Source of the DNA: an uncultured Clostridia bacterium
GTDB taxonomy: Bacteria > Bacillota > Clostridia > TANB77 > CAG-508
Length of the DNA stretch: 64,000 nucleotides
Direction: 5' to 3'
NCBI GenBank assembly: GCA_944392465.1
Contig: CALXWR010000001.1
Coordinates: 1 to 64,000 of the forward strand
The number at the start of each line of letters is the position of its first letter. The first letter of the stretch is position 1. A program made the position numbers and the translations under genes. Shown here piece by piece: positions 1 to 64,000 of this stretch. The notes under the pieces were generated by a model. That model had not been told where the DNA came from. It made no database searches and saw only the letters and a program-made list of their open reading frames with translations.

Positions 1-3000
1 CTTTCTATTACTTCTGTTGTTCCTTCTACTTTTCCTGTGTTTGTTACTACTATGCTATATTCTAGTTTTAATGTGCTGTCTCCTACTCTGTCTACTGGTA
101 TTTCTACTTTGTTTATTTTTCCGTTTTTTACTTTTTGTTCTTCTCCATTTAATTCTATCTTAATTAGGTTTTTGTCTACTGCCATATTAAATGGTAGTTG
201 TCTATAGTAGTATGTTACTAACTCGTCTTCTTCTGTATATATTCCTTGTGCATTTGTTGGTGCTTTTTCTTTTATGTATTCGTAGTATGGGATTTCTTTT
301 GCTTCTGTTTTGTATTCTTCTCCACAGTAGCCTTTATATGTTTCTTTATATGTCTTTTCTTCTGTTTCTTCTATATATGTTATTTCTTCTCCTGTTTCTT
401 CATCTACATATATTGCTGTTACTGTTCCACTTGGTATTTTTTCGTAATAGTATGTTACATATATATCTTCTCTTGTCATTGTTCCTTCTGCATTTTCTGG
501 TTCTGGATCTGCTTTTTTATAGTATTCTATTTCTTTTCTTTCTGTTTTATATTCGTCTCCACTATGTCCATTTATTACTTCTTCTTCTGCTAATACTTTA
601 TTGTCTGTGTCATCTTCTGGTGTGTTATCTTTTTCTAGGTATCTTACTATTACTTTTGCTAGTATCTTTCTATATATGTATACTACTGTTTTTTCTTCTT
701 CTGTTAATTCTCCTTCTGGCTCTCCTTCTACTCTTACAAAATCATAGTTTGGTATTTCTTTTTGTTCTGTTTTATACTTGTCTCCTATATACCCTTCTAT
801 TTCTTCTTTGTATGTTTTTTCTTCTTGCTCTCCTGTTTCTTCGTTTTCTTCTATATAGGTTATTTCTTCTCCTGTTTCTTCATCTATGTAGATTGCTGTT
901 ACTTTTCCGGCTTTTGTTTTTTCATAATAGTATGTTACTACTATGTCTTTTTCTGTCATGTTTCCTTCTGTGTTTCCACTATTTTCTACATATGTATATC
1001 CATATATTTCTTTTTGTTTTGTTGTATATTCGTCTCCTACTAATCCTTTTATTGTATAACCATATGTTTCTTCATCTTGTTCTCCACCTTCTGGTGTTTC
1101 TGCTTCTGGATTATTTATGTCTTGCTCTCTAAATGGTATTTCTTCTCCTGTTTCTTTATCTACATATTTTACTATTACTTTTCCTGGTATTTCGATATTT
1201 GTTTCAAACGAATCTTCTACTTTATTTGTTTGTTCTGTTTCATACAAGTCTATTGTTCCTGTTACTCTATTTAGCATCTTTTCTTGACTTGCATCTAAGT
1301 CACTAAATACCACTGTTATGTCTCTTGTTTCATCTACTGTATATGCCCCGTCTCTTATTGTATTAATGTGGTCTATGTTTACTGTCCATGTGATTGTTTT
1401 TGCATCTTCATCATATATTCCACCATCTAGATCTGTTCCTTCTGCTTCTTCATCTATATGATATGGTAAGTAGTCTACTATTGTTACTAATGCCTCTCCT
1501 ATATAGTCTGTTATTTCTGCTTTGTATTTTATGCTATAGCTTACTTTGTCTTTTGAACTTGTTATTTTCTCTGTTCCTGTTTTCTCTATACTACTTGTTA
1601 GGTCTGTTTCCATTAAGTTGTAACTATTTGTTACTCTTATTAGTTCATTTGTTTCTCCTATGTTTTCTATCACAGGTTCTTTGTAATATTCTAGGTCTCC
1701 TTCGTTTGTTTCTTTTTCTACTACACTATATACTATTTCTCTTCCGTATTCTGTGTATTTTGCTAAGTTTTCGAATGTATATTTCCAATTGTTTTCTTCA
1801 TTTAATACTACACTTTCTAGTTTTTCTCCATTTAATTCTTCGCTTCCATCTGCTGTTAATTGTATTGTTACACTTTCTGGTCTTCTTCCTTTTGTATCTT
1901 CGTTATCATTCCATACTTTTTCTACTGGTACTTCTATTTTGAAGTTTGTTGGAATTATTTCATTTTCTTCTGTTGTTTCTTCTTTTTCTGGTGTTTCTAA
2001 TCTTATTGTTCCTGTTGCCCTATTTTCCACTATTTCTTGTGTTACATCCATATTTACATATACTAACTCTATTTCTTTTGTTATGTTTATGTTATTTGAT
2101 TTATTTTCATATGTATCTATGTCTGTTATCTCTTCTGTCCATGTTATTGTTTTTTCTATTCTGTTATATGTTCCTCCTGCTATATCTGATAAACTCTCGT
2201 CTATTTCATATGGTAGATAATCTACTATTGTTACTGTAGCATTTCCTCTGTAGTCTGTTATTGTTGCATTATATTCTATTGTGTATGGTATAGCTTGGTC
2301 TTTATTTGTTATTTCTAATGTAGATGATGTTTTTTCTATTTCATCATCTATTATTGGGTCTTTTAATGTGTAATAGTATATTACTTCTATTGTTCCTTCT
2401 ATATACTTTCCTGTTGTCTCTCCCTCTACTCTTACAAAGTCATATCCTGTTATTTCTTTTTGCGTTGTTGTGTATTCTGTTCCTACTTTACCTGTTTGCT
2501 CTACTTCTCCTGATAACTCTTTTTCTGTTCCTTCTTCTAAATATTTTGCTATTACTGTTCCTTCTACATTTATATTTGTGTCGTGTTCATCTTCTACTTT
2601 TTCTTCTTTATCAATATCTACTAAACGAATAGTTCCTTCTACTCTGTTTGTAATTGTTTCTTGTGTCGTGTCTATGTTTCTAAATACTACTTCTATTTCT
2701 TTTGATATATTTATCTCTTTTTCACCGTTTGCATATGCATCTATTCCGTTTACTGCTTCTGTCCATGTTATCGTTTTTGCATCTGCGTTATATATTCCAC
2801 CTGCTATATTTGATTTTGCTTCATTTATTTCATACGGTAGATAATCTACTATTGTTACATTTGCAGTTCCTACATATTCATCAATACCTGCATTATATTG
2901 TATTGTGTATGTTATGGCTTGATTTGCACTTGCTATTACTTCTGTGTCTGATGTTTTTGTTATATTGCTTTCTAGTACTGGTTCATCTGTTTTGTAGTAG

Positions 3001-6000
3001 TATATTACTATTATTGTACCATTAATATATTCTCCACTTGTTTCCCCTTCTGTTCTTACAAGTTTGTATTTTTCTGCTACATTTTCTGATTCTTTTGTTG
3101 CATATATATCTCCTACATTTCCTGTTTGTACTACGTCTTCTACTACTCCTCCATTTTTGCTTGGCACTTTATGTGTTGTTCCTTCTATATAGTAATGTGT
3201 TATTACTGTTCCTTTTGTCTTTTCATTTGTTATGCTTAGTTCTACTACATCATCTTGTTTTGTTACAACAAATTCTGTTGTATTATCTTCTGGCATTACA
3301 TATCCTTCTGCTACTTTTGTTTCTGTTGCTATATATTCTCCTGCTTCTAATGTGACTTTTATTTGTCCTTTTGAGTCTGTTGTAAATCTTCCTATTTCTT
3401 CTTCTGGTGTTTCTTTTGATGCAATACTAAATTCTACTCCTTCTATTGGTGTTGTTCCATCTTTATCGTATTTATTTATTATTACATCTCTTACTACTTT
3501 TTTGTAGTAATATATTACCTCTACCTCTGGTGCAGTATATGTTCCATTTGCATTGCTTGGAGTTTCAACTAATTCATAGTCTTCTGCTAATTTGCTTTCT
3601 TCTATTGCTGTTGTTGTATATTCTTCTCCTTCTTTTCCACTATACTCCTCATCTTCTGCTACTCCTCCATCTTTTAATGGCACTTTTTCTTCTGTTCCTT
3701 CTATATAATGATGTACAGTTAGTGGTATTTCTTTTGCTTCATAATAGTATATTACTTCTATTGTTTTTCCTGTTTCAAATGTTCCTGTTGCATTATCTGG
3801 TATTACATATTCTCCATTTTCATCTTTTTCTAATTCATATTTCTCTAAATCTACCTTTGGACTTGTTGTATATTCGTCTTTATCTGTCTTTTCTAGTAGG
3901 TCATCTTCTGCAACTTTTATCTCTGTATATGTTCCATCTTCATTTTTCAAGTAATGATGTACTATTACTTTCGCTTTTTTATTATTTTGTATTGTAAATT
4001 CATGTGTTTCATTTTCTGTAAATGATATTTCTAGTGGTGTGCTATTTAATTCATACCCTTCTGGTGCTTGTATCTCTGTTATTGTATAATTTCCGTATTC
4101 TAATTGTGTTATTGCTTGTCCTTGGCTATTTGTCGTTACTCTTATAGTTGTTCCATCTTCTGATGTTATTTCAAATATTGCTCCTTCTAGTTTTTTGCTA
4201 TTATCTACACTATCTACTTTATTTATTGTTATTTTATTGCTTTTTAATGCATATGTTACTACAACATGCTTATCTTCTGTCATATTTTCAAATTGTGGCA
4301 TTGTATATGTCCCATCTGGATTTGCTTCAAATTGCCATTCTTCTCCATTTACTGTTATTCCTATTATTTCATAGTTTTCTTCTGGTGTCATTACTATTTG
4401 TTTAGTACTATTTTCTCCATATTTTACTGCCTCATATGGATTCATTCCTTCTCCAGATATACTTCCACCTTTTATTCCATCTATTTCTTTTACATCTGTT
4501 GTTATTTTAAATTCTTTTCTACTATTTTCAACAGTTAGTTCTTGAACTTCCGGAACTCCTACTTGATTTACTACCTCAAGTAGCATTCCATCAGAACCAC
4601 CTTGATTTTCTAATGTATGTCCATCAACTTCTATAGTATCACTTTTAAAATATCCTCCTGCAATAACTCTTCCATCCGTTGTTTCTGCTACTGATTGGAT
4701 ATACGAATTTTTACCTAAAGTCTTTGCCCATTTCACTTTTCCATCTTTACTATATTTTATAATCAAACTGTTATAATTACCCTCACTGGTTAACTTTGTG
4801 TTTCCAACTTGAATCGATTTACCTTCAAAATATCCTCCTACAAGAATCTCTCCATTATTTGTTTCCGTTACAGAATATATCGCATCTTCTCTATAATCGC
4901 CAGCTGAATTAGCCCATTCTACTTCGCCTTTTGCATTATATTTTATTACCATACTATCGTTAAAATAGTCATAATTACTATTATTTACTAATATTATATT
5001 TCCTACTTGAATTGTACTACCAGAAAAAGAACCTCCTACAATAGCTCCTCCATCACTAGTTTCTGATACTGAATAGATATAATCACTAAAGTTTCCTCCT
5101 ATATTCTTTGCCCATTCTACTTCTCCTGTACTATTGTATTTTATTATTAATCCATCGCCATATGATGTAGAATAACCATTACTTGTTAATGTTTCATTTC
5201 CTACTTGGATTGTACTACTCCAGAAATCTCCTCCTGCTATATACCCTCCATCACTCGTTGCTGCTACTGAATTGATATAATCCTGTTCACTTCCTCCTAC
5301 ACTCTTTGCCCATTCTACAGCTCCTTCGCTACTATATTTTATTATTAGGCCATCTCCATTTCCATTATTTGTTAATGTTTCATTTCCTACTTGGATTTCA
5401 CTACTATAAAAATATCCTCCTGCAATGGCTCCTCCATCACTTGTTTCTGCTACTGAATTGATATAATCATCTCTACTTCCTCCAAAACTCTTTGCCCATT
5501 CTACATCTCCTTCGCTACTATATTTTATTATTAGGCCATCTCCATTTCCATTATTTGTTAATGTTTCATTTCCTACTTGGATTCTACTACTTGTAAAATA
5601 TCCTCCTGCTATGATTCCTCCATCACTTGTTTCTGTTACTGAATAAATATATTCACTACTACTTCCTCCTATATTTTTTACCCATTCTACTTCGCCTTCG
5701 TTACTATATTTTATTATTAATCCATCATAATTACCATTACTTGTTAATTCTACATTTCCTACTTTAATTACACTACTCGAAAAATATCCTCCTGCTATAT
5801 ATCCTCCATCAGATGTCTTAGCTACTGATTGAATTTGGTCATCAGAACTTCCTCCAATTACTTTTGCATTTGTAACAACTGGATTAGGTAGTTCTTGCAT
5901 TTCGTATTTTATTATTAGTCCATCATCAGAACCATTATTTGTTAATGTCTCATTTCCTACTTGGATTCTACTACTTGTAAAATATCCTCCTGCTATGATT

Positions 6001-9000
6001 CCTCCATCACTTGTTGACGCTACGGAAGAAACAACATCTGTATTATTTCCTTCAATACTCCTTGCCCATTCTACAGCTCCTGAACTACTATATTTTATTA
6101 TTAATCCATCATCATTTCCTATACCCGTTAATTCTTCATTTCCTACTTGGATTGTTCCTTCGAAATATCCTCCTGCTATATAGCCTCCATCACTGGTTTC
6201 TGCTACTGAGTTGATTTCATCCCATTCACTTCCTCCAAAGCCCTTTGCCCATTCTACTTCTCCACTACTATTATATTTTATTATTAGCCCATCTTTACCA
6301 TATTCACCTCCTTTACTTGTTAATTCTTCATTTCCTACTTGGATTGTTCCAGAAAACTCTCCTCCTGCTAATATCCCTCCATCACTTGTTTCTGCTACTG
6401 AGCTGATTCCATCATAACCACTTCCTCCAATGCTCTTTGCCCATTCTACGACTCCTTCTGCACTGTATTTTATTATTAGGCCATCTGAATAGGATGTAGA
6501 ACTGCTATTATTTGTTAATGTTTCATCTCCTACTTGAATACTACTACTATAAAAATATCCTCCTGCTATATAGCCTCCATCACTTGTTGCTGCTACTGAT
6601 CTAATTGCATCTTGCTTACTTCCTCCAATGCTCTTTGCCCATTTTACTCCTCCGTCTGCATCATATTTTATTATTATTCCATCATTATATCCGTTACTTG
6701 TTAATGTATAATTTCCTACTTGGATTGTTCCACTAAACTCTCCTCCTGCCATATAGCCTCCATCACTTATTTCTGCCACTGAATTAACCTTATCAACAGA
6801 ATTTCCTCCAAAGGATTTTGCCCATTCTACGACTCCTTCTGCATCATATTTTATTATTAGGCCATCAGAAACTCCATTACTTGTTAATTCTTCATTTCCT
6901 ACTTGGATTGTTCCAGAAAAATATCCTCCTGCTAATATCCCTCCATCACTTGTTTCTGCTACTGATTGAATTTGGTCACTACTATTTCCTCCTATACTCT
7001 TTGCCCATTCTACGACTCCTTGACTATTATACTTTATTATTAGTCCATCTTTACCACCATTATTTGTTATTGTTTCATCTCCTACTTGGATTGTTCCTTC
7101 GAAATATCCTCCTGCTATATAGCCTCCATCACTTGTTTCTGCTACTGAATTAATTTTCTCATCACCACTTCCTCCAATTGACTCTGCCCATACTGGTACC
7201 ATATCTTCAGGTGCTTCTCTACTTGCTCCTATACCAAAGTAGTATTCTTGTCCTTCTAGGTCATATTTATCTGGTGCTTCTACTTCTACTGCTTTGTATA
7301 ATCCCTCTGTTAGGTCTGCTGTAAGTATTCCTTGTTCATCTGTTGTTACTGTATAATATTCTTTTCCATCTATTGTTTCTTTTGTTCCTAGTATTTCTCC
7401 TTTACTATTTGTTGCTGGTACTACTCCATCTTCTACATTGTATATTGCAAATTTTACATTTGCTATAGGCTCTTGTGTTTCTTTGTCTTTCTTTATTAAT
7501 TTAAATGATGGGCTATCTTCTATTGTTAGTTTTACTGTTGTTCCTTCTACTGCGTAGTTTTCTTCTGTTCCGTCCATGTTTAATAAGCTTAAAGTACCAT
7601 CTTTGTTTTCTACTTTAAACGTTATATCTTTTACTTTTGCATATCCTTCTGGTGCTAATACTTCTTTTAATGTGTATGTTGCTTCTTCTGGTTTTCCTTC
7701 TATGTATTGGTATAAATTGCTTATTGTTACTTTTCCTGTGCTATCTGTTACGTATTCTCCTATTTCTTCATCATTTTTGTATAACTTAAACTTAGCATTT
7801 GCTAAATATGTTACTTCTGTATCTGCTAATGCTGTTTCTGCTTTTGCCATTAATTCATCATTACTTAATGTTGCTTCTGTTGTTTTTTCTTGCTTAATTA
7901 ATTGCAAACTATATGTTGGTATTTTTTCGTCTTCTAAATTTAGTGTTATTGTTGGTATGCTGTCTACTTCTGTTATACTTTGGCTCGATACTGTTCCTTC
8001 TGTTATTTCCATACTGTAGCTTCCGCCATTGTTTATTATTCTAAATTTTATTGGACTTGCTAAATAATACCCTTCTGCTTTTGTTTCTTCTAATGTATAT
8101 TCTTGGTTTATTGAAAGTCCTTTTAATGTTACCTCTCCATTAACATTTGTAGTATATATTCTCCCATTTTCAGGTAAACCATATCCTGTTAATTTGTATT
8201 TTGCATATTGTACATTTACACTATTATTTCCTTGTTCTGTTTTGTGTAGTTTTAAGCTTGCTTTTACTTCGTCTTCTACTTTTACTGTTACTTTGTAGTC
8301 TTCTCCTTCTTCTTTTACTACTGCCATGTCTTCTTTTGTTGTTCCTTGTGTTTTTTCTATGCTTAAGTTTCCATTTGTTTTATCTACATGACCAATAAAC
8401 CTGATAACATCACTATTTAATTCATAGTCATCCGGTGTTTTTATTTCTTTTATTAAATATGCTTTTTCGGCATATAAATTATTTATTGTAAGTACTCCTT
8501 GTGCATTTGTTACTGCTGTTTTTACTTCTCCTGTTTCTTCATCTGTTATGCTATATGTTGCTCCTGGTACTAATTTATCCCTTCCTGTTTGATATTTTGT
8601 TAGTTCTAGATTATATTTTTCTGCTATCCTTAATCCTAATCTATTTGGTTCTACTTGTGTTTGATATTTTCCTTGGTCTGTGTCTAAGCTAAAGTATATT
8701 CCATGATGGCTATATGATGCTTGGTTAAATTCTACTCCATTTGGTATTTTTACTATGTACTCAAATGTGTATTCTGCTCCTGTTGGCATTACATAATCTC
8801 CAAGGTCTATTAAATATGTTTTTATATTATCCCAGTTTGTTACTTGGTCTGCTGTTTTCCATCCATTTTCTTGCTTTGTTATATCTTTATCTGGATTTGT
8901 ATTTTCTGAGTAATATACTGTTACATATTTCTTTAGTTCTTCTGGTACTTTTATTCCTGTATTTTTCATTTGTGTTGTAAATGTACTTCCTAATTCTCCG

Positions 9001-11622
9001 CCACTTAATACATATGTATTTCCTTCAAATGGTATTTTACCTATTATTATCATGTCACTTATTGTGCTTGCATAGTTGTTACGTATTTGCACTCCTATTG
9101 TTGCTTCTTTTTCTTCATTTTGGTCTACTACTCCATATGCTGGTTTTACTTCTGCTATTTGTGGTGATACTACATAGCTTCCTTTATCATCATAATTGCT
9201 TGCTACTTGGTTTGTTAGTAAGCTATTTGGTGATATCATACTTAAATTTGTAGAATCATAATTTACTTTTTCTTCTGTGTTTAGGTTATCATTTACATCA
9301 TATTTATCATTTGCATTATAGTAATAGTCACATGCTTCTTCATTTGATGCATATAATTCTATACTTTTGCTTGTTGTTGCTATTCTTGGGTCTGGTGTTA
9401 TATCTAAATCTATTGTTATATTAAATGATTGTGGTGTTTCAGTATTATTTTTTGTGTTTATTTTTATTAATTTTTCATCTTCTTGTTCTATTAATTCATA
9501 ACTTGTAATACTTACACTACCATTACTTATTTCTACATTGTTTATTTGAGCTGTTAATATTTGATCTGGTAGTTTTACTACAAAACTTCCATTTACCCAT
9601 CCTACTTGGTTATATGAAGTATTATAGTTTGCTTTTATTGTTATTTTTTCGTTTCTTTCTGTTGCTTGTGTTGATATAGTGTTATTACTTATACTTATTT
9701 CTGCTAATGAATATGGTGCTTCATAATGTGCTTGATGTACATCTGTATTTATATATGTTCCACCTAAGTATCCTACTAAGTTTGATTCTATATATTGTAA
9801 TTTATCAAATTCTTCTCTTGTATAATTTGTTGTTATATATTCGTCATCTAATTCTTTTATGTTATATACATAAAAACTTGTTTCTGCTTTTGTTTCACTT
9901 GTTTCTACTCTTATATGTTTTACTGGTAATTCGTATCTATATGGGTTACTTGATGTATATTTATTCCAATCATTTTTTGTAAATGTAGCTAATAAATCTC
10001 CTGTTTCTTCATCATATACTTTTATCCATCCATCTTCTTTTAGTAAATTATCTGCTCCTGAAAATCCTATTCCTACATTTGTTGTTACCTCTTCCATGCT
10101 AGCTTTACTTGAATCTGTTTTGATAAAGTTATCTACTTTTTGTGTTTCTCCATTCTTTGTTTCTTTCATTACAAGTCCATTTGATTCTCCATCTGTTCCT
10201 GTATATGCTTCCCATCTTACTTGGTATGTATCTTCTGTTTCCATGTCTGATAAACCATTATATATTCTTAATGGTTTTTGTTTTGAAACAATATATCTAA
10301 AGGTTGGTGTAGATATACTTTTCCCTACTGTTATGTCAAATCTTGCTACTGTTCCTGTTGGATTTCTATAATTTGCTACTAATGTTGCTGTGGCTGTATT
10401 TGATATATATGGATTTTCAAATTCTTCACTTGGGTTGTTATATCCATCATAACGTGTATTTACTGGTATTCTTATACTTACTGTATCTTCTCCTATGCTT
10501 TCATATGCTTCTAATGGATATACTACTTTTATTGTATATGAATTTGTTCTAGCTACACTTTTTGTTACTGTTCCATCTTCTGAAACTACTGCTTCTCTTT
10601 CTAATACTACTTTTCTTGTTTCTGCATCATAGTTAAATGTTGCATTTCCTGTATATGTTACACTTATTGGGTCATATCCATTTAATTGTGGTATTTCTGC
10701 TTCTGTATGGTTTGTTTTTAGTATTAATTCTTGGTTTGCTTCTCTTGTATTTATTGTAAAGTCTAGTGAAATTATTCCTTCTTCTTCATTTATTCTGTCT
10801 GATAAATTTGTTTTTGTTGAACTTGTTGAATAAATTTCTGCTTTTGTTTCTCCATACCAATCTACATTGAATTCTACTGTTTTTTCTATTGGTATTTCTT
10901 CATTCTCTTCTGTTACATATGTTCCTGTAAATGTTACACTATTTACTTTGCTATAGTTATTTATATTATTTCCTATTGCAGAACTTTTTCTTGATGTTGA
11001 TGAATAATCTCCACTTCTTATTATTCCTGTTAAAAGTTTCTGAGTTCCATTATTTAAATCATTAAATTCTATTGCTTTTATATTATTACTTACATAATTA
11101 TCTTTTAATTCATCATCTTTTGGAAGGGCTGTTTGTAAATATGAGTTTGTTCCATTTACTGTGATTTTTCCGTTCTTTACATATCCTGCTGTATTAACGC
11201 TTATTTCCATGTACAAAGTATCTTCTTCGCCTATTCGTTTACTCGTTCCACGTATGCTTTCTGCAAAACCATCACTATTTAAGTCACGCAAAAAGAAGGC
11301 ATCAAAATTAACGTGGCCGTCTGTTCCGTCCACTATTTCTTCGCCATCTTGAACCTGATCATATGTCATTGCTTTTGCAAGTTCAGGTGATATTGAATTT
11401 AATCTCGTTCTATATTGCACAAATTGCATTATGGCTATAACTATTAGTGCAAGTGCAACAACTGCACTAATGCTTATTATCGCCATGTTTTTTGCTTTAA
11501 GCTTTATACCCTTACTTGCCTTTTCATTATTACCGTTTAAGCCATTCTATCATTTTATTGCCATTCTTTAAAATGTGACTCTTTAAATTAATGTGATTTT
11601 CAGGTTTTTTGTTTTTTCTCAT
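1..11622 (-). CDS. Giant modular surface adhesin (partial; N-terminus joined by a +1 shift at CGG)
   Basis: This frame is open from 11486 to the left edge (3,828 codons, no stop), so the C-terminus and anchor are outside the window. In order from the N-terminus: a short basic cytoplasmic stretch, one membrane helix (about 11430-11486), a long beta-rich stalk (about 8700-11400), four Cna_B/SpaA-like domains (about 7220-8630), fourteen propeller repeats (4590-7190), an InlB-like beta repeat (4240-4530), then alternating SpaA, MucBP and DUF11-type modules to about 200. Its likely role is host or mucin adhesion; that is inferred from the families. The ATG at 11486 has no ribosome site. A good site (GAGGGGG, 11631-11637) precedes ATG 11622, whose frame meets CGG at 11535-11533 and then TAA. 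A +1 shift at that CGG enters the giant frame exactly, giving one continuous protein. I therefore give 11622 as the start; 11486 is the alternative. Confidence 0.85.
4590..7190 (-). repeat. Fourteen tandem propeller repeats, about 60 codons each, in two sets of seven
   Basis: Each unit carries the pattern GG-x(4-6)-SVAETSDGGYIAGGYF, then IQVGNETLTNNG, DGLIIKY and VEWAKS, about 55-66 residues long. I count fourteen units. Between the seventh and eighth (about 5870-5930) the regular VEWAKS end is replaced by an irregular Pro-containing linker, so the array divides into 7 + 7. The last units are more diverged than the middle ones. Seven such units normally close one beta-propeller, so two propellers in tandem are inferred. 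The repetition is at protein level inside an open frame; it is not a CRISPR array. Confidence 0.85.
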
Positions 11623-11886
11623 ACAATATGCCCCCTCAAAACTCCTCTATTAAGAAATTTTAATATATTTATAATATATATATATATATAATTATATTTA
11701 AGGCGGGCTTTATAGTAAATACTTAGGAAACTAGCAATTTTAACCATTCTACTTTTTTCGCTACGGATACTCATTTTTTTAGTCTTTTTGTCTTTTTATT
11801 TACATTTTTGTAACATTTTGAAATATTACTTTTCACAGTCTTTCTACAATATTTTTTCCTTGTTCATTTGTTTTTTTGCATATTAA

Positions 11887-11912
11887 AAAAGTGCCTAAAA
11901 CAAGGCACTTTT
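11887..11912 (-). terminator. Rho-independent terminator after exoA
   Basis: The stem AAAAGTGCCT / AGGCACTTTT with a short loop is followed on the minus strand by a T-run. It lies about 117 bases past the exoA stop. Nothing else recognisable is seen in the 400-base gap between exoA and the giant surface gene, apart from a strongly AT-alternating stretch near 11670-11700 and the ribosome site at 11631-11637. Confidence 0.8.
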
Positions 11913-12028
11913 CTTGAATTCCTACTTTTTATATTTCTTTTTTATTACATTATTTTTTTATTTTAAGCCCATATATTATATTGTTTTTTCCTTATATCCG
12001 TAGGATTTTATTTAATGTATTTTACCAA

Positions 12029-12802
12029 TCATGCCAATGGGGACATTTCTAATCCTATTGGGCAATGGTCGCTTCCTAATATTTCTGAATATATGCTTGC
12101 TTCTTTTATTTTTTCTTCTATTGATTTTGATACAATAAAGTAATCTATTCTCCATCCTACGTTTTTTTCTCTTGCTTTGAACATATATGACCACCATGTA
12201 TATGCATCTTCTTTATTTGGATATAGATATCTAAATGTGTCTGTGAATCCTGCATTTAGTAATTCTGTCATTTTTTCTCTTTCTTCGTCTGTAAATCCTG
12301 CATTTCCTCTATTTGTTTTTGGATTCTTTAAGTCTATTTCTTCATGTGCTACGTTTAAGTCACCACATAGTATTACTGGTTTTGTTTTGTTTAGGTTTAA
12401 TAAATATTTTCTAAATTCGTCTTCCCATATTACTCTGTAATCTAATCTTTCTAAGCCTCTTTTGGCATTTGGTGTATAGCAATCTACCATATAGAATTTA
12501 TCAAATTCTAGTGTTATTATTCTTCCTTCTTTGTCGTGTTCTTCTATTCCCATTCCATATGTTACATTTAGTGGTTTTTGTTTTGTAAAAATTGCTGTGC
12601 CTGAGTATCCTTTCTTTTCAGCACTATTCCAATATGAATTATATTCTTTAAATATTTCTCTCATATTGTCATCTATTTGGTCTTCTTGCATTTTTGTTTC
12701 TTGAATACAAAATATATCTGCATCTACTTCATTAAAAAAGTTTGCAAATCCTTTATTTATTACTGCTCTTAATCCATTTACATTCCACGATACTAGTTTC
12801 AT
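12029..12802 (-). CDS. exoA: Exodeoxyribonuclease III
   Basis: This 257-residue protein is an exonuclease III/AP endonuclease of the endonuclease-exonuclease-phosphatase fold, acting in base excision repair by cutting 5' of abasic sites and trimming 3' ends. The N-terminus (MKLVSWNVNGLRA), the metal-binding QETK motif, GDLNVAHEEIDL and the C-terminal SDHCPIG active-site motif are all present and correctly ordered, and length is normal for the family. The ribosome site GGAGG lies just upstream of ATG 12802. The last five codons (MSPLA, then TGA) are made of a sequence resembling half of the dispersed hairpin repeat seen at 16641 and 20212. It is a single gene with its own terminator. Confidence 0.96.
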   Translation of the reverse strand: MKLVSWNVNGLRAVINKGFANFFNEVDADIFCIQETKMQEDQIDDNMREIFKEYNSYWNSAEKKGYSGTAIFTKQKPLNVTYGMGIEEHDKEGRIITLEFDKFYMVDCYTPNAKRGLERLDYRVIWEDEFRKYLLNLNKTKPVILCGDLNVAHEEIDLKNPKTNRGNAGFTDEEREKMTELLNAGFTDTFRYLYPNKEDAYTWWSYMFKAREKNVGWRIDYFIVSKSIEEKIKEASIYSEILGSDHCPIGLEMSPLA

Positions 12803-12921
12803 TTTTTCCTCCTACATTCATTCATATTTCTCTTAAACCTTTATTTATGTTCTTATTTTTATGCTGTCTCTTTTAAATTTAATTTTTACTCATTATACTA
12901 CAATTTTTAGTTCTGAACAAG

Positions 12922-12947
12922 AAAAGCACACTTTCATGAAGTGTGCC
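12922..12947 (-). terminator. Terminator after the G5/lysozyme-like gene
   Basis: An eight-pair stem, GCACACTT / AAGTGTGC, with a TCAT loop is followed on the minus strand by TTTTC. It lies 20 bases beyond the stop codon. Confidence 0.8.
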
Positions 12948-12966
12948 TATATATTTTACTTTTATT

Positions 12967-13920
12967 TTAATACCAACCTGTTGAACATGAATGGCTCCAT
13001 GCATTTGCTGGTGTTCCATATCTAGATTTGATATAGCTTAATCCCCAGTCAATTTGTGTTTTATAGTTTGTCATATAATCTGATCCATGTGAAGACATTT
13101 TGCTTGCTGGTAAAGCTTGTGCAATTCCGTGTGCGCCTGAATAAGAATTATGTGCATTTGGATTCCATCCACTTTCTTTGTTCCATAATGATACTAAACA
13201 ATCAAAATCATAGTTTGACCAACCATAAGCTTGGCATCTAGATTTTGCATATGCTTGGTATTGTGCTTTTGTTCCTGTTGCACTTATTGCTCCACTACCT
13301 CTAGTAGTGATTTGTTTTGTTCTTACTTCTACAATTTTATCAACTGGTTTTTTAATAACCTTTGATGAAATTTTTGTTCTTTCTATTTCTTTTCCATTTT
13401 GATATTTTACCTTATATGTTACTTGCTTTATTCCGTTTTCGCCCTTTTGGATAACTGAATCTTGTTTTTTACCCTTTCCTGTTGAGACGTCTCTTGTTAT
13501 TGTTTCATAAGGTATTTTTTCTTTTTTAACTACTATTTTTTCTACTATTTTTGAATAGCTTTCTAGTAGTTCTTCTGCTGTTACTTCAGAAGAATTTTCT
13601 TGAGTTTCTGCTTCTTCTTCATCTATTACTTCTTCTGAGTCTTTTGATATAGTTATTGTGTTATTATCAGATATTTCTTCACTTGCTTTTGGTGTAACTT
13701 TTTCATCTTCTAATAATACAATATGATTTTCTTCTAGAATATCTTTGACACTTGTTTTTGTTGTTAAAATGTCCATTTCGTATCCACTTGATAATACTAT
13801 TTTTACGTTTCTAACCTGAACATTTCCTGCCATTACGCCGGCGCTTAATAAAAATATAAGTATAATACTAATACATATAATCTTTTTCAGCGATATAGAC
13901 GCTTTATCATCGATTTTCAT
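12967..13920 (-). CDS. Secreted cell-wall enzyme: DUF348, G5 and lysozyme-like domains
   Basis: From ATG 13920 (site AAAGGAGGG about 12 bases upstream) the product is 317 residues. It has an N-terminal membrane helix or signal anchor (residues 12-31), a DUF348-type ubiquitin-like segment (about 35-80), an acidic linker, a G5 domain (about 135-210) and a C-terminal lysozyme-like transglycosylase domain (about 230-317) with NKESGWNP, HGIAQALP and a GWY end. The domain set matches YabE/Rpf-type and Apf-type muralytic proteins, which cleave peptidoglycan outside the membrane during growth or spore outgrowth. The catalytic Glu is probably the one in NKESGW. An in-frame ATG further upstream (13968) lacks a ribosome site. 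It is a single gene with its own terminator. Confidence 0.88.
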   Translation of the reverse strand: MKIDDKASISLKKIICISIILIFLLSAGVMAGNVQVRNVKIVLSSGYEMDILTTKTSVKDILEENHIVLLEDEKVTPKASEEISDNNTITISKDSEEVIDEEEAETQENSSEVTAEELLESYSKIVEKIVVKKEKIPYETITRDVSTGKGKKQDSVIQKGENGIKQVTYKVKYQNGKEIERTKISSKVIKKPVDKIVEVRTKQITTRGSGAISATGTKAQYQAYAKSRCQAYGWSNYDFDCLVSLWNKESGWNPNAHNSYSGAHGIAQALPASKMSSHGSDYMTNYKTQIDWGLSYIKSRYGTPANAWSHSCSTGWY

Positions 13921-14201
13921 TTGAAATTTGTTCCCTCCTTTAAAAGCAACAAAGTTATTATAGCACATATCTTTATTTCTGTCAAATTTATCCTCTTTCC
14001 TTGTGCTATCTGCTTTTTACGGTTTTTACATTATGTTTTCTGTTTTAGCAAATTAGCTATATTACCATTATATGTTGCTTGTACTAGAAATATTCCAAAA
14101 TGTTCATATTTTTTACATATATTTATCACAAAAGTTGTATAATATTTATAAATATGATATTATATGTTTATTATAAATTTATTAAAAGGAGGAAATTTTT
14201 T

Positions 14202-14750
14202 ATGTGGTGGATTATTCTTATAATAGTTGCAGTTCTTGTTATTGCAGTAATCGCTTTATATAATGGATTAGTAACTATGAGATTAAGAGTGAAAAATGCA
14301 TGGAGCCAAATTGATGTACAACTTCAAAGAAGATTTGATTTAATTCCTAATTTAGTTGAATCAGTAAAAGGATATATGGAACATGAATCTAGCGTATTAA
14401 CTAAAGTTACAGACTTACGTTCTTCTTGGGCTGATGCAAATACAGTTGATGAAAAAGCAAAATTAGATAATGAATTATCAGATACTTTAAAAACAATTAT
14501 GGCTGTAGCTGAAAATTATCCAGATTTAAAAGCAAACCAAAACTTTTTAAGTTTACAAGAATAATTACAAAATACTGAAAATAAAATTGCTTATTCTAGA
14601 CAATTTTATAATGATACTGTAACTAGATATAATACTAAACTACAAGTTTTCCCTTCAAACGTTATCGCTTCTTTGTTCCGTTTTAAAGAAGAAGCATTAT
14701 TTGAAGTTGATAATGAAGAAGCTAAGAAAAATGTTAAAGTTGAATTTTAA
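14202..14750 (+). pseudogene. lemA: LemA family protein interrupted by one in-frame TAA
   Basis: ATG 14202 follows a strong AAAAGGAGG site. The frame encodes an N-terminal membrane helix (residues 3-22) and a LemA coiled domain containing [20 protein letters not shown]. It reaches TAA at 14562-14564 after 120 codons. The same frame then continues with [17 protein letters not shown] and on to VKVEF and TAA at 14748-14750. That is the normal LemA C-terminal half, and the total of 183 codons is the usual family length. The family normally has Glu-Glu-Leu here, so TAA stands where GAA is expected, a single G-to-T difference. It could be a nonsense mutation, a sequence error or read-through. htpX follows, the usual lemA-htpX pairing. 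No CGG is involved. Confidence 0.85.
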
Positions 14751-14835
14751 AATTTTAAAAATAAATTTTTTATAGTTTCTGCTGTAAAAGATTTATTTTT
14801 TGTTTAATAAAACTAATAAAGGATTGTGAATATAT

Positions 14836-15747
14836 ATGTATGAAGATATTCGAAATAATAAAATAAAAACTGGAGTAATAGTTTCTATATTTTTAATAGT
14901 TATTACTTTAATTATATATTATATTTGTATGGCATTTGATTTAGGTGTGTTTTCCATAGTAATAGCTTTAATTTTTTCTATTGTTACTTCTTGGGCTTCA
15001 TATTATTATAGTGATAAAATAGTACTTTCAGTAAATGGTGCTCATAAAGCTTCTCCAGAAGTGCAAAAGAAGTTGGAAAATATATTAGATGGTTTAATGA
15101 TTTCATCCGGACTAGAAAGTAGACCAGAACTATATGTAGTAAATGATCCTCAGCCAAATGCTTTTGCTACTGGTAGAAACCCTAAAAATTCTGTAATATG
15201 TGTTACAACTGGTCTTTTAGATAAACTAGATTATTATGAATTAGAAGGTGTGCTAGCACATGAGTTATCACATATAAAAAACTATGATATACGTCTTTCT
15301 GCAGTTGTAACAGTTATGGTTGGTTTTATGGTAATGCTTACAGATTTCTTTAGTAGAATATTATTCTGGGGCGGTGGCCGAAATAGTGATGGAGATGGTG
15401 ACTCAAGAAGTGGCAATCCAATACTTATGCTTATTGGTCTAGTGTGCTTAATATTAGCACCTATATTTGGCAAATTAATGCAACTTGCATTATCTAGACG
15501 TAGAGAATATTTGGCTGATGCAAGTGCAGTTGAAATAACAAGAAATCCAGATGGTTTAATATCTGCATTACAAAAATTGGATGAAGATCCAAATGAATTA
15601 AAATATGCTAATAAATCAACTGCTCATATGTATATAGTAAATCCTTTTAAATCAAACATAAAGAATGGAAAAAAGAAAAAAACTAGTCTATTATCTACTC
15701 ACCCATCAATTGATGATAGAATTGAAGCTATAAGAAATCTAAAGTAA
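14836..15747 (+). CDS. htpX: HtpX-type M48 membrane zinc protease
   Basis: This 303-residue integral membrane metalloprotease degrades misfolded membrane proteins. It has two N-terminal membrane helices (about 12-32 and 36-58), the zinc motif HELSH (His142, Glu143, His146), two further helices (about 153-178 and 195-215) and the third ligand region RREYLADA. Length and layout match HtpX. The upstream site AAAGGATTG is modest. It lies 85 bases after lemA and is probably co-transcribed with it. A CGA arginine codon occurs at 15379-15381, showing that the CGN box is not wholly avoided. Confidence 0.95.
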   Translation: MYEDIRNNKIKTGVIVSIFLIVITLIIYYICMAFDLGVFSIVIALIFSIVTSWASYYYSDKIVLSVNGAHKASPEVQKKLENILDGLMISSGLESRPELYVVNDPQPNAFATGRNPKNSVICVTTGLLDKLDYYELEGVLAHELSHIKNYDIRLSAVVTVMVGFMVMLTDFFSRILFWGGGRNSDGDGDSRSGNPILMLIGLVCLILAPIFGKLMQLALSRRREYLADASAVEITRNPDGLISALQKLDEDPNELKYANKSTAHMYIVNPFKSNIKNGKKKKTSLLSTHPSIDDRIEAIRNLK

Positions 15748-15782
15748 AATAGACAAAATAAAGCAAGACAAAAATTTTCATT

Positions 15783-15820
15783 TAAAGACCAAGAAACTTA
15801 ATACTTTCCTTGGTCTTATT
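15783..15820. terminator. Bidirectional terminator between htpX and tatD
   Basis: The stem AAGACCAAG / CTTGGTCTT has A-rich sequence before it and T-rich sequence after it, so it can stop transcription from htpX on the plus strand and from tatD on the minus strand. Confidence 0.75.
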
Positions 15821-15823
15821 ATT

Positions 15824-16621
15824 TTATTCTATCTTAAATATTTTATTTGCATTTTCATAAGTAATTTTAGCAATTTCTTCTAGGCTCATATTTTTTACAT
15901 CTGCAATTTTCTGTGCAGTATATTTCACATTTCTAGAATCATTCCTTTTTCCTCTATTGGGTTCTGGAGATAAATATGGACTATCTGTTTCAATAAGCAT
16001 TTTATCTAAAGGTACCATTTCTATTATTTCACTTGCGTTTTTTGAATTTTTAAAAGTAATTGGTCCTGCAAATGAGATGTAAAATCCAAGTTTTAGTGCT
16101 TCTTTTACAAGTTCTCTATTTAGAGGGCAACAATGGAATACTCCATATTTATTTACTTTATGGTATTTTAGTATTTCTAATGTATCCATTACCGCTTCCC
16201 TTGTATGAATTACTATCGGCAAATTATATTTATTTGCAAGGTTTATTTGCTTTATAAAAGCTTCTTTTTGTAAATCTTTATTTTCCTTATTCCAATAATA
16301 ATCTAACCCAATTTCACCTATTCCTACTATTTTATTAGAGTTTAATTCTTCTGATATAAATCTATCAAGTTCATTTAATTCATAGTCTAAATTCGCACTA
16401 TTTTCAGGTATATCGTTTGGAGATATGCCAGATATAGTAAATATCCAGTTATACCCTTTAGCAATTCTAAGAGCATTTTCAGACGATTCTAGGCTATATC
16501 CTGCATTTATTAATCTTGTTACTCCTGAATCATATATTTTATTAATTAATTCTTCTCTATCCTCATCAAATTTTTCATCATTATAGTGAGCATGTGAATC
16601 AAAAAATTCCATAAAACCCAT
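15824..16621 (-). CDS. tatD: TatD family metal-dependent DNase
   Basis: This 265-residue TIM-barrel hydrolase of the TatD family has 3'-5' exonuclease or general DNase activity. Metal ligands are visible as HAH near the N-terminus (residues 10 and 12), the Glu in GEIGLDYYW, IHTRE, FHCC and ETDSPYL near the C-terminus. Start ATG 16621 follows GAAGGG; ATG 16612 (MEFFDSHAH) is a possible alternative. acpS lies upstream on the same strand. The 50-base gap between them holds a dispersed hairpin repeat. Confidence 0.95.
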   Translation of the reverse strand: MGFMEFFDSHAHYNDEKFDEDREELINKIYDSGVTRLINAGYSLESSENALRIAKGYNWIFTISGISPNDIPENSANLDYELNELDRFISEELNSNKIVGIGEIGLDYYWNKENKDLQKEAFIKQINLANKYNLPIVIHTREAVMDTLEILKYHKVNKYGVFHCCPLNRELVKEALKLGFYISFAGPITFKNSKNASEIIEMVPLDKMLIETDSPYLSPEPNRGKRNDSRNVKYTAQKIADVKNMSLEEIAKITYENANKIFKIE

Positions 16622-16640
16622 TCTTCCCTTCTATGCAATT

Positions 16641-16669
16641 GTGCCAATGGGGTCTGTCCTGGGTGGCAC
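16641..16669. repeat. Dispersed hairpin repeat, family 1
   Basis: The core is GTGCCAATGGGGTCTGTCC, closing with GGTGGCAC. It is closely related to the copy at 20212-20240 and more loosely to 47655-47682. It ends four bases before the acpS stop codon on the opposite reading. The two arms are imperfectly complementary. Confidence 0.75.
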
Positions 16670-16672
16670 TAG

Positions 16673-17104
16673 TTACGCATTATTAAATACAGCTACAACA
16701 CTTGCTACTGCATAATCTTTTATATGCGATATGCTTATATCTATATCTTTTAAAGTAATTTTGTTTGAATTGCTTGAATTACCTAAATTATCCGCAGTTA
16801 ATTCGATTTTTTTCATAAGCTTTTCCACATTTATTTCAGGTTTTCCACCTTCTAAATTTATTACCTCTATGCTTGTCCATAATCCGTCATCTCTATCTTT
16901 TATATAGTTGGAGATTGCTTTAAAAACCGCTTCCTTTACTGCAAACCTTGCTGCAAAGTGTTGGTACTTTATTGCTTCAGATTTGTTACAATATTCTATT
17001 TCTTTTTTAGTAAAAACTCTATTTAAGAAATTTTCTCCTAAATCTTCTATTGCTTTTTTTATTCTTTCTACTTCTATTATATCAATTCCTGTTGTAACCT
17101 TCAT
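16673..17104 (-). CDS. acpS: Holo-[acyl-carrier-protein] synthase
   Basis: This 143-residue enzyme transfers 4'-phosphopantetheine from CoA to a serine of acyl carrier protein, activating it for fatty acid synthesis. The family signature is present: TGIDIIEVERI with Mg-binding Asp8, and FAVKEAVFKA with Glu58. ISHIKDYAVASVV closes the domain. The protein is about 20 residues longer than typical AcpS because of a Ser/Asn-rich insert near residue 110. It lies directly upstream of tatD and is likely in the same transcript. Confidence 0.95.
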   Translation of the reverse strand: MKVTTGIDIIEVERIKKAIEDLGENFLNRVFTKKEIEYCNKSEAIKYQHFAARFAVKEAVFKAISNYIKDRDDGLWTSIEVINLEGGKPEINVEKLMKKIELTADNLGNSSNSNKITLKDIDISISHIKDYAVASVVAVFNNA

Positions 17105-17241
17105 TTAAATTTTCCTTTAAATTTTCTTTATTATTTTTTGTTAGAATATTTTTATTAAATTGAATTTGACTAATTCTATTTGCAAAAGTGGGCTGTCACT
17201 AATTGCATTTTTTTGTTAGGATATTTTTCTTAAGCTTAAAT

Positions 17242-18492
17242 TTACATCATACCTGCTAGAATAATAGCAATTATATTAAGGATCAATATAACTAACAAAA
17301 CACGCTTTGTCACTTTACTACTCTTTTTCAACTCATCTATGTTGCTTTTTTTATAAGTAACATCATATTCGCTTTTTAATTTATAAAATGTTTTTTCTAT
17401 ATTTAAATTTCCCGTCCAATTTGTTTCTAGACTTCTACCAAATTCATCATTCGTTATATCTTGTATCCATAATCTTTTTGTAAAGTCTAAAAATTCTTTT
17501 TCTGCTTCTTTAAAGCGTGTAGTAAATTCATAATTTAATTTATTTAATAATATTTTTTTATACAATACCAAAATATATGTATATAAATATTCACTTTCAT
17601 ATTTTTGTGGTACTGTTGTAAAATTTGCTGTATTAATGTTAGATGTAAGCAAAACTGTACTTGCAACAGTAAATCCATATCTTATAAATTGGTTTTTATA
17701 TAAAGATTTTTGTTGTTTTTTATTTTCATAAGACATATAATAACTATCTTCTATAACCTGTGAATTTGCAGGTAGCACAGAACGATATTTTTCAAATATA
17801 TTATCTAAATCTTCTGTTTGTGTGTTTTCATTCCAATTCTTTTGGTCTAAACAACAATAAGAGTATACAAAGAACTTGTCATTTCCTATATTTGCTTTTT
17901 TAGATATACTATTATTTCCTGTTAGTTCTTTTATTAGTACAGATATATCTTTTACACTTTTAAAAGAATTTGATTGTATTTTTATATTTTCATATTCTTT
18001 TAAATTATATGCTTTTGAATTAACTTCTCTAAATTTATAGTTAAAGTTAAGTAAATCAGAAAAACTATCTGTATTTTCCAAATTTGTTTTAAATACTAAA
18101 AAACATACTCCGGTTTTATAGCATATGATTTTTATTTCAGATATTTCAAAAAATATACCATTGTTAGTTTCTACTTTTCCTTGTAAGTTTTCTGGCAACT
18201 CATAATTGAATATGTTGCAATCATGTTCTGCAAGTAGTGTAGCTTGAAGTGGTGCATCCATTCTTCTAAAATCTTTAACTCCCTCTGTTGTTAATCCAAA
18301 TGACCAGAACATATAATCTCTTATGCTTGGCAAAAAGTATGTATATAAATGAATATCTTTTTGTTCATTGAAAAATCTTATTTTGCATTTTTTGTTTCTT
18401 AATAAATTTTGTAAATATCTCTTATATTTGCCTTCTTCAATTATATAAGGATATATAAAATACGTATATTGATACTTTGTCATCAGTTCCAC
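17242..18492 (-). CDS. Unknown tail-anchored membrane protein
   Basis: I do not recognise this 416-residue protein. The body is soluble and rich in Lys, Asn, Tyr and Phe. A WIQDITNDEFG segment precedes a Trp-containing, probably coiled stretch (about 320-385). One hydrophobic helix (about 395-414) closes the C-terminus, so the bulk should face the cytoplasm. The start is GTG 18492, eight bases after AGGAGG; the in-frame ATG at 18483 is too far from that site to be preferred. Late Trp residues followed by a C-terminal helix are loosely like CorA-type proteins, but no GMN motif is seen, so I assign no function. Confidence 0.7.
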   Translation of the reverse strand: MELMTKYQYTYFIYPYIIEEGKYKRYLQNLLRNKKCKIRFFNEQKDIHLYTYFLPSIRDYMFWSFGLTTEGVKDFRRMDAPLQATLLAEHDCNIFNYELPENLQGKVETNNGIFFEISEIKIICYKTGVCFLVFKTNLENTDSFSDLLNFNYKFREVNSKAYNLKEYENIKIQSNSFKSVKDISVLIKELTGNNSISKKANIGNDKFFVYSYCCLDQKNWNENTQTEDLDNIFEKYRSVLPANSQVIEDSYYMSYENKKQQKSLYKNQFIRYGFTVASTVLLTSNINTANFTTVPQKYESEYLYTYILVLYKKILLNKLNYEFTTRFKEAEKEFLDFTKRLWIQDITNDEFGRSLETNWTGNLNIEKTFYKLKSEYDVTYKKSNIDELKKSSKVTKRVLLVILILNIIAIILAGMM

Positions 18493-18580
18493 TTTTTGTT
18501 CCTCCTATGTTTATTGTAAGGAAAACAAAATTTATTAAATAAACTTGTTTTCCTTACACTTATCTTTAAGATAATATTTT

Positions 18581-20113
18581 CTAATTGTTATCTGTGAAAT
18601 AATATAAGTTTAAATCTTCTCCTAAATGCCATTTTCCTATAAATTCTATTATTGTATTATTATCTAATGTATATGTAGGTTCTACTGCAACACTTCCTCT
18701 TGAATCTACAGCTCCCCATTTTCCGTCTAGTTTTACACTTGCATAACCATAATCATTTTGTTCTGTAGCATCATCATAAATATAGTTTACTACTACATTT
18801 CCATTTCTATCAATAAATCCATATTTTCCTTCTTCGTTCTTGCTTAAGAAAATGGTATTTCCTGATAAAATTTCATTTACAGTTTTTTCTTCAAATTTGA
18901 AATTATAATATTTGTATTCATCGTTTTGTCTTACTTTAACATATCCATCTTCTTCATTTACCTCTGAAACTATAACCCCAGAAAGTTTAATATCCATGTT
19001 ATTATCTATTAAATCTGATGTATAATCAGAGTTCGTTGCTTCATAAAATCCTGCTGATTCTCTATAAATTATATTATCATATTTAGTATCTATTAACTGT
19101 TCATTATTTGTATTGATAACTCCAAATTTCTTATTATTTTCTACTATATAGTTATTTCCTGTAGCATATGAAATACTATTATAAGAAGGTTTTATAACTT
19201 CTGTGCCATCCACCTTAACTACTCCAAATTTGTTATTTTCTTCTATAATTGCATTTCCGTTATTTACTGAAATGATATCATCATATTTTCCCACTAAAAA
19301 TTTTTCTTTATTATTATCTACAACTTCTATATCATTTCCTTCTTTAACTATATAGTAATTATCATCTCCATTTGTTTGTTTAATTGAATCATAAACAGGT
19401 TCTAAAATTTCTTGTTTTCCATAACCTACTAAGCCATATTTACCTTCTGCATTTTTTACAATAAACCCGTCTTCATATTGATTAGAAAGTGGTTTTATAT
19501 CTTCATATTTGTTTTCTATTATTACTGTTCCAATATTATCCACTAATCCATATTTATTATCTTTTTGAGTAACAAAACTATTCTCTACTGCTTTTAATGA
19601 TTCTATTGAATCATATTCACAATTAACAATTAATGCTCCGTTGCTAGTATTTAGTAAACCATATTTACCATCTTTCATAACTTTTAATATATTTTTTGTA
19701 TACCATAAATTATTACTTTCATCAAAATTTTCTAGTGCCTCAACTTGCTCATATTCACTATATATTTGCTCATTTTTTTCATTTAAAGCTTTAGTTTTAT
19801 AAGTTCCATCGTCATAATTAACATCATATGTACAAATAAATACCGGTTTACTACTATCTGGTATAATAATATATTCATCATACTCTGGTGTAATAACTGT
19901 ATTACCTTTCGAATCAATTACTCCCCATTTTCCATTTGTATAAACTGGAAAATAAGCTTGTGAAACAGTCTTTTCTTCTGTGTTACTTTCACCTGTAAAC
20001 AATTTGTTTATACCTATAATAAACATTATAATTACAGCGAAAGCTATTATAACCGCAAAAACTTTTTTTAAGTTTAATTTTGGTTCTCCGTCATATCTTT
20101 TTCCTTTACTCAT
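18581..20113 (-). CDS. Membrane-anchored WG-repeat protein
   Basis: From ATG 20113 (GGAGG five bases upstream) the product is 510 residues. It has a short basic N-terminus, one membrane helix (about 20-42) and an extracellular region of some ten WG/KWG beta repeats such as NGKWGVIDSKGNTVITPEYD, DGKYGLLN, NKYGLVD and DGKWGAVD. These fold as beta-propeller-like or solenoid surfaces and are usually protein-binding. The specific partner is unknown. It lies between the unknown tail-anchored protein and spoIIE but is separated from spoIIE by a hairpin repeat, so it is probably its own unit. Confidence 0.88.
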   Translation of the reverse strand: MSKGKRYDGEPKLNLKKVFAVIIAFAVIIMFIIGINKLFTGESNTEEKTVSQAYFPVYTNGKWGVIDSKGNTVITPEYDEYIIIPDSSKPVFICTYDVNYDDGTYKTKALNEKNEQIYSEYEQVEALENFDESNNLWYTKNILKVMKDGKYGLLNTSNGALIVNCEYDSIESLKAVENSFVTQKDNKYGLVDNIGTVIIENKYEDIKPLSNQYEDGFIVKNAEGKYGLVGYGKQEILEPVYDSIKQTNGDDNYYIVKEGNDIEVVDNNKEKFLVGKYDDIISVNNGNAIIEENNKFGVVKVDGTEVIKPSYNSISYATGNNYIVENNKKFGVINTNNEQLIDTKYDNIIYRESAGFYEATNSDYTSDLIDNNMDIKLSGVIVSEVNEEDGYVKVRQNDEYKYYNFKFEEKTVNEILSGNTIFLSKNEEGKYGFIDRNGNVVVNYIYDDATEQNDYGYASVKLDGKWGAVDSRGSVAVEPTYTLDNNTIIEFIGKWHLGEDLNLYYFTDNN

Positions 20114-20211
20114 AAAGACCTCCATAAGCAAATAAAATTTTACATATATAATATATCATATTTATGTATGTAATTACAAGAAATTTGTAATATTTTAACG
20201 AATTTGCAAAA

Positions 20212-20240
20212 GTGCCATTGGGGTCTGTCCCCAACGGCAC
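20212..20240. repeat. Dispersed hairpin repeat, family 1 (best-paired copy)
   Basis: GTGCCATTGGGG / CCCCAACGGCAC pairs with one mismatch around a TCTGT loop. On the minus strand it is followed by TTTTGC and begins six bases after the spoIIE stop, so it may double as a weak terminator. Confidence 0.85.
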
Positions 20241-20245
20241 TCTCT

Positions 20246-22741
20246 CTATTTATAAATTTTTGCTACTATTACGCTCATGTCATCTTTTTGGTTTCCAAAG
20301 TCGTTGTCTATAGCTTCTTTTAAAATTATATCTGCTATTTGCTGTGCATCTGTTGTTTCCATATCTTCCAATAAGTATTTTAGCCATAAGTGTTTATTTA
20401 AGTATTCTTTATTAGAATCTATTATTCCATCTGTGCACATTACTATTATGTCTCCACCTTCTAAATCAAAGTCATATACTACTAAATCGTTTTCGCTTAC
20501 TATTCCTGTTGGTAATGACATTGACTTAAGCAATTGTACTTCTTTTCCCCTTTTTACATATGTTGGGCATGCTCCATTCTTTATGAATTCCATGTTTCCA
20601 TTAAATAAATCTAATATTTCTATGTCTAATGTAGCATACATATCTTCTTCTGTGTTTGCTGATAATGTAGAATTTATTAGCTGTAGTGATACATCTTTTT
20701 CAAAGCCCGCTGTTAGTAGTCTTTCTAACATTTTTATTGCTATTTTGCTACTCTTCATTGCTTCTGGTCCCGATCCCATTCCATCACTTAATGCTAATAA
20801 ATATTTTCCATCTTCTAGTCTTGTTTCTAAGCTACTATCCCCAGATACTGGCGAGTCTGCTTTTGTTGATTTTGCTGTTCCAATTTGTATATGATAGTTA
20901 TCATCTGATATATATGTAAATTTGCATATGTTTTTTTCTAGTCTTAGCCCACATTCTTGTTTTTGCATTATCATGTTTTGGTCTAAAACTTTGCTGATTA
21001 TTTTACATATTTTCCTTATATTACATTCTGTTCCATCTAGATTATTACATATATCTGTATATACTTCTACTATAAATCTATTAGATGCATTTTGTTTTAT
21101 ATCTATGGTTTTTATTTCTATTTCTTTTTGTTCTAATAATTTAAGTATTTCTTGCTTTTTATCTGCAAATTCTTCTCTATCCTCTTTTTTCTTTTTATCA
21201 ATATCTTCAGCCATTTTTGATATTGCTTCTGATACTCCTTTTAGTTGAGATGATACTGTTTTTTTGCTTTCATCTAATTTCTTTTTCCATATAAAATTCA
21301 TTTTGCTAATTTTATATGAATAATTAATTGCTTTTACTATTTTATATACATCTTCTCTAGCTTGTGTTTTTGTGTTTTCAAAGCCTACTATGTAGTTATT
21401 ATGTTTTTCTAATATTTTAATTAAGTTTTTTTCTGTAATTATGTCGTTATCTAATAAATAATTAAAAATATCTTGTAAAAGTTCATCTGTAGAATAATAT
21501 ATTTCATCATATAACATATTGTCTTCTAAGTCTTCTATATTCTTTTTTAATTCTTCTTTAAAAATATCTATATTCTTTTTTTCTTGTAGTTTTAATTCAT
21601 CATCTGTAAGTATTGTAGCTGCAGCATTACTGTAGCTTTCAGCTATATCGTTTATTGTGTCTGACATACTATTTAATTTATATATCGTATCTTGATTTGC
21701 CTCTATGCTTCCTCCTGTAGTTTCTGGCAATAGTTTATTTGCCCCAACTAAGTCTTCTATATTTATTTCTACATTTTTTGGAATCGCAAGCAAACCTAAT
21801 GCCGCAATTAAAATTTCTTGAAATATTATTAATGGTGCTGTATTTCCATTTGCTACATATGCTAAAACTATATTTCCTAAAGCAAATCCAACTATTACTC
21901 CAATTCTGCCAAATTTATTAAGTAATCCTGCTATTAATCCAGATACTGCATACACTGCAATCATTAGTGGTTCTGTTTCTGTAATTACTCCTAATACAAC
22001 TCCTATGGTTATACCTCCAGTTGCTCCAACAAGTAACCCGTTTTTCCATCCTAAAACTAATACAATTAAAATGCTTAAAATATTTTTTATAGAAAATCCG
22101 AATATGTTTATATTACCAAATGCTGTTATAGTAATTGCTAAAAGTAAACTTGTACCTATAACCTCTTCTATAGTAAATGCTCTTCTAGCACCAAAATCTA
22201 CTATTACAGTTATTGAGTTTACAAATATTTTATAAAATATAAGTGTTGTTGTTGCAAGCATTATAGATGTTAATAAGTCAAACACATAAAAAGTTCTAAA
22301 AAACATTGGTATAACTTGTACTATTAATACTGCAAAAAATAAATGTCCTCCTATTTTTCTTTTCTCATTAACATTTTCTTGTAGTTTTGGTCTTACTATT
22401 AAAATCGATATAAAAAGTACTAATGATGTTATAAAATATATTAATAAATTTGTAAATCCAAAACTTACAAATGTTCCAATTAATGATAATACGTACATAA
22501 TTCCTATTGGTCTATTATTTCCTAGTGCTGATGCTATAATGGCTAGTCCAAATGGTGTTATTGTAAATAACAAACTGCTGTTATTAAAACCTACCATTGA
22601 AATCATAAAAGTTACTATATATAAAATTATATTTTGTTTTGCAAATAATCTTTTTAACACATCTTTTGTATTAACTTTTTTTACTCCTTCGTCATAGTAC
22701 TCTTGATTTTCATCAGAGTCTTTTGTTATATTTTGAAACAT
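20246..22741 (-). CDS. spoIIE: Stage II sporulation protein E, PP2C phosphatase
   Basis: This 831-residue protein has an N-terminal bundle of about ten membrane helices (about 35-330), a central coiled regulatory region (about 350-560) and a C-terminal PP2C domain with LALSDGMGSGPEAMKSS, GGDIIVMCTDGI and a late DDMSV metal motif. SpoIIE dephosphorylates SpoIIAA to release sigma-F in the forespore and helps polar septation. Length and layout match the family. Its presence shows the organism sporulates. The GAGGTGA site precedes ATG 22741. A candidate Spo0A-type promoter lies about 200 bases upstream (22946-22978). Confidence 0.96.
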   Translation of the reverse strand: MFQNITKDSDENQEYYDEGVKKVNTKDVLKRLFAKQNIILYIVTFMISMVGFNNSSLLFTITPFGLAIIASALGNNRPIGIMYVLSLIGTFVSFGFTNLLIYFITSLVLFISILIVRPKLQENVNEKRKIGGHLFFAVLIVQVIPMFFRTFYVFDLLTSIMLATTTLIFYKIFVNSITVIVDFGARRAFTIEEVIGTSLLLAITITAFGNINIFGFSIKNILSILIVLVLGWKNGLLVGATGGITIGVVLGVITETEPLMIAVYAVSGLIAGLLNKFGRIGVIVGFALGNIVLAYVANGNTAPLIIFQEILIAALGLLAIPKNVEINIEDLVGANKLLPETTGGSIEANQDTIYKLNSMSDTINDIAESYSNAAATILTDDELKLQEKKNIDIFKEELKKNIEDLEDNMLYDEIYYSTDELLQDIFNYLLDNDIITEKNLIKILEKHNNYIVGFENTKTQAREDVYKIVKAINYSYKISKMNFIWKKKLDESKKTVSSQLKGVSEAISKMAEDIDKKKKEDREEFADKKQEILKLLEQKEIEIKTIDIKQNASNRFIVEVYTDICNNLDGTECNIRKICKIISKVLDQNMIMQKQECGLRLEKNICKFTYISDDNYHIQIGTAKSTKADSPVSGDSSLETRLEDGKYLLALSDGMGSGPEAMKSSKIAIKMLERLLTAGFEKDVSLQLINSTLSANTEEDMYATLDIEILDLFNGNMEFIKNGACPTYVKRGKEVQLLKSMSLPTGIVSENDLVVYDFDLEGGDIIVMCTDGIIDSNKEYLNKHLWLKYLLEDMETTDAQQIADIILKEAIDNDFGNQKDDMSVIVAKIYK

Positions 22742-22786
22742 CTAAAATCACCTCTACTCTTTTATTTATGCATTAATGTTCTCCTG

Positions 22787-22855
22787 GAACAAAGCAACCT
22801 TGGTCGCCCTTTGTTCTTGCCGATTTGAATTTCTAACTATATAATAGTAAAAAAA
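22787..22855. repeat. Dispersed hairpin repeat, family 2 (copy A)
   Basis: GAACAAAGCAACCTTGGTCGCCCTTTGTTC forms a near-perfect hairpin, followed by a tail TTGCCGATTTGAATTTC. The tail is shared with copies at 34740 and 47966. It sits in the spoIIE 5' untranslated region. A 63-codon frame that crosses it (22766-22957) is not credible as a gene. Confidence 0.8.
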
Positions 22856-22945
22856 CTTAAAGGCAATGGCGATTATAGCTTTTTTATCTAATTTTTTTGT
22901 TAGATAAAAGCTTTGTCTTTCGTTTACATAGCTTAATGCTACTAA

Positions 22946-22978
22946 ATTATAGCCCACTTAAAAATATTTTTTTGTCAC
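22946..22978 (-). promoter_or_regulatory. Candidate Spo0A-dependent spoIIE promoter
   Basis: On the minus strand GTGACA (22978-22973) is followed 21 bases later by TATAAT (22951-22946). A 21-22 base spacer is the known oddity of Spo0A-activated spoIIE and spoIIG promoters in Bacillus. TGACAAA overlapping the -35 position matches the 0A box TGNCGAA at six of seven places. The start would lie about 200 bases before spoIIE. The 470-base gap around it otherwise holds only the family 2 repeat and the terminator at 23103-23138. Confidence 0.5.
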
Positions 22979-23102
22979 ATTTAATCCATAATATAAAAAA
23001 GTTTTTTACAAAATGTGATGTGTTCTTAATTTATATAATATTTTTTAACAATAGTTACATATAATTTTATCTCAAAATAGCATTTTTTTCAATATTTTGC
23101 AT

Positions 23103-23138
23103 AAAAATAGAACCTTATTTTTCAAAGGTTCTATTTTT
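23103..23138 (-). terminator. Terminator of the two-gene surface-protein operon
   Basis: The stem AAAAATAGAACCTT / AAGGTTCTATTTTT with an eight-base loop lies about 70 bases beyond the stop of the thioester adhesin gene. Confidence 0.85.
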
Positions 23139-23209
23139 ATATTGGTTATTATATTAATTTGAATTATTTTTTAATGCAATTATAGTTTGGAATTTTATGT
23201 TGCTTTTAA

Positions 23210-26200
23210 TTATTTATCTTTATTTGTTTTTCCTTTAAGTACTTTTCTTCTTATTAATACAATACCTCCAATTAGAATTGCTCCTATTGTAATTCCTAGT
23301 AGATAGTAAATTCTTTGCTCACCAAATGGTGGTAAAATTACTATTCTTTCTGCAACGTTTGCATCAACTTCTGATGCATCTGGTAATGATGGATCTTGGT
23401 TTCCAACTACTGAGTAAGCCATTCTTCTACCAGCTTCGTTTGATGTCTTAACTATTTCTACCATATTTGCATATGTTAAATCGTCTGCAGTATTTTCTGG
23501 TGTTATTTCTTGAGATAGAATTAACATCTTAGTAATGCTTTCTCCAGGTAGTAATGCTTTCTCTCCGAAGTTTGGTGTTTGGATTACATCTATAAATTGA
23601 TTTATATCTTCAGTTAAGTTGCTATTTACTAATCCTTGGCTAATTATTTCTTCTTTATTTATAACTGCCCAGCCGTTTTCTGAGTTGGTTTTTGTTCCGT
23701 CTTCGCTTTCACCATTTACCGCATTTGATGCATTGTTCATTGCGTTTGCGTCAAATCTTAGGTTGTTTTGTACATAATCTATAAGTTGATTTGTTGTTGT
23801 TGTAGACTCATGAGCTCCATCTGTATTTCCTAAGTAGTAGAAGTTTTTATTTGCTCCATCTATGTAATCTGTCTCACCAACATTCGTTACTTTTACTGCA
23901 TATGTTATTTGAACTGTTGCACCATGCATTATTTCTTCGTCCATTGTTAATTGAATTATACCTTTATCTGTACCTTTTACTATTGTATCAATTATTTCTC
24001 TATAAGAATATCTGTGTTTATCGTCTGTTCCATAATATGTTGGATAAATTCCTTCATAATCATCTTTTACAGCTCCGATATTATATTCTTTATGGTCTTG
24101 CCATAATGCATTATTTGCTTCAGCTGATATATCAAATAAGATATTGTTATTAGCAAGAGTAACTCTTACATTTGCTACTGATTTATCAATTTCTAATTGT
24201 GATTTTGGTCTTTCCTCTAAACCAAAGTCTAGATTTTGAATTACATAGTTACCATTTTGTTTATTATCTCCTGTGTAGTAATCTTTTGTAGAAGTCTCTT
24301 CGTTATTTTTTACTTCATCATCACCATCTGTTGTTTGTCTATCATACTCAACTTCCATTACGATTACACCAGTTTCTGCTACCATATTTGTATTAGAAAT
24401 TAACTCATTATATAGGTCACTCATTTGAGATTCACTATATGGTGTATCATTATATGATGGAACTTGATATGGTGATGCTAAAACTTCTGCTACATGGTTT
24501 GTTACATTGTCTTTACTATAGTTTATAACTGCTTCTCTTCTTGACCATATATCTTTTGCATCTGAGTAGTTATTTCCTGCTTCAGTTTCTTTATCAGTAT
24601 CATATATATCATATCCAAATGTTCCTGATTCATTTTGTTCTGCTGTATCTGTGTATCCAAAGTATGTTTCATCTATATCTGTTGGTCCATCTTGTGGTAC
24701 ACCATCTTGATATGATGTAGATTTAAAGTCTTGACCATTGTATGAAACTATATTTGCTCCTGTACGTCCTAGAGATTCAGTAGATAAAGCTGTCGCATCT
24801 GTGTCACCATATTTAAATCTTACTATATAATCACCTGGTATGAATTTTTGAATGACATATTTTCCACTTTCGTCTGTTGTTGCTGTTCCCCATAGCCATT
24901 CTGATCCATCTTCCAATATTTCAATAAGCTCTACATTAACACCTGCTACATCCTCTTCTCCTTCTTCTCTTATACCATCACCTATCATAGCTTTACCATT
25001 TGATTCATTTCTTTCATCTTCCCAAACCATACCATTAACTTCCCTTACATCATCTGGATTAACTGTTACATTTAATGGTGGTGCTTCGTCTGTATCATCT
25101 TCAAAGTTCTTCTCGTATTTTTCTCCTTCTAGGTCTTCTTGTTCTAAGTTACCTGGGTTAGAATCTCTATCTATGATACCTGCAATATCGTCAGGTCCTT
25201 TAGTAACACCATTTGGAAGTTCTGTATTTTCTCCATAGTATGTTGCATATCCATTAATTTCAACAATGTTATGTTTTGGAGTAGCATCATTATCAACTAT
25301 AATTTTTCCTGAATCATCTTTATTTACTTGGAATGTTAGATACATATATGCAGTTTCTCCAGTTTTAAGTTTTATATCTTCAAGTGCATGAATATATAAA
25401 TTCTTAAGTCCTTCTAGTTCTTTATTTGTACCTGGTCTATTTGCATCTACTTCTTCAACTGCTATTAATTCATCTTCATCATTAAGTGCCATGTATTTTA
25501 ATGCTAAGTTATTATTGTTATCGTCTATTGTTGCTTGTGGTTCAGCCATCATATCATAGTATTTTTCTGAAACTGTTTTATTTCCTCTTGGATAGTATTG
25601 GAATGTTATCCATGATAAGTTTGGTTTAAATGTATATTCTGCATCATAGTAATCTACAATTTCTTTTATTTGTGTCATTATACTCATTGATTGATTTGTA
25701 ATTGCTATTTGATATGTTGCATAAACTTCTAGTGGATCTCCTGGATGATCTGGTTGTAAATCTGTTCCGAATTGATAATCTGATTCATATACATCTCTGT
25801 TATATCCAATTCCATAGTAGTTATCATAGTCTTCCATTCTTATGTTAATATCCCAATAAGTATCATTATCTTGTCCGTCTTCACTATTTTTACTGTCTTC
25901 ATCTTCTTCTTTTCTCTTATCATAATCATATGTTAATGTTTTACCATTAATTTTAACTGCTGCTTTAAACATATCTTTTCTTAGTGCCGCATCAAATTCT
26001 TGTCTTCTCCATAATCCTAAGTTTACATAGTATTGACCTGGATATATTGGTTTATATTCAACTCCTGCTACAGTTACTGTTGAAGTATCATATTCAACAC
26101 TCCAAGGATCTGGTTCTTCGCTTTGTGGATCATTATCATTTATTACGAATTGATCATATACTGGATATAAATCTCTTTCAAAACTCTTTGGTGATCCCGT

Positions 26201-28366
26201 ATATGCTTGGATTTGACAGTCTTCTATGAATTGGAATTTTCTCCATGCATCTTCATCATTTCCTGCTAATCCACTATAGATTTGTTTCATAGCTTCCTCA
26301 TCAGGGAATTTCTTGTTTGCTGTAATATATTCTCTTACTTTCTTAGAAATCTGTCCTTCTGAGAATGTTTCTGTTTCATTTCCATTTTCATCAAAATCAT
26401 AACCATCTATTAGTTGTGTTTCTGTTTTACTGTATGTTCCATTATCATTTAATGTGTATCCCATTAAATCTCTTTGTGTGAATGTTGCATTATAATCACC
26501 AACTTTTCCTAGAGAGTTGCTTGATGGATAATTTTCTGGATAAGCAGTAATGTTAGAGAATCTCTTGTCAAAGTCTTGTCTTGAGATTTCTACACCCTCA
26601 TATGGATTACCACTATCAGCCTCTGTTCCTTTAGATGTTACATTCCATTCATTTGTATTATATAATCCTGCATTAACCATTGCTTCGACAGAATCATGTT
26701 GTCCATTTGCTGTATTTAAATATTCTGTTGGCAAATATCTTTGTCCATTATATTCAAATACTACATAATATTTTTTAAGTGGATCTAATCCTCTAAATAA
26801 ATATCTTCCTTGTTCATCTGTATATGTTGGATTGATTCTATGCATTAATTCTTCATCACTATCAGCAGCATTTTCGTCTGTTAGCAATTCTACAATGTTT
26901 CCATCTTCATCATATAATGTTACTTTTACATTTTTCATTCTTTTATCGATGTCGCCTTCTGTGTTGTATACACCATCTGCTTTATTCTCTTTTGTTGCCA
27001 TTGCATCTTCCCATACAATACCACCTAATTCCATTCTTATGTCTAATAAGTCGTCATCATTTGCTGGTATCTCTAAAGATGTTGTAAACAATTTTCTTCT
27101 TCCTAATAATAAGTTAGCAATGTTTTGAGCATCTATAGGCTGTAGCCATGAGTAAGCTGTACAATAGTAGCATGATGTTGTTGTTGTGTTTCCTTCACTA
27201 TCTGTACTACTATGCGTATGAGTAGAGTGAACATCATCCCATGAAATTTGATAAACTTTAGTATCCATTATACATACAGTTGCATATGCAGCCATCCATT
27301 TAAAATCTATATGTAACTTTAGAAAACTTACACTACCTGCATCTGTTGTAACCCCTTGGTTTGGATTTTTAATTTTTAAATAGAATTCATCCTCCCCTGC
27401 TGATTTTCCTTTAGGATATAATTGTTCTTTACGATCCACGAAAGAATTATCACCTGTATTAGGTTCAAAAAATGATAAATCATATTCTTCATCATTAACT
27501 ATATATTTTTCAATTTCTATTCTTTCTTTTATTTGTGCTTTACTAGAGTTATATCCTTTAAAATACATGTCAGATATTCCTCCAAATGCCACTCCTTCAA
27601 ACACACCATTTACGTAGTCTATTGAAAATGGTCCTATTACTAATGTGTCTGCATCCTTATCAACTAATACTTTTATTTCATCTAAATCTGTTTGATCGGT
27701 TGGATTAATTGTTGGTTGTTCTTGAGTTGAACCTTCTTGAGCCATCATATTATTAAAATATTCTTCATATCTTAAAGCTTCAGTATTTATTGCGTTTCCA
27801 CCAATAGCACCAGCCGAACCTTGCTCTAATGCAAAGTCGGTACCCCATAATGCCATTTGTTTCTCCGCTGACCAACTTCCTAATCCTGGGTATGTAAATA
27901 TATAAGTAGCATCTGGATGAGGAACTGTTAAATCTATATGATTTCCTGTGCACCATAAATATGGATAAGTAATTCTTCCATTATTTTCGAATTCTCTACA
28001 ATATTTGTGTGTTTGTGGCCATGCTTTTTTTGCTGTACTTTCTATAGAACCATATTTTAGTGCATCTGGTATTGGAAAGTTTCTGTTTTCTTCCCATAGT
28101 ACTATTCCTTGTTGCACACAATATAATTCTTTTCCACCAACAATAACATGATGGGCTGCAGGATACCATTCAATAAACACTCTTGCCTCAGTACTACCAT
28201 CTGAATTACTTACACTTGCTTCCGCTACTACCTCTATTGGTGTAGACGTTTTTGTTGTACCTGCAACATCTGCGGCAAGTGTCATTTTGCTTAGCATAGT
28301 AAGTATACATGTTGCAACACCCAAAAATATCACTATGAAAACCCTTTTAAGCAATTTGGTATTCAT
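23210..28366 (-). CDS. Large surface adhesin with N-terminal thioester domain and SdrD_B-type domains
   Basis: This 1,718-residue protein starts at ATG 28366 after GGAGGAAA. A signal peptide (about 1-31) leads into a thioester-type domain: LYCVQQG with Cys83 and the TQxA-like KQMALWG with Gln170, the pair expected to form an internal Cys-Gln thioester able to bond host amines. SdrD_B/Cna_B-like domains follow, with signatures such as GGIVWED and GMVWEDERNESNG. DUF11-like repeats come next. The C-terminus is VILPPFGEQ, a membrane helix (about 1685-1705) and a basic tail, that is, a sortase-like layout with no clear LPXTG. It follows the DUF11 protein gene by 20 bases and is surely in the same operon. 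Covalent host attachment is inferred from the family. Confidence 0.88.
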   Translation of the reverse strand: MNTKLLKRVFIVIFLGVATCILTMLSKMTLAADVAGTTKTSTPIEVVAEASVSNSDGSTEARVFIEWYPAAHHVIVGGKELYCVQQGIVLWEENRNFPIPDALKYGSIESTAKKAWPQTHKYCREFENNGRITYPYLWCTGNHIDLTVPHPDATYIFTYPGLGSWSAEKQMALWGTDFALEQGSAGAIGGNAINTEALRYEEYFNNMMAQEGSTQEQPTINPTDQTDLDEIKVLVDKDADTLVIGPFSIDYVNGVFEGVAFGGISDMYFKGYNSSKAQIKERIEIEKYIVNDEEYDLSFFEPNTGDNSFVDRKEQLYPKGKSAGEDEFYLKIKNPNQGVTTDAGSVSFLKLHIDFKWMAAYATVCIMDTKVYQISWDDVHSTHTHSSTDSEGNTTTTSCYYCTAYSWLQPIDAQNIANLLLGRRKLFTTSLEIPANDDDLLDIRMELGGIVWEDAMATKENKADGVYNTEGDIDKRMKNVKVTLYDEDGNIVELLTDENAADSDEELMHRINPTYTDEQGRYLFRGLDPLKKYYVVFEYNGQRYLPTEYLNTANGQHDSVEAMVNAGLYNTNEWNVTSKGTEADSGNPYEGVEISRQDFDKRFSNITAYPENYPSSNSLGKVGDYNATFTQRDLMGYTLNDNGTYSKTETQLIDGYDFDENGNETETFSEGQISKKVREYITANKKFPDEEAMKQIYSGLAGNDEDAWRKFQFIEDCQIQAYTGSPKSFERDLYPVYDQFVINDNDPQSEEPDPWSVEYDTSTVTVAGVEYKPIYPGQYYVNLGLWRRQEFDAALRKDMFKAAVKINGKTLTYDYDKRKEEDEDSKNSEDGQDNDTYWDINIRMEDYDNYYGIGYNRDVYESDYQFGTDLQPDHPGDPLEVYATYQIAITNQSMSIMTQIKEIVDYYDAEYTFKPNLSWITFQYYPRGNKTVSEKYYDMMAEPQATIDDNNNNLALKYMALNDEDELIAVEEVDANRPGTNKELEGLKNLYIHALEDIKLKTGETAYMYLTFQVNKDDSGKIIVDNDATPKHNIVEINGYATYYGENTELPNGVTKGPDDIAGIIDRDSNPGNLEQEDLEGEKYEKNFEDDTDEAPPLNVTVNPDDVREVNGMVWEDERNESNGKAMIGDGIREEGEEDVAGVNVELIEILEDGSEWLWGTATTDESGKYVIQKFIPGDYIVRFKYGDTDATALSTESLGRTGANIVSYNGQDFKSTSYQDGVPQDGPTDIDETYFGYTDTAEQNESGTFGYDIYDTDKETEAGNNYSDAKDIWSRREAVINYSKDNVTNHVAEVLASPYQVPSYNDTPYSESQMSDLYNELISNTNMVAETGVIVMEVEYDRQTTDGDDEVKNNEETSTKDYYTGDNKQNGNYVIQNLDFGLEERPKSQLEIDKSVANVRVTLANNNILFDISAEANNALWQDHKEYNIGAVKDDYEGIYPTYYGTDDKHRYSYREIIDTIVKGTDKGIIQLTMDEEIMHGATVQITYAVKVTNVGETDYIDGANKNFYYLGNTDGAHESTTTTNQLIDYVQNNLRFDANAMNNASNAVNGESEDGTKTNSENGWAVINKEEIISQGLVNSNLTEDINQFIDVIQTPNFGEKALLPGESITKMLILSQEITPENTADDLTYANMVEIVKTSNEAGRRMAYSVVGNQDPSLPDASEVDANVAERIVILPPFGEQRIYYLLGITIGAILIGGIVLIRRKVLKGKTNKDK

Positions 28367-28386
28367 TATCTTTTTCCTCCTTTCTC

Positions 28387-31300
28387 CTAATTTTTATTAT
28401 TTAGCACACGTTTTTTTATTTCATAAACTCCAAATCCAATTATTGCTATTACTACGAATGCTATTGAGGTATACATTACAATTTTACCTGTTACAAGTGA
28501 GAAAATTACATCAGCTTTTCCCATATCATCTTCTGTTTCTATCTTATTTGCTACAGTAGAATCTATATCTTGTAAGCCCAAATCATTATAACTTTCATAA
28601 ATCTCTGAATTGTTTGTAGTTGTTCCTAACATGCTTTCTGTTATTTGTGTACTAACTATAAGTTTAATTTCCTTTGATTCTCCCGGATTTATCTTTTGAT
28701 CTGATAAGCTTGAATTGTATATGTTTCCATTATCTGATAAGTACCAATCTGTATTAAGTTCTGTATTAAAGTCTACATTTTCTGGTAAATAATCTACTAT
28801 CTTATTTACATATCCTGGTACAGAGCCTTCATTTGTAACAACTATTTTGTACTCTATTACTGCACTACTCTTTCCTAGATTTTGTGATAAAACTTCAACC
28901 TTTGCAAGTTCACTATTGTTATATTCATCTACTCTTGTACCAATTGTTGGAGTGGTTAATGATATTTTATCAACATATTTATCTAGTCTTAAATCAAATT
29001 TGCTTGCTGTATATAAACCTATATCTATATCTCTTACATTTTCGTTATCAATTGTTAGTGTGTCTGTAATACCTGCTATTTTTCTTTCTCCATTAATAGT
29101 TATATTAACATCTATTGCATCTGAATTAAATCTTTCATTTACTCCTTCTTTTTGATATTCTGTTAAACTAAAGTTTGAAGAATCATATGCAAATACTACT
29201 AAATATTCTCCATTTTCCAAACCATTTAATTCATATTTTCCATCACTTGAAGTAGATGTTTGTATTGGTTCATTTGTATCTGGATTAGTTACAACATTGT
29301 TTGTGTTTTTATCTAACAATAGTACTGGAATATTTGCAATCCCGTTTTCATCATCGTCTCTTTCGCCATTCTGATTTACGTCTAACCATGCGGTACCTGT
29401 TATTTTGTACCCCATAGTTTCATTTGGACCACCCGAATTATTATGATTTGCATTCGGATCATATTCTATTATTGCTGTTACCTCATTTGATGTAATCGTA
29501 TTTACTTCGTCTGTCTCTAATGTAGCAGATGTTATAATTTCTTTGTCCTTTGAATTTGGCAACATATCTGCTCTAACTGTAATATCAACAACCATTTCGT
29601 AATCTGGCTGAAAATCAACAAATTTTATAGTAAATGTATTGTTGGTTATTCTGTCTAAAGTTTTTGTTTCTCCATTAATTGTATAGGTGGCTTTTACAAA
29701 ACTTATCCCATCTGGAATTGTCATTGTCATAACATTTGACCTTGCTACGGCATCTCCATTATTCTTTACAGTGAATCTATATGAATATTCTGTTCCTTCT
29801 TTTATATATTGCTCTTCTAGTTCGTTTTGAACTATACTCATATCTATTTCCGCTGCACGTAATCGATACATATTTGAATAATGCTCATCTACTTGATCTG
29901 CAGTAACAGTCATTAAAGTATCTAAATTGCCTGTAAATGTATCCACTTCAAATTCTATATACACATAACACATTGTACGCAAATCAATCAACTCGTTACC
30001 CGGATTTGGATTTTCTTTCAAATAAGCTGTCATACTATCTAAATTTCCAACATTTACAGTTATATTATTTCCATTTATATTAACTCCGCTTTCAATTTTG
30101 TCTTTAAAACTTACACTATCTGAATAATATACATTTTTTATCTTTAATCCCTCAGGTAAGTTTACACGAAGAGTTACATTTGATAAATTCTTGTCTAACG
30201 AAATGTTCTGAATAGTCACTTTATAATCAACTATTCTTCCTTTTCTTAATGTAACTGGCAATGTTATTTTTGATATGTTAGTAATTGCTAAATCTCCTTC
30301 TAATACTTTAAAAGTAAATGGTGTAGATTTTATTTCTCCATCAATATTATCTCCTATTAATGACACTATGTTTTCAACATCTTTATCTCCAGGGTAAACA
30401 TCTTCAGTAATAACCTGTTGTTCGCCATTATCGCCTGTTATAGTTGTTTTTTTCTTTCCTTTTTCAATTCTTAATTCATATCTTGTAGTTACAGTTTTAT
30501 CAACTGGTATATCTCCCAATTCTATTATCTTTTCTTTGTCAGCACTATCTTCAAAATTCAAGAACCCTTCTGGTATTCCTGTATGGACTGTTCCTTCTGG
30601 AGCTATTGCTTTTAATTTAGCATTTTGTATATCCTCGTCTCCGATGTTTTTAACTGTTGCTGTTATTTCTACTATTTGTCCTTCTCTTACTATGTCTGTA
30701 TCTGTCTCAAGCATTATCTCTGCTTCTGGTCCCTTTCCTGTAGTTACTCCAAGTATTGCAGATGTTTTATTTTCTGAAATTGTTCCTATTTCAGCTTCAT
30801 TATCAAAATATACTTTATACATTGTATATGCACTATTGTTGTTGCTTATATCTGCTGGCATATTGATATCATAATTAAATTCAAATTTGTCTCCAGAATT
30901 CATTTTGAATCCATCATTAAATACCATTAAGAATGATTTTGAAGCTGTTGTTGCCTCTTTGCTCCAACCATTGCTTCCATCATTTAAATTTCTTGAAGCG
31001 TTTGCATTATCTGAATAATATACTGTATAATCAGATGCGTTTAATCCAACTGTTCCAACACCTGTTGCTAAAGGTATTGTAAATGTTGAGCCTAATTCTT
31101 TATCTGAGTCTATTTCTTTATTTCCTTGTGCTGGAATTCTTCCAAGTACAGCTATATTGCTTATTTCGTTTGGATAATTATTTACTACTGCACCTTTTAT
31201 TGTTGCAACTCTATTTTGTGAGTTTGCATCAATGTCTACAGTTTTAGCTTCTCCTGATACTGATTGTACCTCTCCGGCATTATCTTTATAATTGTCGATT

Positions 31301-33426
31301 GCTGTTGAAGCTACTACTCCAGTAGGAGCTACTATATCAATTTCTTTTTCAAGTGTTCCTTCGTTCTTAGTTGCTACTTCGTTTCCGTTAGCATATTGCA
31401 TTATTATTTTTTCTGTTCCGCTTCCTGATAAAGTATCTAAAGTTAAATCTGTATTTAATACAACGATTGCTCCTTTGTATTCTGCATTAATTGCATATTT
31501 TGTTTGTGTACCTTCTATTACTACATTTATTACTTTATGTCCATCTTCATCTGTAACTTTTGCAGATTTTAATTTTAATCCGTTTGCTAGTAATATATTT
31601 GTACCTTTTAATTTAACATCTTTTATTTCTGAAGGTAATATTATTTTTAATACAGTATCTTTATATAATGCATTGTATACACTTGATGTATCAAGAACTG
31701 CTCTAATTTCCACATTTTCATTAGTTACAACTGTTGTTAATTCCTTTTTGTTTACTTCTAAATCTATTTTTGTTTCTGGCTCTTTTAAAACTATTTCTTT
31801 TTCTCCATTTGTAGTTGTTATATCTGTATGTCCTTCTAATCTAGCTTTTAGAGTTTTGAAATCTTTCATTTGGTCTTTTGAGTAATCAATATTTCCTTTT
31901 AATGCTTTTATTACATTAACTTCAAATTGACCTTCTGTTATAGGTGCTGAAGTTGTTATTGTAATTTTATTTGTTTCCTCTTTAGAAATATCTAATACAA
32001 ATCTTCCGTTTTCTATTTTTGTATCTTTATTTATTATTCCAATTTCTTTATTAGTATCATCTTTAACTGTGATGACACCATCTTCTCCAAGCATTTTATT
32101 AAATATATCTTGTCTTACTTCTATTCTTTTATTATATGCATAATCTTTTCCTGCAACTGTTGTACTACCTTCTGCTTTTTCTTCAGTAACAAAAGAATCT
32201 ACTCCTTGTACAAACTCAATTGCTGTTACTAAACTAGCACTATTTATTGTAGCTATATAGTTTTCATTATATTCTGTTTCTATTTTCTTTTCTGCATCAT
32301 AATTTGCATATATATAACCTTTACTTATATCATTTGGAACTTCCATAGCAAAATCTGCTATATTTCCAGCTTGTTTATCAAATTTAATTTCGGTTGTTAA
32401 AGTTTTTTCTGAAACAACTTCTGTAGTATTATATAATGTTACTTTTGATAATATATTTGAAGTTGTATTTATATTATTTGCTTTAGCATAATCATATATT
32501 TCTTTTCCTTCATATAAATATGTAAGTAAATATTCATCTTTAACATTCTTTTTCCATGATATTGAATCTGATAAATTATCTACATTGATTGTTACCTTTC
32601 CGTTTTCTGCATCATATGTATAATTTTCGTTAGTAAAATCTAAGCCTTCTGTTTTTCCATTTGTTGCTGACATAGATGTTGCAACAACTGTTACTGATGT
32701 AGGTTTCATAAGATTTATTTCTGGAACTGTAATTTCTAGGTTTGTATTCTTTATAGGTAATGTATTATCCTTAACACCTACATTTACTTTTGTTTGTACC
32801 ATTACTCCATAAATTCCATTTGTCGCATATGGTATATATTTAGTTGCTTCCGAGCTTATTTCTGCTTCTGCAGTTCCATTCCAAGAAAGTTTATTTGTAA
32901 TTTCTTTTTCTATTTCCTTTTCATTTCCGTTTTCATCAATATAAGTACCTGTAAATTTTGTTACAAACTCTTTATTAAAATGGTCAATAGATACATTGTC
33001 TGCATTTAGTAATTCAATAGGAAGTTCAACTACAATTTCAGACCCATTGTTTACTCTATCTAAAACTACTTTGTTATTTTGAACATCTATGCTTTGGATA
33101 CTGTCGTTTTTAATTCCATCTTTTAATTTAAAGTTTACATTTTGGAATTCAACTGTTCCGTTTTCTACGTATCCTGCTGTATTAACTTCAAGCTTTAGAT
33201 AAATCTTTGCCTCCTCACTATTTATATCAAATACTGTGCTATGCGATTCTCCATCAAAATAAGAATTAAACAAAACATTTTTGTTATTTGTTTTTGCATC
33301 TTGTTTGTTTAATTCATCGTCACTTGCTGCATAAGCAATAGTATATTCACCTAGTATTGTTAAGTTAGCACTAACTAGGATGATAACTAAAAGTACTGCT
33401 ATTAACTTTCTTACTAAACTGTTCAT
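28387..33426 (-). CDS. Large surface protein with DUF11 repeats and SdrD_B domain
   Basis: The start is ATG 33426, preceded by GGAGG (the in-frame ATG at 33438 overlaps that site), giving 1,679 residues. A signal peptide (about 1-34, ending near AYAAS) leads to a long beta-sandwich stalk with several DUF11-type units, for example NLSNVTLRVNLPEGLKI and GDAVARSNVMTMTIPDG. An SdrD_B-like domain (GTAWLDVNQNGERDDDENG) and a last DUF11 unit follow. A C-terminal helix and basic tail (KKRVLNNKN) end it, with no recognisable LPXTG. Its early NTAGYVENGTV segment also occurs, slightly changed, in the giant protein at 1-11622, so the stalk modules are related. It is the first gene of the operon and likely a stalk partner of the thioester adhesin. 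Confidence 0.88.
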   Translation of the reverse strand: MNSLVRKLIAVLLVIILVSANLTILGEYTIAYAASDDELNKQDAKTNNKNVLFNSYFDGESHSTVFDINSEEAKIYLKLEVNTAGYVENGTVEFQNVNFKLKDGIKNDSIQSIDVQNNKVVLDRVNNGSEIVVELPIELLNADNVSIDHFNKEFVTKFTGTYIDENGNEKEIEKEITNKLSWNGTAEAEISSEATKYIPYATNGIYGVMVQTKVNVGVKDNTLPIKNTNLEITVPEINLMKPTSVTVVATSMSATNGKTEGLDFTNENYTYDAENGKVTINVDNLSDSISWKKNVKDEYLLTYLYEGKEIYDYAKANNINTTSNILSKVTLYNTTEVVSEKTLTTEIKFDKQAGNIADFAMEVPNDISKGYIYANYDAEKKIETEYNENYIATINSASLVTAIEFVQGVDSFVTEEKAEGSTTVAGKDYAYNKRIEVRQDIFNKMLGEDGVITVKDDTNKEIGIINKDTKIENGRFVLDISKEETNKITITTSAPITEGQFEVNVIKALKGNIDYSKDQMKDFKTLKARLEGHTDITTTNGEKEIVLKEPETKIDLEVNKKELTTVVTNENVEIRAVLDTSSVYNALYKDTVLKIILPSEIKDVKLKGTNILLANGLKLKSAKVTDEDGHKVINVVIEGTQTKYAINAEYKGAIVVLNTDLTLDTLSGSGTEKIIMQYANGNEVATKNEGTLEKEIDIVAPTGVVASTAIDNYKDNAGEVQSVSGEAKTVDIDANSQNRVATIKGAVVNNYPNEISNIAVLGRIPAQGNKEIDSDKELGSTFTIPLATGVGTVGLNASDYTVYYSDNANASRNLNDGSNGWSKEATTASKSFLMVFNDGFKMNSGDKFEFNYDINMPADISNNNSAYTMYKVYFDNEAEIGTISENKTSAILGVTTGKGPEAEIMLETDTDIVREGQIVEITATVKNIGDEDIQNAKLKAIAPEGTVHTGIPEGFLNFEDSADKEKIIELGDIPVDKTVTTRYELRIEKGKKKTTITGDNGEQQVITEDVYPGDKDVENIVSLIGDNIDGEIKSTPFTFKVLEGDLAITNISKITLPVTLRKGRIVDYKVTIQNISLDKNLSNVTLRVNLPEGLKIKNVYYSDSVSFKDKIESGVNINGNNITVNVGNLDSMTAYLKENPNPGNELIDLRTMCYVYIEFEVDTFTGNLDTLMTVTADQVDEHYSNMYRLRAAEIDMSIVQNELEEQYIKEGTEYSYRFTVKNNGDAVARSNVMTMTIPDGISFVKATYTINGETKTLDRITNNTFTIKFVDFQPDYEMVVDITVRADMLPNSKDKEIITSATLETDEVNTITSNEVTAIIEYDPNANHNNSGGPNETMGYKITGTAWLDVNQNGERDDDENGIANIPVLLLDKNTNNVVTNPDTNEPIQTSTSSDGKYELNGLENGEYLVVFAYDSSNFSLTEYQKEGVNERFNSDAIDVNITINGERKIAGITDTLTIDNENVRDIDIGLYTASKFDLRLDKYVDKISLTTPTIGTRVDEYNNSELAKVEVLSQNLGKSSAVIEYKIVVTNEGSVPGYVNKIVDYLPENVDFNTELNTDWYLSDNGNIYNSSLSDQKINPGESKEIKLIVSTQITESMLGTTTNNSEIYESYNDLGLQDIDSTVANKIETEDDMGKADVIFSLVTGKIVMYTSIAFVVIAIIGFGVYEIKKRVLNNKN

Positions 33427-33458
33427 GACAACCTCCATTTTTTTACATATATACTTAT

Positions 33459-33487
33459 ATTATACGACATTTTTTCAGGTTTTTCAA
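33459..33487 (-). promoter_or_regulatory. Sigma-A-type promoter of the surface-protein operon
   Basis: On the minus strand TTGAAA (33487-33482) and TATAAT (33464-33459) are separated by exactly 17 bases, about 30 bases before the start codon at 33426. The rest of the 376-base gap up to 33803 is AT-rich; I see no other clear element beyond the GAGGTGAG site at 33793. Confidence 0.75.
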
Positions 33488-33803
33488 CACTTTTACGGCT
33501 TTTAAGCAACTTTTTATGTGTCTTGGCTAAACTTTTTTATATTTTTAGCCAAAATACCCTAATATCCAATATAATAACTATATTTTAGCATTTTTTCATT
33601 ATATTTCAATAAGTAAATAGATCTGCTTCAATTATATAGCTAATATCACTTTACGGAAGTACATTTTAAGAAGAAATATTAAATTTATATTACAAATTAA
33701 TAACATCTTTATTACTTAATAAATTTTATTATTTTAGTAACATTTTTACATGTTTATAATATTATATATAAATAATTAACATATATTATATAGAGGTGAG
33801 ATT

Positions 33804-33971
33804 ATGAATAATAACATGAACAAAAACAATATGGATATGGCAACACTAATGAGCTTACTAGCAAAAATGGATAAAAAAGAATTAGAAAAAAATTTGAATA
33901 AGGTTAGTCAAATTTTAAAATCTAATGATGCAAACTCTATAATAGACAACATAAAGAAGAAAAATATTTAG
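33804..33971 (+). CDS. Small conserved-type protein, 55 residues, unknown
   Basis: A 55-residue frame starts at ATG 33804 after GAGGTGAG. It is hydrophilic, begins with an Asn/Met-rich stretch and continues as a probable amphipathic helix (DMATLMSLLAKMDKKELEKNLNK). No function is recognised. Two further small genes follow within 40 bases on the same strand. The good ribosome site and codon use like its neighbours support a real gene. The arrangement suggests a sporulation-related cluster, but that is inference. Confidence 0.65.
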   Translation: MNNNMNKNNMDMATLMSLLAKMDKKELEKNLNKVSQILKSNDANSIIDNIKKKNI

Positions 33972-34008
33972 TAATATATGACTACTTTCTTTATATTGGA
34001 GGGCTTTT

Positions 34009-34428
34009 ATGGGGGATAATGATTTAGGAAATATTTTAAATAAGTTTAATGAGATGGTTAAAAATAATGAGATTCCAGATAATCTAAAGGATGTCTTAAA
34101 TAACTTCACAAATAGTAGTACTTCTAGTAGTACTCCAAATTGTTCGATAACTTCAAATAATATTGGAGACTCAAATAATTCTTCTACTTCTAATAACTCA
34201 AATGATTCATTTGAGCTAGATATGAACACTATCTTGAAGTTAAAACAAATTATGGATTCTATGAACTCAAACAAGCCTGATCCTAGAACTAATCTACTAC
34301 TTTCTTTAAAACCATACTTAAAGGAAAGTAGAAAAAAGAAAGTAGATCAATATATTAAGCTTTTTAATATGGAAAAAGCATTTGAAACATTTAATTCCCT
34401 AGGTGGTGACTTAAAAAATGATGTTTAA
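34009..34428 (+). CDS. Conserved Clostridia protein of unknown function, 139 residues
   Basis: ATG 34009 follows GGAGGGC. The N-terminal 40 residues resemble the preceding small protein in composition. A Ser/Thr/Asn-rich linker (about 41-68) follows, and then a well-formed C-terminal block with TILKLKQIMDSMN, DPRTNLLLSLKPYLKESRKKKVDQYIKLFNM and GGD. I recall that C-terminal block as a recurrent unannotated family in spore-forming Clostridia. Its reaction or partner is unknown. The stop overlaps the start region of the next gene. Confidence 0.75.
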   Translation: MGDNDLGNILNKFNEMVKNNEIPDNLKDVLNNFTNSSTSSSTPNCSITSNNIGDSNNSSTSNNSNDSFELDMNTILKLKQIMDSMNSNKPDPRTNLLLSLKPYLKESRKKKVDQYIKLFNMEKAFETFNSLGGDLKNDV

Positions 34429-34729
34429 TTTTCCTTTTTATCCATATTACCATTCCAGGTATTATCCTATTAATAAAAACTATATACATTCAAAAAACAC
34501 TTTACATAAGCAAAATGTAAGTACACATCATAGTTGTTCACAAAATAAAAAACCAGATGAAAAACCAATTGAAAAGCAAGGCGAATCTGAAAGTGTTGTA
34601 TTTAATATATTAGGATTAAAATTATATTATGATGATATTCTTTTAATTTGTTTAATATTTTTTCTTTATAATGAAGGAATTAAAGACGAGTCTCTTTTTA
34701 TAGTTCTTGTATTACTATTACTTTCCTAG
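34418..34729 (+). CDS. Small conserved membrane protein of unknown function
   Basis: This 103-residue protein starts at ATG 34418 (or 34421), overlapping the end of the previous gene. A Tyr/Pro/His-rich N-terminus and a polar linker lead to a conserved-looking C-terminal hydrophobic block, FNILGLKLYYDDILLICLIFF followed by LYNEGIKDESLFIVLVLLLLS, giving one or two membrane helices. A very similar C-terminal motif is common in unannotated Clostridia proteins. Translational coupling with the gene before it suggests they work together. Confidence 0.75.
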   Translation: MMFNFPFYPYYHSRYYPINKNYIHSKNTLHKQNVSTHHSCSQNKKPDEKPIEKQGESESVVFNILGLKLYYDDILLICLIFFLYNEGIKDESLFIVLVLLLLS

Positions 34730-34739
34730 TTTTAGAATT

Positions 34740-34810
34740 GAACAAAAGGCGACTAAAGTCGCCTTTTGTTATTGCCAACTTAAGATTCCGACTATATGAA
34801 TGGAAGTCCA
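34740..34810. repeat. Dispersed hairpin repeat, family 2 (copy B), probable terminator
   Basis: GAACAAAAGGCGACTAAAGTCGCCTTTTGTT is a nearly perfect hairpin 11 bases after the stop of the small-gene cluster, and a tail ATTGCCAACTTAAGATTCCG follows. Further on, TCAATGGCAATTATAG matches the equivalent place in copy A. Confidence 0.8.
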
Positions 34811-34834
34811 GAGTCAATGGCAATTATAGTTATT

Positions 34835-35452
34835 TTATTCAACTATTAATTCATCTTTATCATTAATATATGCTGAAGTTTTTACTTTATGAATTGATCC
34901 TTCTTCTTTATCCAATTCTTTTACTATGTCTGCTATTCTTACTTGAAGTGCTTCTATTTCTTGTGCTTCTATTACTGCATCTTTATTACCTTTAGCTCCT
35001 GCATGAGCAAGTCCTCTTAAAATACCTAATACCACTATATTTTCTCCAGCTATTACTTCTGCCCCTGCATTTACATCTCCTATTATAACTAAGCTTCCTT
35101 CAAATTCTATTCTTTGACCTGACCTTAAAGAACCTTTATGAAACTTGGTTTCTGAAGTTGCAACTTCTCTATAAAAAGTTCTTTTTATCCCATGTAATCC
35201 TAATACTTTTGGACTATCGAATTCTATTTGAACATTTAAAAATCTTTTTATGATATTTTGTATTTCATCCATTTCCTTGTTTTTTAGTACTTTGCCCGTA
35301 ATTAGTATTGGTGTTTTATCGTCTTTATATAAATTTTTAAGTTCTATAATTTTTCTTTTTAAATCTGAAACTATTTCTCTTTGCTCTGCATTTTCGTCAA
35401 CTTTAATTACTACTTGATTTTTCTTTATGCTAATACTTATATAATTATTCAT
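34835..35452 (-). CDS. minC: Septum site-determining protein MinC
   Basis: This 205-residue protein blocks FtsZ ring assembly away from midcell. The N-terminal alpha/beta domain (about 1-100) is followed by the C-terminal beta-helix (about 105-205) with SLRSGQRIEFEGSLVIIGDVNAGAEV and GILRGLAHAGAKGN, the surface that binds MinD. It is last in the shape cluster, 19 bases after mrdA. The expected minD is not adjacent; the hairpin repeat ends the unit instead. Confidence 0.95.
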   Translation of the reverse strand: MNNYISISIKKNQVVIKVDENAEQREIVSDLKRKIIELKNLYKDDKTPILITGKVLKNKEMDEIQNIIKRFLNVQIEFDSPKVLGLHGIKRTFYREVATSETKFHKGSLRSGQRIEFEGSLVIIGDVNAGAEVIAGENIVVLGILRGLAHAGAKGNKDAVIEAQEIEALQVRIADIVKELDKEEGSIHKVKTSAYINDKDELIVE

Positions 35453-35471
35453 TTTATCACACTTTCTTTTT

Positions 35472-37547
35472 CTATCTTACACTTTGAGTGCTAGATTCCG
35501 CACTTTTGTCTTCTGTGACTTTTTCTGAATTCATTCCAAAATACTCTCTAATTATTTTTTTAGCAACATCTGCTGTATAACCTCCTGAACCTGCTTTTTC
35601 AACAAATACTACAACTGCAATTTCAGGATCATCATACGGAGCAAACCCAACAAACCAACCATGTGCTTCTCCATCTATACCAGTTTGTGCTGAACCTGTT
35701 TTTCCAGCTATGTCTATATCTAAGTCACTAAAGTATGCATATGCTGTTCCTCCGGCTTCACTTGTAACTCCTCTCATGCCTTTTTTTATTGCTTGTGAGT
35801 CCTCTTTAGATATTTCAACATCTGCTAATTTATCATCTGCTAATCCTAACTTTTCTTTTGAAAACTTATTAATTTCATCTTTTGAAACTTCGCTACCATC
35901 TGGTCTTATAATAGATTTAATTATGGTTGTATCAACACTTTTTCCACCATTAGCTACCATACTAACATATCTTGCCATTTGTATTGGTGTAAAGTTATTA
36001 TAACTTTGTCCAATTGCTGCTGATAATGTGTCTGAAATATACCAGCCTTGTCCCAAACTTTCTGCATATTCTCTACTTGCTACTGTACCAGACGCTTCTC
36101 CTTCTAGCTCTATTCCTGTTTTTTGTCCTAAGCCATATTTTCTTGCATAGTCTGCAATAGTATCTATTCCTAATCTATATCCCATGTCGTAGAAGAAGTA
36201 GTTACAAGAATATTTCAATGCTTGTGTAACATTTAAATAGCCATGTCCTCTTCCATAACTTCTATAGTACCAACATGCTTGGCTATCTCCATAAGGATAT
36301 ATACCATTATCATTAACAAGTGATGTTGGTGTTATTTCTCCTGTAGTTAGTGCTGCTGTTGCTACAACCATTTTAAATGTAGATCCTGGGGCAAAAGCCG
36401 AACTTATTGCTCTATTTAAATATTTTCCGTTTGAGGCTTCTGAATATTCTTCAGAATATTTTCCTGGATTGTAGTCTGGATAACTTGCCATCGCTAAAAC
36501 CTCGCCAGAATTTACATTCATTACAACAACTGCACCAGCATCTGCATCTGTTTTTTCTCCATATTTTCCATTAGCTATGTCTTTAATGTTTTTCTCTAGT
36601 GCATCTTCTGCTGTTTTTTGTAAATTAGCATCAATTGTAAGAATTACGTCAGAGCCAGAAACTGCCTCTTGTGCTGTATATTCACTTGTTACTGCACCAT
36701 CTACTGTCATATCTACTTGTTTTACTCCGTCCGTACCTTTTAAATAATCTTCAAAAACATATTGAATTCCGGATTTTCCTATTACATCGTCATTTCTGTA
36801 TTTATCTTTCTTTTCTTCATATTCTTCTGCACTTATTGCACCCACATAACCTAACACATGTGATGCTAAGCTTCCTGATTTATATGAAACTATAGGTTCT
36901 GTAATAACATACATTCCAGAAAGCATTGAGTTTTGCTCTCTTATTTGAACTGCAGAAATATTACTAATATCTTTTGCTATTGTTACTGATTTTGTTGTAC
37001 TATATCCATTTCTAGAAATTTCATATCTAACAGCCATAATTTTTCTTGCCATTGCATTATCTGTTTCTGTAATTTCGTATTTTTGTTTTAATGCTTGAAA
37101 AGCTTGTTCAGCTGTATAGTTTTCATCCATGTCGTATTGCTTTTTCCAATTTTTTTGTGCTTCTTGGGTTTCTTGTGTAAATTTAAATGGATCAATTTGT
37201 ATTGGTAAATTATCTATAAAAGTATCTTTATTTGATTCTAATATTTCTATAAATTTCTTTATTGAATTATTTAAGCCAGCATCATCTACTTTTGTGCTAT
37301 ATATTTCCACACTATAGCCTGTTGCTGTGGATACAAGTTCTACACCTGTTCTATCTTTTACCGAACCTCTCGCTGCTTTTATTACAGATTCTCTAGTAAG
37401 TCTTGAATTTGAAGTTTCTCTATATTCTGCTCCATGAATAATCTGTAAATTGAAAAGTTGAATTAATAAGACAATTCCTATTATGTATACAATAGCTGTA
37501 ACTATATTGTATCTTATCCTACTATCTCTTTCTATGTCTTTACCCAT
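35472..37547 (-). CDS. mrdA: Penicillin-binding protein 2, elongasome transpeptidase
   Basis: This 691-residue class B PBP cross-links peptidoglycan during side-wall elongation with RodA and MreBCD. There is one N-terminal membrane helix (about 14-36), a pedestal/dimerisation domain (about 50-240) and the transpeptidase domain with catalytic STFK (Ser389), SCN (447-449) and KTG (616-618). The C-terminal tail is Ser/Glu-rich. It lies between mreD and minC in a head-to-tail cluster with short gaps. Confidence 0.96.
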   Translation of the reverse strand: MGKDIERDSRIRYNIVTAIVYIIGIVLLIQLFNLQIIHGAEYRETSNSRLTRESVIKAARGSVKDRTGVELVSTATGYSVEIYSTKVDDAGLNNSIKKFIEILESNKDTFIDNLPIQIDPFKFTQETQEAQKNWKKQYDMDENYTAEQAFQALKQKYEITETDNAMARKIMAVRYEISRNGYSTTKSVTIAKDISNISAVQIREQNSMLSGMYVITEPIVSYKSGSLASHVLGYVGAISAEEYEEKKDKYRNDDVIGKSGIQYVFEDYLKGTDGVKQVDMTVDGAVTSEYTAQEAVSGSDVILTIDANLQKTAEDALEKNIKDIANGKYGEKTDADAGAVVVMNVNSGEVLAMASYPDYNPGKYSEEYSEASNGKYLNRAISSAFAPGSTFKMVVATAALTTGEITPTSLVNDNGIYPYGDSQACWYYRSYGRGHGYLNVTQALKYSCNYFFYDMGYRLGIDTIADYARKYGLGQKTGIELEGEASGTVASREYAESLGQGWYISDTLSAAIGQSYNNFTPIQMARYVSMVANGGKSVDTTIIKSIIRPDGSEVSKDEINKFSKEKLGLADDKLADVEISKEDSQAIKKGMRGVTSEAGGTAYAYFSDLDIDIAGKTGSAQTGIDGEAHGWFVGFAPYDDPEIAVVVFVEKAGSGGYTADVAKKIIREYFGMNSEKVTEDKSAESSTQSVR

Positions 37548-37576
37548 TTTTCACCACCTTTATTCCTGTATATTTT

Positions 37577-38119
37577 TTAAAAATACCTTGTAAGAATATT
37601 TCTAGTTTTAAATGTTTCTTCAAGTATATGTCCTAATTTTTGTATTATTGGATATATTATTATTGTTATTATTACATTATATAAAGTTTCTATAAATAGA
37701 ATTTTTAAAAAGCCTAAAATTTCTACTGTAACTGGTAAAGTTATTAAGCTAAATATATATGTTCCCACTTCAAATATTATAGTAGAGCAAATTATCATTA
37801 GTATAATAGTAATTCTACTCTCTTTTGAAAAGTTTTTATCTAAATACTCCCCAGCAAGTCCAATTATTCCTAACATTATACCAGAAACCCCTATTCTACG
37901 TCCTATTACAATATCTAAGTAAAACCCAAATATTATTCCTAATACCAAGCCTACTTTTTTCCCTGCAAAAAGCCCTATAAGCAATATAAATATTACAAAT
38001 AAATTAGGTTGTACTCTAGCTATAGTAAACCATGTAAAAAAATTTGACTGCAAGAAATATATTATAAAAAAAGATAATATTAATAATAATACTGCTATTA
38101 CTTTTTTCACTTTCACCAT
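37577..38119 (-). CDS. mreD: Rod shape-determining protein MreD
   Basis: This 180-residue protein has five or six membrane helices across its whole length and links the MreB-MreC elongasome to the membrane. The sequence is variable in the family; identification rests on size, hydrophobicity, the QPNLFVIFILLIGLFAGKK region and its place between mreC and mrdA. Confidence 0.92.
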   Translation of the reverse strand: MVKVKKVIAVLLLILSFFIIYFLQSNFFTWFTIARVQPNLFVIFILLIGLFAGKKVGLVLGIIFGFYLDIVIGRRIGVSGIMLGIIGLAGEYLDKNFSKESRITIILMIICSTIIFEVGTYIFSLITLPVTVEILGFLKILFIETLYNVIITIIIYPIIQKLGHILEETFKTRNILTRYF

Positions 38120-38219
38120 TCCTTTCTCTTAGTCAAATTTTTTATTTAAATTGCTATATCTATTTTTGTATTATTTACATTTTTCTATTATATATTTTTT
38201 GTCTAACTCTAATTACGTC

Positions 38220-39050
38220 TTATTTCTTTGTTTCGCTATTTGTTATTACAAGAACTGTGTTAAGCTTTGTAAAATCAACTGCTGTATCTACTAATGCATA
38301 TCTATCAGTAATGTTACTTGTATTTATAACTTCTCTAATCGTACCAATGTGAATTCCCTTTGGATATATTCCTCCTATACCAGATGTTTCTACACTATCG
38401 CCTTGTAATACCACCGCATCTGTTGGTATAAAAGTTGCTTTAAGTGATGTTTTATCGTCTAATGTCCCTTGCACAACAATTGTATCTTCAGTTGTACTAA
38501 TTGTGCTTGTTACTGCTGAAGCAGTATCTACTAATGTTTGTACTTTGGCAGTATCTGATGTTACAGATATTATATGTCCAACTAGTCCACTATCTGCAAT
38601 TACTGTCATTCCTTCTTGTACATTATCATCTGTACCGACATTTATAACAATTGTGCTACTGTAATTACTAATATCTCTATTTATAACGTCTGCTGGTACT
38701 GTTTCATAATCTGAATACTTTTGCTTTAAATTTAGATTTTCTTTTAAAGTTTCATTTTCAGCTTTTATTACTTCAAGTTCTCTTAATGATTGTTCCAATT
38801 CACTATTAATTTGCTTTAATTGTGCATTTTCTTCCTTTAAAGTATCCATATCGGCAAAAAACGTATCATTTCCACTTATTTTGTTTTTTAAATAAGTAAA
38901 TCCATTTTGAACTGGCATTACAAAAACATTAAAAATATTTTCGATAAATGATAATTGGTTAACATTGCTATTAGTACATGCAACTAATATTATTAAGATT
39001 ATAATTGTTATTATAATTCCTATTATTCCATTTTTCTTATTTCTATTCAT
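38220..39050 (-). CDS. mreC: Rod shape-determining protein MreC
   Basis: This 276-residue protein has an N-terminal membrane helix (about 8-27), a coiled coil (about 65-110, LKEENAQLKQINSELEQ) and a double beta-barrel domain with NVGTDDNVQEGMTVIADSGLVG and GIGGIYPKGIHIG. It acts outside the membrane as scaffold between MreB/MreD and PBP2. It lies between mreB and mreD, and length is normal. Confidence 0.95.
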   Translation of the reverse strand: MNRNKKNGIIGIIITIIILIILVACTNSNVNQLSFIENIFNVFVMPVQNGFTYLKNKISGNDTFFADMDTLKEENAQLKQINSELEQSLRELEVIKAENETLKENLNLKQKYSDYETVPADVINRDISNYSSTIVINVGTDDNVQEGMTVIADSGLVGHIISVTSDTAKVQTLVDTASAVTSTISTTEDTIVVQGTLDDKTSLKATFIPTDAVVLQGDSVETSGIGGIYPKGIHIGTIREVINTSNITDRYALVDTAVDFTKLNTVLVITNSETKK

Positions 39051-39078
39051 GTTAGCTAATCATTCCTTTTCAAAATAA

Positions 39079-40826
<1,748 letters not shown>

Positions 40827-40862
40827 AAAAATAAATCCTTTCTATAGCCCCCGTAAGTAAAA

Positions 40863-41120
40863 CTAAACTTTTCTATATATGAATATGGCAAGTACCATGC
40901 CAATTATACTAGCAATATTTATTTTAAACATTAATCCAAATGTTATAGTAATTACGCTTAAATCTAATGTTATTGGTGTTGAAAGTCCAAAACTTTGGCC
41001 ATAGCCAAGCCACCATAAAAAGTCCACACTAGATGCAAGCTCTCCAAGAAGTCCTCCTACAACAATACCACATAAAATAAAAACCACTAAAATCCATATA
41101 TTTTTATCTCTTGTTGCCAT
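40863..41120 (-). CDS. DUF4321-type small membrane protein
   Basis: This 85-residue protein has two or three hydrophobic segments (about 8-28 and 50-80) and a conserved-looking glycine-rich turn GGLLGELASSVDFLWWLGYG. This fits DUF4321, a small membrane family often beside radC and mreB in Clostridia. Function is unknown. It starts at ATG 41120 after GGAGGA and ends 37 bases before radC, so it is likely in the shape operon. Confidence 0.8.
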   Translation of the reverse strand: MATRDKNIWILVVFILCGIVVGGLLGELASSVDFLWWLGYGQSFGLSTPITLDLSVITITFGLMFKINIASIIGMVLAIFIYRKV

Positions 41121-41510
41121 ATTTATTATATCCTCCTCTTTTGCTTATATTCACCTTAATTACTATACTTATGTATTATATCTTGTCTTGCCAATTTTTT
41201 CAAGATTTAGAGGAAAGTTTTTCTATTTATTTTTTTTATTTATTATGATAAAATTAAAATATCTAAATGTGAAAAAATACTAAATATAGAGCCAGAGTTT
41301 TAATTTTAAAATATCTTTAAACATAATTACAATTTTAAAAGCTCAGCATAAAATATTTATTAATTTTAAAAATTAAAATGATAAAAGTCTTTTAATTTGT
41401 TTTATTATATGATATATTATTAGTTACCATTTTTTAGTTATACAAATATAATATTGTAATACTATAATTGCTTACTTTTTAAACTTTTTATAAATTTAAG
41501 AATAGCTAAA

Positions 41511-41540
41511 GAACAAAGCGACCTTGGTCGCCCTTTGTTC
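41511..41540. repeat. Dispersed hairpin repeat, family 2 (copy C)
   Basis: GAACAAAGCGACCTTGGTCGCCCTTTGTTC is nearly identical to copy A, but the downstream tail is missing and AATATAGAGG follows. The rest of the 445-base gap 41121-41605 is AT-rich with nothing I recognise besides the mecA leader. Confidence 0.8.
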
Positions 41541-41559
41541 TCGCAATATAGAGGTTATT

Positions 41560-41605
41560 AAATAAAATTTGGTTAGAGCATAAATTGCTCGAATGGAGGT
41601 TTTTA
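41560..41605 (+). promoter_or_regulatory. mecA leader, shared with the GDT1 gene
   Basis: AATAAAATTTGGTTAGAGCA then TAAATTGCTCGAATGGAGG lies directly before the start codon. It matches 58760-58804 at about nine of ten positions. GAGCA and TGCTC can pair in a small hairpin whose 3' side abuts the ribosome site. Confidence 0.6.
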
Positions 41606-42259
41606 ATGAAGTTTGAAAAAATTAACGATAACCAAATGAGAGTTATTATTTCTATAAAAGATTTAGAAGATAATGATATAAGTTTACATGATTTTATGTC
41701 AAATTCTTTAGAATCACAGGATTTGTTTTTTGATTTACTTGAAGAAGCTGAAGAGAAGATTGGCTTTCAAACTAAAAATTGCCAAGTTCGAATTGAAGCA
41801 TTAGCAATGTCTGATGATAATTTTGTACTTACAATAACGAAAATCAAACCTAATACTAATAAAAAACGTGTTCATACACCAAGCCGTAGGTCAAAACCTG
41901 TTGCCAAAAGAAAATCTCATACTCCCATTGAGCTAAACTATTTAATATATAAATTTAACTCGTTTGATGATTATTGCTATTTTATCGAATTTTTAGTAAA
42001 AAATAAGCTTATAAATGCTGTTAAAGTAGCTGAAAAAATATATTTATATTTGTATAAGAATTGTTTTTATTTAGTACTATATAATTTAAACACTAAATAT
42101 AGTAATATCACAAAATTCTATACAATTATAACTGAGTTTGGTTCATATATATCAAATCCAGATATTTTTATACATAGATTAAATGAATCTGGAACATTAT
42201 TTATGAAGAATAATGCTTTCAAAAAGAGCTTTCTTCACTTTACTTCAAAGGCAAAATAG
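41606..42259 (+). CDS. mecA: Adaptor protein MecA
   Basis: From ATG 41606 (TGGAGG upstream) the product is 217 residues. An N-terminal domain (about 1-75, MKFEKINDNQMRVIISIKD, ending near FVLTITKIKP) binds targets. A basic linker (about 80-105) and a C-terminal domain (about 110-217, with FNSFDDYCYFIEFL and FGSYI) that should dock on ClpC follow. In Bacillus MecA feeds ComK to ClpCP and also modulates sporulation. ComEA is also encoded here, so competence control is plausible. A second in-frame ATG at 41594 overlaps the ribosome site and is not the start. Confidence 0.92.
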   Translation: MKFEKINDNQMRVIISIKDLEDNDISLHDFMSNSLESQDLFFDLLEEAEEKIGFQTKNCQVRIEALAMSDDNFVLTITKIKPNTNKKRVHTPSRRSKPVAKRKSHTPIELNYLIYKFNSFDDYCYFIEFLVKNKLINAVKVAEKIYLYLYKNCFYLVLYNLNTKYSNITKFYTIITEFGSYISNPDIFIHRLNESGTLFMKNNAFKKSFLHFTSKAK

Positions 42260-42316
42260 TTTTGAAATATAAAAAAAATGAAATTATTACATAATAAAAA
42301 ATTACAAATAAATAAA

Positions 42317-42363
42317 AAACACTCAAAATGTTAGATTTAATTTTAACATTCTGAGTGTTTTTT
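42317..42363. terminator. Terminator after mecA
   Basis: The long hairpin AAACACTCAAAATGTTA / TAACATTCTGAGTGTTT is followed by a T-run on the plus strand and preceded by A-runs, so it could also serve the minus-strand M23 peptidase gene. Confidence 0.85.
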
Positions 42364-42436
42364 ATTTTATATTTTGTGTCAATCAACTAATTTTTTAATT
42401 TTAATTAACAATCTATTAATTAATAATCCTTAAATA

Positions 42437-43429
42437 CTAATAAACATAGTTTTGAGGATTGTATGTAATTCCATTTTTTCTTACCTCTAAGTGCAAATGA
42501 GGACCTGTTGAATTTCCTGTTGAACCTACTTTTGCTATAATCTCTCCTTGTGATACGCTTTGGCCTGTTGAAGCAATTAATTGGCTACAATGGGCATATA
42601 CTGTTGTTACACCGTTTCCATGATCTAATTTTATACAATATCCATATCCGCCACTCCAACCAGCGTATGTTACTGTACCACTTGCAGCTGCTTTAATAGA
42701 TGTGCCTGTAGGTGCTCCTATATCAATTCCTGCATGAGTATGGTCTCTTACACTATCATTACTTCCATATCTTGAAGTTATAACTCCTGAAATTGGATTT
42801 ATTAGATTTATACCCAAATTTACATATCCAGAAGAAGAACCTGAACTATATGCATTTCCAGAATATACAACAACCGGCTTTTCTTTATATAATTTTGCTA
42901 CACATTTTTCCACAGACGTAAATTTTTTTATTTTTTTATCATATTTTTCTACTATTCCTAATTCATCTTGGTTTGCACTATCTTTGTCTTCTAATTTTTC
43001 TATTACTTCTTCAGCTTTTTTAAATGATGAAACATAAAACTTTTCTTTTTTATCATCTGTTATAGCATAATATTTATAATAAGGAGTTCCACTTTCAGTT
43101 ACTTTGCTATATATTTCATCATCATTTGTGTTTATATCTTTCTTCAGTAAACAAAGTTTATAAGTAGGCATTGCATCAACTTGAACAAAAGCAATATTTT
43201 CTTTTGAATCTCCTGCTGTATAATCATTTAATTTTTCCTGAAGCTCACTCTTGTTTGATGTATATCCAATAACCTCACCGTTTAAACTAACCTCATATGT
43301 TGGATTATAAAACAATACTACTAAAGCTAATAATATTAAGAATGACAAGAACATTAGAATTATTAATTTTATTGATTTTCTTGTTGTTACAGCAATTTTC
43401 TTTAAAATACTAATTTTAAACACTCCCAT
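42437..43429 (-). CDS. Membrane-anchored M23 peptidase (LytM type)
   Basis: From ATG 43429 the product is 330 residues. It has an N-terminal membrane helix (about 22-44), an extracellular region (about 45-200) with a Ser/Gly linker, and a C-terminal M23 zinc domain with HTHAGIDIGAPTG, LDHGNGVTTVYAHCS and GPHLHLEVR carrying the metal ligands. Such enzymes cut peptide cross-links in peptidoglycan. The closest idea is a SpoIIQ- or spore-wall-type M23 protein, but the context does not prove it. No strong ribosome site is seen before the start. Confidence 0.9.
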   Translation of the reverse strand: MGVFKISILKKIAVTTRKSIKLIILMFLSFLILLALVVLFYNPTYEVSLNGEVIGYTSNKSELQEKLNDYTAGDSKENIAFVQVDAMPTYKLCLLKKDINTNDDEIYSKVTESGTPYYKYYAITDDKKEKFYVSSFKKAEEVIEKLEDKDSANQDELGIVEKYDKKIKKFTSVEKCVAKLYKEKPVVVYSGNAYSSGSSSGYVNLGINLINPISGVITSRYGSNDSVRDHTHAGIDIGAPTGTSIKAAASGTVTYAGWSGGYGYCIKLDHGNGVTTVYAHCSQLIASTGQSVSQGEIIAKVGSTGNSTGPHLHLEVRKNGITYNPQNYVY

Positions 43430-43598
43430 CAATTTTATTTTTTGCTTTACTTCATTTCACATACTTCTCACTTTGCTAAATAATTGTATATTAAAAAAAG
43501 AATTTAAACAATTTTTAAATCTGTTTAAATTCCTTTTTTAACTTACTTATATTTGAACTCTCTTCTTTTTCCTCTCATAATCTCTTTTTTTCTTTAGT

Positions 43599-43844
43599 TT
43601 ATTGTTGTACACTATTTTTTACATCCTGTATTTCCGTAATACTTGCAGGAGCAGCTGGTTTATAGTATCCTTTAGATTCTGCAGTTTTGAAAAGTTCATA
43701 TTGAAAACTCTCATCATTATTTCTTATTTGTTGTAAAGTCTGTCTTAGAGACATATTCTCAGTTTCAGAAATAGCAGTTTGATAAGACCCAAGACTTGCT
43801 TTTACACTTGATAAAATATCATTAACCATTGTTTTCTCGTCCAT
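43599..43844 (-). CDS. CotF-type spore coat protein
   Basis: This 81-residue protein is helical, with EKTMVNDILSSVKASLGSYQTAISE and a Tyr/Pro-rich KGYYKPAAPAS end, matching the small CotF/YhcQ coat family in spore formers. It starts at ATG 43844 after AGGAGG and lies 13 bases after the companion gene 43858-44046, so the two form a pair. Deposition on the spore coat is inferred from the family. Confidence 0.85.
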   Translation of the reverse strand: MDEKTMVNDILSSVKASLGSYQTAISETENMSLRQTLQQIRNNDESFQYELFKTAESKGYYKPAAPASITEIQDVKNSVQQ

Positions 43845-43857
43845 AATAACCTCCTAT

Positions 43858-44046
43858 TTAATTATTTAAAAAAGACATTAACTTTTGTTTTGTATTAAGA
43901 CTATCTTGAGCAGCTTTAGTAAACATCTGCTTTATTTGAGGATCAACTGCTTGTGAAGCATATGCATTTAATTTTTGATATGACGTTTCATGAGCCCCTA
44001 TGAAATGTCTTAAATTTTGCAATTCAACTTGACTTAAATTAGACAA
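43858..44046 (-). CDS. Small CotF-like protein
   Basis: This 62-residue helical protein (VELQNLRHFIGAHETSYQKL, DPQIKQMFTKAAQDS) resembles the first helix pair of CotF-like coat proteins. It is first of a two-gene unit with the 81-residue CotF gene. The ribosome site AAAGGGATGATGG is acceptable. Each alone is short for the full family, so the two may act as a pair. Confidence 0.8.
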   Translation of the reverse strand: MSNLSQVELQNLRHFIGAHETSYQKLNAYASQAVDPQIKQMFTKAAQDSLNTKQKLMSFLNN

Positions 44047-44118
44047 TTTACCATCATCCCTTTCTTTAAATTTATATCTCTATTATGACCACTTTTAAAA
44101 AATTTATTCTAAAATTTT

Positions 44119-44187
44119 GTCACTTATTTAACCTGTCCCCAAAAGTGACAACTGTGGCAGAAAAGAGCCTGTCCCTAAAAGTGACAG
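44119..44187. repeat. Paired direct repeat related to family 1, at the pcrA stop codon
   Basis: CCTGTCCCCAAAAGTGACA (44132-44150) recurs as CCTGTCCCTAAAAGTGACA (44168-44186). The first can pair with TTGTCACTT at 44118-44126. The second copy ends immediately before the pcrA stop codon (44188-44190). Confidence 0.75.
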
Positions 44188-46528
44188 TTAAATTATTTGT
44201 AGGTTTGCGAATTTTGCCATTAATCTCTTATGGCCTGCTTTGTCAAATGATATGTCTAATTTGTAATCTTCTCCTTCTTCTTCTATTTTGTTTATTGTTC
44301 CTTCTCCAAATTTTTTATGGTATATTCGTTGTCCTTCTTTATATTTTGAAATATCAAAGCTTGTTTCTGCTTTTTTCTTATTGTTTAATGAGTTTAGGAA
44401 ACTTTCTGCTGTTTTGAATTGAAAACCTGTGTTTATGCTTGATGCTGCTACTTTTGATATGTTTCCTACATTTTCTACACTTCTTATATCGCCTATGTTT
44501 GAGTTTCCATTTATTGAATATCTTTTTGTATTTTTGCTTGCTCCGTATTCCCATTTGTATGGGCTGTCTTCAAATTCATCTATGTTTTTGTTTCCTTCTA
44601 GCTCATCATATCCTTCCAATAAGTCTGATGGAATTTCATTTATAAACCTTGATATTTGATTATAACTTGTTGATCCAAATATTGTTCTTTTTTTAGCACA
44701 GGTTAAATACAAGTATTGTTTTGCTCTAGTTATTCCAACATAGAATAAACGTCTTTCCTCTTCTAGTTCTTTTGGTTCTCCTATTGATTTATTTCCTGGA
44801 AAAATTCCTTCTTCCATTCCTACTAAAAACACAACAGGAAATTCTAATCCTTTTGCACTATGTAGTGTCATAAGTGTAACAGAATCTTCGGTATCCTTCA
44901 TTCCGTCTATATCACTGCTTAAGGTTATTCCTTCTAAGAAATCTGCTAATGTATTTTCCGCTTCCTCTTCTTCAAATTCTATCGCAACTGTTAAAAATTC
45001 TTCCAAGTTTTCTATTCTGGTTTCCGCTTCTGTTGTATTTTCTTGTTCTAAAGCTTTTACATATCCTGTTTTATTTAATGTTTCTTTTATAAGTTCAGAT
45101 ATGCTTAATTCTTCTATTTGTCCTCTTAATTCTTCTATTGTTTTTATAAATTCATCTGCATTTACTTTTACTCTATTTAAACCATATTCATCTGCATGTT
45201 TTATTACATCAAACATTGAAAGTCCAGTTTTTTCTGAAATCTCGCTAATATTATCTATACTAGTTTTTCCAATACCTCTTTTAGGCTCATTTATAATTCT
45301 CCTTAATGAAATATTATCCGAGAAATTATATATTAATCTTAAATATGAAATGATATCTTTTATTTCTTTTCTTTCGTAGAACTTTAAACCTCCTACTATT
45401 TTATATGGAATTCCTTCTCTTCTTAAGATTTCCTCTATTGCTCTTGATTGTGAGTTCATTCTATATAGTACTGTAAAATCTGAATATTTAAAATATTCTT
45501 CTCTTCTTAAATGATTTATTTCTTCTACTATATATCTACCTTCATCATACTCATCATCTGATTTATGTATTACAGGAAGACTTCCTTCATCATTTTCTGT
45601 CCAAAGTTTTTTCTCGTATTTGTTTTCATTGTGTTTAATAACTGAGTTAGCTGCTTTTAGTATATTTCCAGTACATCTGTAATTTTGTTCTAGTTTTATA
45701 ATCTTCGTTCCTGGAAAATCTTTTTCGAAGTTTAGTATATTAGATATATCTGCCCCTCTAAAGCTATATATTCCGTTGGTCATTGTCTCCAACAACTGTT
45801 ATATTTCCATGTTTTGAGGCTAGTATTGTAACCAATGTAAATTGTGCTTTATTTGTATCTTGATACTCATCTACAAGTACATATTGGAATTTATTTGTGT
45901 AGTATTCTAATGCATCTTCATTTTCTGTAAGTATTTTAATTGTATAGTTTATTATATCATCAAAATCTATTGCGTTATTTTCTTTTAATCTATGCTGATA
46001 TAATTCATATACTCTTCCTATAACCTCTTTTCTATAATCTCCTGCATATTTAGTTTGATAAGCTTTTGGTTCAAGCATTTCGTTTTTTCCATTGCTTATT
46101 TCTGATAAAATGCTTCTGTCCGTAAACATTTTATCGTCTATTTTTAGTGTTTTCATACATTCTTTTATAAGTGTTCTCTGGTCAGATGTATCAAATATTA
46201 AAAATGAATGGTCAAAGCCAAGTCTATCAATATATTTTCTTAATATTCGTACACAAATTGAATGGAATGTTCCTATCCACATATCTTTTGCTGCTTCTCC
46301 AACTAAGTTTTCCACTCTTTCTTTCATTTCATTTGCAGCTTTATTTGTAAATGTTATGGCTAATATATTCCATGGTTTAATATATTTTTCACTCATTAAA
46401 TATGCAATTTTATGAGTTAACACTTTTGTTTTACCACTTCCAGCTCCTGCAATTACCAAACAAGGTCCTTCCGTGGCAAGTACCGCTTCTTTTTGTTTAT
46501 CATTTAATCCTTCTATTAAATCTTGCAT
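44188..46528 (-). CDS. pcrA: PcrA/UvrD-type superfamily 1A helicase, split by a +1 shift at CGG
   Basis: This 3'-5' DNA helicase of repair and plasmid or replication-fork processing lies in two frames. ATG 46528 gives 251 codons with the Q-motif region, Walker A GAGSGKT, LAITFTNKAANEMKERV and VDEYQDTNKAQ, ending in VVGDNDQ. The next codon is CGG (45775-45773), and that frame ends at TAG two codons later. A +1 shift there gives IYSFRGADISNI, motif IV onward, TLHSAKGLEFPVVFLVGMEEG and the C-terminal Tudor-like domain, to 44188. The joined protein is about 779 residues, normal for PcrA. The residue at the join is normally small (Ser/Gly/Cys), fitting GGA = Gly. It is a single gene, with a paired repeat at its stop. 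Confidence 0.95.
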
Positions 46529-46800
46529 TACTTTTCTCCTTTATTTTATTCTTCCAATTATTAATATTTTATATTAATTAAATATTTACTCTTAGTTTTA
46601 CAAATACTTTTTATATGTTCATTCTGCAAACTCTTTAGTTTCTCTAAACATTTATTTGCATTAATTATTCTAACTTATCTGTATTATTTTTTCAAGCGAA
46701 CATTTAATTATTTTTTATATTTCTTATACTTAAATAATTACTACACTTTTCTTAACATATTTGCAAGAATTTAAGATAAAATTTTAAAGTATATAAATAT

Positions 46801-47556
46801 CTATATACTCATTGCTATAAGACCAACTAGTATACCAATAATATTACCTATAACTGTACTTTTTCCCATATATAATTTATTCGATTCTGGTGTTAACTCA
46901 CCAGATACTATGTATATCATTGCACCTGCTGCGAAAGCTAAACATATGCCTATTACCTTTTCAGAAATTCCTCCAAGGATACATCCAACTAAAGCACCGA
47001 TTGCCGTTGTAATACCTGATAATATTACATACCACAAAATTTTACTAACCTTCATGCCTCCATTCTTTAATGGAACAGCCATAGAAAGTCCCTCTGGAAT
47101 ATCATGAAAGCAAATTGTAATTGCAAGCGACAACCCTAGCTTAATAGATGATTCAAAACCAGAACCTATTGCAAGTCCTTCTGGAAAGTTATGTATTGCA
47201 AGTCCTACGCTAATAATTAATCCTGCCTTTAATAAACTTGTTTTAGAATTATCCACAGCTTTAACTGATTTTGAAATTGTGTTATCCACATATATATCAC
47301 ATGCCACCATAACAACAATTCCTAATACTATCCCAACTACTGTATTTAATAAATTTGATATATCTAGTGCTTCTGGAATTAACTCAAAACAAATAATTGA
47401 AGTCATAAGTCCAGATGTGAGTGCAAGTACAAATCCCAGAAATCTATTACTGGTTTTATTTAACTTTACACCAATTATTCCTCCCAAAGTAGTACCAAAA
47501 GTACCAAAAAACAAACCAATTAAACCAGTTTTTAAAATTTCTTGAATAATGATCAC
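46801..47556 (-). CDS. ZIP family divalent metal transporter
   Basis: This 251-residue protein has eight predicted membrane helices, with the ZIP metal motifs HNFPEG (helix IV) and HDIPEG (helix V) and a FELIPEA segment. It most likely imports zinc, iron or manganese, as ZupT does; the exact metal cannot be read from sequence. Start ATG 47556 follows GAGGTGATC. It is a single gene. The gap upstream holds a family 1 repeat and the tRNA promoter. Confidence 0.93.
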   Translation of the reverse strand: MIIIQEILKTGLIGLFFGTFGTTLGGIIGVKLNKTSNRFLGFVLALTSGLMTSIICFELIPEALDISNLLNTVVGIVLGIVVMVACDIYVDNTISKSVKAVDNSKTSLLKAGLIISVGLAIHNFPEGLAIGSGFESSIKLGLSLAITICFHDIPEGLSMAVPLKNGGMKVSKILWYVILSGITTAIGALVGCILGGISEKVIGICLAFAAGAMIYIVSGELTPESNKLYMGKSTVIGNIIGILVGLIAMSI

Positions 47557-47654
47557 CTCTAATCACAATTTATTTATCTAATTTAGTTATATAACAAGTA
47601 TATTCTTTAAAACAGTAGTTAATACCAATAAATATTTGCAAAATAGATAAGCTA

Positions 47655-47682
47655 GTGACAATGGGGATAGCCTCAATGGCAC
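47655..47682. repeat. Dispersed hairpin repeat, family 1 (diverged copy)
   Basis: GTGACAATGGGGATAGCCTC then AATGGCAC keeps the ATGGGG and GGCAC anchors of the copies at 16641 and 20212. Unlike them it is not next to a stop codon. Confidence 0.6.
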
Positions 47683-47782
47683 TTGTTCTTTAAATATATA
47701 TTTTATAGTAATAATTTTCTTGCTTCTGCATATAATATATTAATATATTTTTTTATATAGCATATTTTTTATCCCCTTACTA

Positions 47783-47811
47783 TTGACATTTACCTACTAA
47801 AGTTATATAAT
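47783..47811 (+). promoter_or_regulatory. Consensus sigma-A promoter of the initiator tRNA
   Basis: TTGACA (47783-47788) and TATAAT (47806-47811) are both perfect with a 17-base spacer. The tRNA begins 17 bases after the -10 box. Confidence 0.9.
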
Positions 47812-47827
47812 AAATATGTTGATACAT

Positions 47828-47903
47828 CGCGGGGTGGAGCAGTTGGCAGCTCGTTGGGCTCATAACCCAAAGGTCGGAGGTTCGAGTCCTCCCCCCGCTA
47901 CCA
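47828..47903 (+). tRNA. Initiator tRNA-fMet (CAT)
   Basis: This 76-base tRNA has an encoded CCA. The anticodon loop CTCATAA is flanked by the three G-C pairs (GGG/CCC) typical of initiators. Position 1 is C and position 72 is T, so the end pair is unpaired, as required for formylation, although C1-A72 is the usual mismatch. The T-arm is GGAGG-TTCGAGT-CCTCC. It stands alone with its own promoter and terminator. Confidence 0.95.
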
Positions 47904-47908
47904 AATTT

Positions 47909-47932
47909 AGAGGCTTTTAGCCTCTTTTTTTT
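47909..47932 (+). terminator. Terminator of the initiator tRNA
   Basis: AGAGGC-TTTTA-GCCTCT is followed by a T-run, beginning six bases after the CCA end. Confidence 0.9.
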
Positions 47933-47965
47933 GTAATAAAAATATTATCTGTAATTTCTATTGCA

Positions 47966-48023
47966 GAACAAAGGGCGACTTTGCCATTTGTTCATACCGA
48001 TTTAAGTTTCCGACTATAAGGAA
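47966..48023. repeat. Dispersed hairpin repeat, family 2 (copy D)
   Basis: GAACAAAGGGCGACTTTGCC then ATTTGTTC is a shortened hairpin. The tail ACCGATTTAAGTTTCCGACT matches copies A and B closely. Confidence 0.75.
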
Positions 48024-48039
48024 GAGATCTTAATCAACA

Positions 48040-48078
48040 AAAAAAATTAGAATATATAATGTATATTCTAATTTTTTT
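48040..48078 (-). terminator. Terminator after the superoxide reductase gene
   Basis: TTAGAATATA / TATATTCTAA with a short loop has a T-run on the minus strand just beyond the stop codon at 48092. Confidence 0.85.
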
Positions 48079-48091
48079 ATAATTTTTTATT

Positions 48092-48472
48092 TTATTCAAC
48101 TTCTGTTTTCCATAATCCATGTTTATTACAATACGCATATAATGTAGCTCCTTTTACATATGGGAATCTACATTCTGCATTTTCTTCTGGTTGCAGTTTT
48201 ACTGTATATTCTTTATTATCATGTACTAAAGATATCCATTCTATATAATGTTCTGTTTCCATTACATGGTTTACTTTTACTAATATTTCACTTTCCTCTA
48301 CCTCGTATGTTGGAACATGTTTTTCTACTGCTGCATCTACTGAATTTGGTTTCATCTCTAACATTGGCTTTCCACAGCAAACTATTCCACAGCCTTCGCA
48401 ATTACAGTCTTCTATTACTTTTACTGTTGCACCACAGCTTGTACATTTTTTTATTATTAATTCATTTTTCAT
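48092..48472 (-). CDS. Superoxide reductase (desulfoferrodoxin type)
   Basis: This 126-residue enzyme reduces superoxide to hydrogen peroxide without making oxygen, a hallmark of anaerobes. An N-terminal desulforedoxin-like domain supplies the FeCys4 site (Cys10, Cys13, Cys32, Cys33, plus extra cysteines 23, 25 and 28). The catalytic iron site ligands are His52, His69, His75, Cys115 and His118 (EKHVP, NHVMETEHYIEW, CNKHGLW). The residue after the first histidine is V, within the EKHVP motif of the family. It is a single gene with its own terminator. The extra Cys-rich stretch CNCEGCGIVCCG is longer than in most members. Confidence 0.94.
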   Translation of the reverse strand: MKNELIIKKCTSCGATVKVIEDCNCEGCGIVCCGKPMLEMKPNSVDAAVEKHVPTYEVEESEILVKVNHVMETEHYIEWISLVHDNKEYTVKLQPEENAECRFPYVKGATLYAYCNKHGLWKTEVE

Positions 48473-48600
48473 ATTATATTTCTCCCTTCTAAAATCTATT
48501 TTTAAATAATGTTTTTATATATAGTTTTACACTATCCTAAATTTTATTTGTATTATATCACATATTATATATATTACACAATTTAAATATATCTTTCTTT

Positions 48601-49293
48601 TTAAACAGTTATATTATCCTTAATCTCTTCATATTTTGAATCACCTATTCCACTTACATTCTTTATATCTTCTTTATCTTTAAATTTTCCGTTTTCTATT
48701 CTATAGTCAACTATCCTTTGTGCTATAGTAGGTCCAATGCCTGGCAAATTATCTAATTCTTTTTCATCTGCTTTATTTATATTTATTTTACTATTTTCTT
48801 CCGTACTTGTATTTCGGGTATTATTTGCTTGAATTGAACTCAAACCTATTCCTCCTTCCACAATAAAATCTTGTATATTTTCGTTTTTTGTTGGTATATA
48901 TATTTTCTGTCCATCAGATAATATATATGCTAAATTAACTTGTGATAAATCCGCATTTTTATTTTCTCCTCCAGCTTTTTTTATTGCATCTATTACTCTA
49001 TCTCCTTCTTTTAAATATACTATCCCTTCTTTTTTTACTGCTCCTGTAATATGTATTACTATTTCATCTAAATCTTCTTCTGCATTTATACTCGATTCTT
49101 TAGTTTCAATTTGATTTTTTTCATCTTCTATAATATTTTCATCTAATAAGTTATCCACATTTGAAACAGCTTCATCCAAATTATATTCCACATAATTTTC
49201 TTTATTTGTGAATAAATATATTGCAAATAGTATTAAAATTGCAATTATTAAAATTATAGTTATTATTATTTTATTTTTCTTTGTTATTTCCAT
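48601..49293 (-). CDS. comEA: Competence protein ComEA, DNA-binding
   Basis: This 230-residue protein has an N-terminal membrane helix (about 9-28), an acidic spacer, an SLBB domain (about 75-135, ITGAVKKEGIVYLKEGDRVIDA) and a C-terminal double helix-hairpin-helix (about 165-230, ININKADEKELDNLPGIGPTIAQRI). ComEA binds double-stranded DNA outside the membrane and hands it to ComEC. comEC is not adjacent. Together with mecA it suggests the lineage may be transformable, as an inference. Confidence 0.94.
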   Translation of the reverse strand: MEITKKNKIIITIILIIAILILFAIYLFTNKENYVEYNLDEAVSNVDNLLDENIIEDEKNQIETKESSINAEEDLDEIVIHITGAVKKEGIVYLKEGDRVIDAIKKAGGENKNADLSQVNLAYILSDGQKIYIPTKNENIQDFIVEGGIGLSSIQANNTRNTSTEENSKININKADEKELDNLPGIGPTIAQRIVDYRIENGKFKDKEDIKNVSGIGDSKYEEIKDNITV

Positions 49294-49478
49294 ATTTAAT
49301 CACATTCCTTTCCTAAGCACAAATTTGTTGAAAAATAATTATTTTTCATCCTTATCATCATTTCAATTTATTTTTGTTTATTTACTAAAATATATTGAAA
49401 TTTTTTTTATTTTAATATATAGTTAGTGATATGTTTTTAACGAATTAAATTTTTACAATTAACAGAGGTATAAATATA

Positions 49479-50867
49479 ATGAGAAGAACGAAACAAATAG
49501 TACTTATTACTATTATTTTTATGATAATTTTACTGCCATTTGCTAAAGTTTTGGCAGTTAATATAGATACAAATGATTATAATCCAGATAATATTAGTAC
49601 CAAATCTAATGCAGCTTTACTTGTGGATACTAAAACTGGTAAAATACTATATTCTAAAAACGCATTCACCCCACTGTACCCGGCAAGTACTACCAAAATT
49701 ATGACTGCTATTCTTACAATGGAAAACTGCCAGTTAAGTGAAGTTGCAACTGTTAGCCATAATGCTGTTTATTCTATTCCTTATGGTTATACTCATGCTA
49801 ACTTAGTAGAAGGCGAGCAACTTACTGTAGAGCAATTGTTGCATGTACTTTTAATTCCATCTGCAAATGATGCTGCCGTAGTTCTTGCAGAGCATATTGC
49901 AGGTTCAGTTGAAAATTTTGCTACAATGATGAATAATAAAGCTAAAGAACTTGGATGCTTAAATACTAATTTTGTTAATCCAAATGGTATTCATAATGAT
50001 AACCATTATTCAACAGCTTATGATTTATCTTTAATCGGTAGATATGCAATGAAATTTGATGATATTATGCAAATTGTAAAAGTACCTCAATACACATTGC
50101 CTAAGACTAATAAATATAATAAAGAAGATAGAATTTTTAATACTACAAATGGTTTAGTAAATAAAAATGATAGTGATTATTACGAGTATGCTACTGGATT
50201 AAAGACAGGCTATACAGATAAAGCTGGAAGTTGTATAGTTGCTACCGCTAAAAAAGATAATGTAGAATTAATGGCTGTTATCCTTGGTAGTGAATCTGTT
50301 GATGATAGACATGACGATTGCGTAAATTTATTTAATTATGGTTTTAATAATTATTCATATAAAAATATTGTTACAGCTGGTAAAGTAATAGATACTATTA
50401 ATATAAATGGTGCAACAAAAGAAACGCAAATCTTAAATGTTATAACTAAGAATAATATAAATGTTTTAATTAAAAATAGTGTTGATTTAAACAGAATTGA
50501 AAAAAATGTTGATATTAAAGATAATTTAACTGCTCCGATTTCTAAAGATGCCGTATTAGGTTCTATAACTTATACAATAAATGGCGAAAAATATTCAACT
50601 GAATTAATTGCAGAAAGTTCTGTTATAAAATCTGATATAGAAATTATACTTTTTAGAGCTCTTTTAATTCTTTTAATTTTTATTATATTTATAATTATTA
50701 TTGGAAAATTAAATAAACCCAAAAGAAGAAAAAGGTCAGGTCAGTCTTTAAACTATAAAAAGTCTAGTAAAAAAAGAACTGGTTCTAATTATAAAAAACA
50801 TTCAAATTCTAAAACAAAACAACATGGTGGACAATATAAATATACACAAATTCATGATTATTTATAA
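49479..50867 (+). CDS. D-alanyl-D-alanine carboxypeptidase (PBP5/DacF type)
   Basis: This 462-residue protein has a signal peptide (about 1-27), an S11 peptidase domain with SxxK (Ser70-Lys73, SAN at 128-130, KTG at 242-244), then a beta domain, a membrane helix (about 388-410) and a very basic tail. It trims the terminal D-Ala of peptidoglycan stem peptides. Bacillus DacF and DacB act on spore cortex; which one applies here is open. A real internal helix before a long lysine-rich tail (about 50 residues) is longer than in PBP5 and may bind nucleic acid or phospholipid. The site AGAGGT precedes the start. Confidence 0.93.
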   Translation: MRRTKQIVLITIIFMIILLPFAKVLAVNIDTNDYNPDNISTKSNAALLVDTKTGKILYSKNAFTPLYPASTTKIMTAILTMENCQLSEVATVSHNAVYSIPYGYTHANLVEGEQLTVEQLLHVLLIPSANDAAVVLAEHIAGSVENFATMMNNKAKELGCLNTNFVNPNGIHNDNHYSTAYDLSLIGRYAMKFDDIMQIVKVPQYTLPKTNKYNKEDRIFNTTNGLVNKNDSDYYEYATGLKTGYTDKAGSCIVATAKKDNVELMAVILGSESVDDRHDDCVNLFNYGFNNYSYKNIVTAGKVIDTININGATKETQILNVITKNNINVLIKNSVDLNRIEKNVDIKDNLTAPISKDAVLGSITYTINGEKYSTELIAESSVIKSDIEIILFRALLILLIFIIFIIIIGKLNKPKRRKRSGQSLNYKKSSKKRTGSNYKKHSNSKTKQHGGQYKYTQIHDYL

Positions 50868-50876
50868 TTTAATATC

Positions 50877-50912
50877 AAAACAGTAAGCCATTATTTTAGC
50901 TTACTGTTTTCT
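50877..50912. terminator. Terminator between the carboxypeptidase and LCP genes
   Basis: AAAACAGTAAGC / GCTTACTGTTTT with a ten-base loop can serve both convergent genes. Confidence 0.85.
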
Positions 50913-50917
50913 TTTGT

Positions 50918-52237
50918 TTATATTATATAATCTGTTCCTATTATTACTGTTATCTCCTGACCTTTGGCCTCACTTGATAAAATCTTGTCAACTCCTAATA
51001 TATCTTTTAATTTTGTTTCTTCTTCTGTGCCTACATCCTCTCTTTTTATAATTGTTGTATTATTTGTTATAGAAGTATTTCCTTTATCTTCAACTTCATA
51101 CCCTGCTGCTCTTAATTCTTGTATTACTTCATTTGCTTTATTTACATTTCCGCTTCCATTTATTACTTCTACATCTATTGAGGGTGTATCTAGATTTTCT
51201 TCAGAATCTACACTGTTTCCATCTTCCACAGTATTTCCGTCCTCATCACTTACAGGTTCTTTTCCATAAAATAGCTCATCTATTGTTTCTATCGCCTCTT
51301 CTTCATCTACAGTATAAATCCATGTTCCTGTATATGCTGCTTGCTCTGGTACTCCTGGCAATGTAGATGTTTTTAAATTATCTATATTAAAGTCTAATAC
51401 ATATGGTACATAGTCTTTTATTGCTGTAAAATCCAAATTTGTTTCAACATATTGTTCTGCAATATCCAAGAAATCAAATACCATGTTTACATCCATGTTT
51501 TGTATTGATTGTTCTAAAAGTGCTTTTAAGAAATCTCTTTGTGTTCTCATTCTTCCTAAATCTTCTCCACCGTATTCAGAAGGATATGTTGAACCATCTG
51601 AGTTATGTCTAAAACGCACAACTTGTTCTGCTTTATCACCGTCTAATAATTGCTCTCCTGCTTCTAAATCAATATATAGTCCTTGTTTTCTGTCTGTATA
51701 ATGCATATCTATTGGTACATTGAAATATACTCCACCTATTTCATCTACTAAAGTCTTTAATGCTTCTGTATCAACTTTTAAATAATATTGTACATTTATC
51801 CCTGTTATTTCTCTTACATCCTCTAGTAAATTGTCCACACCAGTTTGATATACTGCATTTATTTTGTCATATCCTGATGCATAGTTTTTATCAGTACCTA
51901 TAAATGTATCTCTAGGTATTGAAAGTAATGCTGCCTCTTGTGTTTTAGGGTCATATGATGCAACCATTATTGTATCTGTTAAATTTTGGCTTTGCCCTAA
52001 AACCAGACAATATATTTTATCAAGTGTATTAATTGTTTCTTCATCATGCCCTAAGCTTGTTTTTAATACTCCTTGAATTCCTCCTCCGTTCTTATGTACT
52101 TTATATGCAAATATTCCTATTGCTATTAATATAATTAATAATAATACTAAAACTATATTTCTAAAAACATGTTTCTTTTTTTTAGTTTCTTTTACTTTTT
52201 TCCCCTTTATATTTTTTTCTTTAGCTGTTTCCTTCAA
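50918..52237 (-). CDS. LytR-CpsA-Psr family glycopolymer ligase
   Basis: This 439-residue protein has a lysine-rich cytoplasmic N-terminus, one membrane helix (about 25-45), an LCP domain (about 80-300) with LSIPRDTFIG, YDKINAVYQTG, VDEIGGVYFNVP and RFRHNSDG, and a C-terminal LytR_C domain (about 345-435, VEVINGSGNVNKANEVIQEL). LCP enzymes attach teichoic acid or other glycopolymers to peptidoglycan outside the membrane. It is followed by CvpA and DUF5711 genes on the same strand. Confidence 0.94.
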   Translation of the reverse strand: MKETAKEKNIKGKKVKETKKKKHVFRNIVLVLLLIILIAIGIFAYKVHKNGGGIQGVLKTSLGHDEETINTLDKIYCLVLGQSQNLTDTIMVASYDPKTQEAALLSIPRDTFIGTDKNYASGYDKINAVYQTGVDNLLEDVREITGINVQYYLKVDTEALKTLVDEIGGVYFNVPIDMHYTDRKQGLYIDLEAGEQLLDGDKAEQVVRFRHNSDGSTYPSEYGGEDLGRMRTQRDFLKALLEQSIQNMDVNMVFDFLDIAEQYVETNLDFTAIKDYVPYVLDFNIDNLKTSTLPGVPEQAAYTGTWIYTVDEEEAIETIDELFYGKEPVSDEDGNTVEDGNSVDSEENLDTPSIDVEVINGSGNVNKANEVIQELRAAGYEVEDKGNTSITNNTTIIKREDVGTEEETKLKDILGVDKILSSEAKGQEITVIIGTDYII

Positions 52238-52317
52238 AATTATTCACTCCTATTTTTACAATATCTTTTACATTATAATAAAATCGTCTTTAAATATCAA
52301 TATTTTTACAACATTTT

Positions 52318-52962
52318 TTAAAATATTATTTCTAATAGTATATTGTTATTGTACATTACACTTCCTAAATATGAATTATCTATCATATTTGCTAGTGTTC
52401 CATTCATCATAGGAGATACAAGAGAAATTATTGCAAGTATAACATATACAATTACTAATCCTTCTAATAATCCATATACTATACCACCTATTTTATCACA
52501 TTGCTTTATAACTGGTAGTTTTGCAATTAAAGCTGTTACAAATCTTAATAATATTAATAATATTCTTGCAACTATAAATAGCAAAATCCATACTACTGCT
52601 TTTATAATTATTTCTGCAACTGTTTGAGCGGTTGTTTCTGCCACTGTTTCTTTGGCAGTATCTGTTGCTGTTTCTGCTTGTACCCTAATGTATTCTGTAA
52701 TTGTTGATGGCATATTTTCTTCTACTTGTTTCGAATCCTCGTTTCCAACAATCATTCCTTTTACGGATTGAGCAATATTTTCATCTATTTGTGTTTTATC
52801 TATTACTAAATTAGATATTGGAATAAATAAAACAAATGCTATGATAATTGATAAAACAAACGAAATTATTTTTATTAAAACTCCTGTAAGTCCTTTTACA
52901 TAACCCATAATAATACATACTACAATAATTGCTAAAATAATTAAATCCACTAAAATTGTCAT
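52318..52962 (-). CDS. CvpA family membrane protein
   Basis: This 214-residue protein has four membrane helices (about 3-20, 27-50, 118-150 and 170-190) with an amphipathic, Thr/Ala-rich loop between the second and third. The N-terminus VDLIILAIIVVCIIMGYVKG is characteristic of CvpA. CvpA is linked to envelope stress and colicin V export in other bacteria; its biochemical role is not settled. It lies between DUF5711 and LCP genes with small gaps. Confidence 0.88.
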   Translation of the reverse strand: MTILVDLIILAIIVVCIIMGYVKGLTGVLIKIISFVLSIIIAFVLFIPISNLVIDKTQIDENIAQSVKGMIVGNEDSKQVEENMPSTITEYIRVQAETATDTAKETVAETTAQTVAEIIIKAVVWILLFIVARILLILLRFVTALIAKLPVIKQCDKIGGIVYGLLEGLVIVYVILAIISLVSPMMNGTLANMIDNSYLGSVMYNNNILLEIIF

Positions 52963-53002
52963 GAATTATCCTCCTTTTTCTTTTGATTTTATATTATAAA
53001 AT

Positions 53003-54193
53003 TTATAAATTTATAATCTCTACTCTATCTTGGTATACGATACCTGCTATATTATTTCCAATTACTACATTTTGTACTTCTTGTGTTGAATAATATCTTT
53101 TTAATAGCCATCCACTCATATTTATGAATTCTATTTCTTGTCCCATATTTATGGCTATTATATTACCGTAACTGTATACATATTTTACAGCTCCCTCTAC
53201 AGTATGAACAACTAATTTGTCGCTATCTGCTTCTTTTATTTCTATTACTGTATTTGTATCAAATAGTCCCTCTGTTTCTTCAACTGTTCTATAGATATTT
53301 TTATCTAAATTTATATTTGCAAAATTTATGTTTTTTCCTTCTTCATTAAGTTTCATTACAGATGTGCTATTTTCATTTTGTATTACTGTTATTTCGTCAT
53401 CATACATGCATACTAATTTATCATTTCCTTGATAGGTTATTCCTAAAATTAGTTTGTTTGTATCTGCTTTATTAGTATATATAATTGACTCTTTTGGAGT
53501 TTCTTTTGCCTTTTCTATAGATACAATTTTAACATTTGATTGAATCGTTGTTCCTGTTGTATTAACCTCTGCAAAGGCCATATACTCATTATTATCTGAG
53601 ATATCCACATCTACTGCAGTCGTTGTGGATAAGTATGTTTTAAATAGTTCATTTCCTTTATTGTCATATATTGCAATAACTGATTTGTAAGATGTTCCTT
53701 CTATTATTAATCCTACATACCCATTATTGTTTACATTTATTTTTGATATTTGTCCATCTACTTCTTTTGACCATATTAATTCTGAACCTGATATCAAATT
53801 GATTTTTGATCCATTTTTTTCGCTTATTGCCAAATATTTATCATTAACACTATATACAGGGTCTGATATTTCTAAATCAATTACTTTTTCTTCATTACCC
53901 GAACTATTATATTGTATTAACTTATTTTCTGCTAATACACATATGTACTTGTTATATGCAAAAACATTTACATTTGAATTATAATTTAGCTCTATTGAAT
54001 TTAATTTTTCTTGTGTTACATTTTTTCTAAATAGGTATTGATCTAAAAAGTTTCTAGCTTCACTACTAGAATAATATACTAGCATTGTTATTCCTATAAC
54101 TAAAAGAATAATTCCAATAGATATAGCAATAATCATTTTTTTCTTATTTAAATTTTTCTTTTTTCCTGTTTTAAAATCCACTATATCTTTCAA
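53003..54193 (-). CDS. DUF5711-type membrane-anchored beta-propeller-like protein
   Basis: This 396-residue protein has an N-terminal membrane helix (about 19-41) and an extracellular region (about 60-396) of repeating four-strand units such as KYICVLAENKLIQYNSSGNE, KYLAISEKNGSKINLISG and NEYMAFAEV, a WD-like layout lacking canonical motifs. This matches DUF5711. Its role is unknown. It is probably in one unit with the CvpA gene 40 bases away. A cell-envelope sensor is one possibility. Confidence 0.8.
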   Translation of the reverse strand: MKDIVDFKTGKKKNLNKKKMIIAISIGIILLVIGITMLVYYSSSEARNFLDQYLFRKNVTQEKLNSIELNYNSNVNVFAYNKYICVLAENKLIQYNSSGNEEKVIDLEISDPVYSVNDKYLAISEKNGSKINLISGSELIWSKEVDGQISKINVNNNGYVGLIIEGTSYKSVIAIYDNKGNELFKTYLSTTTAVDVDISDNNEYMAFAEVNTTGTTIQSNVKIVSIEKAKETPKESIIYTNKADTNKLILGITYQGNDKLVCMYDDEITVIQNENSTSVMKLNEEGKNINFANINLDKNIYRTVEETEGLFDTNTVIEIKEADSDKLVVHTVEGAVKYVYSYGNIIAINMGQEIEFINMSGWLLKRYYSTQEVQNVVIGNNIAGIVYQDRVEIINL

Positions 54194-54299
54194 AATTATT
54201 CCTCCTTTGCTCGTAATTATTTATACCAGTTTTCGCTTTTTTTTTCAATACTTTTTTCTGAATTTGTTCATTCCGTAAAGTAATTTTAACATTTTTATT

Positions 54300-55307
54300 C
54301 TACCTTAGAACATAAATTAATTGTGTTAATCCCAAAAGGCCAAAAACAGGATAAGTTACATTTACTAGGTCTGCAAAGCTAATATTTGCTACAAATATTG
54401 CCGAAATACATATAACTCTATTAAAAAATTTATATTTTTCTTTTTTAACATTTTCTAAAAACCCATACCCTGCAGATATCATTGTTGAATATATTGAAAA
54501 GATTATTACTACCCCATAAATATATTTGTATAATTTTCCAATCTTACCAGCTATATAAACCATTGGCATTTCTATATTGCTTATTTCTTTAATATTGTTA
54601 AATTTATATACTATTAAAAAAATAATTGATGATAAAGCAAATAAAATCATTGTGGATATTATGCTAATACTTTTTTCTTTATTTTTAGCATATTTTTTTA
54701 TACTTATAAGCATTGGAATTAATAATATACTATTGTAGCTTGCATATTCAATGCTTTTTATTATCCACATAAATTGGTTGTTTGTTTGATCCCATTGTAT
54801 ATTAAAACATTTTATTTCTCCTATCATATTTGTTTTTATTCCTAAAATGCATATTATTATAATTAAAATGGGTATTATAATATTGTTTACTTTTGTAATA
54901 CCCTCAATTCTTTTCATGAATGTAATATAAGAAATTATTACAGCAAATAGTATCATAATTATTTTGGGTATATTAAATTCTTGTTTAAAGTATGTTGCAA
55001 ATCCTGCCACCATTATGTAAAAAGATAATAACAAAAACAAGTTAACAATAAAGTTAAATATGTTAATTGTTTTTTTTGGTAATTTAGTACTTTCAAGTAG
55101 TTTCTTATACGATGATATTTTTAGATTATTTGATTTTCTTAAAATTAAGTAAATTATAATTCCTGTTAATAAGCTCGATATGATAACTCCAAAAAATCCC
55201 CATTCCTTATAAACATTAAAAAAACTATAGATTTCCTGACCTGATGCAAACCCTGCACCTATTATTGTTCCTATAATTGTAAAAATAACCTTAAAACTCT
55301 TTTTCAC
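54300..55307 (-). CDS. YkvI-type membrane transporter
   Basis: This 335-residue protein has ten or so membrane helices and the N-terminal FTIIGTIIGAGFASGQEIYSF motif, a glycine-rich first helix seen in YkvI and other amino-acid/cation symporters. Substrate unknown. The start is GTG 55307, and its AGGAGGG site is part of the 3' arm of the hairpin 55311-55344, with the T-run as spacer. It follows the Gld-type ABC operon on the same strand. Confidence 0.88.
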   Translation of the reverse strand: MKKSFKVIFTIIGTIIGAGFASGQEIYSFFNVYKEWGFFGVIISSLLTGIIIYLILRKSNNLKISSYKKLLESTKLPKKTINIFNFIVNLFLLLSFYIMVAGFATYFKQEFNIPKIIMILFAVIISYITFMKRIEGITKVNNIIIPILIIIICILGIKTNMIGEIKCFNIQWDQTNNQFMWIIKSIEYASYNSILLIPMLISIKKYAKNKEKSISIISTMILFALSSIIFLIVYKFNNIKEISNIEMPMVYIAGKIGKLYKYIYGVVIIFSIYSTMISAGYGFLENVKKEKYKFFNRVICISAIFVANISFADLVNVTYPVFGLLGLTQLIYVLR

Positions 55308-55310
55308 AAA

Positions 55311-55344
55311 AAACCCTCCTCATAAATGTTTATGAGGAGGGTTT
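55311..55344 (-). terminator. Perfect hairpin between the Gld operon and YkvI gene, holding the latter's RBS
   Basis: AAACCCTCCTCATAAA / TTTATGAGGAGGGTTT pairs over 16 bases and is followed on the minus strand by six T. It looks like a strong intrinsic terminator for the ABC operon. The 3' arm contains GGAGGG, five or six bases before GTG 55307. Confidence 0.85.
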
Positions 55345-55352
55345 TATATATA

Positions 55353-56834
55353 TTACCTCTTTCTTCTTCTATATTGCCATACTATAATGCCTACAATAAT
55401 AATTATTACTGGAATTCCAAATATAATTGCTAATATTATTTTATTTTGTTGATCAGTTACTGTGTATGCTGTTACTTCTACATCTTTTCTTATAGTAATC
55501 ATATTATCTCTTTCTGTTAAATATGCCATAGAATTCATTGCCAAATCTTCATTATTGTAATAGTTTAATACATATGAATATCCATCCGCTTCTGAAATTC
55601 TTAAATTTGAAACAAACACATTATTTGAATACACAATTAATTCTGATGTTTTATCATCTTCAACCGTTTTCTTTAATAATGCTCCTACAGTTGCATTTCC
55701 CATTTCTTTATCTGAACCTTCAACAAAATTATTGCTCTCTAAAGAATAATCTGTTCTAAGAAATGTGTTTTCACTTGTTGTAGCTAAAATCTCAGCTTGT
55801 ACACCTAACTCTTTTAATTTGTCTGAATCAGCAATATCAATCTTTCCAGATGCTATAAAGCATGCATTCATATACATATCTGCTTCTTTAGTTACACTTG
55901 TATATGGACTTACTGTTACTAGTATAGCTGTAGGATTTTGATATAGCATTTTATTACTATCTTGTTCTACCAATATACCTTCTGGTATACTAACACCATA
56001 TTCATCTAAAACATCTTGGAAATTTTTCATTTCTTTTCCTGTAGCATTTGGTTCACTAAATAATAATATCTTTCCACCTTTATTTATATAATCAATTATT
56101 TCGTCTCTCTCTTTTTTTGTTATATCTTCTATAAGAGTTGTTATCATTAATACTGAACAATCATCTGGAACAACTCCTTTTGTTAATAAATCAAGATCAT
56201 TTACTTCATATGCTTCATTTTCAAGATTTAAATTAAATAAATACATATCACTTGTAGAATATTTGTTATGTCCAGTTAAATTATATATAACTGGCTTTTT
56301 CTCAGTCGTTACAGATATTAATGCATTTGTTAATGCTTCTTCGGTTGTATCTTTTGTTTGATATGTTGAATAATCCATTTCATATAAATCACCTGATGAA
56401 AGCAATTTTTCTCTGTCTCCACATTTTACTATAATTGCTTGTTGGTCAGCTGTAATTCCATATTCATCTGCCAAATCAGGTCTTGCCGTTATATTATTAA
56501 TAATTTCTATTTTTATTAAATCGTTTATACTACTGTATTTTTTTACGAAATCTTCTTCTGCTTCGCCCATGTTAATCATCATTACATTTATTTCTTTATC
56601 AATAGAACTTATAATATCTTTAGATTTTTCTGATAGGCTATATACCTTATCTTTTGTAACATCTATATCTTCAAAGTTAGCATTCTCCACAGCTAAGTTT
56701 ATTCCTATACAAACTGCTATTATAATTAATATTAACAAAACTGTTAATGATGTTTTTCTAATCCATCTTCCTTTTACAGGATTTTGTTCTTTCTTAACCT
56801 TTAATGATTTTTTCTCATTTTTATTTTCTTTCAA
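55353..56834 (-). CDS. GldG-like ABC transporter auxiliary protein
   Basis: This 493-residue protein has a basic N-terminus, a membrane helix (about 27-49), an extracellular region (about 55-455, with YSLSEKSKDIISSI and LIEDITKKERDEIIDYINKGGKILLFSEP) and a C-terminal membrane helix (about 465-487) with an RRRKR tail. The layout is that of GldG/ABC_transp_aux proteins partnering Gld-type ABC transporters. It is the last gene of a three-gene set after the permease and ATPase. Substrate unknown. Confidence 0.88.
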   Translation of the reverse strand: MKENKNEKKSLKVKKEQNPVKGRWIRKTSLTVLLILIIIAVCIGINLAVENANFEDIDVTKDKVYSLSEKSKDIISSIDKEINVMMINMGEAEEDFVKKYSSINDLIKIEIINNITARPDLADEYGITADQQAIIVKCGDREKLLSSGDLYEMDYSTYQTKDTTEEALTNALISVTTEKKPVIYNLTGHNKYSTSDMYLFNLNLENEAYEVNDLDLLTKGVVPDDCSVLMITTLIEDITKKERDEIIDYINKGGKILLFSEPNATGKEMKNFQDVLDEYGVSIPEGILVEQDSNKMLYQNPTAILVTVSPYTSVTKEADMYMNACFIASGKIDIADSDKLKELGVQAEILATTSENTFLRTDYSLESNNFVEGSDKEMGNATVGALLKKTVEDDKTSELIVYSNNVFVSNLRISEADGYSYVLNYYNNEDLAMNSMAYLTERDNMITIRKDVEVTAYTVTDQQNKIILAIIFGIPVIIIIVGIIVWQYRRRKR

Positions 56835-56851
56835 GTAATCTCACCTCTCTT

Positions 56852-57535
56852 CTAGCTTATGGCTTTTCTTCTTTTTATTAAAATTATTGTTATTAAAATG
56901 CACATAATTGTTATTGATACTAGCGATATTACATCTGGTATAGATATAAGTCCGTATGGGAACTTCATAAATTTATCCATTAAATCTACAGCAGAAAAAA
57001 TATCACTTATTTCAATTAAAAACCAAGGTGCAACTAATATAGCAATTGTAATAATAGCTGAAACAATTTGATTTTCTGTTAGACTAGATACTAACATTCC
57101 TATTGATATTGCTGCTATTGCAACTAAAATAAATCCAAGTATTGTTGCTAGCATTGTTGGAATATTTACTGTTCCAAAAAAACTTACAATTACTGCATAA
57201 ACAATTGACAAGATTATTGTAATTAATATTATTGTAACTGCTGCAAAAAACTTTCCTAAAACTATAGATGTTACACTTTTAGGAGATGTTAATAAAAGTT
57301 GTTCTGTTCCATTTCTTTTTTCTTCTGAAAAGATTCTCATTGTAAGTAAAGGAACAATTAATAATAAACCATACCTTGCTGTTGCATAGTATAAATTTCC
57401 CATATCTACAGAATAATAAGTAATTGTTGTTGCATAGAAAAATATACTATACATTAACATAAAAATTCCTATTGAAATATATCCTATAGGAGATAAAAAA
57501 TATGTTTTTAACTCTTTTTTATAAATTGCCCACAT
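56852..57535 (-). CDS. ABC-2 type permease (GldF-like)
   Basis: This 227-residue permease has six membrane helices and the ABC-2 motifs YFLSPIGYISIG and RIFSEEKRNGTEQLLLTSP. Its ATG overlaps the stop of the ATPase gene by one base, so they are translationally coupled. It forms the membrane part of the exporter with the GldG-like protein. In gliding bacteria Gld proteins aid motility, but in Firmicutes the role is unknown. Confidence 0.92.
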   Translation of the reverse strand: MWAIYKKELKTYFLSPIGYISIGIFMLMYSIFFYATTITYYSVDMGNLYYATARYGLLLIVPLLTMRIFSEEKRNGTEQLLLTSPKSVTSIVLGKFFAAVTIILITIILSIVYAVIVSFFGTVNIPTMLATILGFILVAIAAISIGMLVSSLTENQIVSAIITIAILVAPWFLIEISDIFSAVDLMDKFMKFPYGLISIPDVISLVSITIMCILITIILIKRRKAIS

Positions 57536-58578
57536 TATTTTTTCTCCTCCTTTTTGTTTGATTTTTCTTGCTCTATAGCTTTCTCTTTGTTTTCATTTTT
57601 TTGTGCCTTATTTTCCTCTTTGCTATTATAATTTTTGTTTACTTCAACAGCATCAATTAATTTTATAAATGCTTCTTCAAGAGTTGTTTCAGATTTTTTT
57701 AGTTCTAAAATAACAATATCTTGTTTTGGTAATAAATTAAATAATTGTTTTCTTAAGTCTACATCTGAAGATGATAATATCAAGTATTGTTTTGTTCCAT
57801 CATGATTATCTTTTACGAGTTCAACATTTTTTATTTCTTTTATTTGATCTTTTAAATTCCTTATATTATTTTTTGGATCCTCAACCGTTAATAATATTCC
57901 ATTATTGTCCATTGTTGCTTTTTCTAGATTTTCTGGTGTATCAACTGCGATTAATTTTCCTTTATTTATTATAATTACTTTTTCACATATTTGACTAATT
58001 TCAGATAAAATATGTGATGATAAAATAACAGTATGATTTTTTCCTAATTTTTTTATTAATTCTCTTATTTCTGTTATTTGTTTTGGGTCTAGCCCTACTG
58101 TCGGCTCATCCAATATTATTACATCCGGATTACCAACTAAAGCTCCAGCCAAACTAACTCTTTGCTTATACCCTCTAGATATATTTCTTATTAATCTATT
58201 TTGTACTTCTTGTAGTCCAGCTTCATTTATTACTCTTTGTACTTCTTGTTTTCTTTCTTTTTTCTTTACCAATTTTAATTCTGCCATATATGAAATAAAT
58301 TCTTTAGGAGTTAGTTCATAGTATAGTGGCACGCCTTCAGGCATATAACCAATTTGTTTTTTTACTTTGTTTGGCTTTTTTAAAATATCAATACCATTTA
58401 CAAAAATTTGACCACTTGTTGGCTCTATATAGCCAGTAATCATATTCATTGTAGTACTTTTGCCCGCTCCGTTAGGACCTAATAAACCAACTACTTCTCC
58501 ATCTTTAACTTCAAAGCTAATATTATCGACAGCAATAGTTGATTCGTACTTTTTTGTGACATTTTTTACTTCTATCAC
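57535..58578 (-). CDS. ABC transporter ATPase (GldA-like)
   Basis: From GTG 58578 (GGAGG eight bases upstream) the product is 347 residues. The domain has Walker A GPNGAGKST, signature NISRGYKQRVSLAGAL, Walker B VIILDEPTVGLD and the His loop SSHILSE. A C-terminal extension (about 220-347) ends in a Lys/Glu-rich tail. A longer reading from 58653 is open but has no ribosome site. It is the first gene of the exporter operon. Confidence 0.94.
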   Translation of the reverse strand: MIEVKNVTKKYESTIAVDNISFEVKDGEVVGLLGPNGAGKSTTMNMITGYIEPTSGQIFVNGIDILKKPNKVKKQIGYMPEGVPLYYELTPKEFISYMAELKLVKKKERKQEVQRVINEAGLQEVQNRLIRNISRGYKQRVSLAGALVGNPDVIILDEPTVGLDPKQITEIRELIKKLGKNHTVILSSHILSEISQICEKVIIINKGKLIAVDTPENLEKATMDNNGILLTVEDPKNNIRNLKDQIKEIKNVELVKDNHDGTKQYLILSSSDVDLRKQLFNLLPKQDIVILELKKSETTLEEAFIKLIDAVEVNKNYNSKEENKAQKNENKEKAIEQEKSNKKEEKK

Positions 58579-58759
58579 TCTTTTTTCCTCCAATCTCGTA
58601 TTTCCGTATGATTTATACGGATTTATCTTATCATTAATATATTTTATTATCAATATATTTCACATAATTTTCACATTATTTTAACCAACAAAACCAAACT
58701 CATAAAAACTATTATCCAGAATATATTTTAATATACCTTTTTTATTTTGAGAGATTCTT

Positions 58760-58804
58760 TAAAATAAATTTGCTAGAGCACAAATCGCTCGAATGGAGGC
58801 TTTT
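58760..58804 (+). promoter_or_regulatory. GDT1 gene leader, shared with mecA
   Basis: AAATAAATTTGCTAGAGCAC then AAATCGCTCGAATGGAGG precedes ATG 58805. It matches the mecA leader 41560-41605 nearly base for base, including the GAGC / GCTC hairpin arms. It does not resemble the yybP-ykoY manganese riboswitch, which is known in front of other genes of this family. Confidence 0.6.
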
Positions 58805-59401
58805 ATGGAAATATATCCTCTTTTGATTTCTTTTATCATGGTATTTATTGCAGAACTTGGTGACAAAACACAATTACTGATACTATCATTTGCAGGAAGT
58901 GTTAAAACTAAAAAAATACTATTTGGAATAGCTTTGGGTTCTTTCTTTAGCCATGGTTTAGCAATTCTTTTTGGAAGTACATTAATGTTACTAAATAATC
59001 CACAATTTCAAGACACACTAAAAACAATTACATATTTATCATTTATTTTAATTGGGATATTGTCATTAATACCTAAAAAAGAGAGTGTTTCTGAAACTCA
59101 AAAACATTCTCTTGTAAATAGAATTTTAAAATTAAATATTAGTTATACTTTTATTATTGCTTTATCCATATTTATTGGTGAATTTGGTGATAAAACATTT
59201 CTTTCCTCTATAGGATTTGGAATTGAATACCCTACACATAAACTAATGCTTATTTTAGGAGCTATTCTAGGAATGTTAGCTAGTGATTCAATTGCAATTA
59301 TTTGTGGAAAGTTTTTAAGTACATATATTTCAGAGGACAAAATGAAGAAAATCTCTGGAATTTTGTTTCTATTATTCGGAATCTTAGGGTTTATCCTTTA
59401 A
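58805..59401 (+). CDS. GDT1/TMEM165 family transporter (UPF0016)
   Basis: This 198-residue protein has six membrane helices in two inverted halves, each with the family motif: AELGDKTQ (about residue 17) and GEFGDKTF (about residue 125). Bacterial members export manganese or calcium. The start is ATG 58805, not the ATG that lies inside its ribosome site at 58793. Apart from the tRNA it is the only plus-strand gene here. The terminator overlaps its stop codon. Confidence 0.93.
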   Translation: MEIYPLLISFIMVFIAELGDKTQLLILSFAGSVKTKKILFGIALGSFFSHGLAILFGSTLMLLNNPQFQDTLKTITYLSFILIGILSLIPKKESVSETQKHSLVNRILKLNISYTFIIALSIFIGEFGDKTFLSSIGFGIEYPTHKLMLILGAILGMLASDSIAIICGKFLSTYISEDKMKKISGILFLLFGILGFIL

Positions 59402-59422
59402 AATAAACCCTAGTATCTTTTT
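59385..59422 (+). terminator. Terminator overlapping the end of the GDT1 gene
   Basis: TAGGGTTTA / TAAACCCTA, with the stop codon in the loop region, is followed by TATCTTTTTT. Confidence 0.85.
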
Positions 59423-59490
59423 TGATGCTACTTATATATTTAATTTTATTGTCTTACCTCCACTCCTTTATTTTCCTTTTTTATTATTAC

Positions 59491-60216
59491 TTAATTTTCT
59501 TCCTGTTTATCTATTAATGTTTTTATCCATATCTCATCTCCATTTTCTGTTTTTACTCTTAAATTTGGAAATGTTGTTGACATTTTTTCATTTGTAAAAT
59601 AATTGTTTTCTATTTTTTCTCTTATCTTTGGCAATAAACGATTAGAATCCGTTTTATATTCTATATTGTATAATAATCTGTTTTGATATGTTTGAATTCC
59701 CCATACAGTTACTATACAATCAATTACTAAAAAAACAAATATTGCAGTCTCTATAATTATTTTATTATTTGGTTTTATCTTATTCACAAATTTATCAATT
59801 AAATGTTTTACAATTCTCATTATTATTACAGATAATGCTCCCCAATAAATTGAAAAAATAATGCTAATTCTTCCATTTAAATTAAATTTTAAATAATCAT
59901 AATTCCAAAATCTTATTCCATATATTGCCTCTAATACATAGCTTAGAATATATTCAGCTACTGAACCAATTAGAAAACCTGCTACAAACAATTGCCAAGA
60001 TTTTTTTAAATCTATTTTATCTAGTACATATATAAGAGCCGTACCACAAATACCATAAACAGGACAAAGTGGTCCCCATATAAAACCTTTTCTGCTTTCT
60101 AAAACTCCAACAGAAATATAGCAATATATAGTTTCTAATAATAGACCTATAACACTAAATATTAAAAAGTACCAAAACAGATGATGAATAGTTACTTGAT
60201 TTCGTTTTTTTTCCAT
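59491..60216 (-). CDS. Putative ABC-transporter type IV / CmpB-like membrane protein
   Basis: This 241-residue protein has five or six membrane helices, with HHLFWYFLIFSVIGLLLETIY, GFIWGPLCPVYGICG and SVAEYILSYVLEAIYGIRFWNY, which mark the family called putative ABC-transporter type IV. The C-terminal 50 residues are soluble. Function unknown. It is a single gene. Confidence 0.85.
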   Translation of the reverse strand: MEKKRNQVTIHHLFWYFLIFSVIGLLLETIYCYISVGVLESRKGFIWGPLCPVYGICGTALIYVLDKIDLKKSWQLFVAGFLIGSVAEYILSYVLEAIYGIRFWNYDYLKFNLNGRISIIFSIYWGALSVIIMRIVKHLIDKFVNKIKPNNKIIIETAIFVFLVIDCIVTVWGIQTYQNRLLYNIEYKTDSNRLLPKIREKIENNYFTNEKMSTTFPNLRVKTENGDEIWIKTLIDKQEEN

Positions 60217-60337
60217 ATATTTTTCCTCTCAATACTATATATATTACTATTCTTAACTAAATACATATTTTTTTATTCATCATTTGAAATATATTCAGCA
60301 TTATACACTACTTTTTTGTTTTTTTCCATCTTTTTTG

Positions 60338-60366
60338 TTGACTTTTTTAAAAAAAGGTGTTATTAT
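60338..60366 (+). promoter_or_regulatory. Sigma-A promoter of tRNA-Arg
   Basis: TTGACT (60338-60343) and TATTAT (60361-60366) are spaced 17 bases apart, 20 bases before the tRNA. Confidence 0.75.
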
Positions 60367-60385
60367 ATTTATTGCATTTGCAAAT

Positions 60386-60462
<77 letters not shown>

Positions 60463-60470
60463 AACACATA

Positions 60471-60504
60471 AAAAGAAAGGTTAACAAGTTAACCTTTCTT
60501 TTTT
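60471..60504 (+). terminator. Terminator of tRNA-Arg
   Basis: AAAGGTTAAC-AA-GTTAACCTTT is followed by CTTTTTT. Confidence 0.9.
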
Positions 60505-60532
60505 ATTGTCTTAGACAACAAGGTTCTGGGGT

Positions 60533-60565
60533 ACCCGACTTCAATCTTTGATTGCTATGTCGGGT
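60533..60565 (-). terminator. Nested hairpin after prfA
   Basis: ACCCGAC / GTCGGGT encloses a second hairpin CAATC-TTT-GATTG. It lies 11 bases past the prfA stop codon and is flanked by direct AGGTTCT repeats. It lacks a close T-run, so it is either a weak terminator or an RNA-stability element. Confidence 0.55.
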
Positions 60566-60575
60566 CAGGTTCTTA

Positions 60576-61649
60576 TTATTCTTCATCACCCTGCAATTTT
60601 TCTGCTCTATCTGCAGCAATTAAATTATCTATCATTTCATCTAAATTTCCATTTAAGAAATCTTCCATTTGATATATTGATAATCCTATTCTGTGATCTG
60701 TTATACGTCCTTGTGGATAGTTATATGTTCTTATTTTTTCACTTCTTTCTCCACTACCTACTTGTAATTTTCTTGTACTAGCTACTTTTTCATCTTGTTT
60801 TTGTTTTTCTATATCATATAGTTTTGTTCTAAGCATTTTCATTGCATTTTCTCTATTTTGGAACTGAGATCTTTCTGTCTGACATTCTACTACTATTCCT
60901 GTTGGCTCATGAATTAATCTAACTGCTGATGATGTTTTATTAACATGTTGTCCTCCTGCTCCAGATGCTCTATAAACCTCCATTTTTATATCTGAAGGGT
61001 TTATATCTACTTCTACATCTTCTACTACTGGAAGAACTGCTACTGTAGCTGTAGAAGTATGTATTCTTCCACTTGCTTCTGTGTCTGGAACTCTTTGAAC
61101 TCTATGAACTCCACTTTCAAATTTTAACCTACTATATACTCCTTTTCCTGTAATCATAAATGATATCTCTTTATATCCACCAAGACCTGTTTCATTTTCA
61201 TTTAATACATCTATTTTCCAGTGTTTTCTTTCTGCATACATAGAATACATTCTAAAAAGCGTACCTGCAAACAAAGCTGCTTCTTCTCCTCCTGCTCCTG
61301 CTCTTATTTCGCATATAACATTTTTGTCATCATCTTTATCTTTAGGTATTAAAAGCACTTTTATTTCTTCTTCTAATTGAGGTAATTTATCTTTTGCTTC
61401 AAGCATTTCTGCTTCTGCCAAATCCTTTAATTCTTTATCTATATTTGGATCATCCACAATTTCTTTTGCTTCATCATATTGTTTTTGTACTTTTTTATAT
61501 TCTCTATATTTTTCTACTATTGGCTCTAATTCAGCATGTTCTATCATTAGCTCTTTCCATTCTTTTTGATTAGCTATAACATCTGGATCACTTATTTTTT
61601 GTGTTAATTCTTCAAATCTATTTTCTACTGTATCTAATTTCTGAAACAT
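60576..61649 (-). CDS. prfA: Peptide chain release factor 1
   Basis: From ATG 61649 (GGAGG five bases upstream) the product is 357 residues. RF1 releases the chain at UAA and UAG. The recognition PxT is [12 protein letters not shown], the GGQ catalytic loop is [17 protein letters not shown], and the N-terminal coil (about 1-95) is complete. The in-frame ATG at 61679 is not the start. No in-frame CGG or frameshift is found here. It is a single gene next to tRNA-Arg. Confidence 0.96.
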
Positions 61650-61790
61650 ACAAACCTCCATTATAAACATTTTAAACATTAATATTATACATCATTATTT
61701 AGTATAATTCAAGATTATATCAATTTTTATTCCGCCTCTCAAAAGGACAAAAAAGAAATATCCTCTCATATGATATTTCTTTTTTATAAT

Positions 61791-63713
61791 CTATATATTT
61801 ACTAAATTGTATTGTATACCTAATTTATTTAAAATGCTTGCTTCTCTTTTAGTACAAGTAAATATTATTACTTGATGATTATTCATAATCTCATTTAAAA
61901 ATTTTAAAATATTTTCCATTCTATAATCATCATAATATGCAAATGCTTCATCCAAAATAATTGGCATTTTTTCGTTTGAAAGTTCATCTACCATTGATAA
62001 TCTAAGTGATAAATATAGTTGATCTATTGTTCCAGTACTTAGCCTTTCAGCAGGTATATATTCACCATATTCGTTTTCTACTATCAAACCTTTTTCTTCA
62101 TTTATTCCTACTTTAGTATATTTATTATTAGATATTTTTGCTATATTCTTTGACATATTTTCCGTAAATTTTGGTGTAATATTATTTTTCATGTTTATAT
62201 ATGCATTATTCATAAATTGCTTTGCTAAATTAATTTCTTCATTTCTTTTTAATAATTCTTCTCTCTCTTCAATTAATTTGTCGTATTCTTCTTTTAAGCT
62301 TGATAGATTTTCTAATTTTTCCGCTATACTGTTTTCTTCATATTTTAAAGTTTGTAAATCTACTTTACTCTTATTTAACTTTTCCTGTGTTTCTAATGAA
62401 ATAAAATCTATATTTTTTTCATCAATTTTATCTAATAATTCTTCTATATTAATTTTTCCACTAAATTTAAGTTTTACATTGTTTATCTCTTGTTCTAGCT
62501 CATTATCTAAACTTATTTGTTCACTTTCTATCTCGTTGTCTTGTTTATGTATTTCTTCATTTAAAATTTCTATTTGTCTATCTAATAGATTGATTTCGTT
62601 TCTATATTCCTCTTCTGCTTTTTTTATTTTATTGTTTTGTTTTTTATTATTTATTATTTCTATTATAATAACTAATATAATATAAATAGGTATTAAACAA
62701 AGATTTATAATATTTATAATTTTATTATTTAAAAGGTTTTTATTTACAAAATAAATTAAAATATTTAATATTAGAATTCCCACTAAAATCAAAATGTATT
62801 TTTTTATATTTATTTTTTTGATATACTCATTAGCTTTTGATTTATTTTTTTCCATTAATGAATTTTTTTCTATATTTAATTCTTTTATTTTTTCCTCTTT
62901 TTCTTTTTTAAAATTACTTTTGATATTCATTTTTTCTTCATTGTTTTGTTTATGTAGAAATATTATTTTTAACTCTTTTAGAGCATCTACTTCAGTTTCT
63001 AACTTTGATATTTGGCTAGCATATAAATTTTTCTTAGCTTCATTAATTTCTTTATCTTCCTTATATGAAGCTAATTCTTTTAATGTATTTTCAATATTTT
63101 TCAACCTATCTTCTATAATATTTATTGGTCTGTTTTGAGATCTTTCACTTCCTATTTCTTCTATTTGCATTTTATTTAATTTATCTATAACTTTTTTAAA
63201 TGATACACTATCATCTCCTGTTCCCGCAAGATTTGCAAGTTTTTGAACTAAAATACTTTGTTCTTGTTTATTAAGCTTTACTTCTTCTTGCATAGATACT
63301 ACAGTAGAAGTAAACATTGTTTCATCTACATTTGTCTGATCATAGAAAAATTGTGTACCATCCTTTTTAGCAATATTAAACTGTTCTGAAACTTCTTCCA
63401 TATTTTCATTATATATTTTAGGTTTTTTCTTGTTGAAATCTCTAACAATTTCATATTCGCTTCCATCGTCTAGTTCATATTTTAATTTTCCTGAATAATC
63501 TGTTTTTCCCCATGGTTTGTATTTTTCATAATCTGAAATAGTTTTTCCATTTTTATTTTTTGAAATTCCATATAATGTATTCTTTATATAATTAAGTATA
63601 GTAGATTTTCCACTTTCGTTTTTTCCATAAATGATATTTAATTTATTTTCTAAATTTATTTCTTTGTTTTCTATATTTCCGTAATTATTTATCTTAATAT
63701 TTTTTATTTTCAA
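61791..63713 (-). CDS. YhaN-like SMC/Rad50-type ATPase
   Basis: This 640-residue protein has an N-terminal P-loop half with GKNESGKST, then a long coiled coil interrupted by a pair of membrane-type helices (about 300-350), then a second coil and a C-terminal half with AERLSTGTIDQLYLSLRLSM and a Walker B of IILDEAFAYYDD. This is the YhaN layout, partner of the YhaO nuclease and related to SbcC/Rad50. It is shorter than the usual YhaN. The gene before it (63803 onward) looks like that nuclease partner, 89 bases away. Confidence 0.88.
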   Translation of the reverse strand: MKIKNIKINNYGNIENKEINLENKLNIIYGKNESGKSTILNYIKNTLYGISKNKNGKTISDYEKYKPWGKTDYSGKLKYELDDGSEYEIVRDFNKKKPKIYNENMEEVSEQFNIAKKDGTQFFYDQTNVDETMFTSTVVSMQEEVKLNKQEQSILVQKLANLAGTGDDSVSFKKVIDKLNKMQIEEIGSERSQNRPINIIEDRLKNIENTLKELASYKEDKEINEAKKNLYASQISKLETEVDALKELKIIFLHKQNNEEKMNIKSNFKKEKEEKIKELNIEKNSLMEKNKSKANEYIKKINIKKYILILVGILILNILIYFVNKNLLNNKIINIINLCLIPIYIILVIIIEIINNKKQNNKIKKAEEEYRNEINLLDRQIEILNEEIHKQDNEIESEQISLDNELEQEINNVKLKFSGKINIEELLDKIDEKNIDFISLETQEKLNKSKVDLQTLKYEENSIAEKLENLSSLKEEYDKLIEEREELLKRNEEINLAKQFMNNAYINMKNNITPKFTENMSKNIAKISNNKYTKVGINEEKGLIVENEYGEYIPAERLSTGTIDQLYLSLRLSMVDELSNEKMPIILDEAFAYYDDYRMENILKFLNEIMNNHQVIIFTCTKREASILNKLGIQYNLVNI

Positions 63714-63802
63714 AATAATTTCTCCTTTTTGCTTTAAATAATTTATGTTGCATATTCATACAAAACTACAAATAATTTCATCAGTTTATTCATATTTTAT
63801 TA

Positions 63803-64000
63803 TTACTTGCTATTGCTTAATATATTTAAGCCTATTTCTAATACATTTTCTAAAGTTTCTTTATTATAATTTTCCTTTTGCATTTCTTCTAATATTTCTT
63901 TAACAAATAACCCTCTTAAGCTATTTTCTTTTGATAATTCTTCTATATCTATCTTTAATTTTGTATTATTTTTTATTTTTATTATATTTTCATTATTAAT
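63803..64000 (-). CDS. C-terminal end of a probable YhaO/SbcD-like exonuclease (partial)
   Basis: The last 65 codons of a minus-strand gene that enters from the right edge end at TAA 63805-63803. The visible LSKENSLRGLFVKEILEEMQ resembles the C-terminus of YhaO/SbcD metallophosphoesterases, and the position upstream of the YhaN-like ATPase supports it. The catalytic part lies outside the window. Confidence 0.6.
   Translation of the reverse strand: MNNENIIKIKNNTKLKIDIEELSKENSLRGLFVKEILEEMQKENYNKETLENVLEIGLNILSNSK

Follow-up and report, generated by a model that had tools for sequence, protein, structure and literature searches.

The window is the whole stretch of DNA analysed, 64,000 nucleotides of a contig from an uncultured Clostridia bacterium, and its base 1 is also base 1 of the contig. 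On the minus strand, an open reading frame that begins at 11486 runs off the contig start at position 3. It encodes 3,828 amino acids and its C terminus is missing; the true protein must be longer than this, because the contig stops within the gene. Homologous open frames extend to ~6,100 codons. The features of the gene, in the order of translation, are as follows.

3-11486, minus strand: giant SpaA/MucBP surface protein of at least 3,828 aa (reading of the open frame, and Pfam)
11421-11486, minus strand: hydrophobic stretch at the N terminus, either a signal anchor or a signal peptide, present in homologs too (direct reading)
8361-8612, minus strand: SpaA domain (Pfam)
7998-8258, minus strand: SpaA domain (Pfam)
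7593-7814, minus strand: SpaA domain, profile positions 13-82 (Pfam)
7221-7508, minus strand: SpaA domain, match limited to profile positions 2-79 of 91, with the last strand apparently downstream of the rings (Pfam)
5892-7208, minus strand: ring 1, blades 1-7, predicted to be a closed beta-propeller with seven blades (repeat count, AlphaFold2, Foldseek and VIA-align)
5871-5903, minus strand: irregular junction after blade 7, EMQELPNPVVT, kept in relatives, its first residues prolonging the last ring-1 strand (repeats and model)
4563-5885, minus strand: ring 2, blades 8-14 (repeat count, and a row in the alignment for the ring-1 model)
4497-4553, minus strand: candidate final strand of the SpaA domain interrupted by the rings, VPEVQELTVENSRKEFKITT (homolog flanks and alignment with L124)
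3978-4235, minus strand: SpaA domain (Pfam)
3501-3719, minus strand: MucBP domain (domain match)
3219-3488, minus strand: SpaA domain (Pfam)
2367-2558, minus strand: MucBP domain (Pfam)
1671-1931, minus strand: Cna_B domain (Pfam)
201-1181, minus strand: four MucBP domains in a run, at 921-1181, 669-905, 441-653 and 201-425 (domain match)

The SpaA domains pass the Pfam cut-off, which identifies the product as a SpaA/prealbumin-like stalk protein. An earlier note on this DNA had described a Cna_B/MucBP stalk of over 3,800 residues. The stalk in fact consists chiefly of SpaA (six) and MucBP (six to eight) domains, with one Cna_B domain. Upstream of the first ATG the frame remains open for 20 codons (11486-11560, minus strand) with no other common start, and homologs have a basic stretch at this place. 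The true start of the protein may be non-standard, or there may be a sequence error in this region.

Two more giant surface proteins, of 1,718 and 1,683 aa and with SdrD_B and other stalk-type domains, are encoded on the minus strand at 23210-28366 and 28387-33438. The minus-strand gene at 20246-22741 encodes a SpoIIE homolog with an N-terminal membrane part and a phosphatase domain, which suggests that sporulation genes are retained in this genome of 1.34 Mb.

Residues 1430-2308 of the giant protein (nt 7199-4563) consist of exactly 14 repeats of 59 to 66 residues, with lengths of 61, 61, 61, 66, 64, 61 and 61 in the first set of seven and 61, 62, 62, 66, 66, 62 and 59 in the second. Their signature is x-V-E-W-A-K-S-I-G-G-S-x-x-D-x-I-x-S-V-x-E-T-S-D-G-G-Y-I-A-G-G-Y-F ... 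I-Q-V-G-N-E-T-L-T-x-N-G ... D-G-L-I-I-K-Y-x-x-x-G. The array was found independently by Tandem Repeats Finder with a period of 183-186 and a score of 1644, and it is therefore not a chance feature. An x-V-x-W strand opens 13 of the 14 units, and 12 of the 13 inter-blade junctions are regular. The sole irregular one is the seventh, at which the usual G-x-V-x-W turn is replaced by ...IIKYEMQELPNPVVTNAK... (wider context ..DDGLIIKYEMQELPNPVVTNAKVIGG..). This parsing of the open frame bears out the proposal of the earlier note that fourteen repeats fall into 7+7 with an irregular linker exactly after the seventh; the coordinates it gave, 4590-7190, are correct to ~25 bases. The blade-by-blade comparison that it proposed yielded mean identities of 67% within set 1, 57% within set 2 and 61% between the sets.

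Ring 1 was modelled by AlphaFold2 from an alignment of nine rows, ring 2 among them, all of which came from the window or from related loci. The predicted structure is a closed toroid with a pLDDT of 93.1 (above 92 in five of five models) and a pTM of 0.92; since the query comprised seven blades only, the model alone could show no other blade number. In a Foldseek search with this model the top five matches were all CylK (E ~5e-24 to 3e-23, ~445 columns), far ahead of the next. VIA-align superposed it on the CylK crystal structure with Z 47.9 and 2.0 Å over 381 residues (model 12-443 on CylK 251-654), followed by WRAP-derived 7BIG and WRAP (2YMU) at Z 35. By sequence, too, CylK structures are the only significant solved relatives (E 1e-14), so that the propeller is related to CylK in sequence as well as in fold. 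The C-terminal domain of CylK is a crystallographic seven-bladed propeller (PMC8916777). Ring 2 has 62% aligned identity to ring 1 and, in the light of this and of the comparative data given below, would likewise be a seven-bladed ring. Pfam matches obtained with single rings (WD40 for ring 1, Reg_prop and CHB_HEX_C for ring 2) were weak though above cut-off, covered short partial stretches and were dismissed as propeller-like noise, and a PHROGs search gave nothing informative.

The array might instead be an open beta-solenoid or a superhelix of blades, without closure and with a merely incidental break after blade 7. Near-identical tandem repeats are typical of solenoids too, and the single-sequence AlphaFold2 model of all 14 blades was not confident (pLDDT 39) and was set aside. 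However, the ring-1 model can be superposed from end to end on the crystal structure of a closed seven-bladed propeller, and repeat number varies freely in solenoids whereas the arrays studied here occur in classes of 7, 14, 21 and 35. We give the solenoid next to no probability. The array is almost certainly a tandem of two complete CylK-type beta-propellers, each with seven blades.

The blade counts of relatives bear directly on this conclusion. Of 385 genomes sampled from the order, 66 had ring-1 matches, almost all of them belonging to one family; of 391 sampled from the class, 7 did. We counted blades with an iterated profile in 49 untruncated arrays, whose spans form three separate classes with none between: 349-506 residues, 817-931 residues and, for one array, 1,339 residues. 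These classes are one, two and three rings. Blade numbers were exact multiples of 7 in 25 of the 27 arrays whose median blade score reached 40 bits or more; at one in seven per array the chance probability of this is 2e-19, a value that is illustrative only, as the arrays share ancestry. The three-ring array (L065, G297:C8:7000-17000) has 21 blades with breaks after 7 and 14. Its genome, G297, which is placed in the family of the window's genome, also carries a two-ring protein (L014/L066). Outside the main family, L185, L186 and L189 have seven blades each, and a frame of 2,424 codons in another family of the class (L184, G715:C82:1-9000) contains 35 blades with linkers after 7, 14, 21 and 28, apparently five seven-bladed rings. 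Exceptions are L094, with eight blades in another architecture, and several divergent arrays counted as 13 by machine; for L097 and other divergent arrays the blade counts are uncertain. Two further machine counts were rejected upon reading by eye: the 15 matches in L072 were read as 7+7 with degenerate blades, and the eight in L112 as seven with one blade split. Seven consecutive blades per domain are thus the rule in the window and in its relatives. The earlier note had named a solenoid or a different number of blades as outcomes that would speak against two complete rings; both were looked for, and what emerged was a closed ring-1 model that superposes on CylK and relatives that count in sevens with a break after the seventh. 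The related viral contigs searched contain distant single-ring or partial relatives only. One contig filed as viral (L118, IMGVR_UViG_2710723536_000001) encodes two free-standing seven-blade proteins of broadly this type, which share 59% identity.

The break after blade 7 is also conserved. Junction 7 is the longest in 15 of 20 fourteen-blade arrays and tied-longest in one more, and the median gap in such arrays is 7.5 at this junction versus 1-2 elsewhere. In the relatives, as in the window, a short segment stands there in place of the G-x-V-x-W turn, and in most cases it contains a proline (ELPNP, ELNNP, EVPEV and similar). The ring-1 model suggests how the chain could leave the ring. In regular blades a ..DGLIIKY.. 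strand (59-65), a five-residue turn and a VEWAKSI strand (71-77) form a hairpin-like unit, and the first (6-16) and last (433-444) strands of the model are the longest, the last one continuing into the junction. Judging from these strand extents, it is very probable that the last strand (..DGLIIKY..) of the seventh blade of each ring pairs with that ring's own first strand. Such a velcro closure would need no G-x-V-x-W turn and would leave the chain free to exit, in the case of ring 1 through the short E-L-P-N-P segment. The turn would then be absent only after blades 7 and 14 because the seventh blade closes on its own ring, and the conserved break is best read as the point at which the chain departs from a closed ring.

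That fourteen blades can form two seven-bladed rings is already known from WRAP (Npun_R6612, PDB 2YMU), which like the window array has 14 near-identical blades arranged in two separate seven-bladed propellers (PMC6805158, PMC9218822). WRAP, however, is of WD40 lineage and forms the C-terminal part of a STAND ATPase, whereas the window protein is a surface protein with CylK/SBBP-type blades, whose 7+7 plan is kept across several genera as the blades diverge. Fungal blade arrays of 15 (7+8) and 47 blades have been described as well (PMC9218822). What seems new is the occurrence of CylK-type rings in the SpaA stalk of giant Clostridia surface proteins, together with the conserved exit junction and the counting by whole rings.

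At constant blade number the blades themselves turn over. The mean identity among the window protein's own blades is 62.5%, and these are closer to their siblings than to the blades at corresponding positions in any fourteen-blade relative other than L014 (66.6%); among themselves the L014 blades are 70.9% identical, which exceeds that 66.6%. The best L014 match lies at the same position for only 5 of the 14 window blades (0 to 5 of 14 in other relatives), and within L014 blade 9 is identical to blade 12. In a tree of rings, first and second rings were not separated into two clades (18 and 16 changes, similar to shuffles), which gives no ground for claiming two ancient ring types, and in several proteins (L075, L076, L064) both rings are each other's nearest kin. 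Offset-7 identity in the window, compared as a possible sign of whole-ring duplication, showed no excess; blades 4/11 and 5/12 do have common inserts, yet this pattern is not kept in L014 and was discarded as evidence. From the similarity within proteins, the poor correspondence by position and the mixed ring tree we conclude that homogenisation or exchange of blades takes place within genes while blade number stays in sevens. Gene conversion would account for this, and so would unequal exchange combined with selection for closed rings. A broader scenario that we put forward tentatively is a lineage-wide string of rings: surface proteins carrying one, two, three or five whole rings, in which internal recombination homogenises and swaps blades, selection for closure fixes seven, and the contact face diversifies fast at constant architecture. 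The family in any case offers a natural experiment on counting in repeat proteins, with dozens of arrays in which blades turn over but whole rings are, with few exceptions, the only units gained or lost.

The earlier note had pictured the rings as a double head. They do not form a tip, however, but lie in the middle of the chain, with ~1,430 residues between them and the N terminus, and are apparently nested in a SpaA domain. The SpaA match that precedes them extends no further than profile position 79 of 91; of the other SpaA domains, two reach 91 and the rest 82, 86 and 89. Most ring-bearing SpaA homologs have ..YYFGIGxSRE.. before the rings and ..VPEVQELTVENxRKEFKITT.. after them, and a SpaA domain without rings (L124) aligns across the joined flanks with no large gap at the ring site. 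Joining the SpaA flanks of the window protein made the Pfam match neither longer nor higher (2-80 vs 2-79; 51.5 vs 52.0 bits), for which reason insertion between the last two SpaA strands is likely rather than proven. We consider it quite probable on these sequence comparisons that the ring pair is inserted there, so that the discs would project sideways from an otherwise continuous stalk. A search of open-licence papers found no published propeller inserted in a SpaA domain.

As to function, the rings probably serve as multivalent ligand-binding discs, by which a surface-anchored fibre would stick to glycan, mucus or another surface. Their contact face would be formed by the most variable loops, namely those between the W strand and the strand that opens the next blade, and the long excursion that precedes the DG-I-I-K strand. 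The most variable blade columns (12, 13, 15, 34, 43, 50 and 51) are mostly loops according to the strands of the ring-1 model. Binding of glycan, mucin or matrix is plausible by analogy and from the neighbouring MucBP domains. The best NCBIfam match is to the LipL53 family of SBBP-repeat lipoproteins of Leptospira (NF047494, E 3e-30), although the score of 105.3 bits lies below the curated cut-off of 400 for membership. LipL53, a lipoprotein of the cell surface for which binding to matrix proteins is reported (PMC13066512), differs from the window protein in anchor and architecture. Vibrio cholerae Bap1 and RbmC are modular adhesins with a closed propeller that binds polysaccharide (PMC10102183) and has a velcro strand such as is proposed for the window rings; this propeller has eight blades and is a single ring with other domains alongside, with no sequence relation seen here.

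The main rival is that the rings have no ligand and a structural role only, as spacers by which the stalk is widened or stiffened or as padding that resists proteases. Their position in mid-stalk, apparently within a SpaA domain and away from any tip, fits such a role, as does internal homogenisation at a fixed count, which suits selection on the fold over selection on a specific pocket. On the other hand, ring number varies among relatives (1, 2, 3 and 5) and single rings occur on other scaffolds, which is more like a functional module, and the most variable positions fall in loops. We regard structural rings as a possibility of lower probability. That the rings are surface modules gained and lost whole favours binding.

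The closest solved relative, CylK, is an enzyme, and the rings could accordingly be enzymes like it or like the structurally similar streptogramin lyases. The CylK propeller (PDB 7FH6, 7RON) agrees with the window rings in its seven blades, its repeat signature and its fold, and long within-blade loops have been described for it (PMC8916777). It is, however, a single ring in a cyanobacterial biosynthetic enzyme with a fused Ca2+-binding domain, as opposed to two rings in a surface stalk. The family hallmarks are an N-terminal Ca2+-binding beta-roll domain and the catalytic residues Arg105, Tyr473 and Asp440; the active site lies at the interface of that domain with the propeller (PMC8916777), and CylK has inter-blade Ca2+ sites. 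Pfam names no N-terminal Ca2+-binding domain in the window protein, and no unique active site is obvious among blades that are nearly identical and turn over. An enzymatic role is thus very unlikely. Taken as a whole, two tandem rings set in mid-stalk, for which ligand binding is the most likely function, are the best explanation, with a probability of roughly 0.8. The ring proteins point to a surface protein family of uncultured Clostridia that is large and apparently undescribed, and to a candidate means of attachment to host or neighbour surfaces.

With the window protein's own C terminus cut off, anchoring was considered in nine homologs (L161-L168 and L015). LPXTG was absent from all nine C termini, which end in a hydrophobic stretch, followed in most by a basic tail. 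In most of them T-G directly precedes the final hydrophobic stretch, and the window's genome has eight sortase genes; an unusual sorting signal in the ring-protein homologs is possible.

Two observations concern the reading frames of relatives. In L015, L086, L089 and L115 the blade region is divided over two frames, which may reflect assembly error, decay or phase-variable frameshift, indistinguishable from one another here. The open frame of L101 (G361:C4) is 26,199 codons long, spans the entire 78,600-base contig and holds one seven-blade ring; it may encode a giant surface protein.
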